NCBI GenBank assembly: GCA_019973155.2
Contig: BPQB01000012.1
Coordinates: 1-64,000 of the forward strand
Direction: 5' to 3'
Origin: Phanerochaete sordida
Lineage: Eukaryota; Basidiomycota; Agaricomycetes; Polyporales; Phanerochaetaceae
DNA: 64,000 nucleotides
Made by a program: the position numbers and the translations under genes. Of the stretch, positions 1 to 64,000 are shown piece by piece. The notes beneath the pieces are model-generated. The model was not told the DNA's origin. It did no database searches and saw only the letters and a program-made list of their open reading frames with translations. How positions within the stretch are numbered: the first letter of the stretch is position 1; each line of letters opens with the position of its first letter.

Positions 1-160
1 TTGCTTTTCTTAGGCACAAACATAGTGTATCAAGTGTAGTGACAGCGGTTGTAGGGGTACAGAGCAAGCTACTCGACGAGGAGGACCTCCAGCAATGCCT
101 GCCGGTGCTCATGCACCCTCCGCGCCGTCCGCAGCCCGTTATGGCAGCACGGAGGTCACA

Positions 161-720
161 TCACGTCACGGCGCTCAACACCTGCCGCCAGCGAAATTGG
201 GCTTCCCGAAATTGGCCTATTTCAACGAAATCAGCCAACCGAACAGGGCCTGAGTTGTTGTCCATGAACAGCGTGGAGGGGCACTCTGAGAGGTTGTAAC
301 CGAATTCCTCGAGGAGATTCCGCATCCACGTGACGTCCCGGCCTGCCTGGTTCGCTGCAACGTACTCTGCATCGGTGGTAGAGTGTGTGGCCAAGCTCTG
401 CAACTTGCAGCGAGCTAAGGTAGAGGTCCCCGAGCGCGGACAAGCAGAGGTGACGCGAACAGAGGCCATGCATACAGTAGGGACGAAGGTCTCGAAGTAG
501 TCAAAGCCAGGGCGCTGGTGATCCCCTCAGGGAGAACGCGGTTGAACCGCTCAGCGACGCCGTTCTGCTGCGGCCTGTTGCGCACAGTGTGCTGGCGCTG
601 GATGCCGTGCTCGTTGCAGAAGTCCTCGAGCTCCTTGGACATGTAATCGCCGCCTTTGTCATCGCTCAGAGTGCCGATACGCTCGTTAGTCTGCCTCTGC
701 TCCTCGTTGCTCTCCAGCCC
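161..720 (-). mobile_element. Ty1/copia retrotransposon remnant, integrase joined to RNase H
   Basis: Reading the minus strand from about 720 down to 470 gives the end of a copia integrase core: an LSDDKGGDY block with the second catalytic Asp, then NRPQQNGVAERFN with the catalytic Glu. From about 420 to 165 another frame gives the copia RNase H signature STTDAEYVAANQAG and the acidic MDNNSG block. A complete copia polyprotein has the whole reverse transcriptase, several hundred residues, between these two parts; here only about 50 bases separate them. The reading also changes frame. This is therefore an internally deleted, inactive copy. No LTRs are visible, and the element may continue to the left of the window. 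The family call is firm; the exact ends are not. Confidence 0.8.
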
Positions 721-1183
721 GTGTATCTTCTCTTAGCTGCAATGAGCCAGCCTCCAAACCGTGACGTGAACAGCTTGCCCATACTGCGGACGCGCTCCGA
801 TGTTCCGTTGTTCAGGAGGTCCCTGCGCAACGATTTGGCCGCCGGCAAGCTCAAAGGCCTGCGCTTTAAGAAGCAGCGCATCAAACAGCCCAAGCCTCCG
901 GCAGCGGATTATCGTCAAGCGGCACACAACATCCTTTGGCAGAAGCAAGCTATGTTCTGTCCTACTCCTTCAGCAATGATGTTCAATTTACGCCCTTCTA
1001 GCACAAGCTCAGCAGCCCGAATGCTTGTTGACAAACCTGAGCGAGCCCGTGGCAGCCAGCCGTCACCGGCGGGTGCGAGGTTAGTGTAGGGGAAAAATTC
1101 TATTGAGGGTTTTGCCAGGCGAAATGGCAGAATAGCAATTCCCATAGGCGGCAGATCTCGGCAAAAGGCTACAGGCGCGAAAT
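721..1183. other. no gene recognised between copia remnant and hAT remnant
   Basis: Open frames here are short and mutually overlapping, and I recognise no domain in them. The stretch may hold the rest of the copia integrase region or the outer end of the hAT element, but I could not find a convincing terminal inverted repeat. Confidence 0.5.
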
Positions 1184-2001
1184 TTAAGTGAGTGTGAGAC
1201 GCTTCTCCGGCATAAGCAAGCTGATATCCCACGACTTATCCATTCCCTGCTCCACGACATTAACCTCCTTTGCGTACCCAGTCGGCATTTCTCCCTTCTC
1301 ATCCCTCTCGAACTCCTTGAAATTATAGATCTCACCCTTCAACACCTCGTTGTCTTCGACATCCTCGAGGTTCTCTTCCTTGCTGTTCCTCTGAAAGCGC
1401 TCGAACTCTGCTTCAAGCTCGTCAACGGCGATGGTCTCTGAATCCACAGGCATGCCGGTATCTGGGACATTGTCTGACGGAGATGGAGATGGTACGTGAG
1501 TCCAGTTCTTCTCCAAGTCATTTGCAACGTCGAGGTTGATGCCGCTCTGGGAGTGTGTGCATATGCGCATGTTTTTGCTGCGGCGGCTTTCTACCGTTCC
1601 TGATGCACGCCTTGCACCAGAGCATGAACAGAAGGTTCGACCGAATCTTCCCCAAGGCTTCGCGAGTCTCGAGTGCAAGCTGACAGCGCTTCACAGACTG
1701 GACACCTCCGAGAGCCGAGAAAAGGCGTCCAACTTCTGCTGCGTGAGGGACAATGGTAAAGAGGACAATGGCGAGGGATTTCAAAGGGTGCGTCTTGCTA
1801 TCAAATGACAGGCTCTCCCACCGATCGAGCCAGTCACGTTGGCCGCCACTGAAGATGCACCGTTCCAGTTCCATTTCTACACGGGCCGGAGAGCAACCTT
1901 GGTCATGCACTCGGCAGATCGCCCATTAGTGACTTCGCCGACGGCAAGCTTTTGGCAGAACGGATGAAGGAAGAGGGCAAGAGAATGAAGGTCCATGCTG
2001 A
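1184..2001 (-). pseudogene. hAT transposase, C-terminal part (split copy 1)
   Basis: The minus strand encodes the C-terminal third of a fungal hAT (Ac-like) transposase. Just before the break at 2001 is a LHSLALFLHPFCQKLA block. It is followed by the dimerisation region (PHAAEVGRLFSALGG, then a leucine-containing helix IRSNLLFMLW) and an acidic tail ending at 1184. The reading switches frame at least twice, so the copy is dead. The matching upstream part of the same protein lies at 7482-8090. If everything from the TA at 2002 to the TA at 7480 is treated as inserted DNA, the hAT frame runs straight across the junction. No 5' end of the hAT gene is preserved. Confidence 0.8.
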
Positions 2002-3529
2002 TACACTGGGCGCCAAAAGTAAATGAACAGCGCGTACTCCCAGCATTCCGCCGCCACTCTGGCTGCAAATCTCGTGCAATTTCGATAAATCCTGTATGTA
2101 TTAGCTCCCCTATACCCTAGCTAATAGTATTGTGTACAATTTCCTAATATGGAAAGTATGCACCCGAAAAATGCGATCAGCTGTTTCTAAGGCATGCTCT
2201 GACCATCTTCATCCTCATCCACCACCACCATGGCAAGAGGTCCTGCCCTTGAATTTACCCCTAACACTCGTGGCCGCATCATGGGGTGAGTCGACGCACG
2301 CATCCCTTATCGCACGATTCAAGACAAGCTCCACAGAGAGTACAACAAGAAGGTCTCTCTTGGAGCGATTACCAACCTCAAGAAGCACCAGGCCATGTAC
2401 GGACACCTCAAACCACTGCCCAGGAGTGGTTGTCCACGCGTTACAACACCCAAGGACGAGAAGCACATGGTCAGCCTCATCGATCGTCAAAAGGCGCGCA
2501 ACGCTGCAGACCTCTACCGGAACTACTACCAATGCCTCTCCCTCACGACGATACGACGTGTACTCAAGAGCCATGGCCTTGGGGCTTATCGGCCGAAAAA
2601 AGTACCCTTCCTCACCAAGTTCCACAGGCGTGTTCAACGGGTCTGGACGGCGATGTGTCAGCGCTGGGATTTTCACATGTGGAAGCGCGCGATTTTCTCC
2701 GATGAGTCCAAGTTCAACCTACTGCGTTCAGATGGCCGTGAATTTGTTTGGAGGAGGAAAGGAGATGGATACAAGCCCAAATACACCCTCAAGACGCAGA
2801 AATTTGGTGGAGGGAAGGTGGTGGTGTGGGGGTGCCTGACTTCAATGGGCGTCGATCAACTTCATCACATCACCAGCATTATGGACTGCCACGTCTACAT
2901 TCAAGTCCTTCGTGAATCCCTTTTAGGGACCCTCAGAAACTACGGCATGAACCCACGACACGTTATCTTCCAGCAAGACAACAATCCGAAGCACACTTTG
3001 CGTGCTGCCAGGGCCTGGATCGCCAAGAAAGGCTTCATGGTCTTGCCCTGGCCGGCTCAAAGCCCTGATCTCAACCCCATCGAGAACGTCTGGGACCATC
3101 TGGCCCGCAAAGGCGCCAAGAGAGAGCTCCAGCCCGCTACCAAGGACCAGCTATGGGAGGCATTGCAGGAGGAGTGGTACGGAATTGACCCGATGTTTGT
3201 GCAGAAGTTGTACGAGGGTATGCAGAAGCGGGTGATGCTGGTGGCTCAGAAGAAGGGCTGGAACATTCCCTACTAGTTTCCATGGACTGTACAAATGCTA
3301 TTCCAAAGTAACAAAGCTGAATGTGCATGGAAAGCCCCAATTTTGGCGCAGATTAGGCCATGAACCCAATGTAGCTCAGTCAGTTCTTGCGCGAATCGCC
3401 TGATTTTCGGCGTATAAACTCTCTATATAGACCATACTCTATACAAATATTTTCGCCATTTATCGGTACCAACGTTGCCGAGAACTGGTACGAAAGTGCG
3501 GTGTTCATTTACTTTTGGCACCCATTGTA
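2002..3529 (+). mobile_element. Tc1/mariner-type DNA transposon with TIRs and TA duplication
   Basis: The ends are inverted repeats. The left end begins TACACTGGGCGCCAAAAG at 2002. The right end, read in reverse complement from 3529, begins TACAATGGGTGCCAAAAG. The repeats stay similar for about 30 bases through a shared AGTAAATGAACA block. A TA lies at each end (2002-2003 and 3528-3529), the target duplication expected for this superfamily. The 1.5 kb element carries one transposase reading frame. It is inserted precisely at the left TA of the neighbouring TIR element (3530-7479). A solo copy of its 3' end is present at 39717-39917. Confidence 0.88.
2230..3276 (+). pseudogene. Tc1/mariner transposase, one nonsense codon
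   Basis: Starting at the ATG at 2230 the frame is open apart from a single TGA at 2287-2289 (codon 20), then continues to the stop at 3276. The N-terminal part resembles the helix-turn-helix of Tc1-like transposases. The DDE domain is clear: IFSDESKFNL holds the first Asp, QQDNNPKHT the second, and SPDLNPIENVWDHL the catalytic Glu, with spacing compatible with DD34E. All three catalytic residues are present, so only the early stop disables the gene. A downstream ATG at 2395 would give a 293-residue product lacking the DNA-binding domain. High similarity to known fungal Tc1-like transposases is expected but was not searched. Confidence 0.85.
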
Positions 3530-3927
3530 TTAGAGCTTGCGATTCCGCCGGGTGGATGCCAAAAGCGTTGCGGAAGCGCCCAGAGCGGTTGCGGTTGCGC
3601 GCAGGCACATCGCGTTTGCATTACTATGTTCTCCAATCACGCATGGTTTGAGAAACGCTATGACTCTTGCAGCTATTAGACAATGCTCTCCTGTATCGTA
3701 GTCTGTAGGTGACACTGGCTTATCTGCTAATTTCGAACTTGTCTATCCTAACAACCTGTTCTTACAGCCTGTTCGGGTTATAATGAGAATTCGGATTTTC
3801 GCGCGACGCCTTCCTAAATTGGTAGTCTCCCTGTACCATTAGCGGGAGCAGCGGCGACTTGCTCTCTTCCACTCCTCTCTTCTGTACATTACCATCTCTT
3901 CAAGTCAGCTCATCTCCTCACTACATA

Positions 3928-4750
3928 ATGCCTTCTTCTGGCCATAAAAAAAGAAGCCTCGAGGAGAAATCGACAGGATGCTGCTCGAGGGTATTCACGA
4001 GGCGCTCTCGCCGAATGGTGCGCATACATTCATACGTTCGGAACTTCCGAGCTCACCTTCTTGCAGCACTCAAGATCATGCACTACGTTCCACCAGCCTC
4101 GTCTACAACCACAAGGACACACGCCCCTCGAAAGCGCAAGAAGACTCTGGAAGACACAGGCAGCTTCGAGAACGAGCCCTCACGCGAGGACTGCCCCGAG
4201 ACGACCTCGAAGCTCAGCACTCCGCTTTCAAGTGAAGACAACGAGCCTCTCTCTCTCGCTCAGAGCCAATCCAAGCCTACAGTGCCAGCTCCTGCCGCTG
4301 CCGGTCCTGAAGACGAAGAAGACGAAGACGTGGTCACTGTTTATGTCATCGTCGTTGTCCCGCCACCCCCTGCTGCGCCCTCTCACCGTGGACGGAAGGC
4401 TACACAGTAAGAGAAGCCTCAGCAGCACAACTGTGGCGCCTTCTTCTTCAAGCTCGACGCTACATACTCGGAATTCATCAGCCAAGTCGCCACGATGCTC
4501 AAGTGCACTGACTCCCGCCTCGTCAAGACCTCGGAGCTCACCTGGAAGTTCGAGAAGCCTGGGAAAGGCGACACCAAGCCGGTCACTGCCAGAGAGCGTC
4601 TGGCGAGGCGACGGCGGCTTCACGCAGCTTGGCTGGGACCGCTTTGTTGATGCGCATGTGCGCTTCGTGGAGGACGTTCACCGTCACGTTTGGGACAACG
4701 GCTATCCATGGGGTGTAACGCCTGAGCTTCACATTGACCCTGAGGCTCAT
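3928..4750 (+). pseudogene. degenerate hypothetical reading frame inside the inner element
   Basis: From the ATG at 3928 a frame rich in Ser, Pro and acidic residues runs to a TAA at 4408-4410. Just before that stop is a hydrophobic VTVYVIVVVPPPPAAP segment. The same frame continues after the stop as a plausible folded stretch (GAFFFKLDATYSEF, later LTWKFEKPGKGD) until about 4640. This continuity suggests a single protein broken by a nonsense change, with further frame changes near 3990-4240. I recognise no domain. From memory, similar proteins are repetitive in agaricomycete genomes, but that is unverified. It lies where the transposase C-terminus should be, so it may be cargo. Confidence 0.4.
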
Positions 4751-5505
4751 TGACTGCGCTTTCCGCTTGCTCTCGCCATACTGCCGCTTTGCTATCATGC
4801 TGTTTAGCTTATTCTCTCCGTCGCTATATCGCTTTTCTCTGGCTTTTGCTGCCCTTCTCTCGCATTTCTGCTGCATTTTTCTCGAACATTTGCTCTATGG
4901 ACATATCTGCGACATGTAAAATCTACTACCAAATATACCCTGCATGTCGAAACCACCCGACCGCCATCTCTGCGGTGATACACCCGCAAGCTTCAATGAG
5001 CGCCGCAATAGCATCCTCCTCGAGCTGTATAGTTGCACCGTGCCGCCAAATATATGCCTTTACTATGTAACTGTGAGACTGTGCGCGTACACTGATGGAG
5101 CGTACGTACAGGTACTGAATGCATCTGGAAAAAGCCTATATGTTAATTAGGTGTATTCAGAAGATAAGCCCATGCTAACTGCTTCATCAACATTTCACAG
5201 ATTAATTCATAGTTAAACGCACTTTTTACTTGCTTTTCCTCTATTCGGCTGTTTTTTATATAGCATTTCCATCTTATAGAACTACTAGTTGCCTAATCAT
5301 CTTTTTTTAGCTCTTTGACATGAGATAGATCGAGTAGTAATGAAATAGAATCAAATAGATCAAATAGAAACAAATTAGAGCATAAAATTAGGGTACAATT
5401 GGAGCACAATTAGTACCTGCTACAGTATGAAACACCCCTCTGCATCTATTTCCCTATTTACTGCTAAATAGTACTAATTAGCCATGGAGGTTTTTGCAGA
5501 TGTGA
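4751..5505. other. AT-rich stretch without a gene
   Basis: Between the degenerate frame and the truncated end of the inner-element transposase the DNA is AT-rich, with only short unconvincing frames. No repeat or domain was recognised. Confidence 0.5.
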
Positions 5506-6438
5506 CTCCTCAATTGTGTTCAGGTCCGGTGAATAAGACGGAAGATAGAGCACTAGGCAGCCTGTACATGCAATGCTGATCTACAGTGGTCAATGGAAGC
5601 ATGGTGAGAACGTACTAGCAGCATTGAGAAGCTTTATAAGTGCTTCGTTGTGATGTATGCAGCAGTTGTTGAGAACGAGGACGCTTCGCGGACCTGGCCA
5701 AGTGGTCATAATTGGCAGCTTTGTGCGATTAGCATTGGTTAGCTGTATCTATGCCGGTAATGAAGGAGTACGCACGATGTTTTCTGCGATGAAATCAAAG
5801 AACTCTGCGCCATTGAACGAGCCCGGTACAACGCGTACCCCAATGTACCCGCTCGTCGTCAACTCCGCTACCAGAGAGTACCTATCGCCGCGCACGAAGA
5901 CATCCTTCAACTCTGCAAGCTCTCCACAGAGGGCTCGCCCATAGCGGCGGTAGTAAGTGTGGTCGTTCTTGCTCGTTTCGTCGACAGTAACCAGTTGAGA
6001 GCCGTCACGAGCAAGCTCAGTCCGAATGAGGTTGCGGAAGTTGGCTCGTGCTACCTCGTCTTGCTCAGCAGTAATCTTGCGGAGCAGCTTCCAAGTCAGC
6101 CTGACTTTCTTGAGGTTGACATGCAGCTGGGTCTTGGAGATGGTAATGTTGTGGTGATAAGCTAGCCACCAGACAAGCTCGTTGAGGTAAGTGTCAGGGC
6201 TATCGACCAGGACAGCATGGAGACCGTCAAAAACAGCTGTAGTAATGATACGAGGCCGTCCGCGCAAAGGAGAAGGGGGCTTTTGCACAGTTCCGTGCTC
6301 GTCAAAGACATCCTGCCACCGATACAGGCTAGCAACCGAGACTTGCAGAGCGTCGGAGATGTCGTCACGGTCTCAGCCTTGAGACCAGAGGCGCAAGGCG
6401 GTCTCTTTCAAGTCGTTGCTGATCTTCCGGTTGCCCAT
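5506..6438 (-). pseudogene. IS630/Tc1-like DDE transposase, inactivated
   Basis: The minus-strand frame starts at an ATG at 6438 with a helix-turn-helix N-terminus and meets a TGA at 6375-6373, where the family normally has Trp (SQG-W-D). It then runs through PPSPLRGRPR and the first catalytic block VDETSKNDHTYYRRYGRA. Two short introns fit the family protein: 5775-5719 (57 nt, with a GCTAAC-like branch site) and 5615-5562 (54 nt). The second catalytic block reads LVLNNC where the family has LVLDNC, an Asp-to-Asn change from GAC to AAC. The third block SPDLNTIEES is present, and the homology stops right after it. The copy is thus inactivated by a stop, by loss of a catalytic Asp and by C-terminal truncation. 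Confidence 0.82.
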
Positions 6439-6593
6439 AGAGAAAGTAAATGATGGTCGAGGGTGTGACAGTGGACGTTGAGCTCAAGGTACGACGGTCT
6501 CTCTCGCGTTTCTCTCGCGTCGCACGGGGGTTACCAATTTGGGAAGGCATTGCGCAAAAATCCGAATTCTCATTATAACCCGAACAGGCTGTA

Positions 6594-7407
6594 AGCCGTT
6601 GACTTCTTCCGTGTCAACGCCCCCTTTGAGAGTTCCACTAACCACCGCTTCGCCCTCGATGCATTGAGGAGAGGTCAAGGCCAATTAGAAAAGAGGTACT
6701 GGTACAGAGATTTCTCAGCGGCTGCGCGTATATAGCTTGATTCACCATGATCAAGATGTACTCGAGATGTACTCATCACTATTCACCGCTGGCAGATTTT
6801 AACACAGCTTTTGCAGCACCATAAGGCTTACAACAATATAGACGTGCTATGGCACGGGAGATCTGTTCATCTCTTGTCAAACTTCATCTGAGAATCAGCA
6901 AGTTACTTGGAAAGTCATGTGGGATAGATGAGACGGCGAGAGCGCACAGAGGGTAGTGGTTCTATTTCTACATGCATGAAGCTCTTTGGAAGCACGCTTA
7001 AGCACAAAACATATGATTTGGCTGTGAATTGATGGATTTTTGTTAGAGTAGACCCGGTACAAGACAAGGTACAAGATGTCTTGAACGTCAGTAAGGAGTA
7101 ATCAGCCCAAGCCTTGCTGCTCAAACGAGCCCTGCACCCTAAACTTGTGTATTACGTATCTATACGCCCAATGCATTGAGATTCACATGACCTTTTGCTC
7201 TGTTGCATTCATCAGCTGCCTCGAGCTCTCAATCAAGGCCGTCCAGTATTTGAGAGAGCAGCACATGGCTCTGCAATGACTGGCGTAGGATCCTGGGTCA
7301 GATCCTCCGTGGTAAGGTGTGCTATACGTTACAGTAGAGATAATATTTGCAAGTTGTCATGGGAGGGCACAAGTTATGAAACGGCCTCTGCCCACCCTAC
7401 AGCGCTT
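6594..7407. other. non-coding interior of the outer TIR element
   Basis: This is the part of the outer element to the right of the nested insertion. Open frames are short and no protein family is recognisable. It ends in the right terminal inverted repeat at 7408-7479. Confidence 0.5.
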
Positions 7408-7481
7408 GAGCGCAACCCCAACCGCTCTATGCGCTTCCGCAACGCTTTCGGCATTCGCCTAGCGGAATTGCAAGCTCTCTA

Positions 7482-8090
7482 TTATGGAATCGCTTGTTGA
7501 ACACGGCTCGAGCATGTATGTAGAAGCCCTCGTCATTGTCGTCGTGATCAAGGGGTAGGTTTTTGAGGTCGCGTGCAGTTCATATCAGCTCCAGCATACT
7601 GTCGTTCAGCATGGCCTCCCAAGACTGGAGCTTTGCCGTCTTGATGAGCTGGTGCAACAAGTGCCAATTCCTCTTCATGTGAAGAACAATCTGAACGACG
7701 TTTGGAGAGACAGGCGTTAACCTGTTTGTCTTCTTCTGCGCATCGCAGGCAAGTGCATGTTGTCACGAGTGCATTTCTGTGTGCCATGTTAGCTGTGTCT
7801 TGCGAGCGTAAACTTGAAAGCTGTTCACACCTATGTCCCTCGATACTGAGTCTCTGCAAGATGATAGCGTACCAGCGCAACTCACAGTTTTGCTTTAGTG
7901 TATGCCGTACGCTGTCTGCCGTTGTCTTCGCGTCAAGTTGCTCGCTTCGATTGTGTGACCTATTAAAGAACGACACAATGCACGTTGTACAAGTGATGTT
8001 CTGCTTCATGAGCGGGCACAAGCAGGTGTCCCCAATGATGTTTCCGAATGCATGTAGAAAGCAGCCTAGAGTCTGGAGATGATATGTTAA
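7482..8090 (-). pseudogene. hAT transposase, middle part (split copy 1)
   Basis: The minus strand from about 8090 down encodes the central region of a hAT transposase. CFLHAFGNIIGD and IVSFFNRSH come first, then LKQNCELRWYAIILQRLSIEGHR, a typical hAT segment after the second catalytic residue. After a frame change near 7700 the reading continues as NVVQIVLHMKRNWHLLHQLIK and MLNDSMLELI, with a TGA where Arg (CGA) is usual, and ends FNKRFHN at 7482. The next hAT residues are found at 2001, on the other side of the nested elements. Upstream of about 8090 the similarity is lost, so the BED finger and first catalytic region are missing. Confidence 0.78.
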
Positions 8091-8175
8091 AGCTACCCAA
8101 ACTAGGAGCAAATATAATCCACTTTGGTCCAAGGATACCACTGCTCAAATCTGCGCATGCACTGAAGGCCCTCTG

Positions 8176-8998
8176 GTGCCGCTGCCATCCCCGACATCGA
8201 CCATCTACTTCATGTCCGCCGACAGCACGCACATTCGCGCCTCGATGGACAACTTCAGTATCTACTCTGACATCTTGCAGATTAACGAGCTCAAAGGAGA
8301 GCTCTCATCTGCCAACATCGACGAAGACTACCGCCTGGCCCCGCTCGCGAGTGAGAACGGATACGTGTGTGGCGGTGACCCTTCCGTACCTAACGGTGCG
8401 TATCGGGTCTACCTCAACCGCGCTGACGACGACAGCGGCGAGGAGATGGTGGACGAGCTGAATGCGGACGAGGATGACGATGAATTCTACGCCGACACCG
8501 ACGCCTTCTTTGACACAGCACAAAAACGCTCACCATCAGCCCGGAGCCCTGCACCTCCACGACGTGCACGACTACGACTATAACAACCGCGGCATTCCCC
8601 TTTACGTCCCGAACCCCGAGCAGGCCCTTGCTAGCTACGAGGGCAAAGGCACGCTTGGCCCCTTGGACCTTGCGCTTGACACAGAGCGCAAGGTCTTACT
8701 CGACATCGCACACAAAGAACGACAAGCCACTGTCGATAGCAGGCTCCTTCCGCATCTCGATAGCGTTCGCCATGGCCACCACGGCTACAACCGCGAGGCT
8801 TGGGAGACGGTGTACCCATACCATAACAGGTACGGCTCGCCCTTGCTCTTTTCGGAGGAGCAACTCATGCTTCGCCAGTGCCTCCACTTCTGGAAGACCC
8901 TTCATGAGCCGTGGATCACCGCCTGTCACATTATATGCATTGAATTCGCCCTTCACTTTTGCAGCAACGGCCCCCCAGGCCAGGATAAACAAATTTGA
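8176..8998 (+). pseudogene. degenerate hypothetical gene
   Basis: A plus-strand frame from about 8212 to 8525 has GC-rich third positions and an acidic, Asp/Glu-rich end (ADEDDDEFYADTDAFF). It is followed in the next frame (about 8526-8995) by another open stretch containing GPLDLALDTERKVLLDIAHKE. The two read naturally as one protein broken by a one-base frameshift near 8525. No domain is recognised. An alternative minus-strand frame (8696-9079) exists, but the codon pattern favours the plus strand. It could be an old host gene or transposon cargo. Confidence 0.35.
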
Positions 8999-10091
8999 AA
9001 GATGCGTGACTCCATGCGCCTTGGCCGCTCTGGCCACTCTCGCGAGCTCCTCAGCTTCACATTGTGGCGATTTGCCCACTAATTCGGTATGTCCTCACGC
9101 TGTCTGCAACGACACACAGATCCTTCTCTAGGTTGCGTGCGCCCACACACGAACCTGACGCACGCAACTGCGCCTTGCCAGAACATGTATTTGTATCCCA
9201 GCCTAAGTATCTTAACGTTCAAAGCCCCCAAGTTTATGTCTACGTTGATTCTTTCCATGTTTCTAGGTCTATGCGCTGCGCAGTTCGCTGCGGCTGGTGC
9301 GCTTGGCACTCGCAAGATCGGGCCGACGCGTCTCGTCGCGCCTCTCCTGCCGGCTGGCACATCAACGTCCGACTCCTTCGTCTTGACTGTAGCGTCTTCG
9401 GGCGCGGGGACGGTCTCGAGTGTCAGGCACGGTAACATAGGCAGGATCGTGAATGTATTAGTAGTTCTTGTTTGTCTCTGTCTCATAGTCTATGGCCTAA
9501 AGGCCCTATGTATGTATTTACCCGAGCGGCTCTCCGTGCAAATGAAAGAAGTGTTTACCTTGAACTTATCGCGTGGCGCGTTCGGCTTGCAGCACTTCTA
9601 AGGTACGCGAGACTTGTTATCTCAAGTGACCCCCAAACTTGCACGAGATTTTGAAGTCCCAGTAAGCCGTAGTTGTAGTCCTGTAAGTAAAGTTAGTTAC
9701 CTAGTAAGCCGGTGTGATAGTTACTGCCCTTACGTCGAGCGCGACGCGTGCAAGGCTGAGATGACAGTGATGTCATGCCGGACGCCACCAAGCACGGCCA
9801 GGCACGTTGATCAAGAAGCCTCGGGAGACGTTCGAAGCAGCGCCGCACATCACGCTGGCACTGCATTTGATGTTCTGATGAACGTTGAACGTTATGCACC
9901 GCCCTCGCGCCCGTTGCCATCAATAGCGAGCGCGATTTCCTTATTTGACAGTCCCAACCCCGGCGCAGAGCGCATCAGCGCCCGGCAGGCCGCCGGCGCC
10001 AACCTAGACGCCCATTCACCGCACACTTCAGACTTAATCCTGCAATGCAAAAATGCGGGTGCTAGTCCTATGTCTGCTAGCACCATTCCTC
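8999..10091. other. no gene recognised; probable 5' region of gypsy element
   Basis: Open frames here overlap one another, and none has a recognisable domain. The stretch precedes the gypsy pol frame and may include a decayed 5' LTR and leader. A GTGACCCCCA motif at about 9626 recurs at about 18180 beyond the end of pol, but I could not align any LTR pair. Confidence 0.4.
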
Positions 10092-13035
10092 AAGTAAATT
10101 ATGTAGCTGTTAGCGATGAGTTTAATTACATCAGATGGGATGAAGTGGAACCCATACTCTTCACCTCTGATATGAATAAATTCCTGGAGGAACTGAACAA
10201 AGACGATATGATAATTACCTTCGATGGGGGTAGTTTATTCTCTTCAGCTAAGCCGATGAGCTCTCCCGAAGTCTTGACAGCCTACAAGCGAGTGGATAGG
10301 AAAGTCAAGCCAGTTCTAGCTGTATTTTCTGAGGATGCTAGAGTTACTCGACAATTCCCAGAAGACCCTTTGCTATCGCTGCCTGCGCTACCCACGAAGC
10401 CTCCAGAGTTTGTTCCTGATGGCAGACGGCTTACTCAGGAAAATCTAGACTCAATGAAGCTTAATCCAGAAGGTTTTCTTTGGCCTGAAGAACTCAAGCT
10501 ATTCCAGCATATTCTTCAGCTTAATTAAAACTGCTTTGTATTTGAAGATAGTCAGCAGGAAACGTTCAGAGAAGATTACTTCTCTTCGTATATTATCCGA
10601 GTAGTACCCCACGTACCTTGGGCCTATAAAAATATTTCTATACCTTTAGGAATACATCAGAAGGTCATAGACTTACTTCGCAAAAAGATTGCAGCAGGTG
10701 TTTACGAATCAAGTCAATCGTCTTACCGGTCAAAGTGGTTCTGCGTTCTCAAGAAAAGCGGAAAGCTACATATAGTCCACGACCTTCAGCCACTAAATAA
10801 GGTTTCTACCAGAGATGCAGGGTTACCACCTAACCTAAACAACTTTATAGAACCTTTTGCAGGGAGACAGGTTTACACAGTATTTGATTTGTATTGGGGC
10901 ATCGACACACATAAGGTCCACCCTAAGAGTAGAGACCTTACCGCTTTCCTTACACCCTTAGGGTTGTTAAGGATCACATCACTGCCTACCGGGTTTACCA
11001 ACTCATCGGCAGAATTCCAAGCATGTATGGCATTTATCTTGCAAGATAAAGCAAACATCTTTATTGATGACCTGCCTATTAAAGGACCTGAAACTCGGTA
11101 CAAAGACGAGCAGGGCCAACCAGAGGTGTTAGCAGAAAACCCTGGAATTCGGAGATTTATTTGGGAGCATGCAAATGACGTACATCGTATAGTCCATCGT
11201 GTAGGACACGCTGGAGGGACATTTGCTTCATCTAAGGTTCAGCTAGCCCAGGAAAGGGTAACTATCCTTGGTCAGCAATGTACCCCTGAAGGAAGACTTC
11301 CTGACTCTCAGAGAGTAGAGAAGATCCTTAACTGGCCACCGCTTAAGACACCTAAGGATGTTAGAGGATTCCTGGGCTTATGCGAAACCGTACGACTATG
11401 GATCGAGAATTACTCAGCAAAAGCTAGGCCTTTAGCAGAGCTAATTCAACATGACGCAGAGTTTGAATGGGACGAACGACGTCAAGCAGCTTTTGAAGAG
11501 TTAAAGAGAGCTATTACGTCACCGCCAGCCTTACGACCTATTGATTATGACTCAAAAAATCCCATAGTCCTGTCAGTAGACTCTAGCATTATTGCTGTAG
11601 GGTTTATTCTGTCCCAGTATGATGAGCAAGGAAAGAAACGACCTGAGCGTTATGGATCGATACCTATGAATGAAAGAGAAGCTAGATATTCTCAGCCTAA
11701 GCTCGAATTGTATGGATTATTCAGAGCTTTGCGAGTATATAGACTGTATATTATCGGAGTCAAGAAACTGATAGTAGAAGTTGATGCGAAGTATATCAAG
11801 GGCATGATGAATGATCCAGACCTTCAATCCAACGCTACAATTAACCGTTGAATTCAAGGTATTCTTTTGTTCGATTTTGACTTAGTCCACGTGCCAGCAG
11901 ATAAGCATCGAGGACTAGATGCCTTATCCGGGAGAGAACTAGGAGAAGATGAAGAAGTGGAAAATGAAGACGACACTTGGTTGAATGATATTCCATTACT
12001 TATCCCTGCTCAATGTCATGAGTGGATGAAGAGTGTATCCCTCTTTACTCAGCTAGTCAGTAAAACGCCCAACCAGACTATCTCCACCATCAAGCAATGC
12101 TTGTATAGTGAAGACCCTCCCGTACCAAGCACTGTATTTGCTGCAACAGTAGCCGATCGAGAGCAGACGTTAGTTGACATTTACCATTTTCTGCAGACCA
12201 CAAAGCCACCCAAGCTTGATACCACCCAGGAGAAGCAGCGATTTATCCAGAAAGCTCTAAACTACTACGTTATCGGTAAAGCGATGTTCAAACACCAAGG
12301 CCCAGCCGGACCCACCAAAGTCATATTCAGGGCCAGTAAACGCACAGAGTTACTTCAAGCTGCACACGAAGGGCAAGGCCACTGTGGCGAGCAAGCAGTC
12401 TTAGCTATGCTTAAGCAACACTTCTTCTGGCCAGGAATGCAGAAAGATGTTCACCACCACGTTCAGTCATGTCACCAATGTCAGATTCAAAGTGTCAAAA
12501 AGGCACAAGTACCCATCATGGTCTCTACGCCTTCTACTCTATTCTTAAAGGTGTATGTAGACGTCATGTTTATGCCTCAGACCAAAGGATACAGATGTAT
12601 AGCAGCCGCCAGAGATGACTTGTCCAGAACAGCAGAAGGCCGAGCTATGGGCCAGCCTAACTCAATCTCTATGGCACAATTTATCTAGGAGCAAGTATTT
12701 TGCAGATACGAAGCAGTCAGCCAGATCGTTACGGACAATGGAAGCGAAGTAGAAGCAGCCTTCACAGTTAATGAATTGTTTCGGAATACCTCAAGTTAAG
12801 ATCTCTGCTTACAACTCTAAGGCCAACGGAGTAGTAGAGAGAGGCCATTTCATTATTTGAGAATCAATTCTGAAGGAATGCGTAGGCAAGGTATTAGACT
12901 GGCCTAAGTTTGTGCCTCATGCCTTCTTTGCGGACAAAGTTACTGTTAGACGCCAGAAAGGATATTCCCCATATTACTTACTGCATGGTCAGGACCTAGT
13001 CCTACTATTCGACTTAACCGAATCCACATTTCTTG
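10092..13035 (+). pseudogene. gypsy pol, RT-RNase H-integrase, first part
   Basis: The frame runs from 10092 through a TAA at 10526-10528. It then enters the reverse transcriptase: WFCVLKKSGKLHIVHDLQ, VYTVFDLYWGID, and NIFIDDLPIKGP with the FIDD catalytic box. RNase H (LSVDSSIIAVGFILSQ) follows. A TGA at 11849-11851 stands where the family has Trp. Next come the integrase HHCC zinc region (about 12364-12485, ending SCHQCQIQ) and the core with DVMFMPQTKG. A TAG at 12686-12688 again replaces an expected Trp before TDNGSEV. A frameshift near 12765 precedes the YNSKANGVVERGHF block with the catalytic Glu. The reading ends at about 13035 where foreign DNA begins. It is clearly non-functional. Confidence 0.85.
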
Positions 13036-14057
13036 TTACGATTTCTGAATGAAATGAAGAATCGTTCTTACATCCAGGACTTTGGAGGGTTTTCTGCACC
13101 GGAACGGATTTCTGCCCAATGCGTGGGAACTTTCTGGCTTGCTTCAATACAAACATTTCAGGCTCCGCTTCAATCCATTACAAAATTTGTATTGGAACTT
13201 GTCCGATTTATTTAGCCTCATGCACTGGCTATGCAGTCTTCATAATGGGCTGATGTATAGTTCAGATGTCCGTCTACACCATGGTAACACTCTTGTAGTG
13301 AACTTGCTCACTGTACTCCAGTACAGAGCAGAGTAACTATGGGCGCTTACAAGGCCAGCAATGGAGGCCAGCCAGTGAGCTTCCTCAAAAGTGGCCACAT
13401 CAAGATGGTGACTATACCAACTTGTAGAGCTCAGTGAGAGGATTCCAGTGATGTGTAGAAGTTGCCTAGACTAATTGTGCAAAGCCATGAGAATGTGGCA
13501 TAAAGTTAGCAACTAAGCGCTCAACAGGCGCTAAGCCAAACTTTGGCAACAGATGGCACTACTGCACTTTGCAAAGGCCTTGGGCATCTGGAACTGATAT
13601 AAAGCATATGTATAGACCATGATAGAGTAAGCTGAGCACACTGTACTCAGCTTAGAGGGCAGATTGGTAGGGTATGCAATTATAACATATTCTTCGTAGA
13701 TCTGCGCATTCTCGGCTTGAGACACGGTAACATGGTACGACTGCTACCTTTAACATATGTATAGGAGTGCATTGCAATATAAATGTATTTATATAGGATT
13801 TATTGAGGGTCTATGCCTGCTACAATTGCTGAAATGGGCAAAACTGTGAATTTAAGGTCTTTTCCGCAGTTATCGGATCACGTTCCATATATGGCAAGTC
13901 CCATCAGTCTCAGACTCATCTATACACTCTATAGTAGGCCTCAGAATATTTTCAGATTTTCCGAAATTTTATCTAGGCCTAGGAGGCTGTATACACTTCT
14001 GGACAAGCAAATAAATGCTGAGCGCTCTGGAGCTCATTGCTTACGATCTGGATTTAC

Positions 14058-14100
14058 GTACGCGAATATACTCCCGGTTCTCGGGAGTATATTCGCGTAC
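14058..14100. repeat. perfect 19-bp inverted repeat with 5-base loop
   Basis: The 19 bases at 14058-14076 (starting GTACGCGAATATA) are the exact reverse complement of 14082-14100, separated by GTTCT. It lies in the AT-rich non-coding half of the insertion. Confidence 0.95.
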
Positions 14101-15685
14101 CTAAAATGACTTCGTCAGCAAGAATAGCCAAAACATGAATTAAACAGGTTTGAACGTGTTTTTTGTGTTTCTTTTCGTGTTTTGAGCAATGCAACAGCCT
14201 TTGACACGTCTGTATAGACTTCCAGCATGTTTGATGGCATCAATCACGTGCATATCACGTGCATATCATGTGCTCTGGCTCATGCACACCTCTTTAGCTT
14301 CAAACTACTCTGTAGCCTCGAATAAATTCCAGTAAATTCCGAAAATATTTGTAGGCCCTAAATGCATGCTTTGTGTAGATACAGTTGCTCAGATGGGTGC
14401 TCTGAGTCATGTTCTGTGGCAGCAATACATTAGATACATGTTTTCATAAGACATAAAGCCAGTATGAAGTGAATAATAGCCTTGGTGCCATAATAATGTA
14501 CTGCTGCTACTTGGCACACCAAAGTAGCTGCCTACTGGTATTCCTCTGGCCAAAGGACAACACACATGAAGCGAGTAATAGCAATAGTGGTACAGTGCAT
14601 TAATGCTCCTTGTCACACTGGACTAAGCCTGTTCCAGCATTCACTGGACAGCCACATATTTGGCACCCTATTACAAGCTGTTGTTATACAAACAGGTCTT
14701 CTAATATATGTACCATGTTATAACTTGTAACAGGCTTCTGGTAGATACAAGGTACTCTGTATTCTAAGCCTAATGTTTATGCTACTGAGTATCTACTATT
14801 TTGTTTTGTTTTGTACACGTACATTACTTGGACTATCATGAAGCCTTCATATTATCCTTTGTAACCTACACACTGACAGTGTGCACCAAGGAGATTGCAG
14901 AAGCTAAGCATCTGACATGATAAGGAGGGGGAGAAGGATTTGTGGTATCTTAAACATGTTTTTGCGTAGTATCATATTGGTTAACCAGAGATATATTTAT
15001 AGAGGATAATCAGCCTTATAGCTGTTCTAATATCTAGTGCATGGCAGGGGTAGCGTATCCTCCTGGAGGTGTCATGGAGGGGTGTTGGGGGGCTGGGGTA
15101 GGGGTATACATATTGGCACACCTACACACCTAAACCACCTCTTGTTGCACTTATTCAACAGGGGACCTTTTGCTGAGCAGCACCACTTGATTCTGTATTT
15201 GGATTTCTTAACAATCCCTGGGCCACATCTTGTCCTCTAAACTGTACATATGGGTTGTAACATATGCAGCGGATTATTAAAAACTATCACAGCGAATTTA
15301 CAGAATTTATTACATTATTGGCCAACATAAGCTTGATGAGCGCTAGTTTAACCTATAACATGTACATGCACGCGGCCTTTGAGCCAAGGCCCTGGGCTGG
15401 GGCATTGATTGACTATACAGTTTTGAGTTCCACCACATGGCATTGGCATGCCTGTAGCGCTTGCGAAAAGTGTTGTGCCTATGCGAGCAAGAGCATACAG
15501 CTGCCCTGAGCTTTAAACCATGGCTAAGGGCAGTAGTATTGTGTCTGCTGCAAAGAAAACCGTATAGAGTCTCAAGTGCAAGGCATCTAATATCTCTACT
15601 AATAGTAAGGATATTGTCAAAGCTTCGCCCTTGAAGAAGCAGCTTCCTAACCTCTTCTGACGACACTTCCATCACTACGAGTCAT

Positions 15686-17330
15686 TTGTCACCAGCCACC
15701 CCAGACAACAGCAGCAACCACCACAGCACCTCATTGATGTTCCAGGCCCCACAGTGTCCTACAGGTGAAGACATTTCCAAGAATGAAAACGACAACGATA
15801 TCATTGAGATGGATGCACCTAAAGCAGATGCAGAAAAGGAGCTTGGTGAGTGTAACAAACATACACAACACTCAGAGAGCACCCACCTAGCCGATGTGGA
15901 TAACAGCCGAGATGATGATGAAGTGAAGGTCAGCATTCTAAGCCTTTTTCAAGGCCAAAGTTGAAATCATCAAGCAAGAGGGCCGTCACGCTCATTGGTT
16001 CCACTGCACGGCACCTGGCTGCAAAGGGTATACTACGTGCTGGCTTGAAAAGGCCGATCACACATCAACAAGCAGTCTTTGCAATCACTCGAAGACTTGC
16101 GTTTGCTGGAATAATGGTACCAAGGGCAGTGACACTACAGCTCTTGAGCATGCCCTCGTGCACTATGCTAACACTTCAGAGGCCCATCTTCTGATCAAGC
16201 AATACCTACGGTCAAGAGAGCTTATGTCAGCGTTTGCACATATGGAGAAGGGGAAGGTGACATACTCAACACAACAGTTAACTTTGATGGAGACATAGTT
16301 CGTTTTGCCTGTGCTGTCGACATTTTCTGTTTTGCTAGTTGTAATGATGCTGTATATAGGGCTAAGGTTGTGTGCTGGGTTGTGGAGAACAAATGGCCCT
16401 ACAACATCGTCAAAGACTGCGGCTTTCTGAAGCTCATGAAGACCGGAAGACCAGAATACTACATACGGTCACCCTTGACCATTTTGCATAACATTAAGAA
16501 GGTCTTTGCACATGTCTGTGGCCGCATTGCGCAGATGCTGCATGTATATGTACATATTTAGCATCAGTTGAAGGCTATATAGCAGTTCACTGACGTACCT
16601 GCAAGAATTCAACAGCGAGCTCAACTTCACCACCAACGCATGGACTTCTTCGAACTACAAGGCCCTTGTGGTGTTTTCTGTGCACTTGCATCACGAGGGA
16701 ACACCATTGAGCTTTCTGCTGGATGTTGTCGAGGTAGCAGAGTCACACACAGGTGAGGCATTGGCCGACACATTTGGCAAGGTCCTCAACCACTTTAGTA
16801 TCAAGGAGAAAGTGAGCATGCTCTTTGCAATCGTGGAGCAAACATAATACCCCACAGTAAGCTTCCAGTTATTTGCTGTGACTGCGGATAACGCAGCGTT
16901 GAAACCATGGTCAATGCGCTGCAGGATCATGTTAACTCATTCTCTGGTGCTGCAAACCGCAGGCGCTGCTTTGCTCACATTGTCAACCTGTGCGCAAAGA
17001 GTGTGCTTCGAGTATTCGACGTCAAGAAGAAAAAGAAGAACAATGTGCTGGACAAGGCAGAGCAGATGTTGCAAAAGTTGGCCAAGGGCCTAGAGCTTGA
17101 AAGTAATGGTAGAGACCAGAATTTGGGGCTGGAAGAAGAAGAAGACGGGAAGATCGATAGTGCTAATGGTCTTGTTGACAAGCTGCTGACGTTGACAAAG
17201 GGTGTGCGAGCGGATTTGCTCAAAAAAGTCTATCCCGCCAAAATGATATTAGCCAAGGTCTCAGTAGTACATGTTGGTTATCATGTACCCCTCATTCCTG
17301 ACTGCCTTATCCTCCTCACAGCTTTGTAAA
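15686..17330 (+). pseudogene. hAT transposase with BED zinc finger (copy 2)
   Basis: An acidic N-terminus (from about 15686) leads into a BED-type zinc finger at about 15939-16110: a HWFHCTAPGCKG block, then STSSLCNHSKTC. The next part, beginning about 16360, has WVVENKWPYNIVKDCGF and MKTGRPEYYI. It is followed in a shifted frame by FTTNAWTSSNYKALVVFSVH, which carries a hAT catalytic Asp region, and by DVVEVAESHTGEAL. Then FAVTADNAA and RRCFAHIVNLCAKSVL give the second catalytic segment, the latter from about 16960. The homology ends after a Lys-rich stretch near 17330; the insertion and dimerisation domains are missing. Several frame changes and stops show that the gene is dead. It is a different copy from the hAT at 1184-8090. 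Confidence 0.8.
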
Positions 17331-17532
17331 GTCACCTTCTCCATTATCAGTGATCTTCTTTGCAAATGCATTTATGAGACTTTTAGACTTGCGACCCTGT
17401 TGCTTTTGTCATTTTGTAATAACTGCCCCCAGAGGGCACCAATAGATTTCAAACAAATCCTTGAAAACAGCCTGCTTTTATTTTCCTGATTGTGTGTGCA
17501 AATTTAGATTTAAGGTATTGTAAAGAGCAATG

Positions 17533-18149
17533 TAGGTGAAAGAGAAGAAATTGTACTCGCCGAGCGCTATGCGCTACGGCCCACTGAGCAAGTTGATGGC
17601 TATCAACGAGGAATGACTTCAGAAGACCTACTTGCGCTGCGTATTAGACAGCTTTAGAAGTGTCCTGAAGACTTAGCTAAAGCAGCGGAAGTCCTGAAGA
17701 AAAACTGATTTCAGGCTAAGGAGCAGTTTGAAAGAAGATATAAGACTTGGCTTGTCAAAGACTCTTACCCAGCAGGAACCCTGGTGCTGATCAGAAATAA
17801 GGCTAAGGAGAACACCAACCAGAAGCACTTTGACAGATACCTAGGCCCATACGAAGTAGTAAGGCAGACTAGGAATGGGGCTTACGTTCTACAAGAATTA
17901 GACGGAACAATATGGAGGCAAGCCATAGCAGTGTTTCGGCTTATCCCATATGTGTCTCGCGTTAGCAAATATCTTCGTGATATTATGGAAGAATTAGCTG
18001 AGGGATTAGAGGAAGACTCAGACACTGATGCATAGATTTCAGAGATATCAGAAGATGCTTATGAGTCGCAAGACAAGGCACTCAAGGAAGCAGAAGCTGA
18101 CTTTGATTATGAGGATGACAAATCATCTTTGTATTCATCCAGCGATTGA
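17533..18149 (+). pseudogene. gypsy pol, C-terminal end
   Basis: This is the continuation of the gypsy integrase C-terminal region: LLALRIRQL, LAKAAEVLKKN and QAKEQFERR, then HFDRYLGPYEVVRQTRNGAYVLQELDGT, the chromodomain-like end typical of fungal gypsy integrases. In-frame stops at IRQL-stop (TAG), LKKN-stop (TGA) and after DSDTDA (TAG at 18033-18035) interrupt it. The acidic tail runs on to the natural-looking TGA at 18147-18149. Confidence 0.8.
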
Positions 18150-20186
18150 GTGGTAACTGGGAACAGTTAATATTTCGAGTGACCCCCAGATATCCTGCGG
18201 TAAAATGGTTTACCACAAGAAAGAGATGAAATGAAGCTGATTTGTGTAAGGAGTACTAAGCGTGTGAAGAAGGGACTTACCAAGGCTCAGAAGAATTAAG
18301 CGTGAAATTGTGTTGCCAGATATAGCAGGCTTAGGCTTGAAAGAGTCAGCAGACAAAAGGTCTGTGAAAGAGTTGCCATAAATGGAGGCAAGGGAAAATC
18401 CCACCCAGCACTTGCTTACCTTGAAACACCAGTTATACTTAGAGTAGCAGCTGGAAAAGAGAGGAAGTTTCTAGTATAAGGAGAGAAGGTTACGGAACGT
18501 GCCAGAAAGGCGTGAAATATTACGGGCTTCTTGGCTCAGGATTAGTCAGTAGGTACAGAACTTTGTAGTATCTTGCGGAATGTAGTAGAATAGGTTAGAA
18601 AGTACTGGAATGGGGCCAGGATTTGGCTATATAAACCCTCCAGTTTGCTTTCCTAAAATGGCAGACAAGTTCACCCTCTTGATCTCAAACCACCACCATC
18701 CTAGGTGGTGCCTCAGCCTAAGTTCCCTGCTGTTGAGCCCTACCTCCAGCCCCTGTAAAGGCTTCCTAAAGCTTTACTTAAGGTAATCGTACTTGTGTTA
18801 TTGATGCTCTAAGCAAGTGCTACGTTGTAAGTCTTGTTCGTCGTTGTACGTCTTACGTGAGTTAAGTCAGGCTGCCCCTGGTGCGGTAGAAGTCTTTTCT
18901 CTTCAGTTTACGCGGTCTTACGTTTACGATAAGGTCGTCAGCCCAAGTGCTGTCCTTCTATTGTGATCTTATGTCAGTTACGTTATGTCATTACGTCAGT
19001 ATAAGCTAAGGTTTGAAGCACGTAAGCTTACCTTACTTACCCTCATTGTTACCGATAAGTGTTTGTTAGTTAAGTGGTATAGTGATAGATTGCTTATAGG
19101 TCGATACCTGTAAGATCATCTACTGTAATCTCTTATCCTCAGGCGAGCCCCTACCTCCCATCCTCTGCACAACCTCTTGAGCTGTTGATCCACCTTCATT
19201 CTCTGAAGTTAACCCTCTCCTCAATGAACGACCGAGGCAGAAGCCGACCTCTGGTTCGTCTAACTCGGTGAATCGATTCTCAGCAAACCAGAAAGGCATA
19301 CTAGTAGGGATTTGTAGTAGCTTAGCTTGATACAGCTTATATTAGTTGGTTGAGTTATTTGTTACTTAGTTGATCCTTCCTAGAGTATACATCACCCTTT
19401 CGGGTTTGTTTGTCCACTTGATCCAACCCACGATAGCGTGGTGGTCAAGGTGAAAGAGGAGGCAGAGGCAAAGGCAGAGAACAGGAATGGGGAGATAGGG
19501 GCTGTAGCGAATACAATTAAGGCTGAAGGCCCAATAATCAAGAAGGAACGCAGAACAGCAAGGGAGCTAACATAACACAAATTTGTGCTGCTCAAGTTGG
19601 CAAGGGCAGCATGGCCCTAGCCGACAACACCAATTTCTGTCACAGTTTTCTAGTTCTCTACAGTTTTATTCCTTCAAGCACTCTACATGGGGTCAGGGCT
19701 AGAGAGCAGGATTGGGATAGATGCACACACGCGCACGCAACATGGTCACGTGATGATCATGTGCTGAGAACACTCAGATGGACTTATCTTATCGTTCTGT
19801 TATCTTATCTGGATTAGATAGTGGCATCGGGCCAGGGTAGATTAGATAGGAAGGTTTGGAACCTTAGCTGTGTAAGTGGTATAGTGTAAGTGGTCCGAGA
19901 TGACTCATCACTCGGCAAGAACGCGCCGATTGCTGAGCGTCTTCATCATCATGGAGTAGTCAGCGGCCTGAGGTAGGACGCGTCAGTGCGCGTCAACCCA
20001 CAGTGCTAGAGGTCCCGAGTAGTACCAGGGGTCCTCCCCTTCATGTATATATACCTTTCAGAGCTGGGCTTAAGTTTCCAGCACCATCAATCTCTTCGTC
20101 TTTCACTTAACCTACTTGCATCCCTTGCACAGTCAAGCCCACCCCACAAGCTACTACAGGTAAGTAGTGGGGTGATCTTTGACAGT
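18150..20186. other. no gene recognised; probable 3' region of gypsy element
   Basis: There is no convincing coding frame. The stretch contains TATA-like sequences (GGCTATATAAACC near 18626 and TATATATACC near 20044) and pyrimidine-rich runs, compatible with decayed LTR promoters. A Lys/Glu-rich frame fragment around 19430-19575 is too short to classify. Confidence 0.4.
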
Positions 20187-20278
20187 GTTGAGGGCTACTC
20201 AAGCGCTGGATTAAACCAGGGAAAATCGCAATAAATCGGCAAAAAATGGGGCAGGACCGTCATATCCATGATAGTAGC

Positions 20279-20410
20279 GTAGTTGTGTTCATCTTGACAA
20301 ACCAACACCAGTTCCACCTTACCTTGGGCTTGGTCGCCCTCTGTAGCTCCGCTTTCATGCTATACATCTCGTTCACATGCTCTCAGGGCGGCCTGGTCCT
20401 TGACAGATTG
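20279..20410 (-). repeat. ~130-bp repeat, copy 1
   Basis: This block matches 22628-22756 in the same orientation, sharing TTGGTCGCCCTCTGTAGCT and GGCGGCCTGG with scattered substitutions. Read on the minus strand both copies give related peptides around LQRATKP, so the repeat is probably a conserved piece of coding sequence. Confidence 0.8.
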
Positions 20411-20910
20411 GTTTGTCCTCAACTTCAGATGTCTTTCGCTGTTTTTTCCCTTTTTTTCATCCTTTGTCGGCTTCCTCCTGCTGGCGGCCTCATTTCTCCT
20501 CACCCAACAGCATCGCAAACTCTCAACAGTGTCACTCAAGATTCTTCCCCCTTGCTCACTGCTCACTTTTGCAGGGCTACACGCCCTGCGCACTTGTTTG
20601 GCCTCCTTTTGCTAGGTTAGGCGCCACCGTCACCACCTGCAGTGACACCTCCCTTGAGTCAGCACAATTCCCTTTGCATCATGGCTCACCCACCCTCTCT
20701 ATTCCTTTGCTCTAGTTGTCACCCTCAATCCCACATCCAGTCCCTCAAGTTTTCAAGCTCGCCTACTCGTGTTTTTTTGAGGTGCCTGCATTTTGCTTCA
20801 CTCTATTTGCAAGGCCTCGGCGGAAAAAAAGGGGGATAGGGGACGAGGAGACAAAGAGTCTTCGAGAGTGCAGAGATAGGCTGAACATAGGTGAAAGAAC
20901 AGGTGCGCGC

Positions 20911-21342
20911 CTACTTGGGGAAGTCGAGCCAGGTCCAGAGTCCTCGAAAGACCGGCTCGCATAAGCAGCGCCGTTCTGCAAGCTCGTAGACATCAGTCAA
21001 AGAGCGAGCGAGGACACATGTCTCCTTGGTGGTTGCGCATGTGATCTTTGGAAGAAGAAGACCGACAGCCTGTAGCTCGCAAGGGCTGTCGTGTATAGAC
21101 GCATTGGCTCGCAGTTCCGCGAAGAGCAATGCAGATGTGCACGCACTCTCAAGCAAGCAGACACCCTGCATGCCCGCCAGCTTCTCAAAAAGTGCGTGGA
21201 GGTGCACTCTCATTGACGCGTAGTGTCTCTGGCAAGCATCCTCGACACTTGCTTGAACCTCAATCGCATTTCCGCAATTTTTGCGGCTTTTTATGCCGTT
21301 CTTTAGGATCGTTTTTCGACACTTTTCAAGCACCTTCAGCAC
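20911..21342 (-). CDS. hypothetical protein within TIR element
   Basis: A 143-codon minus-strand frame beginning with a basic stretch and continuing as a regular alpha-helical-looking sequence (HYASMRVHLHALFEKLAG and LLESACTSALLFAELRANAS, both with heptad-like leucines). No domain is recognised. Being in a transposon-like unit it may be part of a longer broken gene. The repeat block at 20279-20410 encodes, also on the minus strand, a segment whose second copy at 22657 has kept a related reading, which supports coding on this strand. Confidence 0.35.
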   Translation of the reverse strand: MLKVLEKCRKTILKNGIKSRKNCGNAIEVQASVEDACQRHYASMRVHLHALFEKLAGMQGVCLLESACTSALLFAELRANASIHDSPCELQAVGLLLPKITCATTKETCVLARSLTDVYELAERRCLCEPVFRGLWTWLDFPK

Positions 21343-21837
21343 GTCCCTTCATATTCACATAACTGGCCTCATTGCCGGTCTCGAACCCCTCCATTGTTGT
21401 CACGCTTTGTCCTTTGTGAACTCCTTGCCACCGCATTCGCTCCCAGTGCATCCTCCGCCCTTGACTCTCGATCCTCAGGCTAGGCTAAGGTCTACGGTAC
21501 CTCTTACAACACTTGTCATGCTGCATGCTCCTATGCACACCTTGCACACCTCGTCTCTGTCGGTCATGACTTCAGTCATGATGCAACCTCTTGCACTCCT
21601 CGAACTCAACTCGACATGGTCTGTGCTGCGGCGCACCATGCTCACCTTTGTTTTCAGACTCCCTGCCTTCTCACAGGCTCTTGTCGCCAGTTTGCATGCT
21701 TGGTTTTGCCCCTATCCTCATTATCTTGTCATCTTGTTTCGCTCCCCCTGTCATGAATATGACGATCCTGCCCTATTTTCCGCCAATTTATTGCGATTTG
21801 TCCTGGTTTAATCCAGCGCTCGAGTAGCTCTCGACGC

Positions 21838-22613
21838 ATCCAGAGTCATAGCCGCCCAGGGCACGTGCCTAGCTTTAACGCCAGTGCTCCTGATGGCGCA
21901 TCACACCACAGCCGCCAGCGTCCCTGACACGCGTCATTGTTAGCCCATCATGTGTCAGAACAGCCCTAGGGCTCTGTGCGTAGCCTTGTGATCTACCTGA
22001 GCTGAGTCCACTATGCCTGACGACTCCCTGGACGCAGCCTCGCCAAAAGGCCTGGAATACTAAGCCACACTAATGCATCTCCGGCCTGTTTCGTCTCTTG
22101 ATCTCAAGCGCCCTGAAACATGCATGACCTTCATATCACATGATCGCCTAGTTCGTGCGCTGCCCCCTGTAGTATGTATACTCCTGCTCCTGTAGCCTGT
22201 CTGTCATCTCAACCTCTTGATCAATAAAGACAGATAAGTCTCTGTTGTATGGTAGTTTACTATGCTAATGCTATCTTGGTCAATACGGACAGCTGAATAA
22301 GTTGTGCGCCAGCTGCGTGACTTGCTCTGCCGTGCGTTGTTGTTGTCTTTCCCGTTCGCTGTCCCTCGTGCTGCGTTGAGCCTCGTTCCGCAACACCCCC
22401 TTAGTTTTGATTATGACGTCCCCTGCACTACGTACATGTATTCTTTGCCCTTTGCATTTGTTCTCTAGCTTTGTCCTAACCCTCACGACCACATCCCTAG
22501 TAGCTGCTTCGCTCGCTCATCCCTCCCTTGCTCATCAGCTGGAAAAAAAGAAAATACTGCAATGGCTTGTGTTCCCAATTAGGTAGTTACTAGCTCATGT
22601 GATCTCGTAGCTT
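21838..22613. other. no gene recognised
   Basis: The DNA between the TIR element and the second repeat copy has only short frames without a recognisable domain. Confidence 0.5.
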
Positions 22614-22627
22614 ACCGTTCTCGTAGC

Positions 22628-22756
22628 GTAGTCGTGTTTGTCTTGACGGACCAATATCAGTCCCACCTTACCTCAGGCTTGGTCGCCCTCTGTAGCTTCG
22701 TTCTCATGCTATAGATCTCATCCACATACTCTCGGGGCGGCCTGGCCCTTGACAGC
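22628..22756 (-). repeat. ~130-bp repeat, copy 2
   Basis: Second, diverged copy of the block at 20279-20410, outside the TIR element. A minus-strand frame covers it (22657-22902). Just beyond it a 22-base CTTCGTCGTTGTGGTATGAG-type motif occurs twice, near 22867 and 22926. Confidence 0.8.
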
Positions 22757-22902
22757 ACCAAGATTGTGGTGTAAGCTGCGCCGAGGCACAGCTCTATGAT
22801 GCAGCCTCCGGTGCAACTGGAAGCCGGTGGTAGCCGGCAACACTCAAGGTAAAGAAGGGGAATACGCTTCGTCGTTGTGGTATGAGCTCGAGTATGATAC
22901 AA

Positions 22903-24881
22903 ATAATAATAATGAGATAGTCACCTTCGTCGTTGTGGTATGAGCTAGAGAGCCCCGACGAAGGTGCGCGCGTGCGTTATCCATTCTGTCACTCGTCACA
23001 GTCACCGTCACTGTGTAACACCGTTACAGCAACTTGGTGTATGGTTGCTTGAGCAGCCGTCCATGTAGCGTTTTTGTAAAAGCAGCTAGTATAGTAGTAA
23101 GTCGTTTTGCAAAAAACGCTACTAGGGGTATGTGGGCCAAAAGGGGAGGGACTTCTTTTTAAAAAGGCATATGTTTTTCCGGGGTCATATGTCAGAAAAC
23201 CAAAGTTGTAGAGAACATAGAAAATATCATATCTCTCATTGACAGGTACCCCTCCCGATCAAAACTGAGCCCGCTATTCGCAAAATACCCGCCGGGAGCC
23301 GGCGATGAAAGCATTTGGCGCCCTAGCGCCACCAAGCTGGGCACCTGCCCAAAACGGAAATAAGCGCCATAAGCGAGAATTTGGCTGGCAGGGGTATTCC
23401 AGCTGCTCCCCTGCTCCATCTAGGGGTTGGAGCATGGAGCAAAGTGGTAGATATTGTAGCTAGCAGGTACTGTAGTACTAACCCTCATCTGTGGGGGTGC
23501 CCCAGGGGATGCGAATATATTACGGAATTAACTGGAATTTCGATAAATTTCAAATGCGTGCACTGGGGCACCCTTGGGCCTTTAATGGGGTGTGGGCACG
23601 GTACAACGCATCGTATAGGTACTATAGCATGGGGAAAACCCATATGGAGAGCCCCAGGTCGACCCTAGGGCCCAGCAATATTCAGGGAATTATGCTCGAA
23701 TTTAGGGGAATTAATGCGTCAGGGACAGGGGCTTCCATACTTTCCCCATCGCGTGCCAGACGCGTCGGACGCGTCGTTTACGTGTCATTGGTATGTAGCA
23801 CCATGGGAAAGGTGTTTTGACGCGTGAAACACGTAGGGGAATCTATACAGGGGGTCAAAACCCTCCAAAATCGCGTTCAGGGGGCATTCCCCAGGCTCCT
23901 GCAGCTGCCACAGCGGTCCAATCTTGCTGGGGCTGCGTCAGAATGTGTGTTGGAGCTGTATTACACTATATCCAACGTCTCGGAGCTGTAGGATTGTGGG
24001 GATATAATGTTCCTGGCTCTTAAATGCGCATTTTGGGGCACTTTGGGCCCAAAACACCATATATGCAGCTACCCAGAAAGATCCACACAATACTGGATCA
24101 ATTCCTGCTGCATATAGTGCTTACTCATATGTGACAACATGTTTGAGATGTCCGGACTTGTCCTCCTATCCTACAGCAGCCAGGCACATCCATGCTTTCA
24201 CTTTGGTGTTCTGAAGTGCCCAGAAGCAAACCAAAGGCCACTTTTCGCTTTTGCAGGTATGTACCTCCACCATTTCTCCACCAATTCACCTGCAAATCTG
24301 TACTCCTCCGTTTTCATAGGCTGCGAATCGATCTGAGATACAGCGCCCGCGCCATTCCTAACGGTTGCGCTGCGATCTGGGCGATTTTGTCGAAATCAGC
24401 CAAAAAGCGCCCGTGGGAAACAACCAGATCTGGAGGATCGCATGGGAACGGAGGCGGGGGATGCAAAAGCGAGTATACTGGGCAGTTCCTACACCTTATG
24501 CGATGAGAATCCAGGTGCGTGCCCCACGATATTCACACTTTTTTTTGGCAGATCCTCGCAGGTCCCCTATCACTTCCCTGCCACCCATAGGCTCCCAAAT
24601 CTCTCGTCTAGCTCCTGTAAGGGTTACATAACCCTTTGGCATAGCTGGGAAGGGTTCAGAACCGGTGGAAAGGGTTGCAGGCCGCTTCCAGGCCCAGAAA
24701 AATCGAAATCAAATAAAATCAATCATTTATTATATTCCACAGCGGTTCAATTAGGTCCCTGTCTTCCCCCTATACTATATATACATATTAAACAGTAATA
24801 GACATAGTGTAGAAGCCCCAGGAGGCCAGGGGAGCGAGGGGAAGCAGCAGAAATGGCCCCCAGAAGCAGAGCTGAAGCGCG
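22903..24881. other. gene-free repeat-like DNA
   Basis: I see no convincing coding frame. The stretch contains the palindromic mini-element at 23065-23122 and a short stem made by GGTGCCCCAG near 23497 and CTGGGGCACC near 23561. Otherwise it is featureless. Confidence 0.5.
23065..23122. repeat. 58-bp palindromic mini-element, copy 1
   Basis: The ends GTAGCGTTTTTG and, inverted, GTAGCGTTTTTTGC form imperfect arms of about 17 bp around a TAGTATAGTAG core. A related 59-bp unit with the same ends and core lies at 32839-32897, on the other side of the three-gene cassette. Confidence 0.8.
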
Positions 24882-24896
24882 GCAGATTGACAGTCC
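24882..24896 (+). repeat. GCAGATTGACAGTC motif, copy 1
   Basis: The 15-mer GCAGATTGACAGTCC recurs inverted at 25296-25310. Its first 14 bases recur in direct orientation at 25390-25403. It lies about 1 kb upstream of the nuclease gene. Confidence 0.85.
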
Positions 24897-25294
24897 AAAG
24901 GGGGGCTTACCTAAGTTGTTTGGTCGTGCGTGGAGCAGGCGGCCGGAGGGACGGAGGCGGGAGCAGACGAGTGCGCCGGGAGGCCGAAGCGCGCGGGCGC
25001 GAGGGAATTTGCATCCGCGGGGGCTCCGATCGCGTTGGGACGCGCGACTGGACGCGCGCGGTACGACGACGTGCCTGCCCCGAGGCGCAAGGACGGCGGC
25101 GGCGGGCGAGCGATGAGCGAGGGGTGGTGGTGGTTCGAGTGCGAGGGCGGGGAGGCAGCGGTCAGGCCCAGGCGAGGCCGCGAGGCGCGCGGTCGCCTGC
25201 TGGATCCGTCTGACAATGAGCCTCGAGGCCGGGACGCCAACGCGCGGCGATGCCCGAGCCAGGGAAGGCCAGGGAGGACGTAAAGGCCGCCAGC

Positions 25295-25405
25295 GGGACT
25301 GTCAATCTGCGAGGTGGAAGTAGTCTGCGACACCTCCCAGCCTATCGATGGGCCCCAGCCAAAACCTGCCCCGTCGCTCTTCCCGCCTCGCAGATTGACA
25401 GTCTC
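25295..25405. repeat. inverted pair of GCAGATTGACAGTC motifs (copies 2 and 3)
   Basis: The 23 bases starting ACTGTCAATCTGCGAGG at 25298 are repeated inverted, with few differences, at about 25380-25403. This makes a stem-like unit of about 110 bp with a loop that contains ATCGAT and GGGCCC. A weaker relative, ACCGTCAATCTCGAGCAGG, lies at 32496 beyond the right end of the cassette. Confidence 0.75.
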
Positions 25406-25884
25406 GGGTTTACTGTCCCGCGGGTCAACGCGGGGCGAGGGCCCTTCAAGTACCCGGGCACCCCCCACCTGCCCTGCCCTGCCACGCCGACCGTCCCTCC
25501 TCCCTCGCGCACCTTCTCCCCGGCTGTGCACGCTCCCGCCAGCAGCGCTTCCACCCTGTCTCCACCACTCATCGACCGACTCGCACACTCCTCGCCTGAA
25601 CTCGAGACTGGCGCATCGACATGCCCGCGCCGTCGACATCCTGCCCCAGCGGCGACCTCGCAGCCGGCCTCCACTGCCAGCCGCTCCGCGGCGTCGCCGG
25701 CCATGCTGCAAGGCACCTGAGTGGCCGCGGCTGACCGACACCCAGGCCGCCCGCCCGCCATGCCAGCCTCTGCCAGCCTCCTAGCCATGCCAGCCTCCTA
25801 CACAGACAGCTCCGAATGCCAGTCGCACCCTTACCGTACTACACAACATCGACTACCGCTGCACACGCGCCGTCTACTAGTACC
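25406..25884. promoter_or_regulatory. upstream region of the nuclease gene
   Basis: GC-rich DNA with overlapping low-complexity frames on both strands that I read as chance frames. A short CCAGCCTC tandem occurs at 25760-25800. No TATA box is obvious. I take this as the promoter and 5' leader of the nuclease gene. Confidence 0.4.
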
Positions 25885-28153
25885 ATGGGCGTGAAAGGAC
25901 TCTGGAAGGTGTGTACACTTGGCTGCGTCTGTGCTATCAGGTGCTGATACCAGACGGCTGCCAGCTTCTGGAACCGGCTGTGGAGAAGCAGTCGCTGGAC
26001 AGCGTCGCCCTATGGCACACATTCACGGCGGATGGAAACATCAAGGGCCTGATCCTCGGGATCGATGCAAGGTGAGCACCGCGTCCACCCCGAGGCGATG
26101 TTGGCTCACCGGCTGCACGCAGCATCTGGATCAATTCAATCGTGCAGGCACACAGCGGGAAACGCGAGATCACAAAGGCGAAGGGCGCGAAGGTCATGAC
26201 GGTGCTCCACCGCCTCGCCCGCCTCGCATCCAAGCCGATATCGGTAATCGTCGTGTTCGACGGACCAGCATGCCCTGTTGAGAAGCGGGGACGGAGGGTG
26301 ATGCCAAGCGAGCACTGGATCGTGCAGCCCATCAAAGACTTCGTGCAGGCATACGGCTACGCTGTACATATGGTAAGCATGTGCCCTCCGCTCTAGTCGA
26401 CCAGTCACTTACTGGTGTGAACGACTTCAGGCACCTGGAGAGGCCGAGGCCGAACTTGCAGCAATGAACAAGGCCGGAGTCATTGACGTCGTCCTTACGG
26501 ATGACAGCGATGCGCTCGTTTTCGGCGCCCGCGCCGTAATGCGCAAGTAAGTGGAGCTTCCGCTCACGTTCACAACCGCCGTGTCTCACGACAGCCTCAC
26601 GCAGCCCGGTAGTCAAGGCAGACAAGGGCGACGTATACATGTGCGAGGCGACGAACATCGCCAGCCAAGACCACGTCGCGTTAACGACAGGCGGCCTCGT
26701 TCTCATCGCGTTATTGAGCGGCGGCGACTACGGCCCGGTAAGTGCCTTCGCCGCTGCATCTCGCGAGCTGCGGCTGATTGCTTGTACGCGCAGGGCCTGG
26801 CCAAGTGCGGCGCACGTACTGCACGCGGACTCGCGCGGTACGGCCTAGGCGAAGCCTTGATCGAGGCGTGCGAGCTGGTCAGCGCCGCGCGAGACGCCGC
26901 CGTGGCTGCGTGGCGTGAAGACGTTCGCTCGGTCCTTCGAAACGACCCGCGCAAGCTCTTCAAACAGCGCCAGCCGACGTTGGCCGCCAGCATCCCCGAC
27001 ACCTTTCCTGACGTCGCCATCGTGCGCCTGTACACCCACCCGACGATCTCCACCAATGGCTGGAACCTGCCGCTCTCTTTCGACGTTCATCCTCTTGCGG
27101 TGGACGCTACGGAGCTCGCGCGGCTTTGCCGCGAGCACTTTGGCTGGGGCAACGACAATGACTACACCGTCCTCATCAAGAAGATGGACAAGTTCGTTTG
27201 GCCGGCCGTCGCTCTCCGCGCCGTCATTCGGGGCAGCTATGCAGCACCTCCAGCCGACACCCGGGTGGTGTGTAAGGGCCAGGTGAGTGCACTGCCTTTG
27301 GCTCATTCGTCATCTATGGCACCATGCTCATTCAGGTTCTTGCAGGCGGCGGTCTCGTACGCTGTTGCCCTTAAGCTCACGCCGAACGACCGCAAGAAAG
27401 ACCTGCGCAAGGTGACGCTGCAGACGAACGCCCTCGCCTTGCCCGCGGTCCATGCAGTTGCCACCGCGGCGCGCGCAGCGCGCGGCAACGAAGGCGCCCC
27501 GAACGAGTCGTTCATCATCGCCGTGCTGAAGGCCGTCCCTCCCAATGCTGCGATCACCGTGCCACTCCCAGGTATGCTCGTCCGAGCACTCAATAGGTGT
27601 GTTGTCTATCATCAGAGTGTGTGCCTCGCGTTGCTAATGTGTAACACTATCCAGACCGCTGCCTGCGGCGGCTGCTGCAGCGCCACTAGTGCCAGCACTC
27701 CCCCAGCCTGTGCTTGACGACGAGGACCAGGATGTCGACAATGCCGAAGACATCGGCGGCGACGCAGTCAGCAACGACGAAGATAGCTTCGACGACGATG
27801 TCGGAGGCGGCGGCAATGCGGACGACCATGGCGACGGCGTCGACAGCGACTTCGAGACGTCGTTCTCGGAGTCGTCGGGATCCATTGAGCCTTTCTTCCC
27901 ACTCGCCGGCTCGTCACGCCTCGCAGCTCATGGCGCCGTGTCGTTGGCGGCAGCGGCGACGGCGCCGCCCTCAGCACCAGGTCCTTCGTCAGGCAGCTCT
28001 GTGCATGGGAACGCAGGCCAGGGCCTGGACATCATCGACCTGACGGAGTCACCTATCATCGTGCCCGCCGGCGGCGAAGGCGTCATCGACCTTACTGGCA
28101 ACGATCTCGTCGATCTTACTGGCGACGATCTCGACGATCTCGACTCGGAGTAG
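25885..28153 (+). CDS. FEN1/XPG-family (PIN-like) nuclease with C-terminal IDLT motifs
   Basis: Proposed structure-specific endonuclease of the FEN1/XPG/GEN1 fold. Spliced model: 25885-25908, 25941-26071, 26123-26372, 26431-26546, 26605-26737, 26794-27282, 27346-27596 and 27655-28153, giving 630 residues. It starts MGVKGLW like XPG proteins. Metal-binding motifs are all present: GIDASIW (about 47), VVFDG (about 95), APGEAEAEL (136), LTDDSDAL (157) and GGDYG (about 213). The C-terminal 165 residues are acidic and end with three IDLT/VDLT motifs next to acids (about 591-620), which look like SUMO-interaction motifs. The first intron is only 32 nt, unusually short. No frame is broken. It is convergent with the recombinase gene, with 107 bp between them. 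Agaricomycetes carry many related nucleases of unknown role, so a housekeeping FEN1, Rad2 or Yen1 is less likely. Confidence 0.82.
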
Positions 28154-28260
28154 GATTTGGAACACAAGCGGACCGTCGGTACACGCACGCACACATTTAT
28201 ATGCACACACGTAGTAATGTATAGAAGGCTGTGCAGCATGTACACGGTAGCAGTAGTCTG

Positions 28261-30109
28261 TCATGCACACGGACAAGTACGCCCACAATGAGAACATGGA
28301 TCGGTCTGGGGCCGGTCGGGATTGAAGAAGTCCTCGCGGCGCTCGAGGGGGTTATCTATCCATGACAGCAGGTACTTGAAGAGAGTGCTAGGGTTATCAA
28401 AGGTGGGGGCCCATCCGCCCCAATCGCAAATGCGGCGAAACGACCATCTGCAGACCACGGCGAGCCATTGACAGCCCCCGCGGCGGAATGAGTGAGTACC
28501 GTAAAGGCGCGGATCGATCCCGATGTCAAGCAAATTGTTGCGAAAGCACTCGAGGAACGACGGGCCCTTCTAAGGATCAAGTGCTTGTGAGCATGTGGTT
28601 GTCAGGGACCCAGAGCCACAGCCTCGTACCATGCGTGACCATGCATCTGACGAGAACGAATCAAAGCCAATGCGAGGGCGAAAGACGAAGCCAGATAGAG
28701 GCAAGCCTGCCGTGCGCATGACATCTACCCACTCGGAGTATGCCCGAATTGGGCACATCCATGGTTTCTCGTGGTTTATATAGAGGAAGAAGGGCGCGAT
28801 TCCTGGGGCAGAGCCGTCAGTTTCGCTCTGTAGGGTGCCATGCAGACATAGACAGCTCACCGCCGGTCTGGTGCGTCTTCCGAAAAGGGAGCCGTACCTC
28901 CAGACGGAAGACCCCTGGTCGTGTCTCTGACAGGATCAGATCCGTCCATCGGATATGCAGCGCCTCGTCGTAGCGCAGGAGGCAAAGGAACGCGAGAAGA
29001 TAGAGCAGGGTGAGCATGATACGGATGGTCCGCCCTGCCCACGAGGTCTCCTCAGTCGAGCCTCGCTTCTTCCGAGAGCGTTCTGTCTTCGGAACCGCTT
29101 GATTGTAGTCCGAAAGCTGGTGCAGTACTGACTCCTCCATCGCACGCGCACTCGTGACCGTCTCACCTAATTTTACCTTGCAGAGCGTGTGACATTTGGG
29201 TTAGAACATGCGCAGATCTGGCGCAAATGGTAGGCCACTGACCTTGCGCCGGCGAAGGCTGACCATGTACTGGCTCACGACGGTGGATAGCGACGGGTTT
29301 CCAGTGTACTTGTCCGCTTTCAGTTCGCTCTGCGACCACGTCTGCTGCCCGAGACCGAATTCACGCCCGAATTGATGGGTCATTGCAGCTCGCATCTTCT
29401 GAGCGTGTGAGTAAGACGCAGGCTCGTCCTTCGGGCCCTTCTTCTTGCCTGTGTAAATATCGACGTCGTCGCAGCTGTTTCGGGAGATCAGTTTATGTAA
29501 AGGTCAGGCTCTGTGGCAGGTGACATACGTGTTCATGATCCACATGCAGATATACTCAGGTAACTGGGCTGGGAGGTCCCGAGGATCGAGGGCCGCACCT
29601 TCGGCAAGGAACCTGTTCGCCACACAGAATTTGATGAAGCTCTTCCAGTTTCTAGGGAAGTCAAAGACGATGAGCTCGAGCCCTCAGCGCAGGCACACAT
29701 GAGCTTCTCACCGCTGAAAGGTTGATAGAGTCTGCGCCGTGATGACGTCCCGAGACGCCAATTTCACCGTTTGATGAACATCGTCTGCGGTCAGCTTGCC
29801 TTTCCCCTTCCTCTCATCTACCCCTGCGCTGTGCATATCCCATTAGCATGTTAGATCTCGCAGCAAGTGCAGACTGGCGACGTACGCCCCATGGCTCTCC
29901 CCGCTGTCGCTGTCCTCATCGACATCCATGGCCGCCGCGTCGCCATCTTGATCCTCGTCTGCGGCCTCTACTAGCCTGTCTGCTTCCATGGCGGATTCAT
30001 ACGACTCTCGCTCCTCATCGCCATCGTCTGCTGCGACCTCAGGACTGATCTCTGATTGCGCCTCGTGAAGAATGTGTGCGGCGCCCGCAGGGAGAGTGAC
30101 AGGCGGCAT
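28261..30109 (-). CDS. Crypton-like tyrosine recombinase (DNA breaking-rejoining enzyme)
   Basis: Spliced minus-strand model: 30109-29886, 29828-29712, 29651-29529, 29474-29243, 29176-28861, 28802-28630 and 28569-28261, giving 497 residues with no stops. An acidic N-terminus (about 1-75) precedes a core-binding region (SYSHAQKMRAAMTHQFG, SLRRRK). The catalytic domain follows: CLLRYDEALHIRW holds the first Arg (about 300), YGTHSFRRGGCQWL the His-x-x-Arg (His 421, Arg 424), DWGGWA the Trp/His position (about 448) and LFKYLLSW the candidate nucleophile Tyr (461). The C-terminus has a CSHCGRTCPC cluster. This is the agaricomycete tyrosine-recombinase family related to transposon recombinases such as those of Cryptons. 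It shares a 194-bp divergent intergenic region with the SAP-domain gene. Confidence 0.85.
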
Positions 30110-30303
30110 AATATGTGAAGGTGAGCAAAGTCTCGGCTCCCCGTCCCTGCCCTGCGTCTCATATAAGCCGTCCGCGCCCTGTCCCGATTGTTTGCTCCCG
30201 CTCACCACGAGTGCTTAGCCCCACACTGGACTGTGTCAGGCACACTCGTGGCGAACTCCTTACCCTCTCCTTACCCTGCTGCAACATATCTTATTACCTC
30301 ACA
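30110..30303. promoter_or_regulatory. divergent promoter between recombinase and SAP-domain gene
   Basis: The two ATGs face away from each other across 194 bp, so their promoters must overlap. A TATA-like ATATAAG at 30161-30167 lies about 140 bp before the SAP-gene start, followed by pyrimidine-rich runs (near 30260) typical of fungal start regions. Confidence 0.6.
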
Positions 30304-32151
30304 ATGGCCTCCGGCGCCGATGAGGAAATGCTAAACCTGCCAGTAGCCGGGCAGGTCCTCCACGAAGGCGAAGAAATTGAAGCCTATCAGTATGTGGTGT
30401 AAGTAACCGTCTGCCAGCAGGTTCTTGTCGACGCACTTACGTTTGGTCTCACCATAATGACGGCAGGACAAAGCGAACAACCCGCAATGACCTCAAGGAC
30501 AAGCTGCGGAGCTACGGCCTAACAGTCAGCCGGAATCGCCCAGAGCTGGTGGAGAGGCTGCGAGCATTTGCGGAAGATAGGGATGAGTGGCTCTCGTGAG
30601 TATTAGCTCTGATTGTCGACATTATAGCTGCTCACATTTAATCTCACGCCTCAAGGCTTTTTCGCGGCGAACGAAAGCGCAAACGCGGCGCCGTTTCAGG
30701 AACGCGGACGAAGACGACGTCAGCAAAACGCATCGCAAGCATGTTCACAATGCATCGCGCACCTGACGAGCCTGCGGAGTTCGCATACCGCTACGAACAC
30801 GACCACCGTCCTATAGATACGGTGCCGAAAGCGACAGCAACGCATCTGTACACACTGGTGAGTACTGCCGCTGCCTTTGGAAGTGCCGACGCTCACTCTT
30901 GATAGGTCGACAAAGTCCTCGCCCTAGGACGAGCGCCGCAGCGACCTCCCGCAGCTTTAGAAGACGCTACGGAGCATCCTCAGCAAGCCGCGGCCGATGT
31001 TCAGGCGGCGCAGAGTGAACCAGTCGAACCCAGCTCGGTGGTGGACCAAGGCGGTGCCGCCGCGAGCGGTCCTGCTGTGTTCGACCAACCGCCGCCGCTG
31101 ACGTACACAGTGAGCCGTTCGTCCACGAGTGTTAGCACTCACTCACCCTATACCAGCATGTTCTCAGCCGCAAGGTCCTTCGCCAGCTGACGACCCTGAA
31201 CAGCCGCGTGCAGGGCATCGAAGCCCTCATGCTATCCACCGTCGCTAACGGTCAGGTAACGCACAGCGCACCTGCCCCGCAGCAAGGTGCACCACCCGTT
31301 ACCTTACCGGCACCGACGGCGGCGGCTCAATCACTGGCCGGCAGTGTCGCTCAACCCACGCCCTCTGCATCCGACCCTCCCGGCGCGGCTCGCGTTCACC
31401 CAACGACCACTCACCGTGACGCTGAACATGCGGCGGCGCCAACCCTTGGCAGTCCGGCCGCGGCCCTGCCCGCCGTAGGGCCCCTTTTGGCTGCAGCAAT
31501 GCTTCCACCAGTGGCCGCTATCGCCCTCGCAGCGGCGCCTGTGCCGAAGACGTATGCGCTGACCTTGACGATCAATGACGAAACGGTCACCTTCGACGCC
31601 CGGCTCGTACCTGATCCCCCCCTCCGCCATTTCTCGAAGCAGCTCGACGAGCTCTTCGTCCACTGGTACTCCTCGACGCTGCTGATGATCTGCGGGCGTG
31701 GTATACCTGTCCGACACTGGGCGACCGTGTACAAGACCTTGAAGCGCATGAAACTGCGGCCTAAGGCCTGGGACGCGATTAAGGTTGAGTGGGGGAACTG
31801 GAAGGTGCGTGACTGCCATACCCTCTTCGTCTGCTCGGGCTGATACAAAGCTGCGGTAGTTTGTTGTCGATGTCATGGAGCAGAAGGGCTCCGTGAACGC
31901 ATTCTGGGCCGCCTACAAGAGCGATGACGGCTCGCGGCTGTCGTTCCAAGCCATACGCCGTCGACGCTGCGGCAGCAAAGGCGTTCTTCGGCAATGACCT
32001 GGACCACCCGGATGCGAAGAACGTCTTCCGCTACGTCAAGACTGGTCAGTCCATGCTTATCACGAAGAACGCGGCCATAGCAGAGAAGTGGCGGAACCTC
32101 CTCAAGAGCGACCCTGCCTTGCATCAGCGGTACCTCGAAGGCCACCGTTGA
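30304..32151 (+). pseudogene. SAP-domain DNA-binding protein, late frameshift
   Basis: Exons 30304-30398, 30467-30595, 30656-30857, 30906-31109, 31157-31804 and 31860 onward fit one frame. Residues about 33-70 form a SAP motif (DLKDKLRSYGLTVSRNRPEL then VERL), which binds DNA in chromatin proteins. A basic segment (RGERKRKRG) follows, then an Ala/Pro-rich linker. A Trp-rich C-terminal region (HWYSSTLLMICGRG, VEWGNWK) is perhaps analogous to the DNA-binding domains linked to Crypton recombinases, but I cannot place it in a family. Near 31965 the frame stops making sense. The following, clearly related sequence (KAFFGNDLDHPDAKNVFRYV) is in the next frame and ends at a TGA at 32149-32151. This suggests a frameshift or small deletion, or a sequencing error. 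Confidence 0.65.
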
Positions 32152-33484
32152 GCAGCAGTGGTATCTAGCAGCCTCGTACGCAGTCTGTTTGCGTGCACGT
32201 CGCAGCTGCTCGGTTGCGAAGGGCATGGCGAGACGCAGTCGCCGCGGCGTCGCGTCGTCGTCGGACTACCGTACTGGTCCATTTAATACGCTTATTTTTA
32301 CCTCTATCCGCTGTATATACGCCTTTACAATCTTATTAATGCCTTTACATGCCTCTGCGTGCGTCCTAGACGTCTCAGTCGTGGTGCACGACGCTCTCAG
32401 CCCTCGCGGGCACGTTCGGCCGTTGCCGCGCGCACGCCTGCCAAATGCGGCAGGCGTCTCCCTGGCCCGAAACCGTAGGGCGCTTGCACAGTCCAACCGT
32501 CAATCTCGAGCAGGAAGCGAAATTGATGCCCATGACCGCATTGGGCGCTTCCCGGACAGGTACCCGGTTGGCCCGGTCAGGGTCTCCTTTGTGGCGCTGA
32601 TGCGCTGATGGCGGCACCGGGAGGCCGCACTAAAGCCGCAAAGACTCGGCTCCCCGCCGTTCTTTTGTGAATAACTCCTCCCCTGTCCATTTTTGGGCTG
32701 TCTCCTTTTGGAATATGTCTTTCCGTTAAGCTGCGCAGCTTTCCAGACAGTTTCGAAAATAGGCGCCCGAAACAGTCCCTTTTAAAAACACACCCCTGTA
32801 AATGCCCGGAAAATGCGTTATATTGCCAACTAGGGCTTGTAGCGTTTTTTGCTAAACGATTTATTAGTATAGTAGGGACGTTTTATAAAAGAGCTACATG
32901 GTCTGGTGGCTTGAGGTGCAACCTCTCGACACAGCACGACTGCGCGGAGCAAGGCTCTTTGGCATACACAGTTGCTTCGAGGTGCAGCTCTGAGGCGTAC
33001 ACTAGAAGGCTCAAAGGTTTGAGAGCCTTAAGGTAGACTAGAGCTTTGAGAAGGGCTCGTGTGTAAGGGCGGCAAAGCACCCAGACTGACGCCTGACCTA
33101 AGCGCACGCCCGACGGGCTTGCGCTCAGGTCGACGAGTGCCTGATGCCGCGCGCAAGGCACATCAAGTATTGCCGATGGACTCACCGTATATAGACATAG
33201 TACGGTACAGTTAGTGATCTCTATTAAAAGTGAGGGCCCAGCCACCGAGGCTGAGTACTCACACATATTGTATTAACTTAGATCGTCTTGAATACAGACG
33301 CGGTCCAGATTCTTACGTCGTGTGACTCAAGTTCTTACACTTTTTTGAACCTCCAAAACAAGTCAACAATTCGATAACAATCAATGAGTCTGAGCTGAAC
33401 ACACACACTTGCTGTTTATCGTGCAGTACACACATCACACTCAGCATAACCAAACAAAAACCAAGGCTCCAATACTACTCCAGT
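32152..33484. other. gene-free region, possible gypsy leader or LTR
   Basis: No coding frame is convincing. Features seen are a weak copy of the GTCAATCT motif at 32496-32517, the palindromic mini-element at 32839-32897, and a TATATAG near 33187 followed by a run of short pyrimidine tracts up to the gag-like ATG. The last about 500 bases may be the decayed 5' LTR and leader of the following gypsy element, but no partner LTR exists in the window. Confidence 0.4.
32839..32897. repeat. 59-bp palindromic mini-element, copy 2
   Basis: Begins GTAGCGTTTTTTGC and ends AGAGCTAC, with the same TAGTATAGTAG core as the unit at 23065-23122. The arms are less perfect here. Confidence 0.75.
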
Positions 33485-34126
33485 ATGAGCAACTCAAAAT
33501 TTTCTAAAACCACCCACCACATGAGCACCGGTGGTTCTGGACAGAACGCTGATGCAACCACCGCCACAATGGTGTCGCATGGCAAGAATAACCTCGCGAA
33601 TCGCCAACACGTGCCCTCAGGAGCGACGGATGACACGAAGCAAAGGGCGCCCATTCTCGGCAACGATGATCAGAACGCCGAACATGTGCCCCATGTGACG
33701 CGGGGATACACTTCTGCCACTTCCACCCATCATTGCAAAAGTGCTGGCCTCGACCAGCGCGGGCCCTCCACTGCTCCTGACAGGACTAAAGGGGGGACAA
33801 CGCTGAACGACGCATGAGCGGCACAGGATGGCGCAGTGACCAACGGCGACGATGACGACTGTGAGCAAGTCCTGAGGAATATCATCAAGAAATTCACCAC
33901 TCGAGTAGCTACCATATTTAAAGGGTTCGATTTGGTAGCTGGATCAATCGAAGAGACTGGGAAGAAAGCTATCAACCAGGAGAAGCGAAAGTCTGTGGAG
34001 ATGTTGGCCAAGCTGCTGGACCAGAGGGATGTTCTCGTCGGTGTAGTGGAGGAGACGCGCGCCGAATTGGGCAAAGCGGTCAAAGGTAAGTATGCTCTGC
34101 TTCTACTCCTGGAGAAGTCACTATAA
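33485..34126 (+). pseudogene. gag-like protein of gypsy element 2
   Basis: A Ser/Thr/His-rich N-terminus is followed, after one in-frame TGA at 33815-33817, by a charged helical segment (RNIIKKFTTRVATIFKGFDL, then a Lys/Glu-rich stretch) that resembles gag helices only in composition. Its position, directly upstream of a zinc knuckle and protease, is the main support. Confidence 0.5.
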
Positions 34127-34461
34127 CTGCCTGCCATCGGAGCTATCATCTGTCATCACCCAGGTGCACAAAGCATGATCCGAGAACTCCTCTATCGACG
34201 TTACCCAGTACTGGGCGTTACAAGTCAAAAATGATGAAGAGTACATGGCACGCAAGGCGCGTGACCATAACAGTTCTGCCAGTTCAGCACCGGCCTCTAC
34301 TTCAGGCGCCACACGATTGTTGTCCAGTAGGACGGGCCGAGGAAACCCCCGCAACTCACCCTCGCACGACCGACTGACGTGGAGCCCCGGGGCCATCTTC
34401 GTCATTGCACGTGCAGCCCCCTGCATGAGCATCGGCTCCTGCTGGCACGTTTGCATCTGCG

Positions 34462-35142
34462 ATGAAGCCACAGGATAAATCTCGGGTCCAGTGCTACAAA
34501 TGCAAGAGGTTTGGACACTACCCGGCTGATAGCGTGTGCTTGCTGTACGAGAAGCCTACCCTCCACCGTATGGACATGGACGTAGCCGACCCAACAGTGG
34601 AACTGGCTCTGCTCTCGCCCGAGACCAAACAGCCTGCAAGCCTAATGGTGATGCACGCGGAAGAACATTACAGGGACGTCGATGAAGCTAATGGGGTCAA
34701 TGGATTCTTTGGTGCTGGCTCGCAGTATGAGTCCGATGACTTCTATGGGTGCGCCAGCAACTTCGACAACACAACCCCTGCCTCTGACGACAAGAACGAC
34801 ATTGCACGTGTCTACGCCATCAGGGTAGTCGATGAAGATATCCCGGCCCTTATCCCACTGACCCGTGAGGCAGTGGCAATGCTGCCATCGACCCTGTGCG
34901 TGCCCAATGCCAACGGCGGACTCGATGACCTTTCATCACTACAGATGGTGTTGGACTCTGTCAAGGAGTTCAGTGACCTCCCGTCACTGCGGGCTGTGTC
35001 TGACTCCGACGAAGGCAGCGTGCGATCTACGGACCACTCTGACACCGAGTGGTCCGAGGATGAGGGCGACGCTGCAACAGCTCACTTGACTGGTGATCTC
35101 TCGGAGCAGGAGCATTGTGACGATCCTCGCAACCTCAGGTAA
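34462..35142 (+). pseudogene. zinc-knuckle and acidic spacer of gypsy element 2
   Basis: The frame opens with CYKCKRFGHYPADSVC. This is a variant zinc knuckle with C-x2-C-x4-H-x6-C spacing, where the canonical last gap is 4. It is followed by about 190 residues rich in Asp and Ser. The next frame (35143-35614) continues with leucine-rich coiled-coil-like sequence. Such a long spacer between knuckle and protease is more extensive than in typical Ty3/gypsy elements. Confidence 0.6.
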
Positions 35143-35944
35143 TTCAGCCGCGTCGGACTCAGCGTCCACTCCGACTGAAGCGCACTTGTACGCAATGCTG
35201 GCAAGCCTGTACACCGAGCCTTCCCCCGCTGAACTTGTGGATTGGGTGCGGGATGACATCAATGGATACCAAGCTGAATCCACTGCGTTGCTGCAGGAGA
35301 ATGCGCCACTTAATCGATTGCTCGACAAATCGTGCACTCGCGCAGACCAACTACAAGCGGAACTAGTGACAACATCACCGGACGGCGTTGGTCACATCCC
35401 CACTCTGCCAATGCCGACACCGTCCGCACACATCCAGATTAGCTCACTTCAGGCCGACCTGGCCCAGTGTGCACTTGATGCTGTACAGCAAGCCGCTATG
35501 ATTGAGGCACTACAAGCAGAGATCCAGATGCTCAACCGTGCGATTCGACACGACATCGACCTTGCTACCATACAGCAAGTTAGCCACAACATTGTCCGCC
35601 ATGACGCACTTTGACGGAGTCAGCTCGACACCGATTCAGAGGCTGCGGATGCGGACCCTGCACTGGGCCTCCCAATATCCCCCTTTGACAATGATCTCGC
35701 TCATGTCAACGCGTATTCGCGCCTTGACTGGGTTTGACTTTGCCAATGACAGTGGTGCGACGGGGCCCCTTGAGCCTGTTGGTGTGGAGTTGGCTCCTGT
35801 TGTGGCTGCGGTGGATACACAGGCACGCTCAGCTCTCCGGGACATCACCAACCATCGGTTGTGCGCCATGCAAGTGGATACACCTCACATTTACCGTACT
35901 GTGATGCGCACTACGGGTAACGCACAACAGCGCCCCCCTACCGC

Positions 35945-36440
35945 GGCCAAGTGCATCACGGTTCACATTACGATCAACGGTCTGCGCGCGCTCGCGCTGA
36001 TAGACACCAGCAGCACCATCACCTGCGTACCTGCGTCAGCCCCGATTTTGCTCAGGTGGACAAGCTGCCCATGTTCGAGCTGACCAACCTTGTTGAGCTG
36101 CAGCTCGAATGCCTCAGCAGCCGGTCGCACATCAATTACGGCGCCCAGGTAGTGGTTGACGTCGGTGGACAGAGAGAGGAGACTTACTTCGATATCGTCA
36201 ACGTGGATCACTACAAAGTGATCCTCGGCATCCCATACATGCTGGCGACAGGGCTCCAAGTGGATTTTGCCCAGTTCGCAATCTGTACTGGCGGCTCGGT
36301 CATCCCTGCAATTCGGGGGGAGGGAGTCGGCACCCCTGCCAGTAACGAACGTGCTATTCACGGACAAATGCATTCAACCTCGACTACTTCGACACCGCAC
36401 CCGTGTACCAGCACCAGTGGTCACATGCATAATGTGAGTG
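35945..36440 (+). pseudogene. retropepsin-like aspartic protease of gypsy element 2
   Basis: ITINGLRALALIDTSSTI carries the active-site Asp but reads D-T-S where the enzyme needs D-T/S-G. The missing Gly fits a GGC to AGC change. A frameshift at about 36040 follows, after which the reading continues as SPDFAQVDKLPMFEL and later VDHYKVILGIPYML, the conserved hydrophobic-Gly end of the family. It is inactive. Confidence 0.75.
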
Positions 36441-36573
36441 CCTGACTACACTCGGTAGTGGTACAGGATACCAACAGCGGATCGACACCGCAGCTTTGAG
36501 CCGAACCATTAGATCACGACGCAGACATCGCAGCTAGGAGAGCAGAAGAAGGCGAAGATCGACTACATACCAT

Positions 36574-36978
36574 GAACACCAAAGTGATTCCTCCCGAGGA
36601 GCAAGCACTTCGGGATAAGAGGGCCCGGTGGTTCGAGGAGTTTGCCAACATCACCAGCGGGGTTCCGGAGTGGTTACTGCCACTTCACAAAATAAATCAT
36701 CATATCCCCCTGGTAAACACCAGAGCGAGCTATAGATACCACCTCCCCTGATGTGCCGAGGCGGTAAAGCCGGCACTCATGGAAAAAATTCAAGGATACA
36801 CCCGTGTGCAGTGGTGGAAGCCAGCAACGGTCCTGCAAGCGGCACCAATGCTGTGCATCCCGAAGAAGGATGGTGGGCTGCGCACCATTGTAGACTGCAG
36901 GAAGCGTAACGACAACACGGTGAAAGACATCACCACATTTCCCGATCAGGAGCAGATCTGGATGGACGTCGCCTGACA
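36574..36978 (+). pseudogene. start of gypsy reverse transcriptase, truncated
   Basis: The reading shows LHKINHHIPLVNTRASYRYH, a stop, and then APMLCIPKKDGGLRTIVDCR and DITTFPDQEQIWMDVA, the thumb-proximal beginning of an agaricomycete gypsy RT. A TGA at 36976 stands where the family has Arg (CGA). Beyond it the sequence is unrelated and begins CACCAGTGGGTGCCAAC. Confidence 0.8.
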
Positions 36979-36999
36979 CCAGTGGGTGCCAACTTTAAT

Positions 37000-39090
37000 T
37001 CAAGCACTCACCTAAACTAACCAAACAATAGTTAATCGTACTTATGTTGTTTGCATGAAGCATATGCCAGGGGTGTTTGGATGAGATACTGACCAAGCTT
37101 ATTTGCCTGTTTGCATTGTTGCATAGAAATATCCCGCCCTGCTGCTTGATAGCTTCATGATGTCTGGCGTGCTGGGTGTTGAGAGGACCGATAAACTCAA
37201 ACAGGTTCACCGCGTCCTTATCAGCGAATTCCCACTCCGTGAGGCATTGTCGCAGCATCAAAAGATGACGAATAAGGTGAAGATTGCTGAGAAAGGTGTC
37301 GAGTGTGCTGCCAGTCCAGTAGGGACCGTGGGGAAGGTTGCAAAAGCGGCTGCTGTAAGGCAAACACGCAACCTATTTCACACGGCTGAACTTTTTCAGC
37401 TCCTTGCGCGCATTGTCCTTCATATCTTGCATGAGTGCAGGGCTGGGGAGCTTTGGCCCTTCCATCTTGCCTCTTGATTGTCGAGGGGCAGGGCCTGGGG
37501 TAGGTGGACGTGGGAGCGGAAAACAAGAGCTACAGGCATATGGGTATCCGGCGGCTATGCAGTCCTTGCTCGCATTGGCGCCGCCCAATTTCAGTGTCGT
37601 TCCCATAGATCTTGTTCTTCTCCGCTACCAAGCATCGTCTGTCGGCATGCGCGAGCAGCAGCCGCACGATGTCCTCGTCCATAGTCTCTCCGATTTGCTT
37701 TCGTTTGACTGCCTGCGTGGTTCTCTTGGGCTCCTTGACCAGTGCCGTTGACCCCTTTCCTCGACCTTTCCCTTTCCCTTTCCCTTTCCCTTTCCCTTTC
37801 CCTTTCCCTTTCCCTTTCCCTTTCCCTTTCCCTTTCCCTTTCCCTTTTCCGTTCGCTTTCTTCTTCTTGACGACCTGCAGCTCTGAATTGGACGTGGCCT
37901 CCCTCTCTACATCAACAGCGCGGTCCACACCATTTGTAGAAGTGTGTTGCATGCTAGCTTGGGTGAGTGCCCCTCGCGTGCAAACTGCTTTTGCCGCAGT
38001 GCGTGCAGCAGGTTCAATATAGATACATGCCTTCGCCTCCCTGTTGCCGTCCCTTCCCCCTTGATCCTCTTGTTGGATTAGGTTGTGGGCCAAAGTTGGC
38101 ACACCCAGGTTCAGGATATAGCAAATATTTTATACGTCCATTTCTATCTTGAACGCGGTTGTGCCAACGATGACAGTGGTCTGCGGATCGTCCTTGAACA
38201 GCTCCAGGGTTTTCTTGTTGTATGCTGCCGAAGTGAGCGAGGTCCACATTTGTATGCGCTTCAGCCTCTGTTCATCAGGCTCATGCAAGTTCCACAGATA
38301 TACAGCAACCCTGAAGCCGAGGTCTATTGTTTTGCAATAGACGACGGCTTTACGGCTGAGCTCAGTCACCCACCAAACGTTAGGAAATTTGCTGCCATTC
38401 AGTGGATGCGTAAGTTCTTGAAATATTGTACAAACATTTGGATGCTCATTGAAGAGGGGTAAGCAATAGAACTCCCCCATCTGCAACGATAACGCCTCAC
38501 ATACCGCACGGAAGTTGTTTCCCACGGTCAGAGTAGCCGTCACAGCGGCGAGACTAGTGGTTGACGGCAGCCGCTTAGGTAGCAGCGTCATGTGGCGGTA
38601 ATCCTGGTGGAAATCCTTGCCCCATGAGTCTATGACGTGGATCTTGTCCAGCCCAACGCAGATTACGCTCCTTTAGAAAGGCTCGTAGCGTAGGACTGCA
38701 TTGAACTTTGCTGAGACGAGATGCTCTGGTGAGAGCATCACCATTTTCCATTCACCATTCTTAATATCCTTGTAGATGTTTCGACCTTCCTTCCGCGCCT
38801 CCTGGATCGTTTTGGCATCCAAGGATATGGCTTTGATTCCCATCCTCTCTGCCTCTGCAACCTTAAATGCAAGTCAGCCATCGCTTTCATGCTCTCCGCT
38901 CCATACTTACATGGTTCCTCCCAAGCTCAATCAGTGGCACTACCACCAACGAGATAGGCTTCTCTGCCAATGGAAGGAATGTCGTCAGATGTCGATTAAG
39001 GTATTTTGTGATTAATATAGGGCCATAGAAATGTGATGTCTTGCCGCCACTGGTCAAAATTATGTTGATCTGAGGTATGTATGGACCCAT
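37000..39090 (-). pseudogene. RecQ-type DNA helicase, inactivated
   Basis: The minus strand from 39090 down encodes a RecQ-like superfamily 2 helicase of the kind expanded in mushroom genomes. It has a degenerate Walker A (LTSGGKTSHFYGPI), then KAISLDAKT, and WKMVMLSPEHLVSAKF. The DEAH box is corrupted (VGLDKIHVIDSWG, family VDEAHCI). Next are MTLLPKRLP and the C-terminal lobe (RKAVVYCKTIDLGFRV). After frame changes a C-terminal part with MDEDIVRLLLAHADRRCLVAEK and a Lys-Gly tract is found. Stops and frameshifts occur throughout. It may be a TE-linked or telomere-linked type helicase; no telomeric repeats are nearby. Confidence 0.75.
37765..37847. repeat. hexanucleotide tandem repeat (CCTTTC)n
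   Basis: About 14 uninterrupted CCTTTC units. On the minus strand they encode alternating Lys-Gly within the helicase remnant's C-terminal part. It is not the fungal telomeric repeat TTAGGG. Confidence 0.95.
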
Positions 39091-39716
39091 GATTCAACTT
39101 GAGAGTCTCGAGGGCCGGTCCAGCCAGTATTATACGAGGATATGATTCTCTTAACATACTCTCTGCCAACCTCGGACACTCAGCGAGGTGGTGGGGAGGC
39201 AGGTGTTGAGCACGATGTCATGCAATATTGTATATTCGCGTCGCCCAGTCCGTCCAGCATGCAACCTTAGTTGAATCTCCGCTGAACGACACCCACAAGA
39301 GGCTCATCAGTCCTAACCCTAGCGATGTTCCCACGGCCCCCTCCTCACAAACACTTGGAACTGGTTAAGACTACAGACTGAACACATAGCACCGCCCACC
39401 ACCAACCTTCAGTTAGTTGGGCAGAGGGCACTGGCATCCCTTCCAGCAGCCAGTGTATATGACAGCCAATCAGAGCCTTCGAAGCAGGAGCACTCTGCAG
39501 CCAATCACGGGTGACAACGAGCGCTTATATTGCTCTTCCAGTCCAGTTAGCCAATTCATTACGGAATCGAAATTGCAAGCTCTATAATTGTGCATGTCAG
39601 ACAGGCCAGGAGTTGTTCTGACCACTGATCGTGGCCTCTCGAAATGGCCAATTGGAGGTGGCTGACATCTGACCAGCTGTTTCAGTGATGCTACTACAGT
39701 ATGAACACTATTACAA
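39091..39716. other. no gene recognised
   Basis: Short frames only. At 39571-39583 the sequence ATTGCAAGCTCTATA resembles the extreme end of the outer TIR element near 7468-7481, next to a TA, but the similarity is only about 13 bases. Confidence 0.45.
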
Positions 39717-39917
39717 AGCAATTGAGCTGAACTTGTGTAAAAAGCCCCAATTTTCGCACGGATCAGGTTATTTCTTGCACAAATCCCCTGATTTTTGACG
39801 TATAGACTCTCTATATAGGCCCTATCCTACACAAATATCGTCGCTATTTATTGGTACCAACATTGCCGAAAATGGGTACGAAAGCACGGTGTTCATTTAC
39901 TTTTGGCACCCGGTGTA
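39717..39917 (+). mobile_element. solo 3' end of the Tc1/mariner element
   Basis: About 200 bases match the non-coding 3' end of the mariner at 2002-3529: shared AAAGCCCCAATTTT, TATAGACTCTCTATATAG, and GTGTTCATTTACTTTTGGCACCC at the terminal repeat. It ends at a TA at 39916-39917. The transposase and 5' end are absent, so it is a truncated relic. Confidence 0.85.
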
Positions 39918-40336
39918 TACAGTATCGGAAATTGCCTCAGATCTGATGGTGCCTGGGGACCCCATATCAACTAAGTAGGCGTCACGAACTTGTCCCCGCC
40001 GCACAAATTCACGGAAGACCTATATGTGAGCTTTGAGATCTGGACTGGCATCGTCATGCTCACGGACAGTCGCCCAATCCCCCGACTTCCTCGCTTTGCC
40101 CGTGTAAGAGGCAAGGACCTTCGACACGGCTGTCGGCTTCGGGGCCGCGGCTTCGGAACGATAGAGTTTCGGAAGGAGAAGGGTTGTTATTGCCGTATGT
40201 GGGACTTGTCAGGACGAAATGACCCCGCGTCTTGAGCGTAGCGCTGTTCAGGCACCGCCGTCGGCCTGCCTATCACTTGAACCTTTGGCATGGCCTCTTC
40301 GTCCCTTGACCCTCCACCCTCCTGATAGCTGGGGCT
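39918..40336. promoter_or_regulatory. upstream region of the OPT gene
   Basis: No confident gene. This is the border between the repeat island and the host-gene block. It must contain the promoter and 5' leader of the oligopeptide transporter gene; no TATA box is evident. Confidence 0.4.
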
Positions 40337-43300
40337 ATGCCTTACACGGACCCCCCACCATCCCCAGAACCTCCGAAGGCACTCTACGAGTTCGACTCGC
40401 TCAAATGGGAGCTTCAGCAGGATGCAGAGAATGGTGGAACTGGAGGTGCGTGGTATCTCTATCATCCCCTACTTATGTGCTCAATCTGTATGCCTGTAGC
40501 CATTGTCGTGAGTAGTTCCTCGGTCCTGAGCACGGTGGTCTTTGTTAACCTCTTCACGTAGAGTATCGTCGATGAAGACTACTACGGAGATCCCAACATA
40601 GACTTGGATGCAGAGTACCTTGGTACGATCCTGTTATCATATTCACGGGATGCTCATTGAGTCGCGCAACGAGTAGAAGATGAGTCGCCCTATCCCGAAG
40701 TCCGCTCTGCCGTTGCAAACACGGACGACCCCGATATGCCAGCGGGAACGCTTCGTGCGTGGGCACTCGGATTACTGTGGGCGGTCGTAATCCCGGGCGT
40801 GAATCAGTTCTATTTCTTCCGCTTTCCCAACATCACCGTAGGGCCGGTATGTGCTATCTCTGCTGCGCAGTAACGCGCTCAGCTGAAACATCGTCGTCTA
40901 CAGCTCGTCGCGCAGCTCCTGACCTTTCCCCTGGGTCGTCTGGTCGCTCGCTTCTTGCCCCGTGTACGAATTCTTGGCCACTCCCTGAACCCAGGCCCTT
41001 TCACCATCAAGGAACATGTCGTCGTCACAATCATGGCGGGCGTTGGTGCGGTCTCCGCTTACGCAGTAAGCTCATTCATAGAATGAAGATCCGCAATCTC
41101 GTGTGCTGAACGAGCGTCCTTAGACTGACATCATAGCGGTCCAACGATTTGAATATAATCAGGTCTATAACTTCGGCTATCAGTTCATGGTGGTCATGTC
41201 CACGCAGCTCATCGGGTTCTCCATCGGTGGCATCGCAAAACGCTTCCTTGTCTCGCCACCTTCCATGAGTGCGTAATTGCATGCTATCTAGAGCTACATG
41301 TGCTCACGTGCCATCAGTATGGCCATCCAGTCTGGTCTACTGCGCGCTCTTCAATACCCTACACGCTCAATGGTATGTCGGATTCGGGAAGCGCGGAGGA
41401 GTTAGTCGAGAACGTTTCTTCGTTCTCGCATTCACCGCCGCCACGCTTTGGTGTAAGTGTCATAGATCCTTGCATCACGTCCAGTCGCTTACCTGTAGAA
41501 AGACTTCGTGCCTGGGTATCTATTCACCGCGCTGTCGTTCTTCTCGTGGGTCTGTTGGATCAGGCCGAACAATGGTATGTGTTGCCTCTATTTAGCTGGG
41601 ACGAAGCTTACGAGGCTGAGAAGTGGTGCTTAACCAACTATTCGGGTATCAAAGCGGCCTCGGCATGTCCTTGATAACCCTAGACTGGTCGCAGATTGCC
41701 TTCATTGGATCCCCTCTGGCTACACCGTGGTGGGCCGAAGGCAACGTGGCCTTCGGCTTCGTTTTCTTCTTCTGGTTTATCGTTCCACTACTCTACTACA
41801 CGAATGTTTGGGACTCGCAGTACCTGCCCATACTGTCTCGTGGCACGTTCGACAATACTGGGGCCCCTTACAACGTCACACGGATCTTGACGGGGACTTC
41901 GTTCGACATCCAGAAGTACCAAGATTACAGCCCACTCTTCCTTCCCACAGCCTTCGTCGTCTCGTATGCGCTGAGCTTCGCAAGCGTCACTGCCACGATG
42001 GTACACGTCTTCTTGTACTATCGCAAGCAAATCATGGTCCAAGCACGACGATCCCTCGCGGAACAGCCCGACATCCACGCACGCCTCATGTCGCAGTACC
42101 CCCAAGTCCCAGACTGGTGGTACTTGTGCATCTTCGTCACTATGTTTGTCTTCGGCGTCATCGCGATCGAAATCTACCCAACGCAGATGCCAGTTTGGGC
42201 GTTCGTACTCGCCCTAGCTGTCGCGTTCGTATACACGATTCCGATTGGCATCATCCAGGCGGTCACCAATCAGCAGATTGGGCTGAACGTGATCACCGAG
42301 CTGATCATCGGATACGCCCTCCCTGGCCAGCCTCTTGCTATGATGCTCTTCAAGACCTGGGGATACAACGTAAGGCCGCGCATTCCTCGCAGGTCACTGT
42401 TCTAACCGGCTGTCTAGACGATGTCGCAAGCATTAACGTTCACGTCGGATATGAAACTCGGGCACTACATGAAGATACCGTGAGTAGCGTGAGGGCGTAT
42501 ACTTCCCCAGACTAAACTTCCCTTCAGGCCACGCACCATGTTCTGGTGTCAGGTCGTCGCGACCGTTATAGCCGGCATCGTCCAGCTCGGCGTGCAGGCG
42601 TGGATGTTTGAGAACATCCCGGACATGTGCTCCCCGGACCAGACAGACCACTTCGTATGCGCCAGCACCGAGGTGTTCTATACTGCGAGCGTGATCTGGG
42701 GCGTCGTCGGCCCCCGAATGCTGTTCTCTGCTGGCCAGGTGTACAGCTTCCTCCGGTTCTTCTTCCTCTTCGGAGCGATAGCGCCAGTGATACCTTACCT
42801 CGCCACGAAACGATGGCCCAACAGCTATTTCCGCTACGTCAAGTGAGTCGCCTTCACGTCCTCTGAGTCGTCGGGAACCTGACGGCGTCTAGTGTTCCCA
42901 TAATTGTCAATGGCACCGGGTGGATACCACCAGCAAGTGCGCTGAACTACGTCCCATGGGCGATCGTAGGCTTTGTCTCGCAGTACATCGTGCGAAGACG
43001 ATATTTTGGCTGGTGGTCGAAGTACAACTGTACGTGCACGTTGCCTAGCCGCTTTTCGCCTCTCTGACTCCGTCGCAGACGTTCTGTCAGCTGCGCTAGA
43101 CGCAGGAACGGCGATAGGGACAATTATCGTGTTCTTCTGGTGCGTCGAGCCCCCATATAGTTCTTCATCTACGTCGCTGACACTCTCGTAGTCTTCAATA
43201 CCCAGCGGACGGAAACATCGGAAGGAATTCAATATCAACATGGTGGGGAAATACCGTATGGATGAAGACCGCGGACTGGAACATGACCTCCTTCCGAACG

Positions 43301-43396
43301 TTGAACTCAACAGGGAAGCCGCGTTTCGGGTGCGTTCAGCCAGCTCTGGTGGAGTCCCTTCGCTGACTTGCGCTCTGTAGCCCTGATCTATGGTAG
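40337..43396 (+). CDS. OPT-family oligopeptide transporter
   Basis: Multi-pass plasma-membrane, proton-coupled importer of small peptides. Fifteen exons give 778 residues: 40337-40445, 40500-40507, 40562-40622, 40677-40846, 40904-41065, 41124-41268, 41318-41452, 41503-41574, 41624-42369, 42418-42479, 42528-42842, 42893-43029, 43079-43139, 43192-43329, 43381-43396. All phases agree. The acidic cytosolic N-terminus is followed by many hydrophobic helices and OPT hallmarks: VVIPGVNQFYFFRFP, PGPFTIKEHVVVTIMA, YFVPGYLF, LGMSLITLDWSQI, TNQQIGLNVITELIIGY and, near the end, NYVPWAIVGFV and FFCLQYPADGNIG. Length is usual for the family. Exon 2 is only eight bases. The ATG at 40337 is chosen because the next upstream ATG (40289) meets a stop. 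Confidence 0.93.
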
Positions 43397-44026
43397 CATC
43401 ATACCTTAGGGTGCCCACCTCTGTATTTCACTGCTCTGGATCTAGTTTCTTGTATTCCTAGTGTACGTATATAGCCTGCTCATTTATCGCTAATTATCTC
43501 CCATCGGGAGCGCGTCGTAGAGTCAGAGTGGAGGTTTGCTGGTCACTCGTGGGCTCGGGCTGCGGTGTAGAGGATCCATGGGAATGTGTAAAGCAACTCG
43601 GCATTGGTGGCATAACATTGTAACAATACAAACGTTAATACTGTATGTAAAAAGACCTTAACGCATACCAGCATGGTCCGATGACGAGAAAAGAGCCCGA
43701 AAGCAAGAACAGAACCGCAAGCACATCACAAGACTGTTGGTACATGAGTATAGAATATGGGTGAGGGGCGAGACGTTTGGAGGATATCGGTGTCCGCTGC
43801 ACGAACGAGCACGAAATAGAAGTACAACGCCTGCGTCTCAGCGCATGGAGAGTGGGGAATAAAGACCTCAGATGTGTACATATCTACGCAGCCGATGATG
43901 AACCGGGGAGATGCGCGAGTGGTGATACATTAGATGCGGCATAAGTTGCCGCGGGCGTGCTGTCCTCTTCTCTTGGTGTCCAATTTGTCTTCCTTGTTCC
44001 GTGGGCCGGGTATTCGTGAGATGGGC
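43397..44026. other. intergenic region between convergent genes
   Basis: No coding frame is convincing. It holds the 3' ends of the OPT and PSP1-domain transcripts, which converge here. Confidence 0.5.
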
Positions 44027-46191
44027 TCATTGCTCGTGTGCAGCGGGCCCGCCGAGGGACGCCATCCAAATACGCGTTTTGTACAATCTACGGTCACGCG
44101 ATCAGCATGGACAGCGACAAACAGGCAGCCTAAGCGAAACGCACCTGAACAGTTCACGCACAAGCTCGCGGAAGTCGATGCGCTTCTCCGCGATGAAGTA
44201 GAATGTGAGCTTGCGCCGGTCCCTGGTGGCACACGACACAGTCAGCTCCTGCGGTCGCGCACACGAGCGGCTGGCACTCACCACTGGTACTCCGCATCGA
44301 CGACCTCCATGGGCAGCTTGCGCTGCTTGACTTTTGAGCGGCAGAGCTCCAGAGCCTTTGCCTCGTCTCCGATCTTCTGCACGAGCCCCTGCGTGTGCTC
44401 CGCGCGCGCCTTCTCGTAGATCTGCTTCGGGTTGATCTCCTTCGCGCCCTGGCCCGTCGGGCTCGTGGGCATCTGCCCCTGTGCCTCCGCGTAGCTGCTC
44501 ATGACCTTCTGCTGGCGCTGGAACTCCTCGACCTCCGCGAGTGTGATCGTGTCGTTGACGACCTTGCCCAGGTCACGCCCACGGTCGGCCTCGACGATGA
44601 CGAGATCACCGACGCGGATATCGAGCCCGAGGTCCGTGCAATAGAACAGATCCGTGCGGCCGGCCTTGAACTCGACGATGTACAGTGGCCAGCTCATCGG
44701 CACTGCGTGGAGGGGCACGCCCTTGCCAAGCTCAGTGATGCTCTTCGCCGCGTCGGACGCGCGGCGCTGCATCGCGCCGCCCGCGTAGTTGCTCCTGAGC
44801 TGGCCGCCAGGCGTGATCGGCGTGGGGAGGAGGCTCGCCTCAGGGATGTGCTGGATGCCCTGGCCGGGGACGAACCGCGCTGTCAGGCCGCGTCCGACAT
44901 TCTCGCGCTGCGGCGGGTACTCGCCCTCGAGCTGATGCCGGCTCGGGCTGCCGCCACTGAATGCGCTTTCGCTTGGCGAGCCTACTGCGCCGCTGCGGTA
45001 GCCGCTCGCGGTGCCGCCGGGAATGTTGAGGTGCAACGGCTGGTAAGGCGAGAGGCGTTCGTAGGCGGGACTGCGCGCAAGGCCTGTGCCGCTGGGGAGA
45101 GACGACGGCGAGGCCGCGTTTGCGAGGTGAGGAGAGCGGGCGGTCTCTGCGCCGAGTGAGAGCATGCCAAGGTCGCTCGCGAGGTCGTCATCAGTGAGGA
45201 GGAGTCCGCCGCCACTGCTGCTTGTAGACGAAAAGCTGTACGCGGCTGAGCGACTGTGCTGCACCGGGTCGTCTGGGTCCAGCCCAGGGGCATTGAAGCC
45301 TACGACAGACGGGCGAGGGCGGGCAATAACGCTGACGCTGTGTCGGCGGGAGGTCGTGCCGCTACCGCCGCCGCCGTTCTCATCAGAACCGCCGCGCGAC
45401 AACCAGGGGTCTCGGTACGGCTCGTCCATGATGTGCTGGAGATCGCGAACAAACGGGCTCATGTTGGATTGGTCCGTCAGGCTGACGCCATGTGAGTAGC
45501 CGTTCGAGGGTGAGCGGCCCAGTGCGCCCAAGCTGCCGTAGCGGCTACTGCCCGTTGGTTTGAGATTATCGTACCGCGCGCTGGGCCCCGGGATCTGGAG
45601 CGGGTTTGAGCCGGAGAATGCGGGGTCGTTCCACAGCGCGGCGCCGTTAAACGAACCAAGGCCGGGACGGGTGGTGGTCGCGACCGACTGGGACCGACTA
45701 CGCGTCATATCCGCAGCAAAGGTGCGCCCGCGACCGGGTATGCCTGAGCCAATGGCGGGCGGGGACGTGCCGTAGTAGCGGTCATCGTAGGGGTCGTTCA
45801 TGTCAGAGAGCGCTTCGGACTCGTCATCCTCGAATGTGGACGCAAAGCGCGAGTCGCGCATGGTAGAAGGGAACGCGGCGCCGGCTCTAGCAGAGAACGA
45901 AGAGCTGCGGGTCGGTACCGATGACGGTAGGCCCGGCTGGAGTGAGGAGTCGGGATTGAGACCGGACGAGAACCGGGGCCAGACTCCGGGACCTCCTCCT
46001 GAATTGGTGCGCATCGATTGAAGGGAAGGCGACGCGAGAAAGGCTTGGGAAGCAGAGGTACGCGGAGGCTGGCTGGCGGCACGCTCGCGAAGGCTGAGGG
46101 TATTAGGCGTGTCGGTGCCGCTAGAGGACAGGAAGCGGTTGGTGCGATCCGCACCGTCACCCGAGGGCTGGTTCGCGTGAGTAGACTGCAT
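44027..46191 (-). CDS. PSP1-domain protein
   Basis: Spliced model 46191-44282, 44222-44145, 44087-44027, giving 682 residues. The first about 480 residues are Ser/Pro/Gly-rich and probably disordered. The C-terminal PSP1 domain is clear: LFYCTDLGLDIRVGDLVIVE, DRGRDLGKVV, then ELCRSKVKQRKLPMEVVDAE, LTFYFIAEKRIDFRELV and the final LYKTRIWM. Yeast Psp1 was found as a suppressor of DNA polymerase mutations and is a cytosolic, granule-associated protein; the biochemical role is unclear. The reading frame stays open upstream to about 46370 without an ATG, and an intron (acceptor near 46323) may lie in the 5' leader, so the start at 46191 is the first in-frame ATG rather than proven. Confidence 0.9.
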
Positions 46192-46941
46192 AATGCGACT
46201 CGAGGGCTTGCCGAGGTTGGAAGACAGATTATGATTTTGCACGGTCGCCGGGATGGAGAAGGGCGGTGCAGGGGAGGTACGCTGGTCTACGGCGATTGAG
46301 GGCTGTATGGGCGTGAAATCTGCGGGGAGGGTAAGGACGAGAGACGAAAGGAGGCAGCGGAGTACGCACAATGAGACGTCTCTGGCCGTCGGTCGTCGTG
46401 AGTCTAGGCCGTGAATGCAACTCTAGGGGGTGATACAGCGTGCGTTGGAAAGCAGAGCAAGTCGAGAGCGGGGAGGCAGGCGAGGCGTGGAGGCGGTCGG
46501 ATTAGCGTGGACCTCAGCGGGGGAGGTGATGGTTTGAGAGAAAGGAAGGCTAGGGCTCTGAATTGGCCTGGAGGGAGTGCATGATGCTGTGGGCAGCTGA
46601 CAGTGTCTGCCCCCGGCTCATACTCGCCAGGACGCTGCGTCCAATAGACGCCTCCCCCTTTTCGACATAGGGTCGATCCCCGCGCGCACGCCTCCGCCCA
46701 CGAGCACACGCGACCACGACCTCCGCGCGAACGACGCCCCCCACGCCAAGCAGCACCCCCTCGACGCTGTCCTCGACGCTCTCAGGGGCCGTCTGGGCGT
46801 CCTTGATCCGCCCCGCAGCCTCCCGTCGGTCCGACGGCTACCGGATTCGGACCTCGATCAAGCGGGCCCAGCATCCCACACGACTCGCACGCATGTTCCT
46901 AGACCTGCAGAAATACATAGCATCTACCTGCACACAGAACG
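46192..46941. promoter_or_regulatory. promoter and leader of PSP1-domain gene; 3' end of Mtf2-like gene
   Basis: No separate gene is supported. A likely leader intron with a GTGCGT donor near 46370 and acceptor near 46323 precedes the PSP1-domain start on the minus strand. Frames at 46404-46756 are GC-rich and I treat them as chance. Confidence 0.45.
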
Positions 46942-48142
46942 CTACTGCTCTGGCTCTCCCCACTTGCCGAACTCGTACGTGTTTTGCGCACTGGGTCGCA
47001 CCGCCTCTCGTTTCCACGGCTCCGAGATGTTCGTCCACTTCTTCTCTCGTCGTCGCCCGCCCTCCTCCTCGTACCCGTTTGACCGCTTCACGCTCACGCT
47101 CGGCTCCGCAATGAGCCGCTCGATCCGCGTCAGCAGCTTCCAGACCTCCCCGCTGTCCAGCGCCGTCTCCTCCTCCCACATATTCCGCTCGCCCACCTCT
47201 CGCCGCACCCTCTCCGCCAGCTGCCGTGTCTTCGCGTCCATGTCGATGCCGTTCACCTGCATCTCCTCTAGCGCGTCACATACGCCACGCACGTCGCGGA
47301 AGCACCGCCAGCGTGTCTCGATGAGCTCGTTGTACGCTGGCGTCGTGCACCCGAACACGTACGACGCGATGCTCAGGTGCCGAGCGTGGTCGAAGATGGA
47401 CAGCGCGAGATGCGGATCGCCGTACCTGTCGCGGAAGGCCTGCATGAGGTGTGCTATTATGTGTGGGTACCACAGCGGCTGCAGGGGCGTCGACGGCGGG
47501 CTCGAGGACGGATCCAGGAGTGCCTTGCGCGCCGCGGCTTCGCAACGCTGCGACTCGCCAAAGACCTCCCGTAACGCCCAGTCGAGTAGCTGCTGGTCTG
47601 TGTCACAGAGGCTCATGTCCTCCTTCTTCCGGTCGAGCTCCTGTTCGGCCTCTGTCGTCCACTTCGTGTTCCTGCTCTGCACCCGGAGGTTGTCGGCCAA
47701 GGGGCCTAACGCAGATTTGTTGCCCACGCCAAGGGTCGACTCGTACGAGCCCGGAGCTGGTGAGCCAGCTGGCATCTTCATGTCGTTCCAAGTTTCGAAT
47801 ATCATGTTGAACATCTCGTCAAAGGCATTGCGTTCGCGGGCCGTCATCGTGACACGCTGCGAGTGGTGCTTCCAGCCGCTACTGGCGAGGACATTGGATG
47901 CTGACGGCGTGATGCCTTCGAAGACTCCCTCCCACTTGGGCTCATCCGTCTCGAATATGTCTTTACTTGAGTTGCCGTTTGAGCTGCTTGGTGCTCGAGG
48001 ATGGCCAGCTTCGGTTGAGGACCAGCGCCGAGCCTGAACAGCTTGTCCTGCAGTCCGATGAGGAACAGTTCCGGCCTCGCAAAGGATCCTACTCACTGCT
48101 CGCGCATTTTGCCAGCCTCTGCAGCGCTTTCCCTGATATCAT
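46942..48142 (-). CDS. Mtf2-like mitochondrial protein
   Basis: Two exons, 48142-48097 and 48047-46942, give 383 residues. The intron-derived start gives a textbook mitochondrial presequence: MISGKALQRLAKCASRQ, rich in Arg/Lys without acids, with a likely cleavage site after ARRW. The body matches the Mtf2 type of protein (FDEMFNMIFE, LLDWALREVFGE, LIETRWRCFRDVRGV). Yeast Mtf2 (Nam1) links transcription and translation of mitochondrial mRNAs, so a role in mitochondrial RNA metabolism is inferred. It is divergent from RGP1 with 171 bp between the start codons. Confidence 0.82.
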
Positions 48143-48313
48143 GTTACGGTAGTCTTCCTTGGGTCGAGGATACACACGGCGGACAAAGCGCAGAGGATGA
48201 AAGCCGGAGGGAAGGAAGAGAATATGGGCGTCTACGCACGGACTTGCTGTTCCTGATCACGAGTAGGCTCGACGTTTCCCTCCCACCAACTCTCATCGTC
48301 GAGCTCGCCAGCC
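48143..48313. promoter_or_regulatory. divergent promoter between Mtf2-like gene and RGP1
   Basis: The two start codons are 171 bp apart and point away from each other, so this short stretch must serve both genes. No TATA box is seen. Confidence 0.6.
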
Positions 48314-51298
48314 ATGGCCGAGTCCGCCGTGCTCGACGGCGCCATCCGCGTCACCGCGACCCCCTCGCAGGCCTCGTACTTCGCCGGCGACACCTTTACC
48401 GTCACGATCACCATAACCAACATCCGGAGGCCAGAGGCCCCGCCCGCTGCCCGTTCAGTTTCGCAGTCGGCCGCGGTCTACGGCCACAAGCGAGGGGCAC
48501 ATTCCGTCAGCTATGTGCCCATGGCACGTCCGCCCACGTCGCCGGGCATTCGAAGCGCGCTCCCAGCCGCGACCACGAACACTGTGGGCAGCAGCAAGCC
48601 AGTTGTCCGACGCGGACTCGTGGGCAAGTCCCAAAGCGCGAACGGCTTCTCCAAGCTGGAAGAGCCCGAAGACCAGGCGCGTCGACGCGTGAACCTTACC
48701 AAGTCGCTGTCAGTGTCGCTAGGAGTGCAGGACTTTCAGTCGAATGGAACCGAGGACCTGAAGGGCAAGTCGCCTTTGCGGGCACTGCAGTCGAGTCTAC
48801 CCAGTGAGTGTCACTGCCCTTCTCGCTCATCGCCACTAGAGCTTCTGCAGCGCCGACTTCGCCTCGCGTATCCTCGCCTTTGGCCCGCTCCGCCTCTGTG
48901 CCGGTCAACCACCCTCATGCACGGAAGCAGTCGATTCTGGACGGCCAGGCGCAGGTGCAGTCGTTAAAGGACTCGGACACGGTCCCTCCAGACCTAGGTC
49001 CCGATGCATCGTCGTCGACACTGTCGCTTGCCTTGGAATCAATCAAGGAAGGCTACTCACCTGTTTCTCCCGCGACCCCGGATGTGTTGTCCCCAGCGAA
49101 CAGACACGCCACTCTTGCATCATCTGCCTCTTTCCCTCCGACCCAGAAACCCAATGGTCTGTCAGCAGCCCCACAACGTGCGAACGGACACAGGCCACCA
49201 CAACTTGGCGTGGGCTTGGGGCCTCCTCGTCCCAAGACTGCAGTCGTCGGCAGCTTTGCACCCAATACTGAGCTCATCCTGTACTCGTATGCTCAGTTGC
49301 TGGGAACCGTCACTTTGCTGCCGCCACAAGATACCCCGCTCACTGCTGAGCAACGTCACATGTGGCATATGCTCCGCCGCGAGCTTCAGGCAACGAAAGC
49401 TGTCGGCGGAGGGAACATGAATATCGTGCCAAACAGTCCAAAGGCCCTCGCTCATGGTCGTAAACCTCTTCCCGCAATCAATACGCGTCGTCCAGCTCCC
49501 CACGCTCGCTCTGCCTCGCTTTCGTCTGGATTATTCTCTTTGCTTTCTCCAACGTCGCCACCACCCATGTCCTCTCCAACTGGACCTTCTCGGCATTCTC
49601 GTAACTCTTCTGTCTTCTCTGGATTTTTTGGATCATCAAGCTCGAATGGAGACCTGGACGGCCCGGATTGGGCCTCTGTGGAAGACGACGCTGGCGACGC
49701 GGACGAACCATTGCCGACCTTGGACGTTCCTCCGTCCATGCTAGCCATCGACCTTAGCCTCATGCCCGGACAATCGCGCACCTGTACGTGCTGCACTTCG
49801 CTAGGTGTACTGTAGCTGACGACGTGTAGATGTATATACCATTCCACTACCTCGAAATTTACCACCAACGTACCGCGGGCGGACGTTGCGCTTCCAATAC
49901 GAGTTTGTGCTGGGCGTCTGCCGCTCGGCGAACAGTAGAATAATGCGAGTGCCCGTGCGTATATATAACTATGTATCAGGTATGTACGAAGCTGGATGCG
50001 CAAGGACACACATTGAACGCATTAACAGTCACCAATTCCCCATCGCCATACGACTTGCGCTGGCCGGCGGTGTCTCGGCCGCAACGACAAGCCACCAAGG
50101 CAACCGTCACAGACATACAGGAACCGGTACGTGGCGCAACGCTGCACCCCGTGGGCGGTACGTCATGCCTTGGCTCGCAAAAGGGGCGTCGCACTGATCG
50201 CGGGAGCAGGATCGGCGTCGGGACAGGAGGACAACGATCTGCGAACGTACGCACTGGCCCTCTTAGCGGCGCAAGATCCCGCCGGGCCACGCTTGCCAAG
50301 GCGCGGCAGCATCGGCCCCTTCTCGTTCGCCAACGGCGGAGTCGAGGAAGAGGAGCAGGAGCCCGGGTGCCGCGAGTCGATCGAGATGTTGACCCGGAAC
50401 CCGAAGCGACGTGCGTGCCCCTGAGCCTGCGCCGCGGCTGTTTTCTGACGTCCCGCGCAGTGACGTTCGACGTGCACAAGGACGGCGTGAAGGTCGCGGT
50501 GCTCACCTTCACCAAGTCCGCATACCGCCTCGGCGAGACCGTGCTCGGTGTCGTGAACCTCAACGCGCGCGCCGGCCGCGCCCGCGTGCTCAAGGTGCGC
50601 GCCGCCGCACCTCGCTGCCCCGCTCACGCTGACCGAGTCCCCAGCTGTCCGCGTTCCTCGAGTCGCACGAGGCGCTCCCAGCGTGCCTCGCGTCCCCGGC
50701 GCCGAGCGCCACTGCGCAGACGCGGCGCATCCACGCAGAGGCGCACGCGTCCTTCGTCGGCGCGACGCTGCGCACGGCGTTCGCGCTCGACATCCCGAGC
50801 GACGCCAGCCCCGCGTTCGCCGTCGCTGTGTCCGCGCCGGGCGCGCCGGCGGGCGCGGGCGGGCTAGCATGGAAGGTGCGGCTGTGCCTGCTCGTCGCGG
50901 TCGCGGGGCCCGACGCGCGCGGCGGCGAGGGCGGCGTGTGCCTCAAGCACCTCGTGCGCGACGGCCCGCGCGGCGAGTGGGGCACGGCGTGGCGCGCGAC
51001 GGAGAGCATGGCGCCGCGCGAGCGGCCCGGCGTGCTGCTCTCGCCGGGGGCGGCGTCGCCGCAGAAGACCCAGAGCTGGACCAGCTTCTTCAGCAGCGCG
51101 CTGCTGGGGTCGCATGAGCCGACGATGGACTTCCATGATGGTGACGAGGAAAGCGAGATTGACAGCGAGGACGGAGAGGCGCTTGCAGAGGCGGAGTGGC
51201 GGGAGGTGAAGGCAGAGATGGTCGAGTGCGAGGTGCCGATTCGTGTCTGGCCGGGAAACACTGCGTTCAAGGCAGCAGATGTCGTCTTCGAGGTGTAG
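48314..51298 (+). CDS. RGP1: Rgp1 family protein (Ric1-Rgp1 GEF subunit)
   Basis: Seven exons (48314-48803, 48851-49783, 49830-49979, 50029-50157, 50210-50410, 50461-50594, 50645-51298), all in phase, give 896 residues. The N-terminus has an arrestin-like strand (VTATPSQASYFAGDTFTVTI), followed by a long Ser/Pro-rich region. The conserved parts follow: LRFQYEFVLGVC and MRVPVRIYNYVS, then the Rgp1 core (CRESIEMLTRNPKR, VHKDGVKVAVLTFTKSAYRLG) and the C-terminal block KVRLCLLVAV with VECEVPIRVWPGNTAFKA. In yeast Rgp1 pairs with Ric1 as the exchange factor for the Rab GTPase Ypt6 at the Golgi. The exon 4-5 junction is the least certain; a 52-nt intron (50158-50209) is the only one that keeps phase. 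Confidence 0.9.
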
Positions 51299-51491
51299 AT
51301 TTTCTAGACTATACAGAACACGTCAAGGCCTACCCTCGCTATTTACTCGATAGGAGCAATATCGGTGCAGCCAAGCTCTGCATACGACTCATTTGCGGAA
51401 TCCAGAGAGCAGTTGCGATTGTTGAATACAGCTAATCATACATATGGCATGGCAGAGTAAGCAGAGAAACGATGACGTGCGGAATGATCTC

Positions 51492-52646
51492 CTAGGTGCG
51501 GTTGCGCTTCCTCGACTTGGATGCATCGCCTTGCGAACTGCTTCTGAGCGTGAGTCAGCTCTGCGCGCGCACGAGGGGCGGGCGCACGTACCTCCGTGTC
51601 TTGCCCTTCCCGTTCTCGTCGTCGACGTCCATCTCGTCCGCGGCCTTCTTCTCGCGCTCGCGCTCCTCGGCGGCGAGGCGCTCCTGCTCCTTGCGGCGCT
51701 CCATGAGCGCGATGCCGGCTGCGGTGGGCCCGCTCTTGAGCGTGTTCACGGGGCGGTTGACGAGCTTGACCTCCTTCTGCTTCTCGGTGATCTCGCCGAG
51801 CACGCCCTGGTACGCCTTGTCGTACGTCTCCTTCGCGGCCTTCTCCTGGACGGCCTGCTTCGAGAGCTTCGCGAGCTTGTCGTCGAGCGTCGCGAGCACC
51901 GCGGAGGTCGTCGACGCCCTGCGGCACAGTTAGCGTCCGAAAGCTAGCAGGTGAGGGAGACGCACCAGTGCTGCAGCGCCGCAAGCAGACTCTCCACCTT
52001 GCCTGGCTCGAGGTCGCGACCCATAATGTACTCGACCTCGAACTGCTGCTCCTTCTGGTCGAGCTTGCCCCGGATGACGTCTTGGTAGATGGCATCGATG
52101 ATCAGGTCTTCAAGCTCGCGGATGCTTGAGACTTGCAATACGCTCAGAAGGTGGTCGTAGGGAAGGATCTACGGGGCGTTAGCGGAGCCCACGCGAAGCA
52201 TGGGGGAGCGTACGCGGCGGTCGTGGGCCAGCGACACGAGGGTGAGATGCTTGAGCTTCGTGGTTTGCGCATCATTAAGAGCGGGAAGCGAGTCCTTGTA
52301 TTCTAAGAAGAACGTGAGGACGTCTCCAAGGTGCTCTCAAAGGAAGGACTGACGGAGGTAATCTGAGTATGTCTTGTATGAGAACAGCTGCAGCAGCGAG
52401 AAGAATGCAGCGTGTTGTTCGTTGTTCGCGAGCTAAGCGTCTCCTAGTGAGTACCACATAGCATCCAAGACGACCCAAGGAACGCACCTCCTGGATGTTC
52501 GGCTGATCCAGCAGCTCTGCGAACACAAAGACACCTGGTGCCGATGTCGCGTCCTGGATGAGTTTCGCCGCCCCGGCGCCCTTGGCGGACTTGGACATGA
52601 GCAGGAACGGCTCGAGCTTGGCGGTGAAGTTGGCTCCGAGATCCAT
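51492..52646 (-). CDS. CSN7: COP9 signalosome subunit 7 (PCI domain)
   Basis: Six exons (52646-52488, 52432-52354, 52302-52214, 52168-51966, 51918-51592, 51543-51492) give 302 residues. The N-terminal helical repeats (FLLMSKSAKGAGAAKLIQD, FVFAELLDQPNIQE) and PCI winged-helix part (LPYDHLLSVLQVSSIRELED, then AIYQDVIRGKLDQKEQQFEV) match CSN7, and the length is typical. The C-terminal helix and acidic, then basic tail complete it. The COP9 signalosome removes Nedd8 from cullins. A TGA seen in the unspliced reading near 52344 lies in an intron with a GTCAGT donor (52353-52303). Confidence 0.9.
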
Positions 52647-54519
52647 TTTGGGCAGTCGATGTGGTGGGCGGTGGACTGGAGACGAGGGTGTGGAGGAGGA
52701 GGTGCACGTTCCGGCGGACGCTTGTGGGCGGCCGCGGATTGCCGGCCGCTGTTTGGCCTTGTTGAATTCCCAAGCCCATGGCTGCCAAATCCGGACACAG
52801 ACGTTGTCCTCTCTCTCCTCGATGGCCAGCGGGAGGCTGACTGCCAGATGCTGTCTTTGGGTCATCTTCAAACTATGACGCTTTGAAATGACGTCGAATA
52901 CAGTACAGGGCTGTGTATGCCCTCGAGGCATGTGCTCTGAGATACACAAACTCGGTCTTCCGCCATTTGGGTTTCGACTGCAAGTACGCCCGTCTATATA
53001 AGCAGCTCGTAGAGCATGGGCGAATCTGTACCTTCTTTCTTGACTTCCATCTCCTCTCTTTACCCCTATCCATTTTCTCGTCAGCAATGCCTCCCTGCTG
53101 GTCCAGCGTGGCTCCCTCAAGACATCAAGTGCAAGTCAAGATATCAAACGCGTGTGCAGTGTCAAGAAAGGGTCTTCAACCTCAAGATGATGGCCGACGC
53201 CGGGCTTAGGGCCTTGAGGTTGCCACATTCTATAGGGTAGCTACAGTGCCAGCGACGGTAACACATCTCTGTTCACCGGCTGCCTTTGCTCGGCTCCCAT
53301 GTACTACGATGTCGAGTACTCATCGTTTCGAGCTGCCAGAGCCACCGCAAATCGCAAGACTTTTCGAAGACGCTCTTACCTACAAACTGGAGAAGAGATG
53401 GAGGCTTTGCCGGTGTACCGTCGGAAAGTGATTCGAGGCCTGGCCAGCCGATGACAGTCACTCTCGACGAGGGTCAAGTCACCATCGACCTGCCTTCCCC
53501 GCCTTCAACGCTCGTTGACCTTCTTTCAGATATTGAGGTAGCACCTCCTCCGCTTACAGGTCGTAAGCCTCAAGGTCGTTGGTGGTTGTATGCGCACGCC
53601 TTCGTACGTCCTCCGCCGCTCGACTCCATACTACCATCGCGCCGGTGACCCCCTCCACAGCGTTCATCTAGGTTTTGCCGCACTTGTCGCTCGCTCTCCT
53701 CAAGCTCGAATCCCTGGGATATGTCGGAAAGCGGGGCTCGAGGCGTGATCACCCGATGACGGCCTGTCTGCTCTCGACGAATGGTTTGCGCCTCCAGTCC
53801 CTCGCTGCATGTCGCTCGACCTCTGTGTGTGCTATCCACGGCTGACTCCATAGGGTTCCTCATCCGCGTTTTCGCAGGTGTTCTCGACGACATAGTGCCC
53901 ACCGGCGTCGTTCCCCCGTGACATGGTATGTCCCCCGCATTTTCGCACGGTACCCGTCGCTGACATCGCCTCCTCCAGACACAGCTCACGCGTGACGCCC
54001 GATTCTGTCAGAGGCCGTGGTGTGGCTGCAGAACGAAGCGTGGCCGTCTTCGCCCTGCAATCACATCCGCTTCTGACGCTGAGCGAGAGAGAAGTCAAGG
54101 TGTGTACGATATATCTGGCGTGGTGGTGACTGAACATGCTTGAACGCTACAGGGATCGTCGCTCACGCCGTTCCGTCGTCACGACCTCGTCGCTGGGTAT
54201 TTCCGGCCGCATGCGCCGAGCTGACCAATGCTGACGCAAAATTTGCTCTCGTAGATCCGCCCGGCTAGCTCGTCGAGACATGCAGTATACGTGCCTCTGC
54301 GCAGAAATCATTCACGTCACCTCTCCTCGCGGTTCTGTGTCATCCGGTCCTTGATTTTTGCGTACGGGCCGCCTCTACGTCGCTCCGCTCACTTTTTTTG
54401 TTTTTGTTTTTCTGCTTTTCAGCACCTCTCGTCTTTTTGTTCTTTGCATTCTCGTATTGTTCTGTTTACCACTCTACGCACAGAGGCTGGGGTAGCGTCA
54501 GGGGGCGTGGGGGTGTGGT
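52647..54519. other. intergenic region, possible degenerate small gene
   Basis: I recognise no gene. Around 53290-53650 two adjacent frames give short protein-like stretches (RFELPEPPQIARLFEDAL, and TVTLDEGQVTIDLPSP) that could be a small broken or spliced gene, but no model holds all signals. The rest has only short overlapping frames. The part next to 52647 must hold the CSN7 promoter. Confidence 0.4.
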
Positions 54520-54562
54520 GCGGCTGCAAGACGAGATCTGGCCAGCCTCGTCTTGCAGCCGC
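54520..54562. repeat. perfect 16-bp inverted repeat
   Basis: GCGGCTGCAAGACGAG at 54520-54535 is the exact reverse complement of 54547-54562, with an 11-base spacer ATCTGGCCAGC. A partial copy of its centre (ACGAGGTCTGGCCAGCCTCG) occurs near 54887-54906. Confidence 0.95.
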
Positions 54563-57500
54563 ATCCGCCTCCGGCGCGGAGGGGATTTGGAGGATGACAT
54601 GCGCCCTTGAAGGGGAGGGGGATCGTGACGACCACGAGTCGCTGCTGGACGTTATCGGTCACGTGATGTTGTTACCTGCGTGTCCCGTTCTGTCGACTGA
54701 CTGCCCACTGGTACGAGGTGATGACGACGCGGTCGACCGTACCTATAAAACGGTAAGATCGTCTACCTACTACGCTATCATCTTCGCTAATTTCTTCCTC
54801 TAGTTTTCTGTAGATATCGTTCTTGTTCAGTCCTATTCGCATCGAAAGAGACGGGGGGACGGCTGAGTTCGCGCAGGGTTGTTCGACGAGGTCTGGCCAG
54901 CCTCGGCGAGTAATCGTGCGCGTACTCAGCTGTCTTGAAGATCAGGTAAGCTCTTATGCACGAGATTCGATATCAGTACTGACGTCCCCACATACTGCAG
55001 GACTTTTGAGGTCAAGCTTTGCATTCGAAGGAGAAGTCGACGTAGGTGCGTGATGTACGTCTGCGTGATATCTCACAAGCTGACAACTCTGCACAATCAG
55101 ACATTGTCGCGATCGCATGATATCCGACCCATATTCTAGCAATTTTCGAACAAGGTATGACTATCCGCCTCTGTTGAAGTTGCTGTGAAAACCGCGATTC
55201 ACCTCCTCAGTCTGTCCGAGTAGTCCCCCGTGACGTCACCCGAAATCCTCGCACATCCCACAGGCACCGCCCATCGAAGGCCCGCCACCCCACCCATCCA
55301 GGCAACCAATTTCCCTAACCCGGCGCGAAAGACGTGCGCATCACGCGCCGCGCAGATCATTGCAGCTGCGGCGTGACAGCGGGTCGTGCAAGCGACGATG
55401 GCGCGTCCGCCGGCTGATAAATTGCAAGAACGTGCGGGGCCCCTGCTGACGTCGCGCGCCTTGTGGCGGACGTGCGCCGACGCGCCAGCGATCGGTGGCG
55501 GGCGGCGGCGGCGGCGGGCCTTGTGTGACGCGGCGTAGGCTTCGAGTGCGCTGCGTTGATCAGGCCTTCAGGTGTCTTCGTGCGCATACCAGTACATCAT
55601 TCATCAGCGCTTCAGCGAGCACGGCGCGTATCACATCGCGTGGCATCCCGACGCGCGTCGTGCGTCCGCCCAAAGGTGTCCGGCGCGCACGGCGGCGCCG
55701 ATGCGATCACCGCCCCCGCCCCCGATCCCGCCCCTGGTTTCCCGGCTTTAGATATGCGGCCGCTGATGCGTACTCCTCACCGCCCTTTCCTGCATGTTCC
55801 CCCACTACCACCTCCCTCTTCCACTTCGTACATTCTGCATCCACTACCCTCGGACTTACACCCAATTGTGCCGTTCCATAGTCATTGATCGGTGCAGTGC
55901 TGCGTGAGTACTACAGGGTGCAAACCATATCTGCATCGTGACCGGCTCGGATATATGCGCATATATGCGGCCAATTCTGGAGTCTGGACAACGGAGATCG
56001 TTCTCTGCACGCCCCTTGCAGTTAAATCGTCTTTCTCGCTCGTCCGCGACAAGACAGCATCGATAGTGAGAAGATACACGCACTGCAGAGCTTCAAGCCC
56101 CAAGCTTTCAAGCTTCAGCTTCAAGCCTCAGAACCAGGCTGCGATAAGCCCCTGGTGCGTCATGACTGCGGGCATGTCGCGCCAGGGCGACGCTGCCGGA
56201 GTGCCGGCGGCGGCGGTCACTTGAAGGACCTTCTACGCCGCATCGTGCGCCGTGCCTTGGTCTGCAGACAGGTATGGAATTGAGTTCAATTTCGCAGCGA
56301 TAGATGATTCGCGCTTGCGCAGGGGATCGAAGAACCTGGTCAACAATGTCAAAGCGTGCTGTGCACGTACGGTGTCGGCGCGACGTGCTGAAAGGCCCCT
56401 GCCTTGGGGCAGTTCGATGTGGCGCTACAAGAAATGTTGCCGCGAATTGCCACCCCGCCGCCTCCGCAGTCTATTCCACAGGTCTCAACGACTGAATGGA
56501 TGGCGGGGACCCGAGTCACATTTGCTCATCGCCTCCGTTCCTGCCTATGCAACTCTGCTCTACGACGAACGACACGTAATACCACGCACCTCGAACGACG
56601 CAGCCCGTCCCAGGCTCATTCCACCGTCGGGGCACTAGACCAAAACAGTCGCGGGAGCACTAGCACTCCCGACATTTAAACACCGCACCGTTCATGATCT
56701 CCGCGCGGCTGGATTTGTTTCGGCGCGATCAGGTGTGTGATTGGGCTAGTGCAAGATGTCGATGAACTGCGATACATGAGGAGGTGTGTGCGCAACTTGT
56801 TGGAGCTGCGTCGCGACCTGACGACGGTGGTGGCGCTCAGCAGCACGCGGCTCGCATGGCGAGGCCAAGACAACGTTGCGCAGCTGACCGCGTCATAGCT
56901 GTGAGCGCCAAGTCGAGGGTCGTCGGGCACGCTGCGTGCCAAAGGCGGCGTACACGTAAAGCGCTCTCCACCTGTCAGGCAAGGCACCCGCGTGAACTCT
57001 GCCAGCGCCGGCGCGATCGGGAGTCTCGGACACACCCTGCGCTGCGAGCACTGTGCGGCGTGCAGGGCACGCCGCCGCCGTGCGCGAGCCTGCGTCGCGC
57101 GCGGCCTGGCGGGTGGGCCTGTGCTGCCGCGTTGGGCCGTGCGCAGGCGGGCTTGGCCCGCGCAGACACGATCGGGCGCGCGATAACGCGACGTGGCGGG
57201 GGTGCGCCATCCGGGCCGGCTCATCTGGAGGATCGTCGCCCGCGCGTATGGCAACTGGCCCACACTCCCTGCGCCGCGCAGCCGCCGGGGCCGTCCTGTC
57301 TCCTGGCCACGCCTGCGCTGGCGCGCGCCGCTGGCCTGTGCGGCGGGCGGGCGACGGCAGCCAGGTCTGTGGCCGCAGGTGGCGCGGGGGCTGGGCGACG
57401 GGGAAGGCAGCTGCATCGCTCGCGCTGCGCAGGGAGAAGGCCGGGGCGACATTAGCTTTCGAACGTAGGCAGGGCGTGCCACGATCCAGGCCATGACTCA

Positions 57501-57698
57501 GTCGAGGGGGTCTTCCCTGTCCCTGCCCACGTAAGGTTGCCCGCCCTCGCAACCCAAACTTTCGCGACGTCTTGCGCTGCCAGCCAGCATATAACTTGTC
57601 CAGCTCGTCCGCACCCGCGGTGCCGGCCCCTGGTCTCCTCCAGCTCTCCCTCTCCACCGCGCGCCCGATTCGGCGCCCGCAGCACGCACAGACACGAG
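54563..57698. other. long intergenic region without recognised gene
   Basis: Three kilobases with no recognisable protein. A CCTATAAAACGG TATA-like site at 54740-54751 could mark a decayed promoter or LTR. From about 56800 the DNA becomes very GC-rich; large minus-strand frames there (and continuing into the next gene) look like compositional artefacts. The last few hundred bases should hold the promoter of the zinc-finger gene. Confidence 0.45.
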
Positions 57699-59135
57699 AT
57701 GGCGAGCCACACGCAGGCAGGGTACGCAGCCGCCGGGGGCAGTCGCGGCGGCCGCTGCGTGGACGGATCCTCCGCCGCGCACGCAGCAGCCGCCCAAGGG
57801 TCCACTCGCAGGACTCGGACTGGCATTGACCCCAGCGGGCGAGCGGCCGGCCTGAGCACGCCTCCCAGCGAGCGCGGCGCCACCGGCACAGCGCCCGCCA
57901 GCCCGCCCCCGCCCGGCAGCACGACTGCCCCATCCGTCTGGGCCCCTCCGTCGCTCTTCGCCTCCAGCCTCGCCCTCCATCATCCGCCGCAATGCCATCC
58001 TCTCTATAAAGGCCCTGTGCAGCTCCCACTGGCTGCACCACCAACAGCGACCTCGGCGCACTCGCAGCCTCTGCCCTACGCTCTCCACCTCTACAGCGCG
58101 CACCCCGCGTCCTACTACCCAGCGTCCTCCATGGCCATCCCACCCGCACCGCGCTTCGAGGCCCCGGCAGACGCACAGCCGTTCGACCCGCACGCTGCGC
58201 TTCCCGCGCAGCAGCCCCAGCCGGTGCTGCCGGCGCTGTCCGCGCCAGACGAGCCGCGCCGCTCCTCGAGCCCGAGCTCGAGCGAGCACGACGACGAGAC
58301 CAAGGCGACGCGCCCGAAGAAGCGGCACGCGTGCATCATGTGCCACAAGTCCTTTGACCGGTGCGTACGCTCCACACCCGCGCGCCGCGCCCCGACTGAC
58401 GACGCGCCCAGCCCCAGCACCCTGAAAAAGGCAAGCCTGCATCGGTGGCACCCCGTCATTTTGCTGACTCTTTCGCTCTAGCATCTCCTGGTCCACACTG
58501 GCGAGAGAGGTGCGTCCCAGACACCTTCGTGCGCGTGCTTGCTGACCCTAGCTTTAGCCTACGAGTGCACGAACTGCAACCGCCGCTTCAGCGTCGGGTC
58601 AAACCTGCGTCGCCACCAGCGCCGCTGCGTCCCAGCAACGGAGGCCCCGTCGGCGTCAGAGTCGACTATGGCCGGCACCTCAGAGGGCAGCAACGCGCCC
58701 GAGCAAGCACCATCCGCCGCGCCCTCGTCGTCCGCGTCCGCGGGGCCCAGCGCACCGATGCCGCGCGGGCGCAAGCGGCGCACGAGCACGCCCGACGCGC
58801 CCACCACGCCCTCGACCGCCGCCTCGTCATCCACCTCCACCGCGGACGCGCCGCGCCCGAAACGGCGACGACGCGCGCCGTCGCCGTCGCGCTGGGTGCC
58901 GGAGAGCCTGCGCGCGTTCGACCTGACGCCGTACGCGAAGGCGACGCCGGTGCCGCTGCCGCCCGTCGCGCCGCACGGCGCGCTCGAGGAGCGCGACAGC
59001 TTCGTGCGCTACGACGCGCGCGCGGGCGCGCGGCTGTACCACCCGAGCGGGTGGACCGGCCGCCTGCCCGGCCCTGCGCTCCTCGAGCCCGAGGGCCTCG
59101 GCGGCGCGATGGGCGCGCGGATGCTCATCATCTAG
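57699..59135 (+). CDS. C2H2 zinc-finger transcription factor
   Basis: Four exons (57699-58360, 58412-58430, 58482-58509, 58558-59135) give 428 residues. After a Pro/Ala/Ser-rich N-terminal half and an acidic SSEHDDE patch, two adjacent zinc fingers are assembled across three introns. The first (CIMCHKSFDRPSTLKKHLLVH) is C-x2-C-x12-H-x3-H. It is joined by the classical HTGERAYE linker to the second (CTNCNRRFSVGSNLRRHQRRC), which ends in Cys. A basic GRKRR and PKRRRR follow as probable nuclear localisation signals. The 58431-58481 intron has a GC donor (AAG then GCAAGC). Two tandem fingers of this kind are common in basidiomycete regulators; the target is unknown. Confidence 0.85.
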
Positions 59136-59572
59136 AGGGGCGCGCGGGCGGGGCTCGGATAGATGGCGGCGGACTGCTTACGATTTAGACACGTCTTACA
59201 TGCCTTCACGACTCGATATGTACGCTCTTCATGACCGCTGTATTTTGCTCTTTCCTGCGCCGGTTTTGCTCTTTTATTCGCGCCTGTAGCCACTATCGCT
59301 ATCTTTCTGCTTCTCATAATGACCTGTCTAGCCTGTGTCAGCCCAGTACTTACAGTTCAGCGTTTCGCCGGAATGAACGTCGATCCCCTATGCGCGCGCG
59401 TCCCAAAGCGGTGGATAAATAGCGTCCAGGCGTACACGACACACCGTCCGGGCGCACGCCTGCAGAGCCCATCACGAAGCACAGATCATAACGACCCGGG
59501 GATCACCAGCACAGGGGCGCACGCCCCGCGCACCCGCGCCCCTCTCCTCGCACGCGCGCGCGCGCCGGCGCC
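59136..59572. other. intergenic region between convergent genes
   Basis: Holds the 3' ends of the zinc-finger gene and the GH99-like gene. No further gene is seen. Confidence 0.5.
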
Positions 59573-62500
59573 TCAGCTGCGCTTCGTGAACTTGCTGAAC
59601 AGCTTCTCGCCCGTCGCGAGCCCCGCTAGTGTTCGCGCGCGTTCGTCAGCTCTGCGTCACTGCACGCTGCAACCGCAGGAGGAGGAGGAGCGCTCACTTT
59701 GCGCGAGGCTCCCAATGCGCCCGCCGGGGAGCATGCCCGTGAGGCCGCCCGCGGGGCTGCCCGGCGGCCGCTGCTGCTGGGGCTGCTGGCCGGGGTAGCT
59801 CGACCAGCCGCCCGGACGCTGCGGCGGCGGGGGGAAGTTGGGGGCGGTGCCGGGCGGGGACGTCGGCGGGCCGTAGGTGCTCGGCGGGTAGCCTCCTGCG
59901 CGTAGCTTGAGCGTCGCGCCCGCACAGTCAGAGAACGCGCTCACCGTAGCCCTGCTGCTGTCCGTACGGCGCGTACCCATACTGCGGCTGCTGCCCGCCG
60001 TACGGCGCGGGCGCACCGTACGGCTGCGGCTGCGGCGGCCCATACGCGTCGCCGCCGTACGAGTCGCCGGGGTAGCCCGTCTGCGCCTGCGGGAACGCGA
60101 AGCCGGGCTCCGCATTCTGTGCACCGTACGCTGAGGACGGGCGCGGAGGGAGCGGCGGCGTCGACGTCGTGGGATATGGTGGCCCGTAGCCCCCGTGCGA
60201 TTGGTGCGGCTGGTGCTGTTGGTGCTGGCCGTGCGCGTGCGGCGGTTGTGGGCTGTGCGGGCGCGGGCGGTGGCTCTGGTAAGGGGTATACGGGACGTTT
60301 AGCGTCGGCGATGTTGGGGCGTGCGGCGCAGCTGGGGCGCCCCATTCCGGCGGAGGCCACGCCGTCTGCGACCACGGCCCCGGCGAAGGCGACGGTGCGG
60401 ACGGCTCAGGGAACTTGGTCGACGAGTCTGAGTCTTGGCGTACTGGCTCGCCGGGAGGGGTGTGTGACGTCTGTATGTGCGGAGGTTGCGGGTGCGGCGA
60501 CTGCGTCTGCGGCGGGTGCAGCGTCGTCGGAGTGTACCCCGGGAACGGCGCGTTGGCACACGAACCGGGGCGCCCTGGCGGGGACGTCGGACGGGACGAC
60601 GGATGCGAGGGCGGCCGCCCAGAGTGCTGTGGCGGTGCGTCCATCCGTGCAGATGTCGGTGAAGATATGCTGGCGCGGTTGAAATCATTCGTGAGACCTC
60701 CAACGTCAAGAGATGGTCGCGGCGCAAGGGGCGGCGGCTGAGGGCGTGAGGTCGCTGGTACAGGTGGCGGAGCGCTGCCAGACGGTCCCGCGCCCGATGG
60801 ACGTGACATCGACGGACGCGAAGCCAGAGGCACGGGCGGTCGGTCGGGCGAGCGATGCGGCGATGCGTTCAATGCGCCGACGACGCCGACAGCAGCACCG
60901 ACAGCGGCAGCAGCCTCAGGCCGAGGGCCCATCGGCGGAGGAGACATCGACTGCGCAGGCTCGGCTGGTCGAGGCGCGATCGGGGGCGGTCCTGACGTTG
61001 AGGGGCCTGCGACAGCCTGCTGGGGCGCAGCCGCGGGCTCGTCCGCTTCGAGAGTGTAGGGAGGCGGTGGAGGCTCGTCCGCGCCGCCCTTCTCACCCGT
61101 AAGCTTCTGCCATTCCTCCCACGTTTGGCTCTTCTCTCCGGAACCCGACGGATCCGCCTTCTCTTCGTAGCGGGGCCGCGTCGACCAGTAGTCATCGAGT
61201 TCCTTCGACGGGAAGGTCTCGTGCACCATGCGTTCGCCGCGCAAGCCTTCAGCAATGAAACCTGCGATGCGCATGTACCAGTCTGGAGGAAGGTCGAAAC
61301 CATCTTCGTCGAGCGCCATAAAGTTGTACTTGTCATGCACCGGTACTTGTCTCTTCTTGGACACAACAGGCATGAACGCAGTTCCCTCGTCGTATCTTGC
61401 CGTTGCTTCAGCAACATGAGCGGCGGAGTGCCAGAAGCGGACTCACTCGTCCCACATTGCACCGTACACGGTGCGCACACCCAGTCGCTTCACATTCCAC
61501 ATTTGCCTCCAGAGGAAGCGACCGCCAAGACGCTTGATGCCGTTCCAGCTCCATTTGCCTTCGGACAAATTGAATCCCTAATCGAGACATTCAGTGTGCG
61601 CCACACATGAGCCCGCCACGAGGCACTGACCGAGCCTCCTGGCAAGATTACGGGAATGTAATCGATGTGCCTCCGGTTCGGAACGCCCTGGTCAAACTCC
61701 TCGTTGCGCTTGTTGATTAGCTCGACATCCCCTTTGATGTTGTGCTCCGCAAACCAGTCTGCGCCGTCTGGATCGCCATACCTGCCAATGGTCCATGGGG
61801 ATATCGCGTCGAAGCACTCTAGCCATACATTGACGAACTCGGGGTTGCGATCCGCATCGCTGGTGGAGGTGCGCCAGTGAGCAGGCCCGCCGCCCATGAT
61901 GTACACGCCTCCGGGCGTGTTATTCCGGAGGAAGTCTGTCACCGCCCGCACAGTCGCAGGGTCGTGATTCTGGTCACTCATGCCGAAGCCCCAAAGGGTA
62001 ACGACAGGCTTGCCCTTCTCCTTGAGGTATGCCGGGCTGTCGAGCGCGCGCTGCTCTCGGAGAAGATGGATCCAGTCTTTCTCTATGACGCGCTGAATGC
62101 GGTCCGGCGCGACACCGGAGATGTCGTACCTGCGGGGATGTGTTGGTGCATGTGCGCGCAAGGGAGGGGCAGAACGTACATGATGGCATAAACGCGGCCC
62201 TCCTTCTCCGCAGCGCGGCGTACGAGTTCGCCGACCTCGTCGCGCTGGTCGCGGATGGCTTGGTTACCCTGTTCGATGTCGCATTGGCCGAGGAAGCGCT
62301 GCAGGAACGCGCCATCCACGCCGTGGCGGGCCATCCAGTGGAAGTGGCGCTCGACGGTGCGCGCATTGCGGGACGAGAAGAGAAAGGCTTGCTCCCCGTT
62401 TGCGTACTTGAGGCCGGGAGCCGGAAAAAGCTCTGAGGGGGAGTACTCGGAGGTATCTGGCCAGAGATCGGTATTGGGCCGTCCACCGTCAGGGATGGGG

Positions 62501-62853
62501 TAGGTGAACCAATGCAGCCAGCCATGATGGTGTGGATCCAGCGGTTTCCCGTCGCCCGGACAGGTAAACCATCCCTGATAGCCTACGAGGAACTTGTCCT
62601 GTATCGTAGATGGGTCTGCTCGCTTCAGGGTCTTTCCAGCATGCTCGCCGGAGGAGGCCATCGTCAGGAGAAGGAACGAGGCAATGGCGAGGGATAGACT
62701 GAGCAGATGTTTCAGCAGGTCAGGCAGGTCGTTGTCCGTTGTCAGAGAGAGGCCAGGATGAAGGTGAGAGGCAAGACAGAGACAGTCTGGATTGAGAGCC
62801 GCAGCTGCCTGTGCTGCCCTGCGAGGCGGCGCGCTTGGCCCGCTGACGCTCAT
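59573..62853 (-). CDS. GH99/GH71-like glycoside hydrolase-type protein with Pro-rich tail
   Basis: Six exons (62853-62180, 62129-61631, 61577-61447, 61395-59945, 59895-59698, 59625-59573) give 1001 residues. A hydrophobic segment (LLSLSLAIASFLLLTMA, about 50-66) would act as signal anchor. The catalytic-type domain follows: FLVGYQGWFTCPGDG, WMARHGVDGAFLQRF, VYAIMYDISG, GGGPAHWRTS and MWDEYDEGTAFMPVV, as in fungal proteins often annotated xylosidase/arabinosidase and placed in the GH99/GH71-like superfamily. From about residue 500 on it is Pro-rich, then Gln/Tyr/Gly-rich (YGYAPYGQQQGYG), and ends FSKFTKRS. The last intron (59697-59626) was chosen because it has a CTGAC branch site and keeps the conserved-looking C-terminus. 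Substrate is unknown. Confidence 0.78.
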
Positions 62854-62950
62854 TAAGCATTACCACGTAGCGAGCCTATCCTCCAGCCAGCATCGACCAT
62901 CGTCCTTCACCGTCTCCCTTGTCGACGACGACTCTTTTCGCATCGCCGCA
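62854..62950. promoter_or_regulatory. short divergent promoter
   Basis: Only 97 bp separate the ATG of the GH99-like gene (minus) and that of the kinase gene (plus). If the GH99-like protein starts at an internal ATG such as the one at 62662, the spacer would be longer. Confidence 0.5.
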
Positions 62951-63848
62951 ATGGACCAGATCGCCTCCGACCTCGCCGACTTCCTCGTGACGCGCTTTGC
63001 GACGTTCGTGACTCTCCGCCCGCCTCGCCTCGCCTCACGCTAACTCAAGAGCGGCGATGGCTGCACACGACGTCCAGGATCCCAGCCACGCACCGACTTA
63101 TCGTAGGAATCGCCGGAGTTCCCGCGTCGGGCAAATCCACACTCGCACAGATGCTTGTCGACCACACGAACGCGCTGCTCAGCGGCACTCCGGACGAGGG
63201 TGCCGCGATCCTCGTAGGCCTGGACGGCTGGCACCTCACGCGGGCGCAGCTCGACCAGTTCCCGGATGCGAAGCTCGCGCATGACAGGCGCGGGGCGCAC
63301 TGGACCTTCGACGGCCAATCCTACGTCGAGTTCGTCAGGGAGCTTCGAGTGCCGCTGAACACGCTCGCCGCCGCGGCTGGAGGGCAAGAGGCCGTCATCT
63401 ACGCCCCCTCGTTCTCCCATGAGCTCAAAGACCCTGCACCACGCGCAGTCGCCATACATCCAAAACATAGGATCGTCATTATTGAGGGGCTGTACACGTT
63501 CCTCGGTATCGAGCCATGGGTTGAAGCCGCACAACTGCTGGACGAGAGGTGGTGGGTGGGTATCAGCGAGGAGGAGGCGAAGGAGCGGCTTGTAAAGCGG
63601 CATGTCATCAGCGGCGTTGCAAAAGATCTGGAGGAAGCGGTATGGAGGGCGACAGAAAATGATGCTCCGAGTACGTCGTCCACCGCTCTCTCGTATGACA
63701 TATGCTGAGCGATCTGCTGGTCATAGACGGCCGTTTCATCAAAGAGAACATGCTACAACCAACGAGGATCATATCCAGCGTAGAAGACCCAGTGTTGAAG
63801 TCGCCGGGATTATCATGTCCGACCAGCTTGCCCCAACACCTGTCATGA
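62951..63848 (+). CDS. P-loop kinase, YFH7/uridine kinase-like
   Basis: Three exons (62951-63007, 63052-63670, 63727-63848) give 265 residues. The Walker A loop VGIAGVPASGKSTLA lies near residue 40. It is followed by LVGLDGWHLTRAQLDQF (a DGFH-like substrate loop of uridine/pantothenate kinase relatives), APSFSHELKDP, RIVIIEGLYTFLG (Walker B region) and KERLVKRHVISG with lid arginines. The C-terminus reads NGRFIKENMLQPTRII. This fits the fungal YFH7 family of putative ATP-dependent kinases whose substrate is not known. A 44-nt first intron with a GCTAAC branch site joins the start to the body. Confidence 0.88.
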
Positions 63849-64000
63849 CAAAGGGAAAAGCGAGTAAGCCAGAGCGCAGACTCGCCCTGTGCCGAATACT
63901 CAGTGCAAATGTTGTATTACAATCCGAATGCTATTGCTACACAGAAGGCGTGAACGAGGGTATATGGTGGTCGTCGGCTATCGTACAGTCGAGGCTGTTT
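63849..64000. other. end of window, no gene recognised
   Basis: Only 152 bases remain after the kinase stop; they presumably include its 3' end. Confidence 0.5.

Follow-up and report, generated by a model that had tools for sequence, protein, structure and literature searches.

Comparison with described elements

Kojima and Jurka (2011, PMC3212892) describe Cryptons as DNA elements that encode a tyrosine recombinase with catalytic residues and no reverse transcriptase, are flanked by short direct repeats of 4, 5 or 6 bp, occur at low copy number, have known gene-less derivatives and in some cases carry an extra gene, for a C48 peptidase. A unit in the 64-kb window (the whole stretch of DNA that was analysed) of Phanerochaete sordida contig C12 resembles them in these respects, with flanking direct repeats of 5 bp and extra genes of its own, and, like Cryptons in general, shows no DDE transposase among its gene products. 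Unlike Cryptons, it carries two such genes, one of them for a GEN1-type nuclease, together with an inverted subterminal motif and an internal inverted pair. It also differs from CryptonF in that Pfam placed no GCR1_C domain on its recombinase or SAP-domain protein (E ≤ 1), nor on the recombinase of a related locus on contig C13 (E ≤ 5).

Starship captains are DUF3435 proteins. Starships, described from the Pezizomycotina with sizes of up to about 700 kb (PMC12134995), are likewise fungal elements driven by a tyrosine recombinase with other genes aboard; unlike them, the present unit measures 7.6 kb, and no DUF3435 domain was found on its recombinase, which matched no Pfam family at E ≤ 1. Tyrosine recombinases in agaricomycete genomes also belong to Ngaro/DIRS retrotransposons (PMC3783388), from which the insertion differs in that neither a reverse transcriptase nor an RNase H is among the products of its three genes.

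Searches of one open-access library, which leaves out most subscription journals and preprints, gave titles and abstracts that described no nuclease inside a tyrosine-recombinase element. We read the unit as a Crypton-like DNA transposon with a captured Holliday-junction resolvase, whose nuclease would be active in movement on either of two substrates set out below, at a probability of roughly 0.72. A resolvase-bearing element for which ends, empty sites and short passengers are defined offers a direct test of how eukaryotic tyrosine-recombinase DNA transposons gain copies. The locus also suggests that a transposon has taken up a central repair enzyme of its host.

The insertion, its ends and its empty sites

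The ends of the unit were sharp when mapped, and the three genes together occupy one 7,646-bp insertion (24868-32513) within a repeat, the left part of which lies at 23054-24867 and the right part at 32514-32908. In uninterrupted copies these flanks adjoin each other: among the copies listed whose left match reaches the junction, left and right flanks were contiguous in 25 of 25, and junction letters were compared at 11 distinct copies of the repeat. GAAGC could be found at both ends of the element (24863-24867 and 32514-32518) and once in the empty site. The same letters stand at the left end of all four elements with this terminus, the right ends of the other three reading GAAGC, GAAGT and GAACT.

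Inside these repeats lie a left terminal motif, AGATTGACAGT (24884-24894, + strand), and a right one, AGATTGACGGT (32496-32506, − strand), inverted with respect to each other and both exact matches to AGATTGACRGT. This motif has four exact matches in the 64-kb window, one near each element end and two in the internal inverted pair. Cryptons in general lack terminal inverted repeats; here the terminal copies sit 16 bp (left) and 7 bp (right) inside the ends, the outermost bases show no inversion, and the termini are asymmetric. The full-length element is single-copy in the P. sordida genome, so its ends are without confirmation from a second full-length copy.

Flanking duplications of 5 bp are known from DDE-type transposases and retroelement integrases, and an enzyme of that kind could have made the insertion with the recombinase as cargo; the 5-bp flanking repeat and the 11-bp terminal inverted motif would suit it. 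This is very improbable, however, given the identical GAAGC at the left end of all four elements and three gene models, covering most of the insertion, that encode no DDE transposase, reverse transcriptase or integrase (the Pfam families on the three products were XPG and SAP only, about 1.0 kb and 0.36 kb lying outside that scan).

The preliminary description had proposed either an undescribed recombinase-borne mobile element or a domesticated rearrangement system. The former is supported by the exact ends, the filled and empty sites, the gene-less relatives and the recurrence of the nuclease–recombinase pair at two further places. Open, multi-exon nuclease and recombinase genes in single copy could also be expected of a host locus for programmed rearrangement or repair, but domestication is the least probable of the accounts weighed here and went unsupported: the unit lies as a single insertion in a repeat with many copies, its ends recur in gene-less relatives, and its SAP gene is out of frame.

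Internal inverted pair and gene-less relatives

An inverted pair with 24-nt arms, 92% complementary and separated by a 65-nt spacer, lies at 25294-25406 and includes the two internal motif copies, both exact (25298-25308, − strand; 25392-25402, + strand). Its folding beat 200 of 200 shuffles in each of three elements, with z = −6.1 for the one in the window, −3.9 for that on C16 and −4.1 for that on C85. Three short gene-less relatives have the termini and the internal pair in common with the window element and share little other sequence with it; the autonomous element that they depend on may be a sister of the window element.

Cruciforms are substrates of GEN1/Yen1 enzymes. Within the preferred reading, a tentative variant is that the internal pair extrudes a cruciform, which the GEN1-like enzyme cuts, and that the break drives repair-based copying, with the recombinase only integrating. 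Retention of the pair where little else is retained, and its folding in all three elements, are consistent with this. The pair might instead be a mere protein-binding or control site, since the terminal motif is present in it too. The C13 and C75 stretches, where the nuclease and recombinase recur, also speak against the variant: AGATTGACRGT is absent from both, and among the pairs listed there (seeds of 11) none was of similar length and closeness.

The three genes

All three genes of the preliminary description were re-found in their places and orientations, as was their spacing, with 107 bp from stop to stop between nuclease and recombinase and 194 bp from start to start between recombinase and SAP gene.

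The nuclease gene (25885-28153, + strand) has eight exons (25885-25908, 25965-26071, 26123-26372, 26431-26546, 26605-26737, 26794-27282, 27346-27596 and 27655-28153). Its 622-aa product is identical to the public protein P0121, named 'Flap endonuclease GEN 1-like protein [Phanerochaete sordida]'. It had been labelled XPG-type, and XPG_N (6.6e-9) and XPG_I (2.3e-17) were indeed found by Pfam, but the label can be refined, as GEN1-class fits best. The active-site acids align with those of GEN1-type enzymes, and in a tree built without two XPG loci on C10 the protein groups with GEN1/Yen1-type proteins that lack GEN1_C, in a clade nested among GEN1 genes. Members of this clade belong, we take it, to Polyporales, Agaricales and Boletales. 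In a structure-sequence search the best solved match was 6grb/5cnq, deposited as 'nuclease-like protein' and presumably Chaetomium GEN1; human GEN1 (5t9j) scored 4.9e-7, weaker than XPG at 2.9e-15, so the assignment depends on 6grb/5cnq and the tree. Judged from its sequence, the window nuclease is best described as GEN1-class and would most simply derive from a host resolvase gene.

Unlike GEN1/Yen1 resolvases, it is encoded in a mobile element and lacks GEN1_C (PF18380) by Pfam scan; the domains precomputed for 12 further public members of the clade, of which several are partial, did not include it either. Its tail differs too, with three (I/V/L)(I/V)DLT motifs (28031-28120, + strand), a number reached in 0 of 500 shuffles; we presume that they may be SUMO-interacting. 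Of 12 clade tails at least 30 aa long, 8 had one or more (I/V)(I/V)DLT motifs and 6 had a minimum of two; of 24 GEN1_C proteins, 12 and 2 did so, respectively. As a hallmark of the element clade the motif was rejected because of its presence in GEN1_C proteins.

The Cre-like tyrosine recombinase gene (28261-30109, − strand) has seven exons (30109-29886, 29828-29712, 29651-29529, 29474-29243, 29176-28861, 28802-28630 and 28569-28261) and encodes 497 aa in an uninterrupted frame, ending in a Cys-rich C-terminal tail. The family fold is Cre-like, and the candidate catalytic residues are R300, E303, K332, H421, R424, W448 and Y461, which we take to correspond to the Cre active site. A relative of this protein, P0005, matches Pfam Phage_integrase at 2e-5, slightly below cut-off.

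The gene said to encode a SAP-domain protein (30304-32151, + strand) stood up in its six exons (30304-30398, 30467-30595, 30656-30857, 30906-31109, 31157-31804 and 31860-about 31955) and in a SAP match just under the 23.9-bit cut-off (5.3e-5, 23.2 bits), but it is not clean. The frame is intact up to about 31955, and compared with P0189 (44% identity), the sole independent relative among the protein matches listed, 35 nt are missing at about 31953-31962, which puts the conserved C-terminal stretch beyond into another frame. The public model of this gene, P0188, has an extra 58-bp intron-like gap (31893-31950) and a late start. No second copy was found in the P. sordida genome, nor any beside the other nuclease–recombinase pairs; with this lone gene losing its frame near the end, the element copy in the window may not be able to move on its own. 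The predicted structure of the protein was too poor, at a mean pLDDT of 38.8.

Related loci

The pair of nuclease and recombinase recurs on C13 and C75 of the same genome. There it stands head to tail rather than tail to tail as in the window, and without the SAP gene. Whole-locus DNA searches for the ends of the C13 and C75 units yielded no usable filled and empty pair. In two other species, relatives of nuclease and recombinase were found on one contig, a co-location at contig level. Elements of this kind may account for some mushroom-genome proteins publicly named 'DNA breaking-rejoining enzyme' and 'PIN domain-like'.

At two recombinase loci, C85 and C12:499 kb, no nuclease was found within the stretches examined, as might be expected of an ordinary cut-and-paste Crypton-like element whose nuclease is a passenger without a role in movement, perhaps limiting recombinase damage. 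Oomycete Cryptons offer a parallel in another optional extra gene, the C48 peptidase (PMC3212892). A passenger nuclease is nonetheless unlikely: all three clade nucleases found in the P. sordida genome adjoin a tyrosine recombinase, against neither of the two host GEN1 genes, and this adjacency, with the spread of the clade over Polyporales, Agaricales and Boletales, argues for a shared role of the nuclease.

C85 and C12:499 kb carry partner genes that resemble each other (blastp 2e-18) and had no Pfam match at E ≤ 5. One DNA-binding domain common to these partners, the C-terminal portion of the SAP protein and the C-terminal extensions of the C13/C75 recombinases was considered and rejected, profile comparison of two-sequence alignments giving a probability of only 0.3-1.8%. 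The C107 nuclease was likewise rejected as element-like and was used as a control, because the tree groups it with the GEN1_C protein P0157 (66% identity). C43 carries a distant XPG piece, of which 120 aa entered the tree; its place there was unsure (end branch 3.73), and no recombinase was seen in the stretch examined. On viral contigs, 45 stretches fitted a search pattern, with no relatives among them.

Proposed mechanism

For the captured-resolvase transposon, the recombinase would excise the element as a circle, with GAA(GC) as junction core, and integrate it into sites that match. Binding of the motif copies by the SAP protein would bring the ends together, and the nuclease would cut the four-way junction remaining after one strand exchange or, alternatively, a cruciform extruded from the internal inverted pair. 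Cutting of the junction would make the second strand exchange by the recombinase unnecessary, and a gain of copies by replication or repair may follow. The three short elements, which retain the two termini along with the internal pair, would be mobilised by proteins supplied in trans. For both the nuclease in movement and the SAP protein at the ends, these roles are ones that we infer. A bolder reading, possible if rather doubtful, sets such elements apart as a distinct group among the tyrosine-recombinase transposons of eukaryotes. The Holliday-junction resolvase that they carry would have been acquired a single time from a basidiomycete GEN1 gene and would serve, together with a conserved cruciform-forming site, to make recombinase strand exchange replicative, which would explain how these elements multiply.

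Surrounding elements

All other elements nearby had been described as broken. Among 10 open frames sampled, this held for a gypsy-type polyprotein (10529-12688), whose consecutive frames are split by stops, but not for a Tc1/mariner-type transposase frame (2290-3276, 328 aa), which is open across its DDE_3 match.

Insertion Site and Gene Content

Phanerochaete sordida is a white-rot fungus with an assembly of 40.8 Mb, in which the window forms the start of a 663-kb contig. The left and right flanks of the window element were used as DNA queries against the genome. The DNA left of 24867 and that right of 32514 were found to be two parts of one repeat of ~2.2 kb (23054–24867 and 32514–32908), with inverted ends of ~74 bp that are 78–79% alike. 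At least 25 further copies exist, with 81–94% identity over the left part, the copy lists being lower bounds. In 25 of 25 junction-reaching copies among the matches listed (partial copies ending before the junction were left out), the right part directly follows the left, with an overlap of 4–6 bp. Eleven distinct junction copies were obtained from 18 loci, 7 of which were second views of the same copy; the junction reads CCAGAAGCGAAATTG in 10 and CCAAAAGCGAAATTG in 1. Because the flanks are contiguous in other copies, 24868–32513 (7,646 bp) is an insertion within one copy of the repeat, a single unit inserted at GAAGC, which stands on either side. No further copies of 24868–26000 or 31500–32513 were found among the matches listed in the genome DNA search. 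The host repeat is an element-like unit itself. The window also holds a Tc1/mariner-type transposase frame (2290–3276) and a gypsy-type polyprotein split by stops (10529–12688), and a PSP1-domain gene (44278–46422) may mark the end of the repeat island.

Gene models were built by hand. The nuclease (622 aa) matches a public protein exactly, the recombinase (497 aa) has the expected catalytic residues, and the third product is a SAP-domain protein. These models confirmed the intergenic gaps of 107 and 194 bp given in the preliminary description. Compared with P0189, the only independent relative of the SAP protein found among the matches listed, the SAP gene keeps the same frame until ~31955, where it has 10 nt against 45 (35 nt short); judged by P0189, its conserved remainder lies in another frame.

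Terminal Motifs and Gene-less Relatives

The motif AGATTGACRGT has four exact matches in the 64 kb, all within the insertion. Two lie near its ends, 16 bp in from the left and, inverted, 7 bp in from the right; the other two make up an internal inverted pair at 25298/25392. With up to one mismatch, six matches were seen against 1.37 expected, a count reached in 0 of 100 shuffles. The arms of the internal pair span 24 nt and are 92% complementary, and the pair outfolds 200 of 200 shuffles in the window (z −6.1) and in related elements on contigs C16 (z −3.9) and C85 (z −4.1). The internal pair may offer the nuclease a substrate, as an alternative to the recombination junction considered below. 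Neither terminal stretch of the window element outfolds its shuffles in this way (z 1.66 and −0.90).

Searches with the left terminus gave four places without mismatch (window, C7, C16, and C85) and a fifth that differs at 3 positions. All four of the former also carry the right terminus, with mismatch counts of 0, 2, 1, and 0, respectively. Reversed control patterns gave no matches. The C7 and C16 elements are 743 bp each and 95% identical, with no genes found by eye, the C85 element (~2.1 kb) is interrupted by other DNA, and C180 carries a partial copy (81%). Resemblance of the 743-bp elements to the window element is confined to the termini and internal pair; with a short element as query, the window element was matched at the internal pair only. 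The four elements have their cis sites in common. The left flank is GAAGC in all four, and the right flank is GAAGC (window and C85), GAAGT (C16), or GAACT (C7), which suggests GAA(GC) as a putative recombination core.

Affinity of the Nuclease to GEN1

The nuclease is of the resolvase type. Among solved structures it is closest to 6grb and 5cnq, at about 1e-41; both bear the deposited name "nuclease-like protein" and are taken by us to be Chaetomium GEN1. Next come XPG (2.9e-15), archaeal FEN1 (7e-9), EXO1 (1.6e-7), and human GEN1 (4.9e-7), which ranks under XPG. The acidic residues of its active site line up with those of 6grb.

The tree, built by a quick method with SH-aLRT as the only support measure, comprised 39 of 67 public matches plus four loci of this genome, 43 rows in all. 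The nucleases of the window, C13, and C75 group with 11 rows from other fungi in one clade (support 96). GEN1_C is absent from 13 of 13 public clade proteins, and all 24 GEN1_C rows fall outside the clade. The two host GEN1 nucleases of this genome (C53 and C107) group with GEN1_C proteins. P0176 and P0138 have long branches, and their positions are unsure. Since the clade is nested among Basidiomycota GEN1_C proteins (support 92 for the branch holding all), the element nuclease would most simply derive from a GEN1 gene captured once.

Pairing of Nuclease and Recombinase

Two recombinase queries revealed five recombinase loci in the genome (window, C13, C75, C85, and 499 kb on the window's contig), three of which have a clade nuclease nearby. 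All three clade nucleases found lie at recombinase loci, as against neither of the two host GEN1 genes. On C13 and C75, nuclease and recombinase follow in that order on one strand, spaced 298 and ~320 bp; the recombinases (L041 5466–2923, minus strand, and L045 ~6749–9480, plus strand) are 34–57% identical, piece by piece. The C13 recombinase matches that of the window over ~55 residues only, and a Pfam search with it at E ≤ 5 gave nothing meaningful. Both the C13 and C75 proteins have a long C-terminal extension, with ~100 conserved aa at its end.

At the remaining two loci (L042 5421–6790, plus, and ~8669–7064, minus; L044 recombinase, plus, from ~4300, and partner, minus, from ~6785), a convergent partner gene takes the place of the nuclease. 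These partners are related to each other and unnamed by Pfam, and represent a second architecture of recombinase plus partner.

In other species, where pairing means contig identity rather than adjacency, at least 2 of 11 clade rows share a same-size contig with a conspecific recombinase among the matches listed (Cubamyces sp. BRFM 1775, 132,787; Lentinus brumalis, 289,864), a lower bound because 123 of 243 recombinase matches fell outside the list. The corresponding count for GEN1_C rows of the tree is 0 of 24 among the matches listed.

Proposed Mechanism and Relation to Cryptons

With tyrosine recombinases, the first strand exchange produces a Holliday junction; Cre, Flp, and lambda integrase are the established cases. 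The element would form a circle, with GAA acting as core and the SAP protein binding the motif. The GEN1-type nuclease would cut the recombinase's Holliday junction, leaving the products to replication or repair, which could make a copy in finishing them. Less probably, the nuclease may be a passenger.

Features described for Cryptons include direct repeats of short length, a C48 peptidase gene as an optional extra, and derivatives that lack genes (PMC3212892); words beginning "nuclease" do not occur in the main text of that paper. GCR1_C is typical of CryptonF, whereas it was not found on the recombinase or SAP protein (Pfam, E ≤ 1) or the C13 recombinase (E ≤ 5); for this reason, the window element is classed as Crypton-like but not as a CryptonF. 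Titles and abstracts found in one open-access library yielded no description of a nuclease-bearing tyrosine-recombinase element, and the window element is therefore taken as a new variant of Crypton-like element.

Repeated (I/V)(I/V)DLT motifs occur in the nuclease tail (28031–28120) and in the tails of the C75 nuclease and four public proteins (P0122, P0123, P0125, and P0173); GEN1_C proteins also commonly have a single copy at their extreme C-terminus. We presume that such motifs could be SUMO-interacting. Some oomycete Cryptons carry an Ulp1-like protease (PMC3212892), and the two observations may be more than coincidence.
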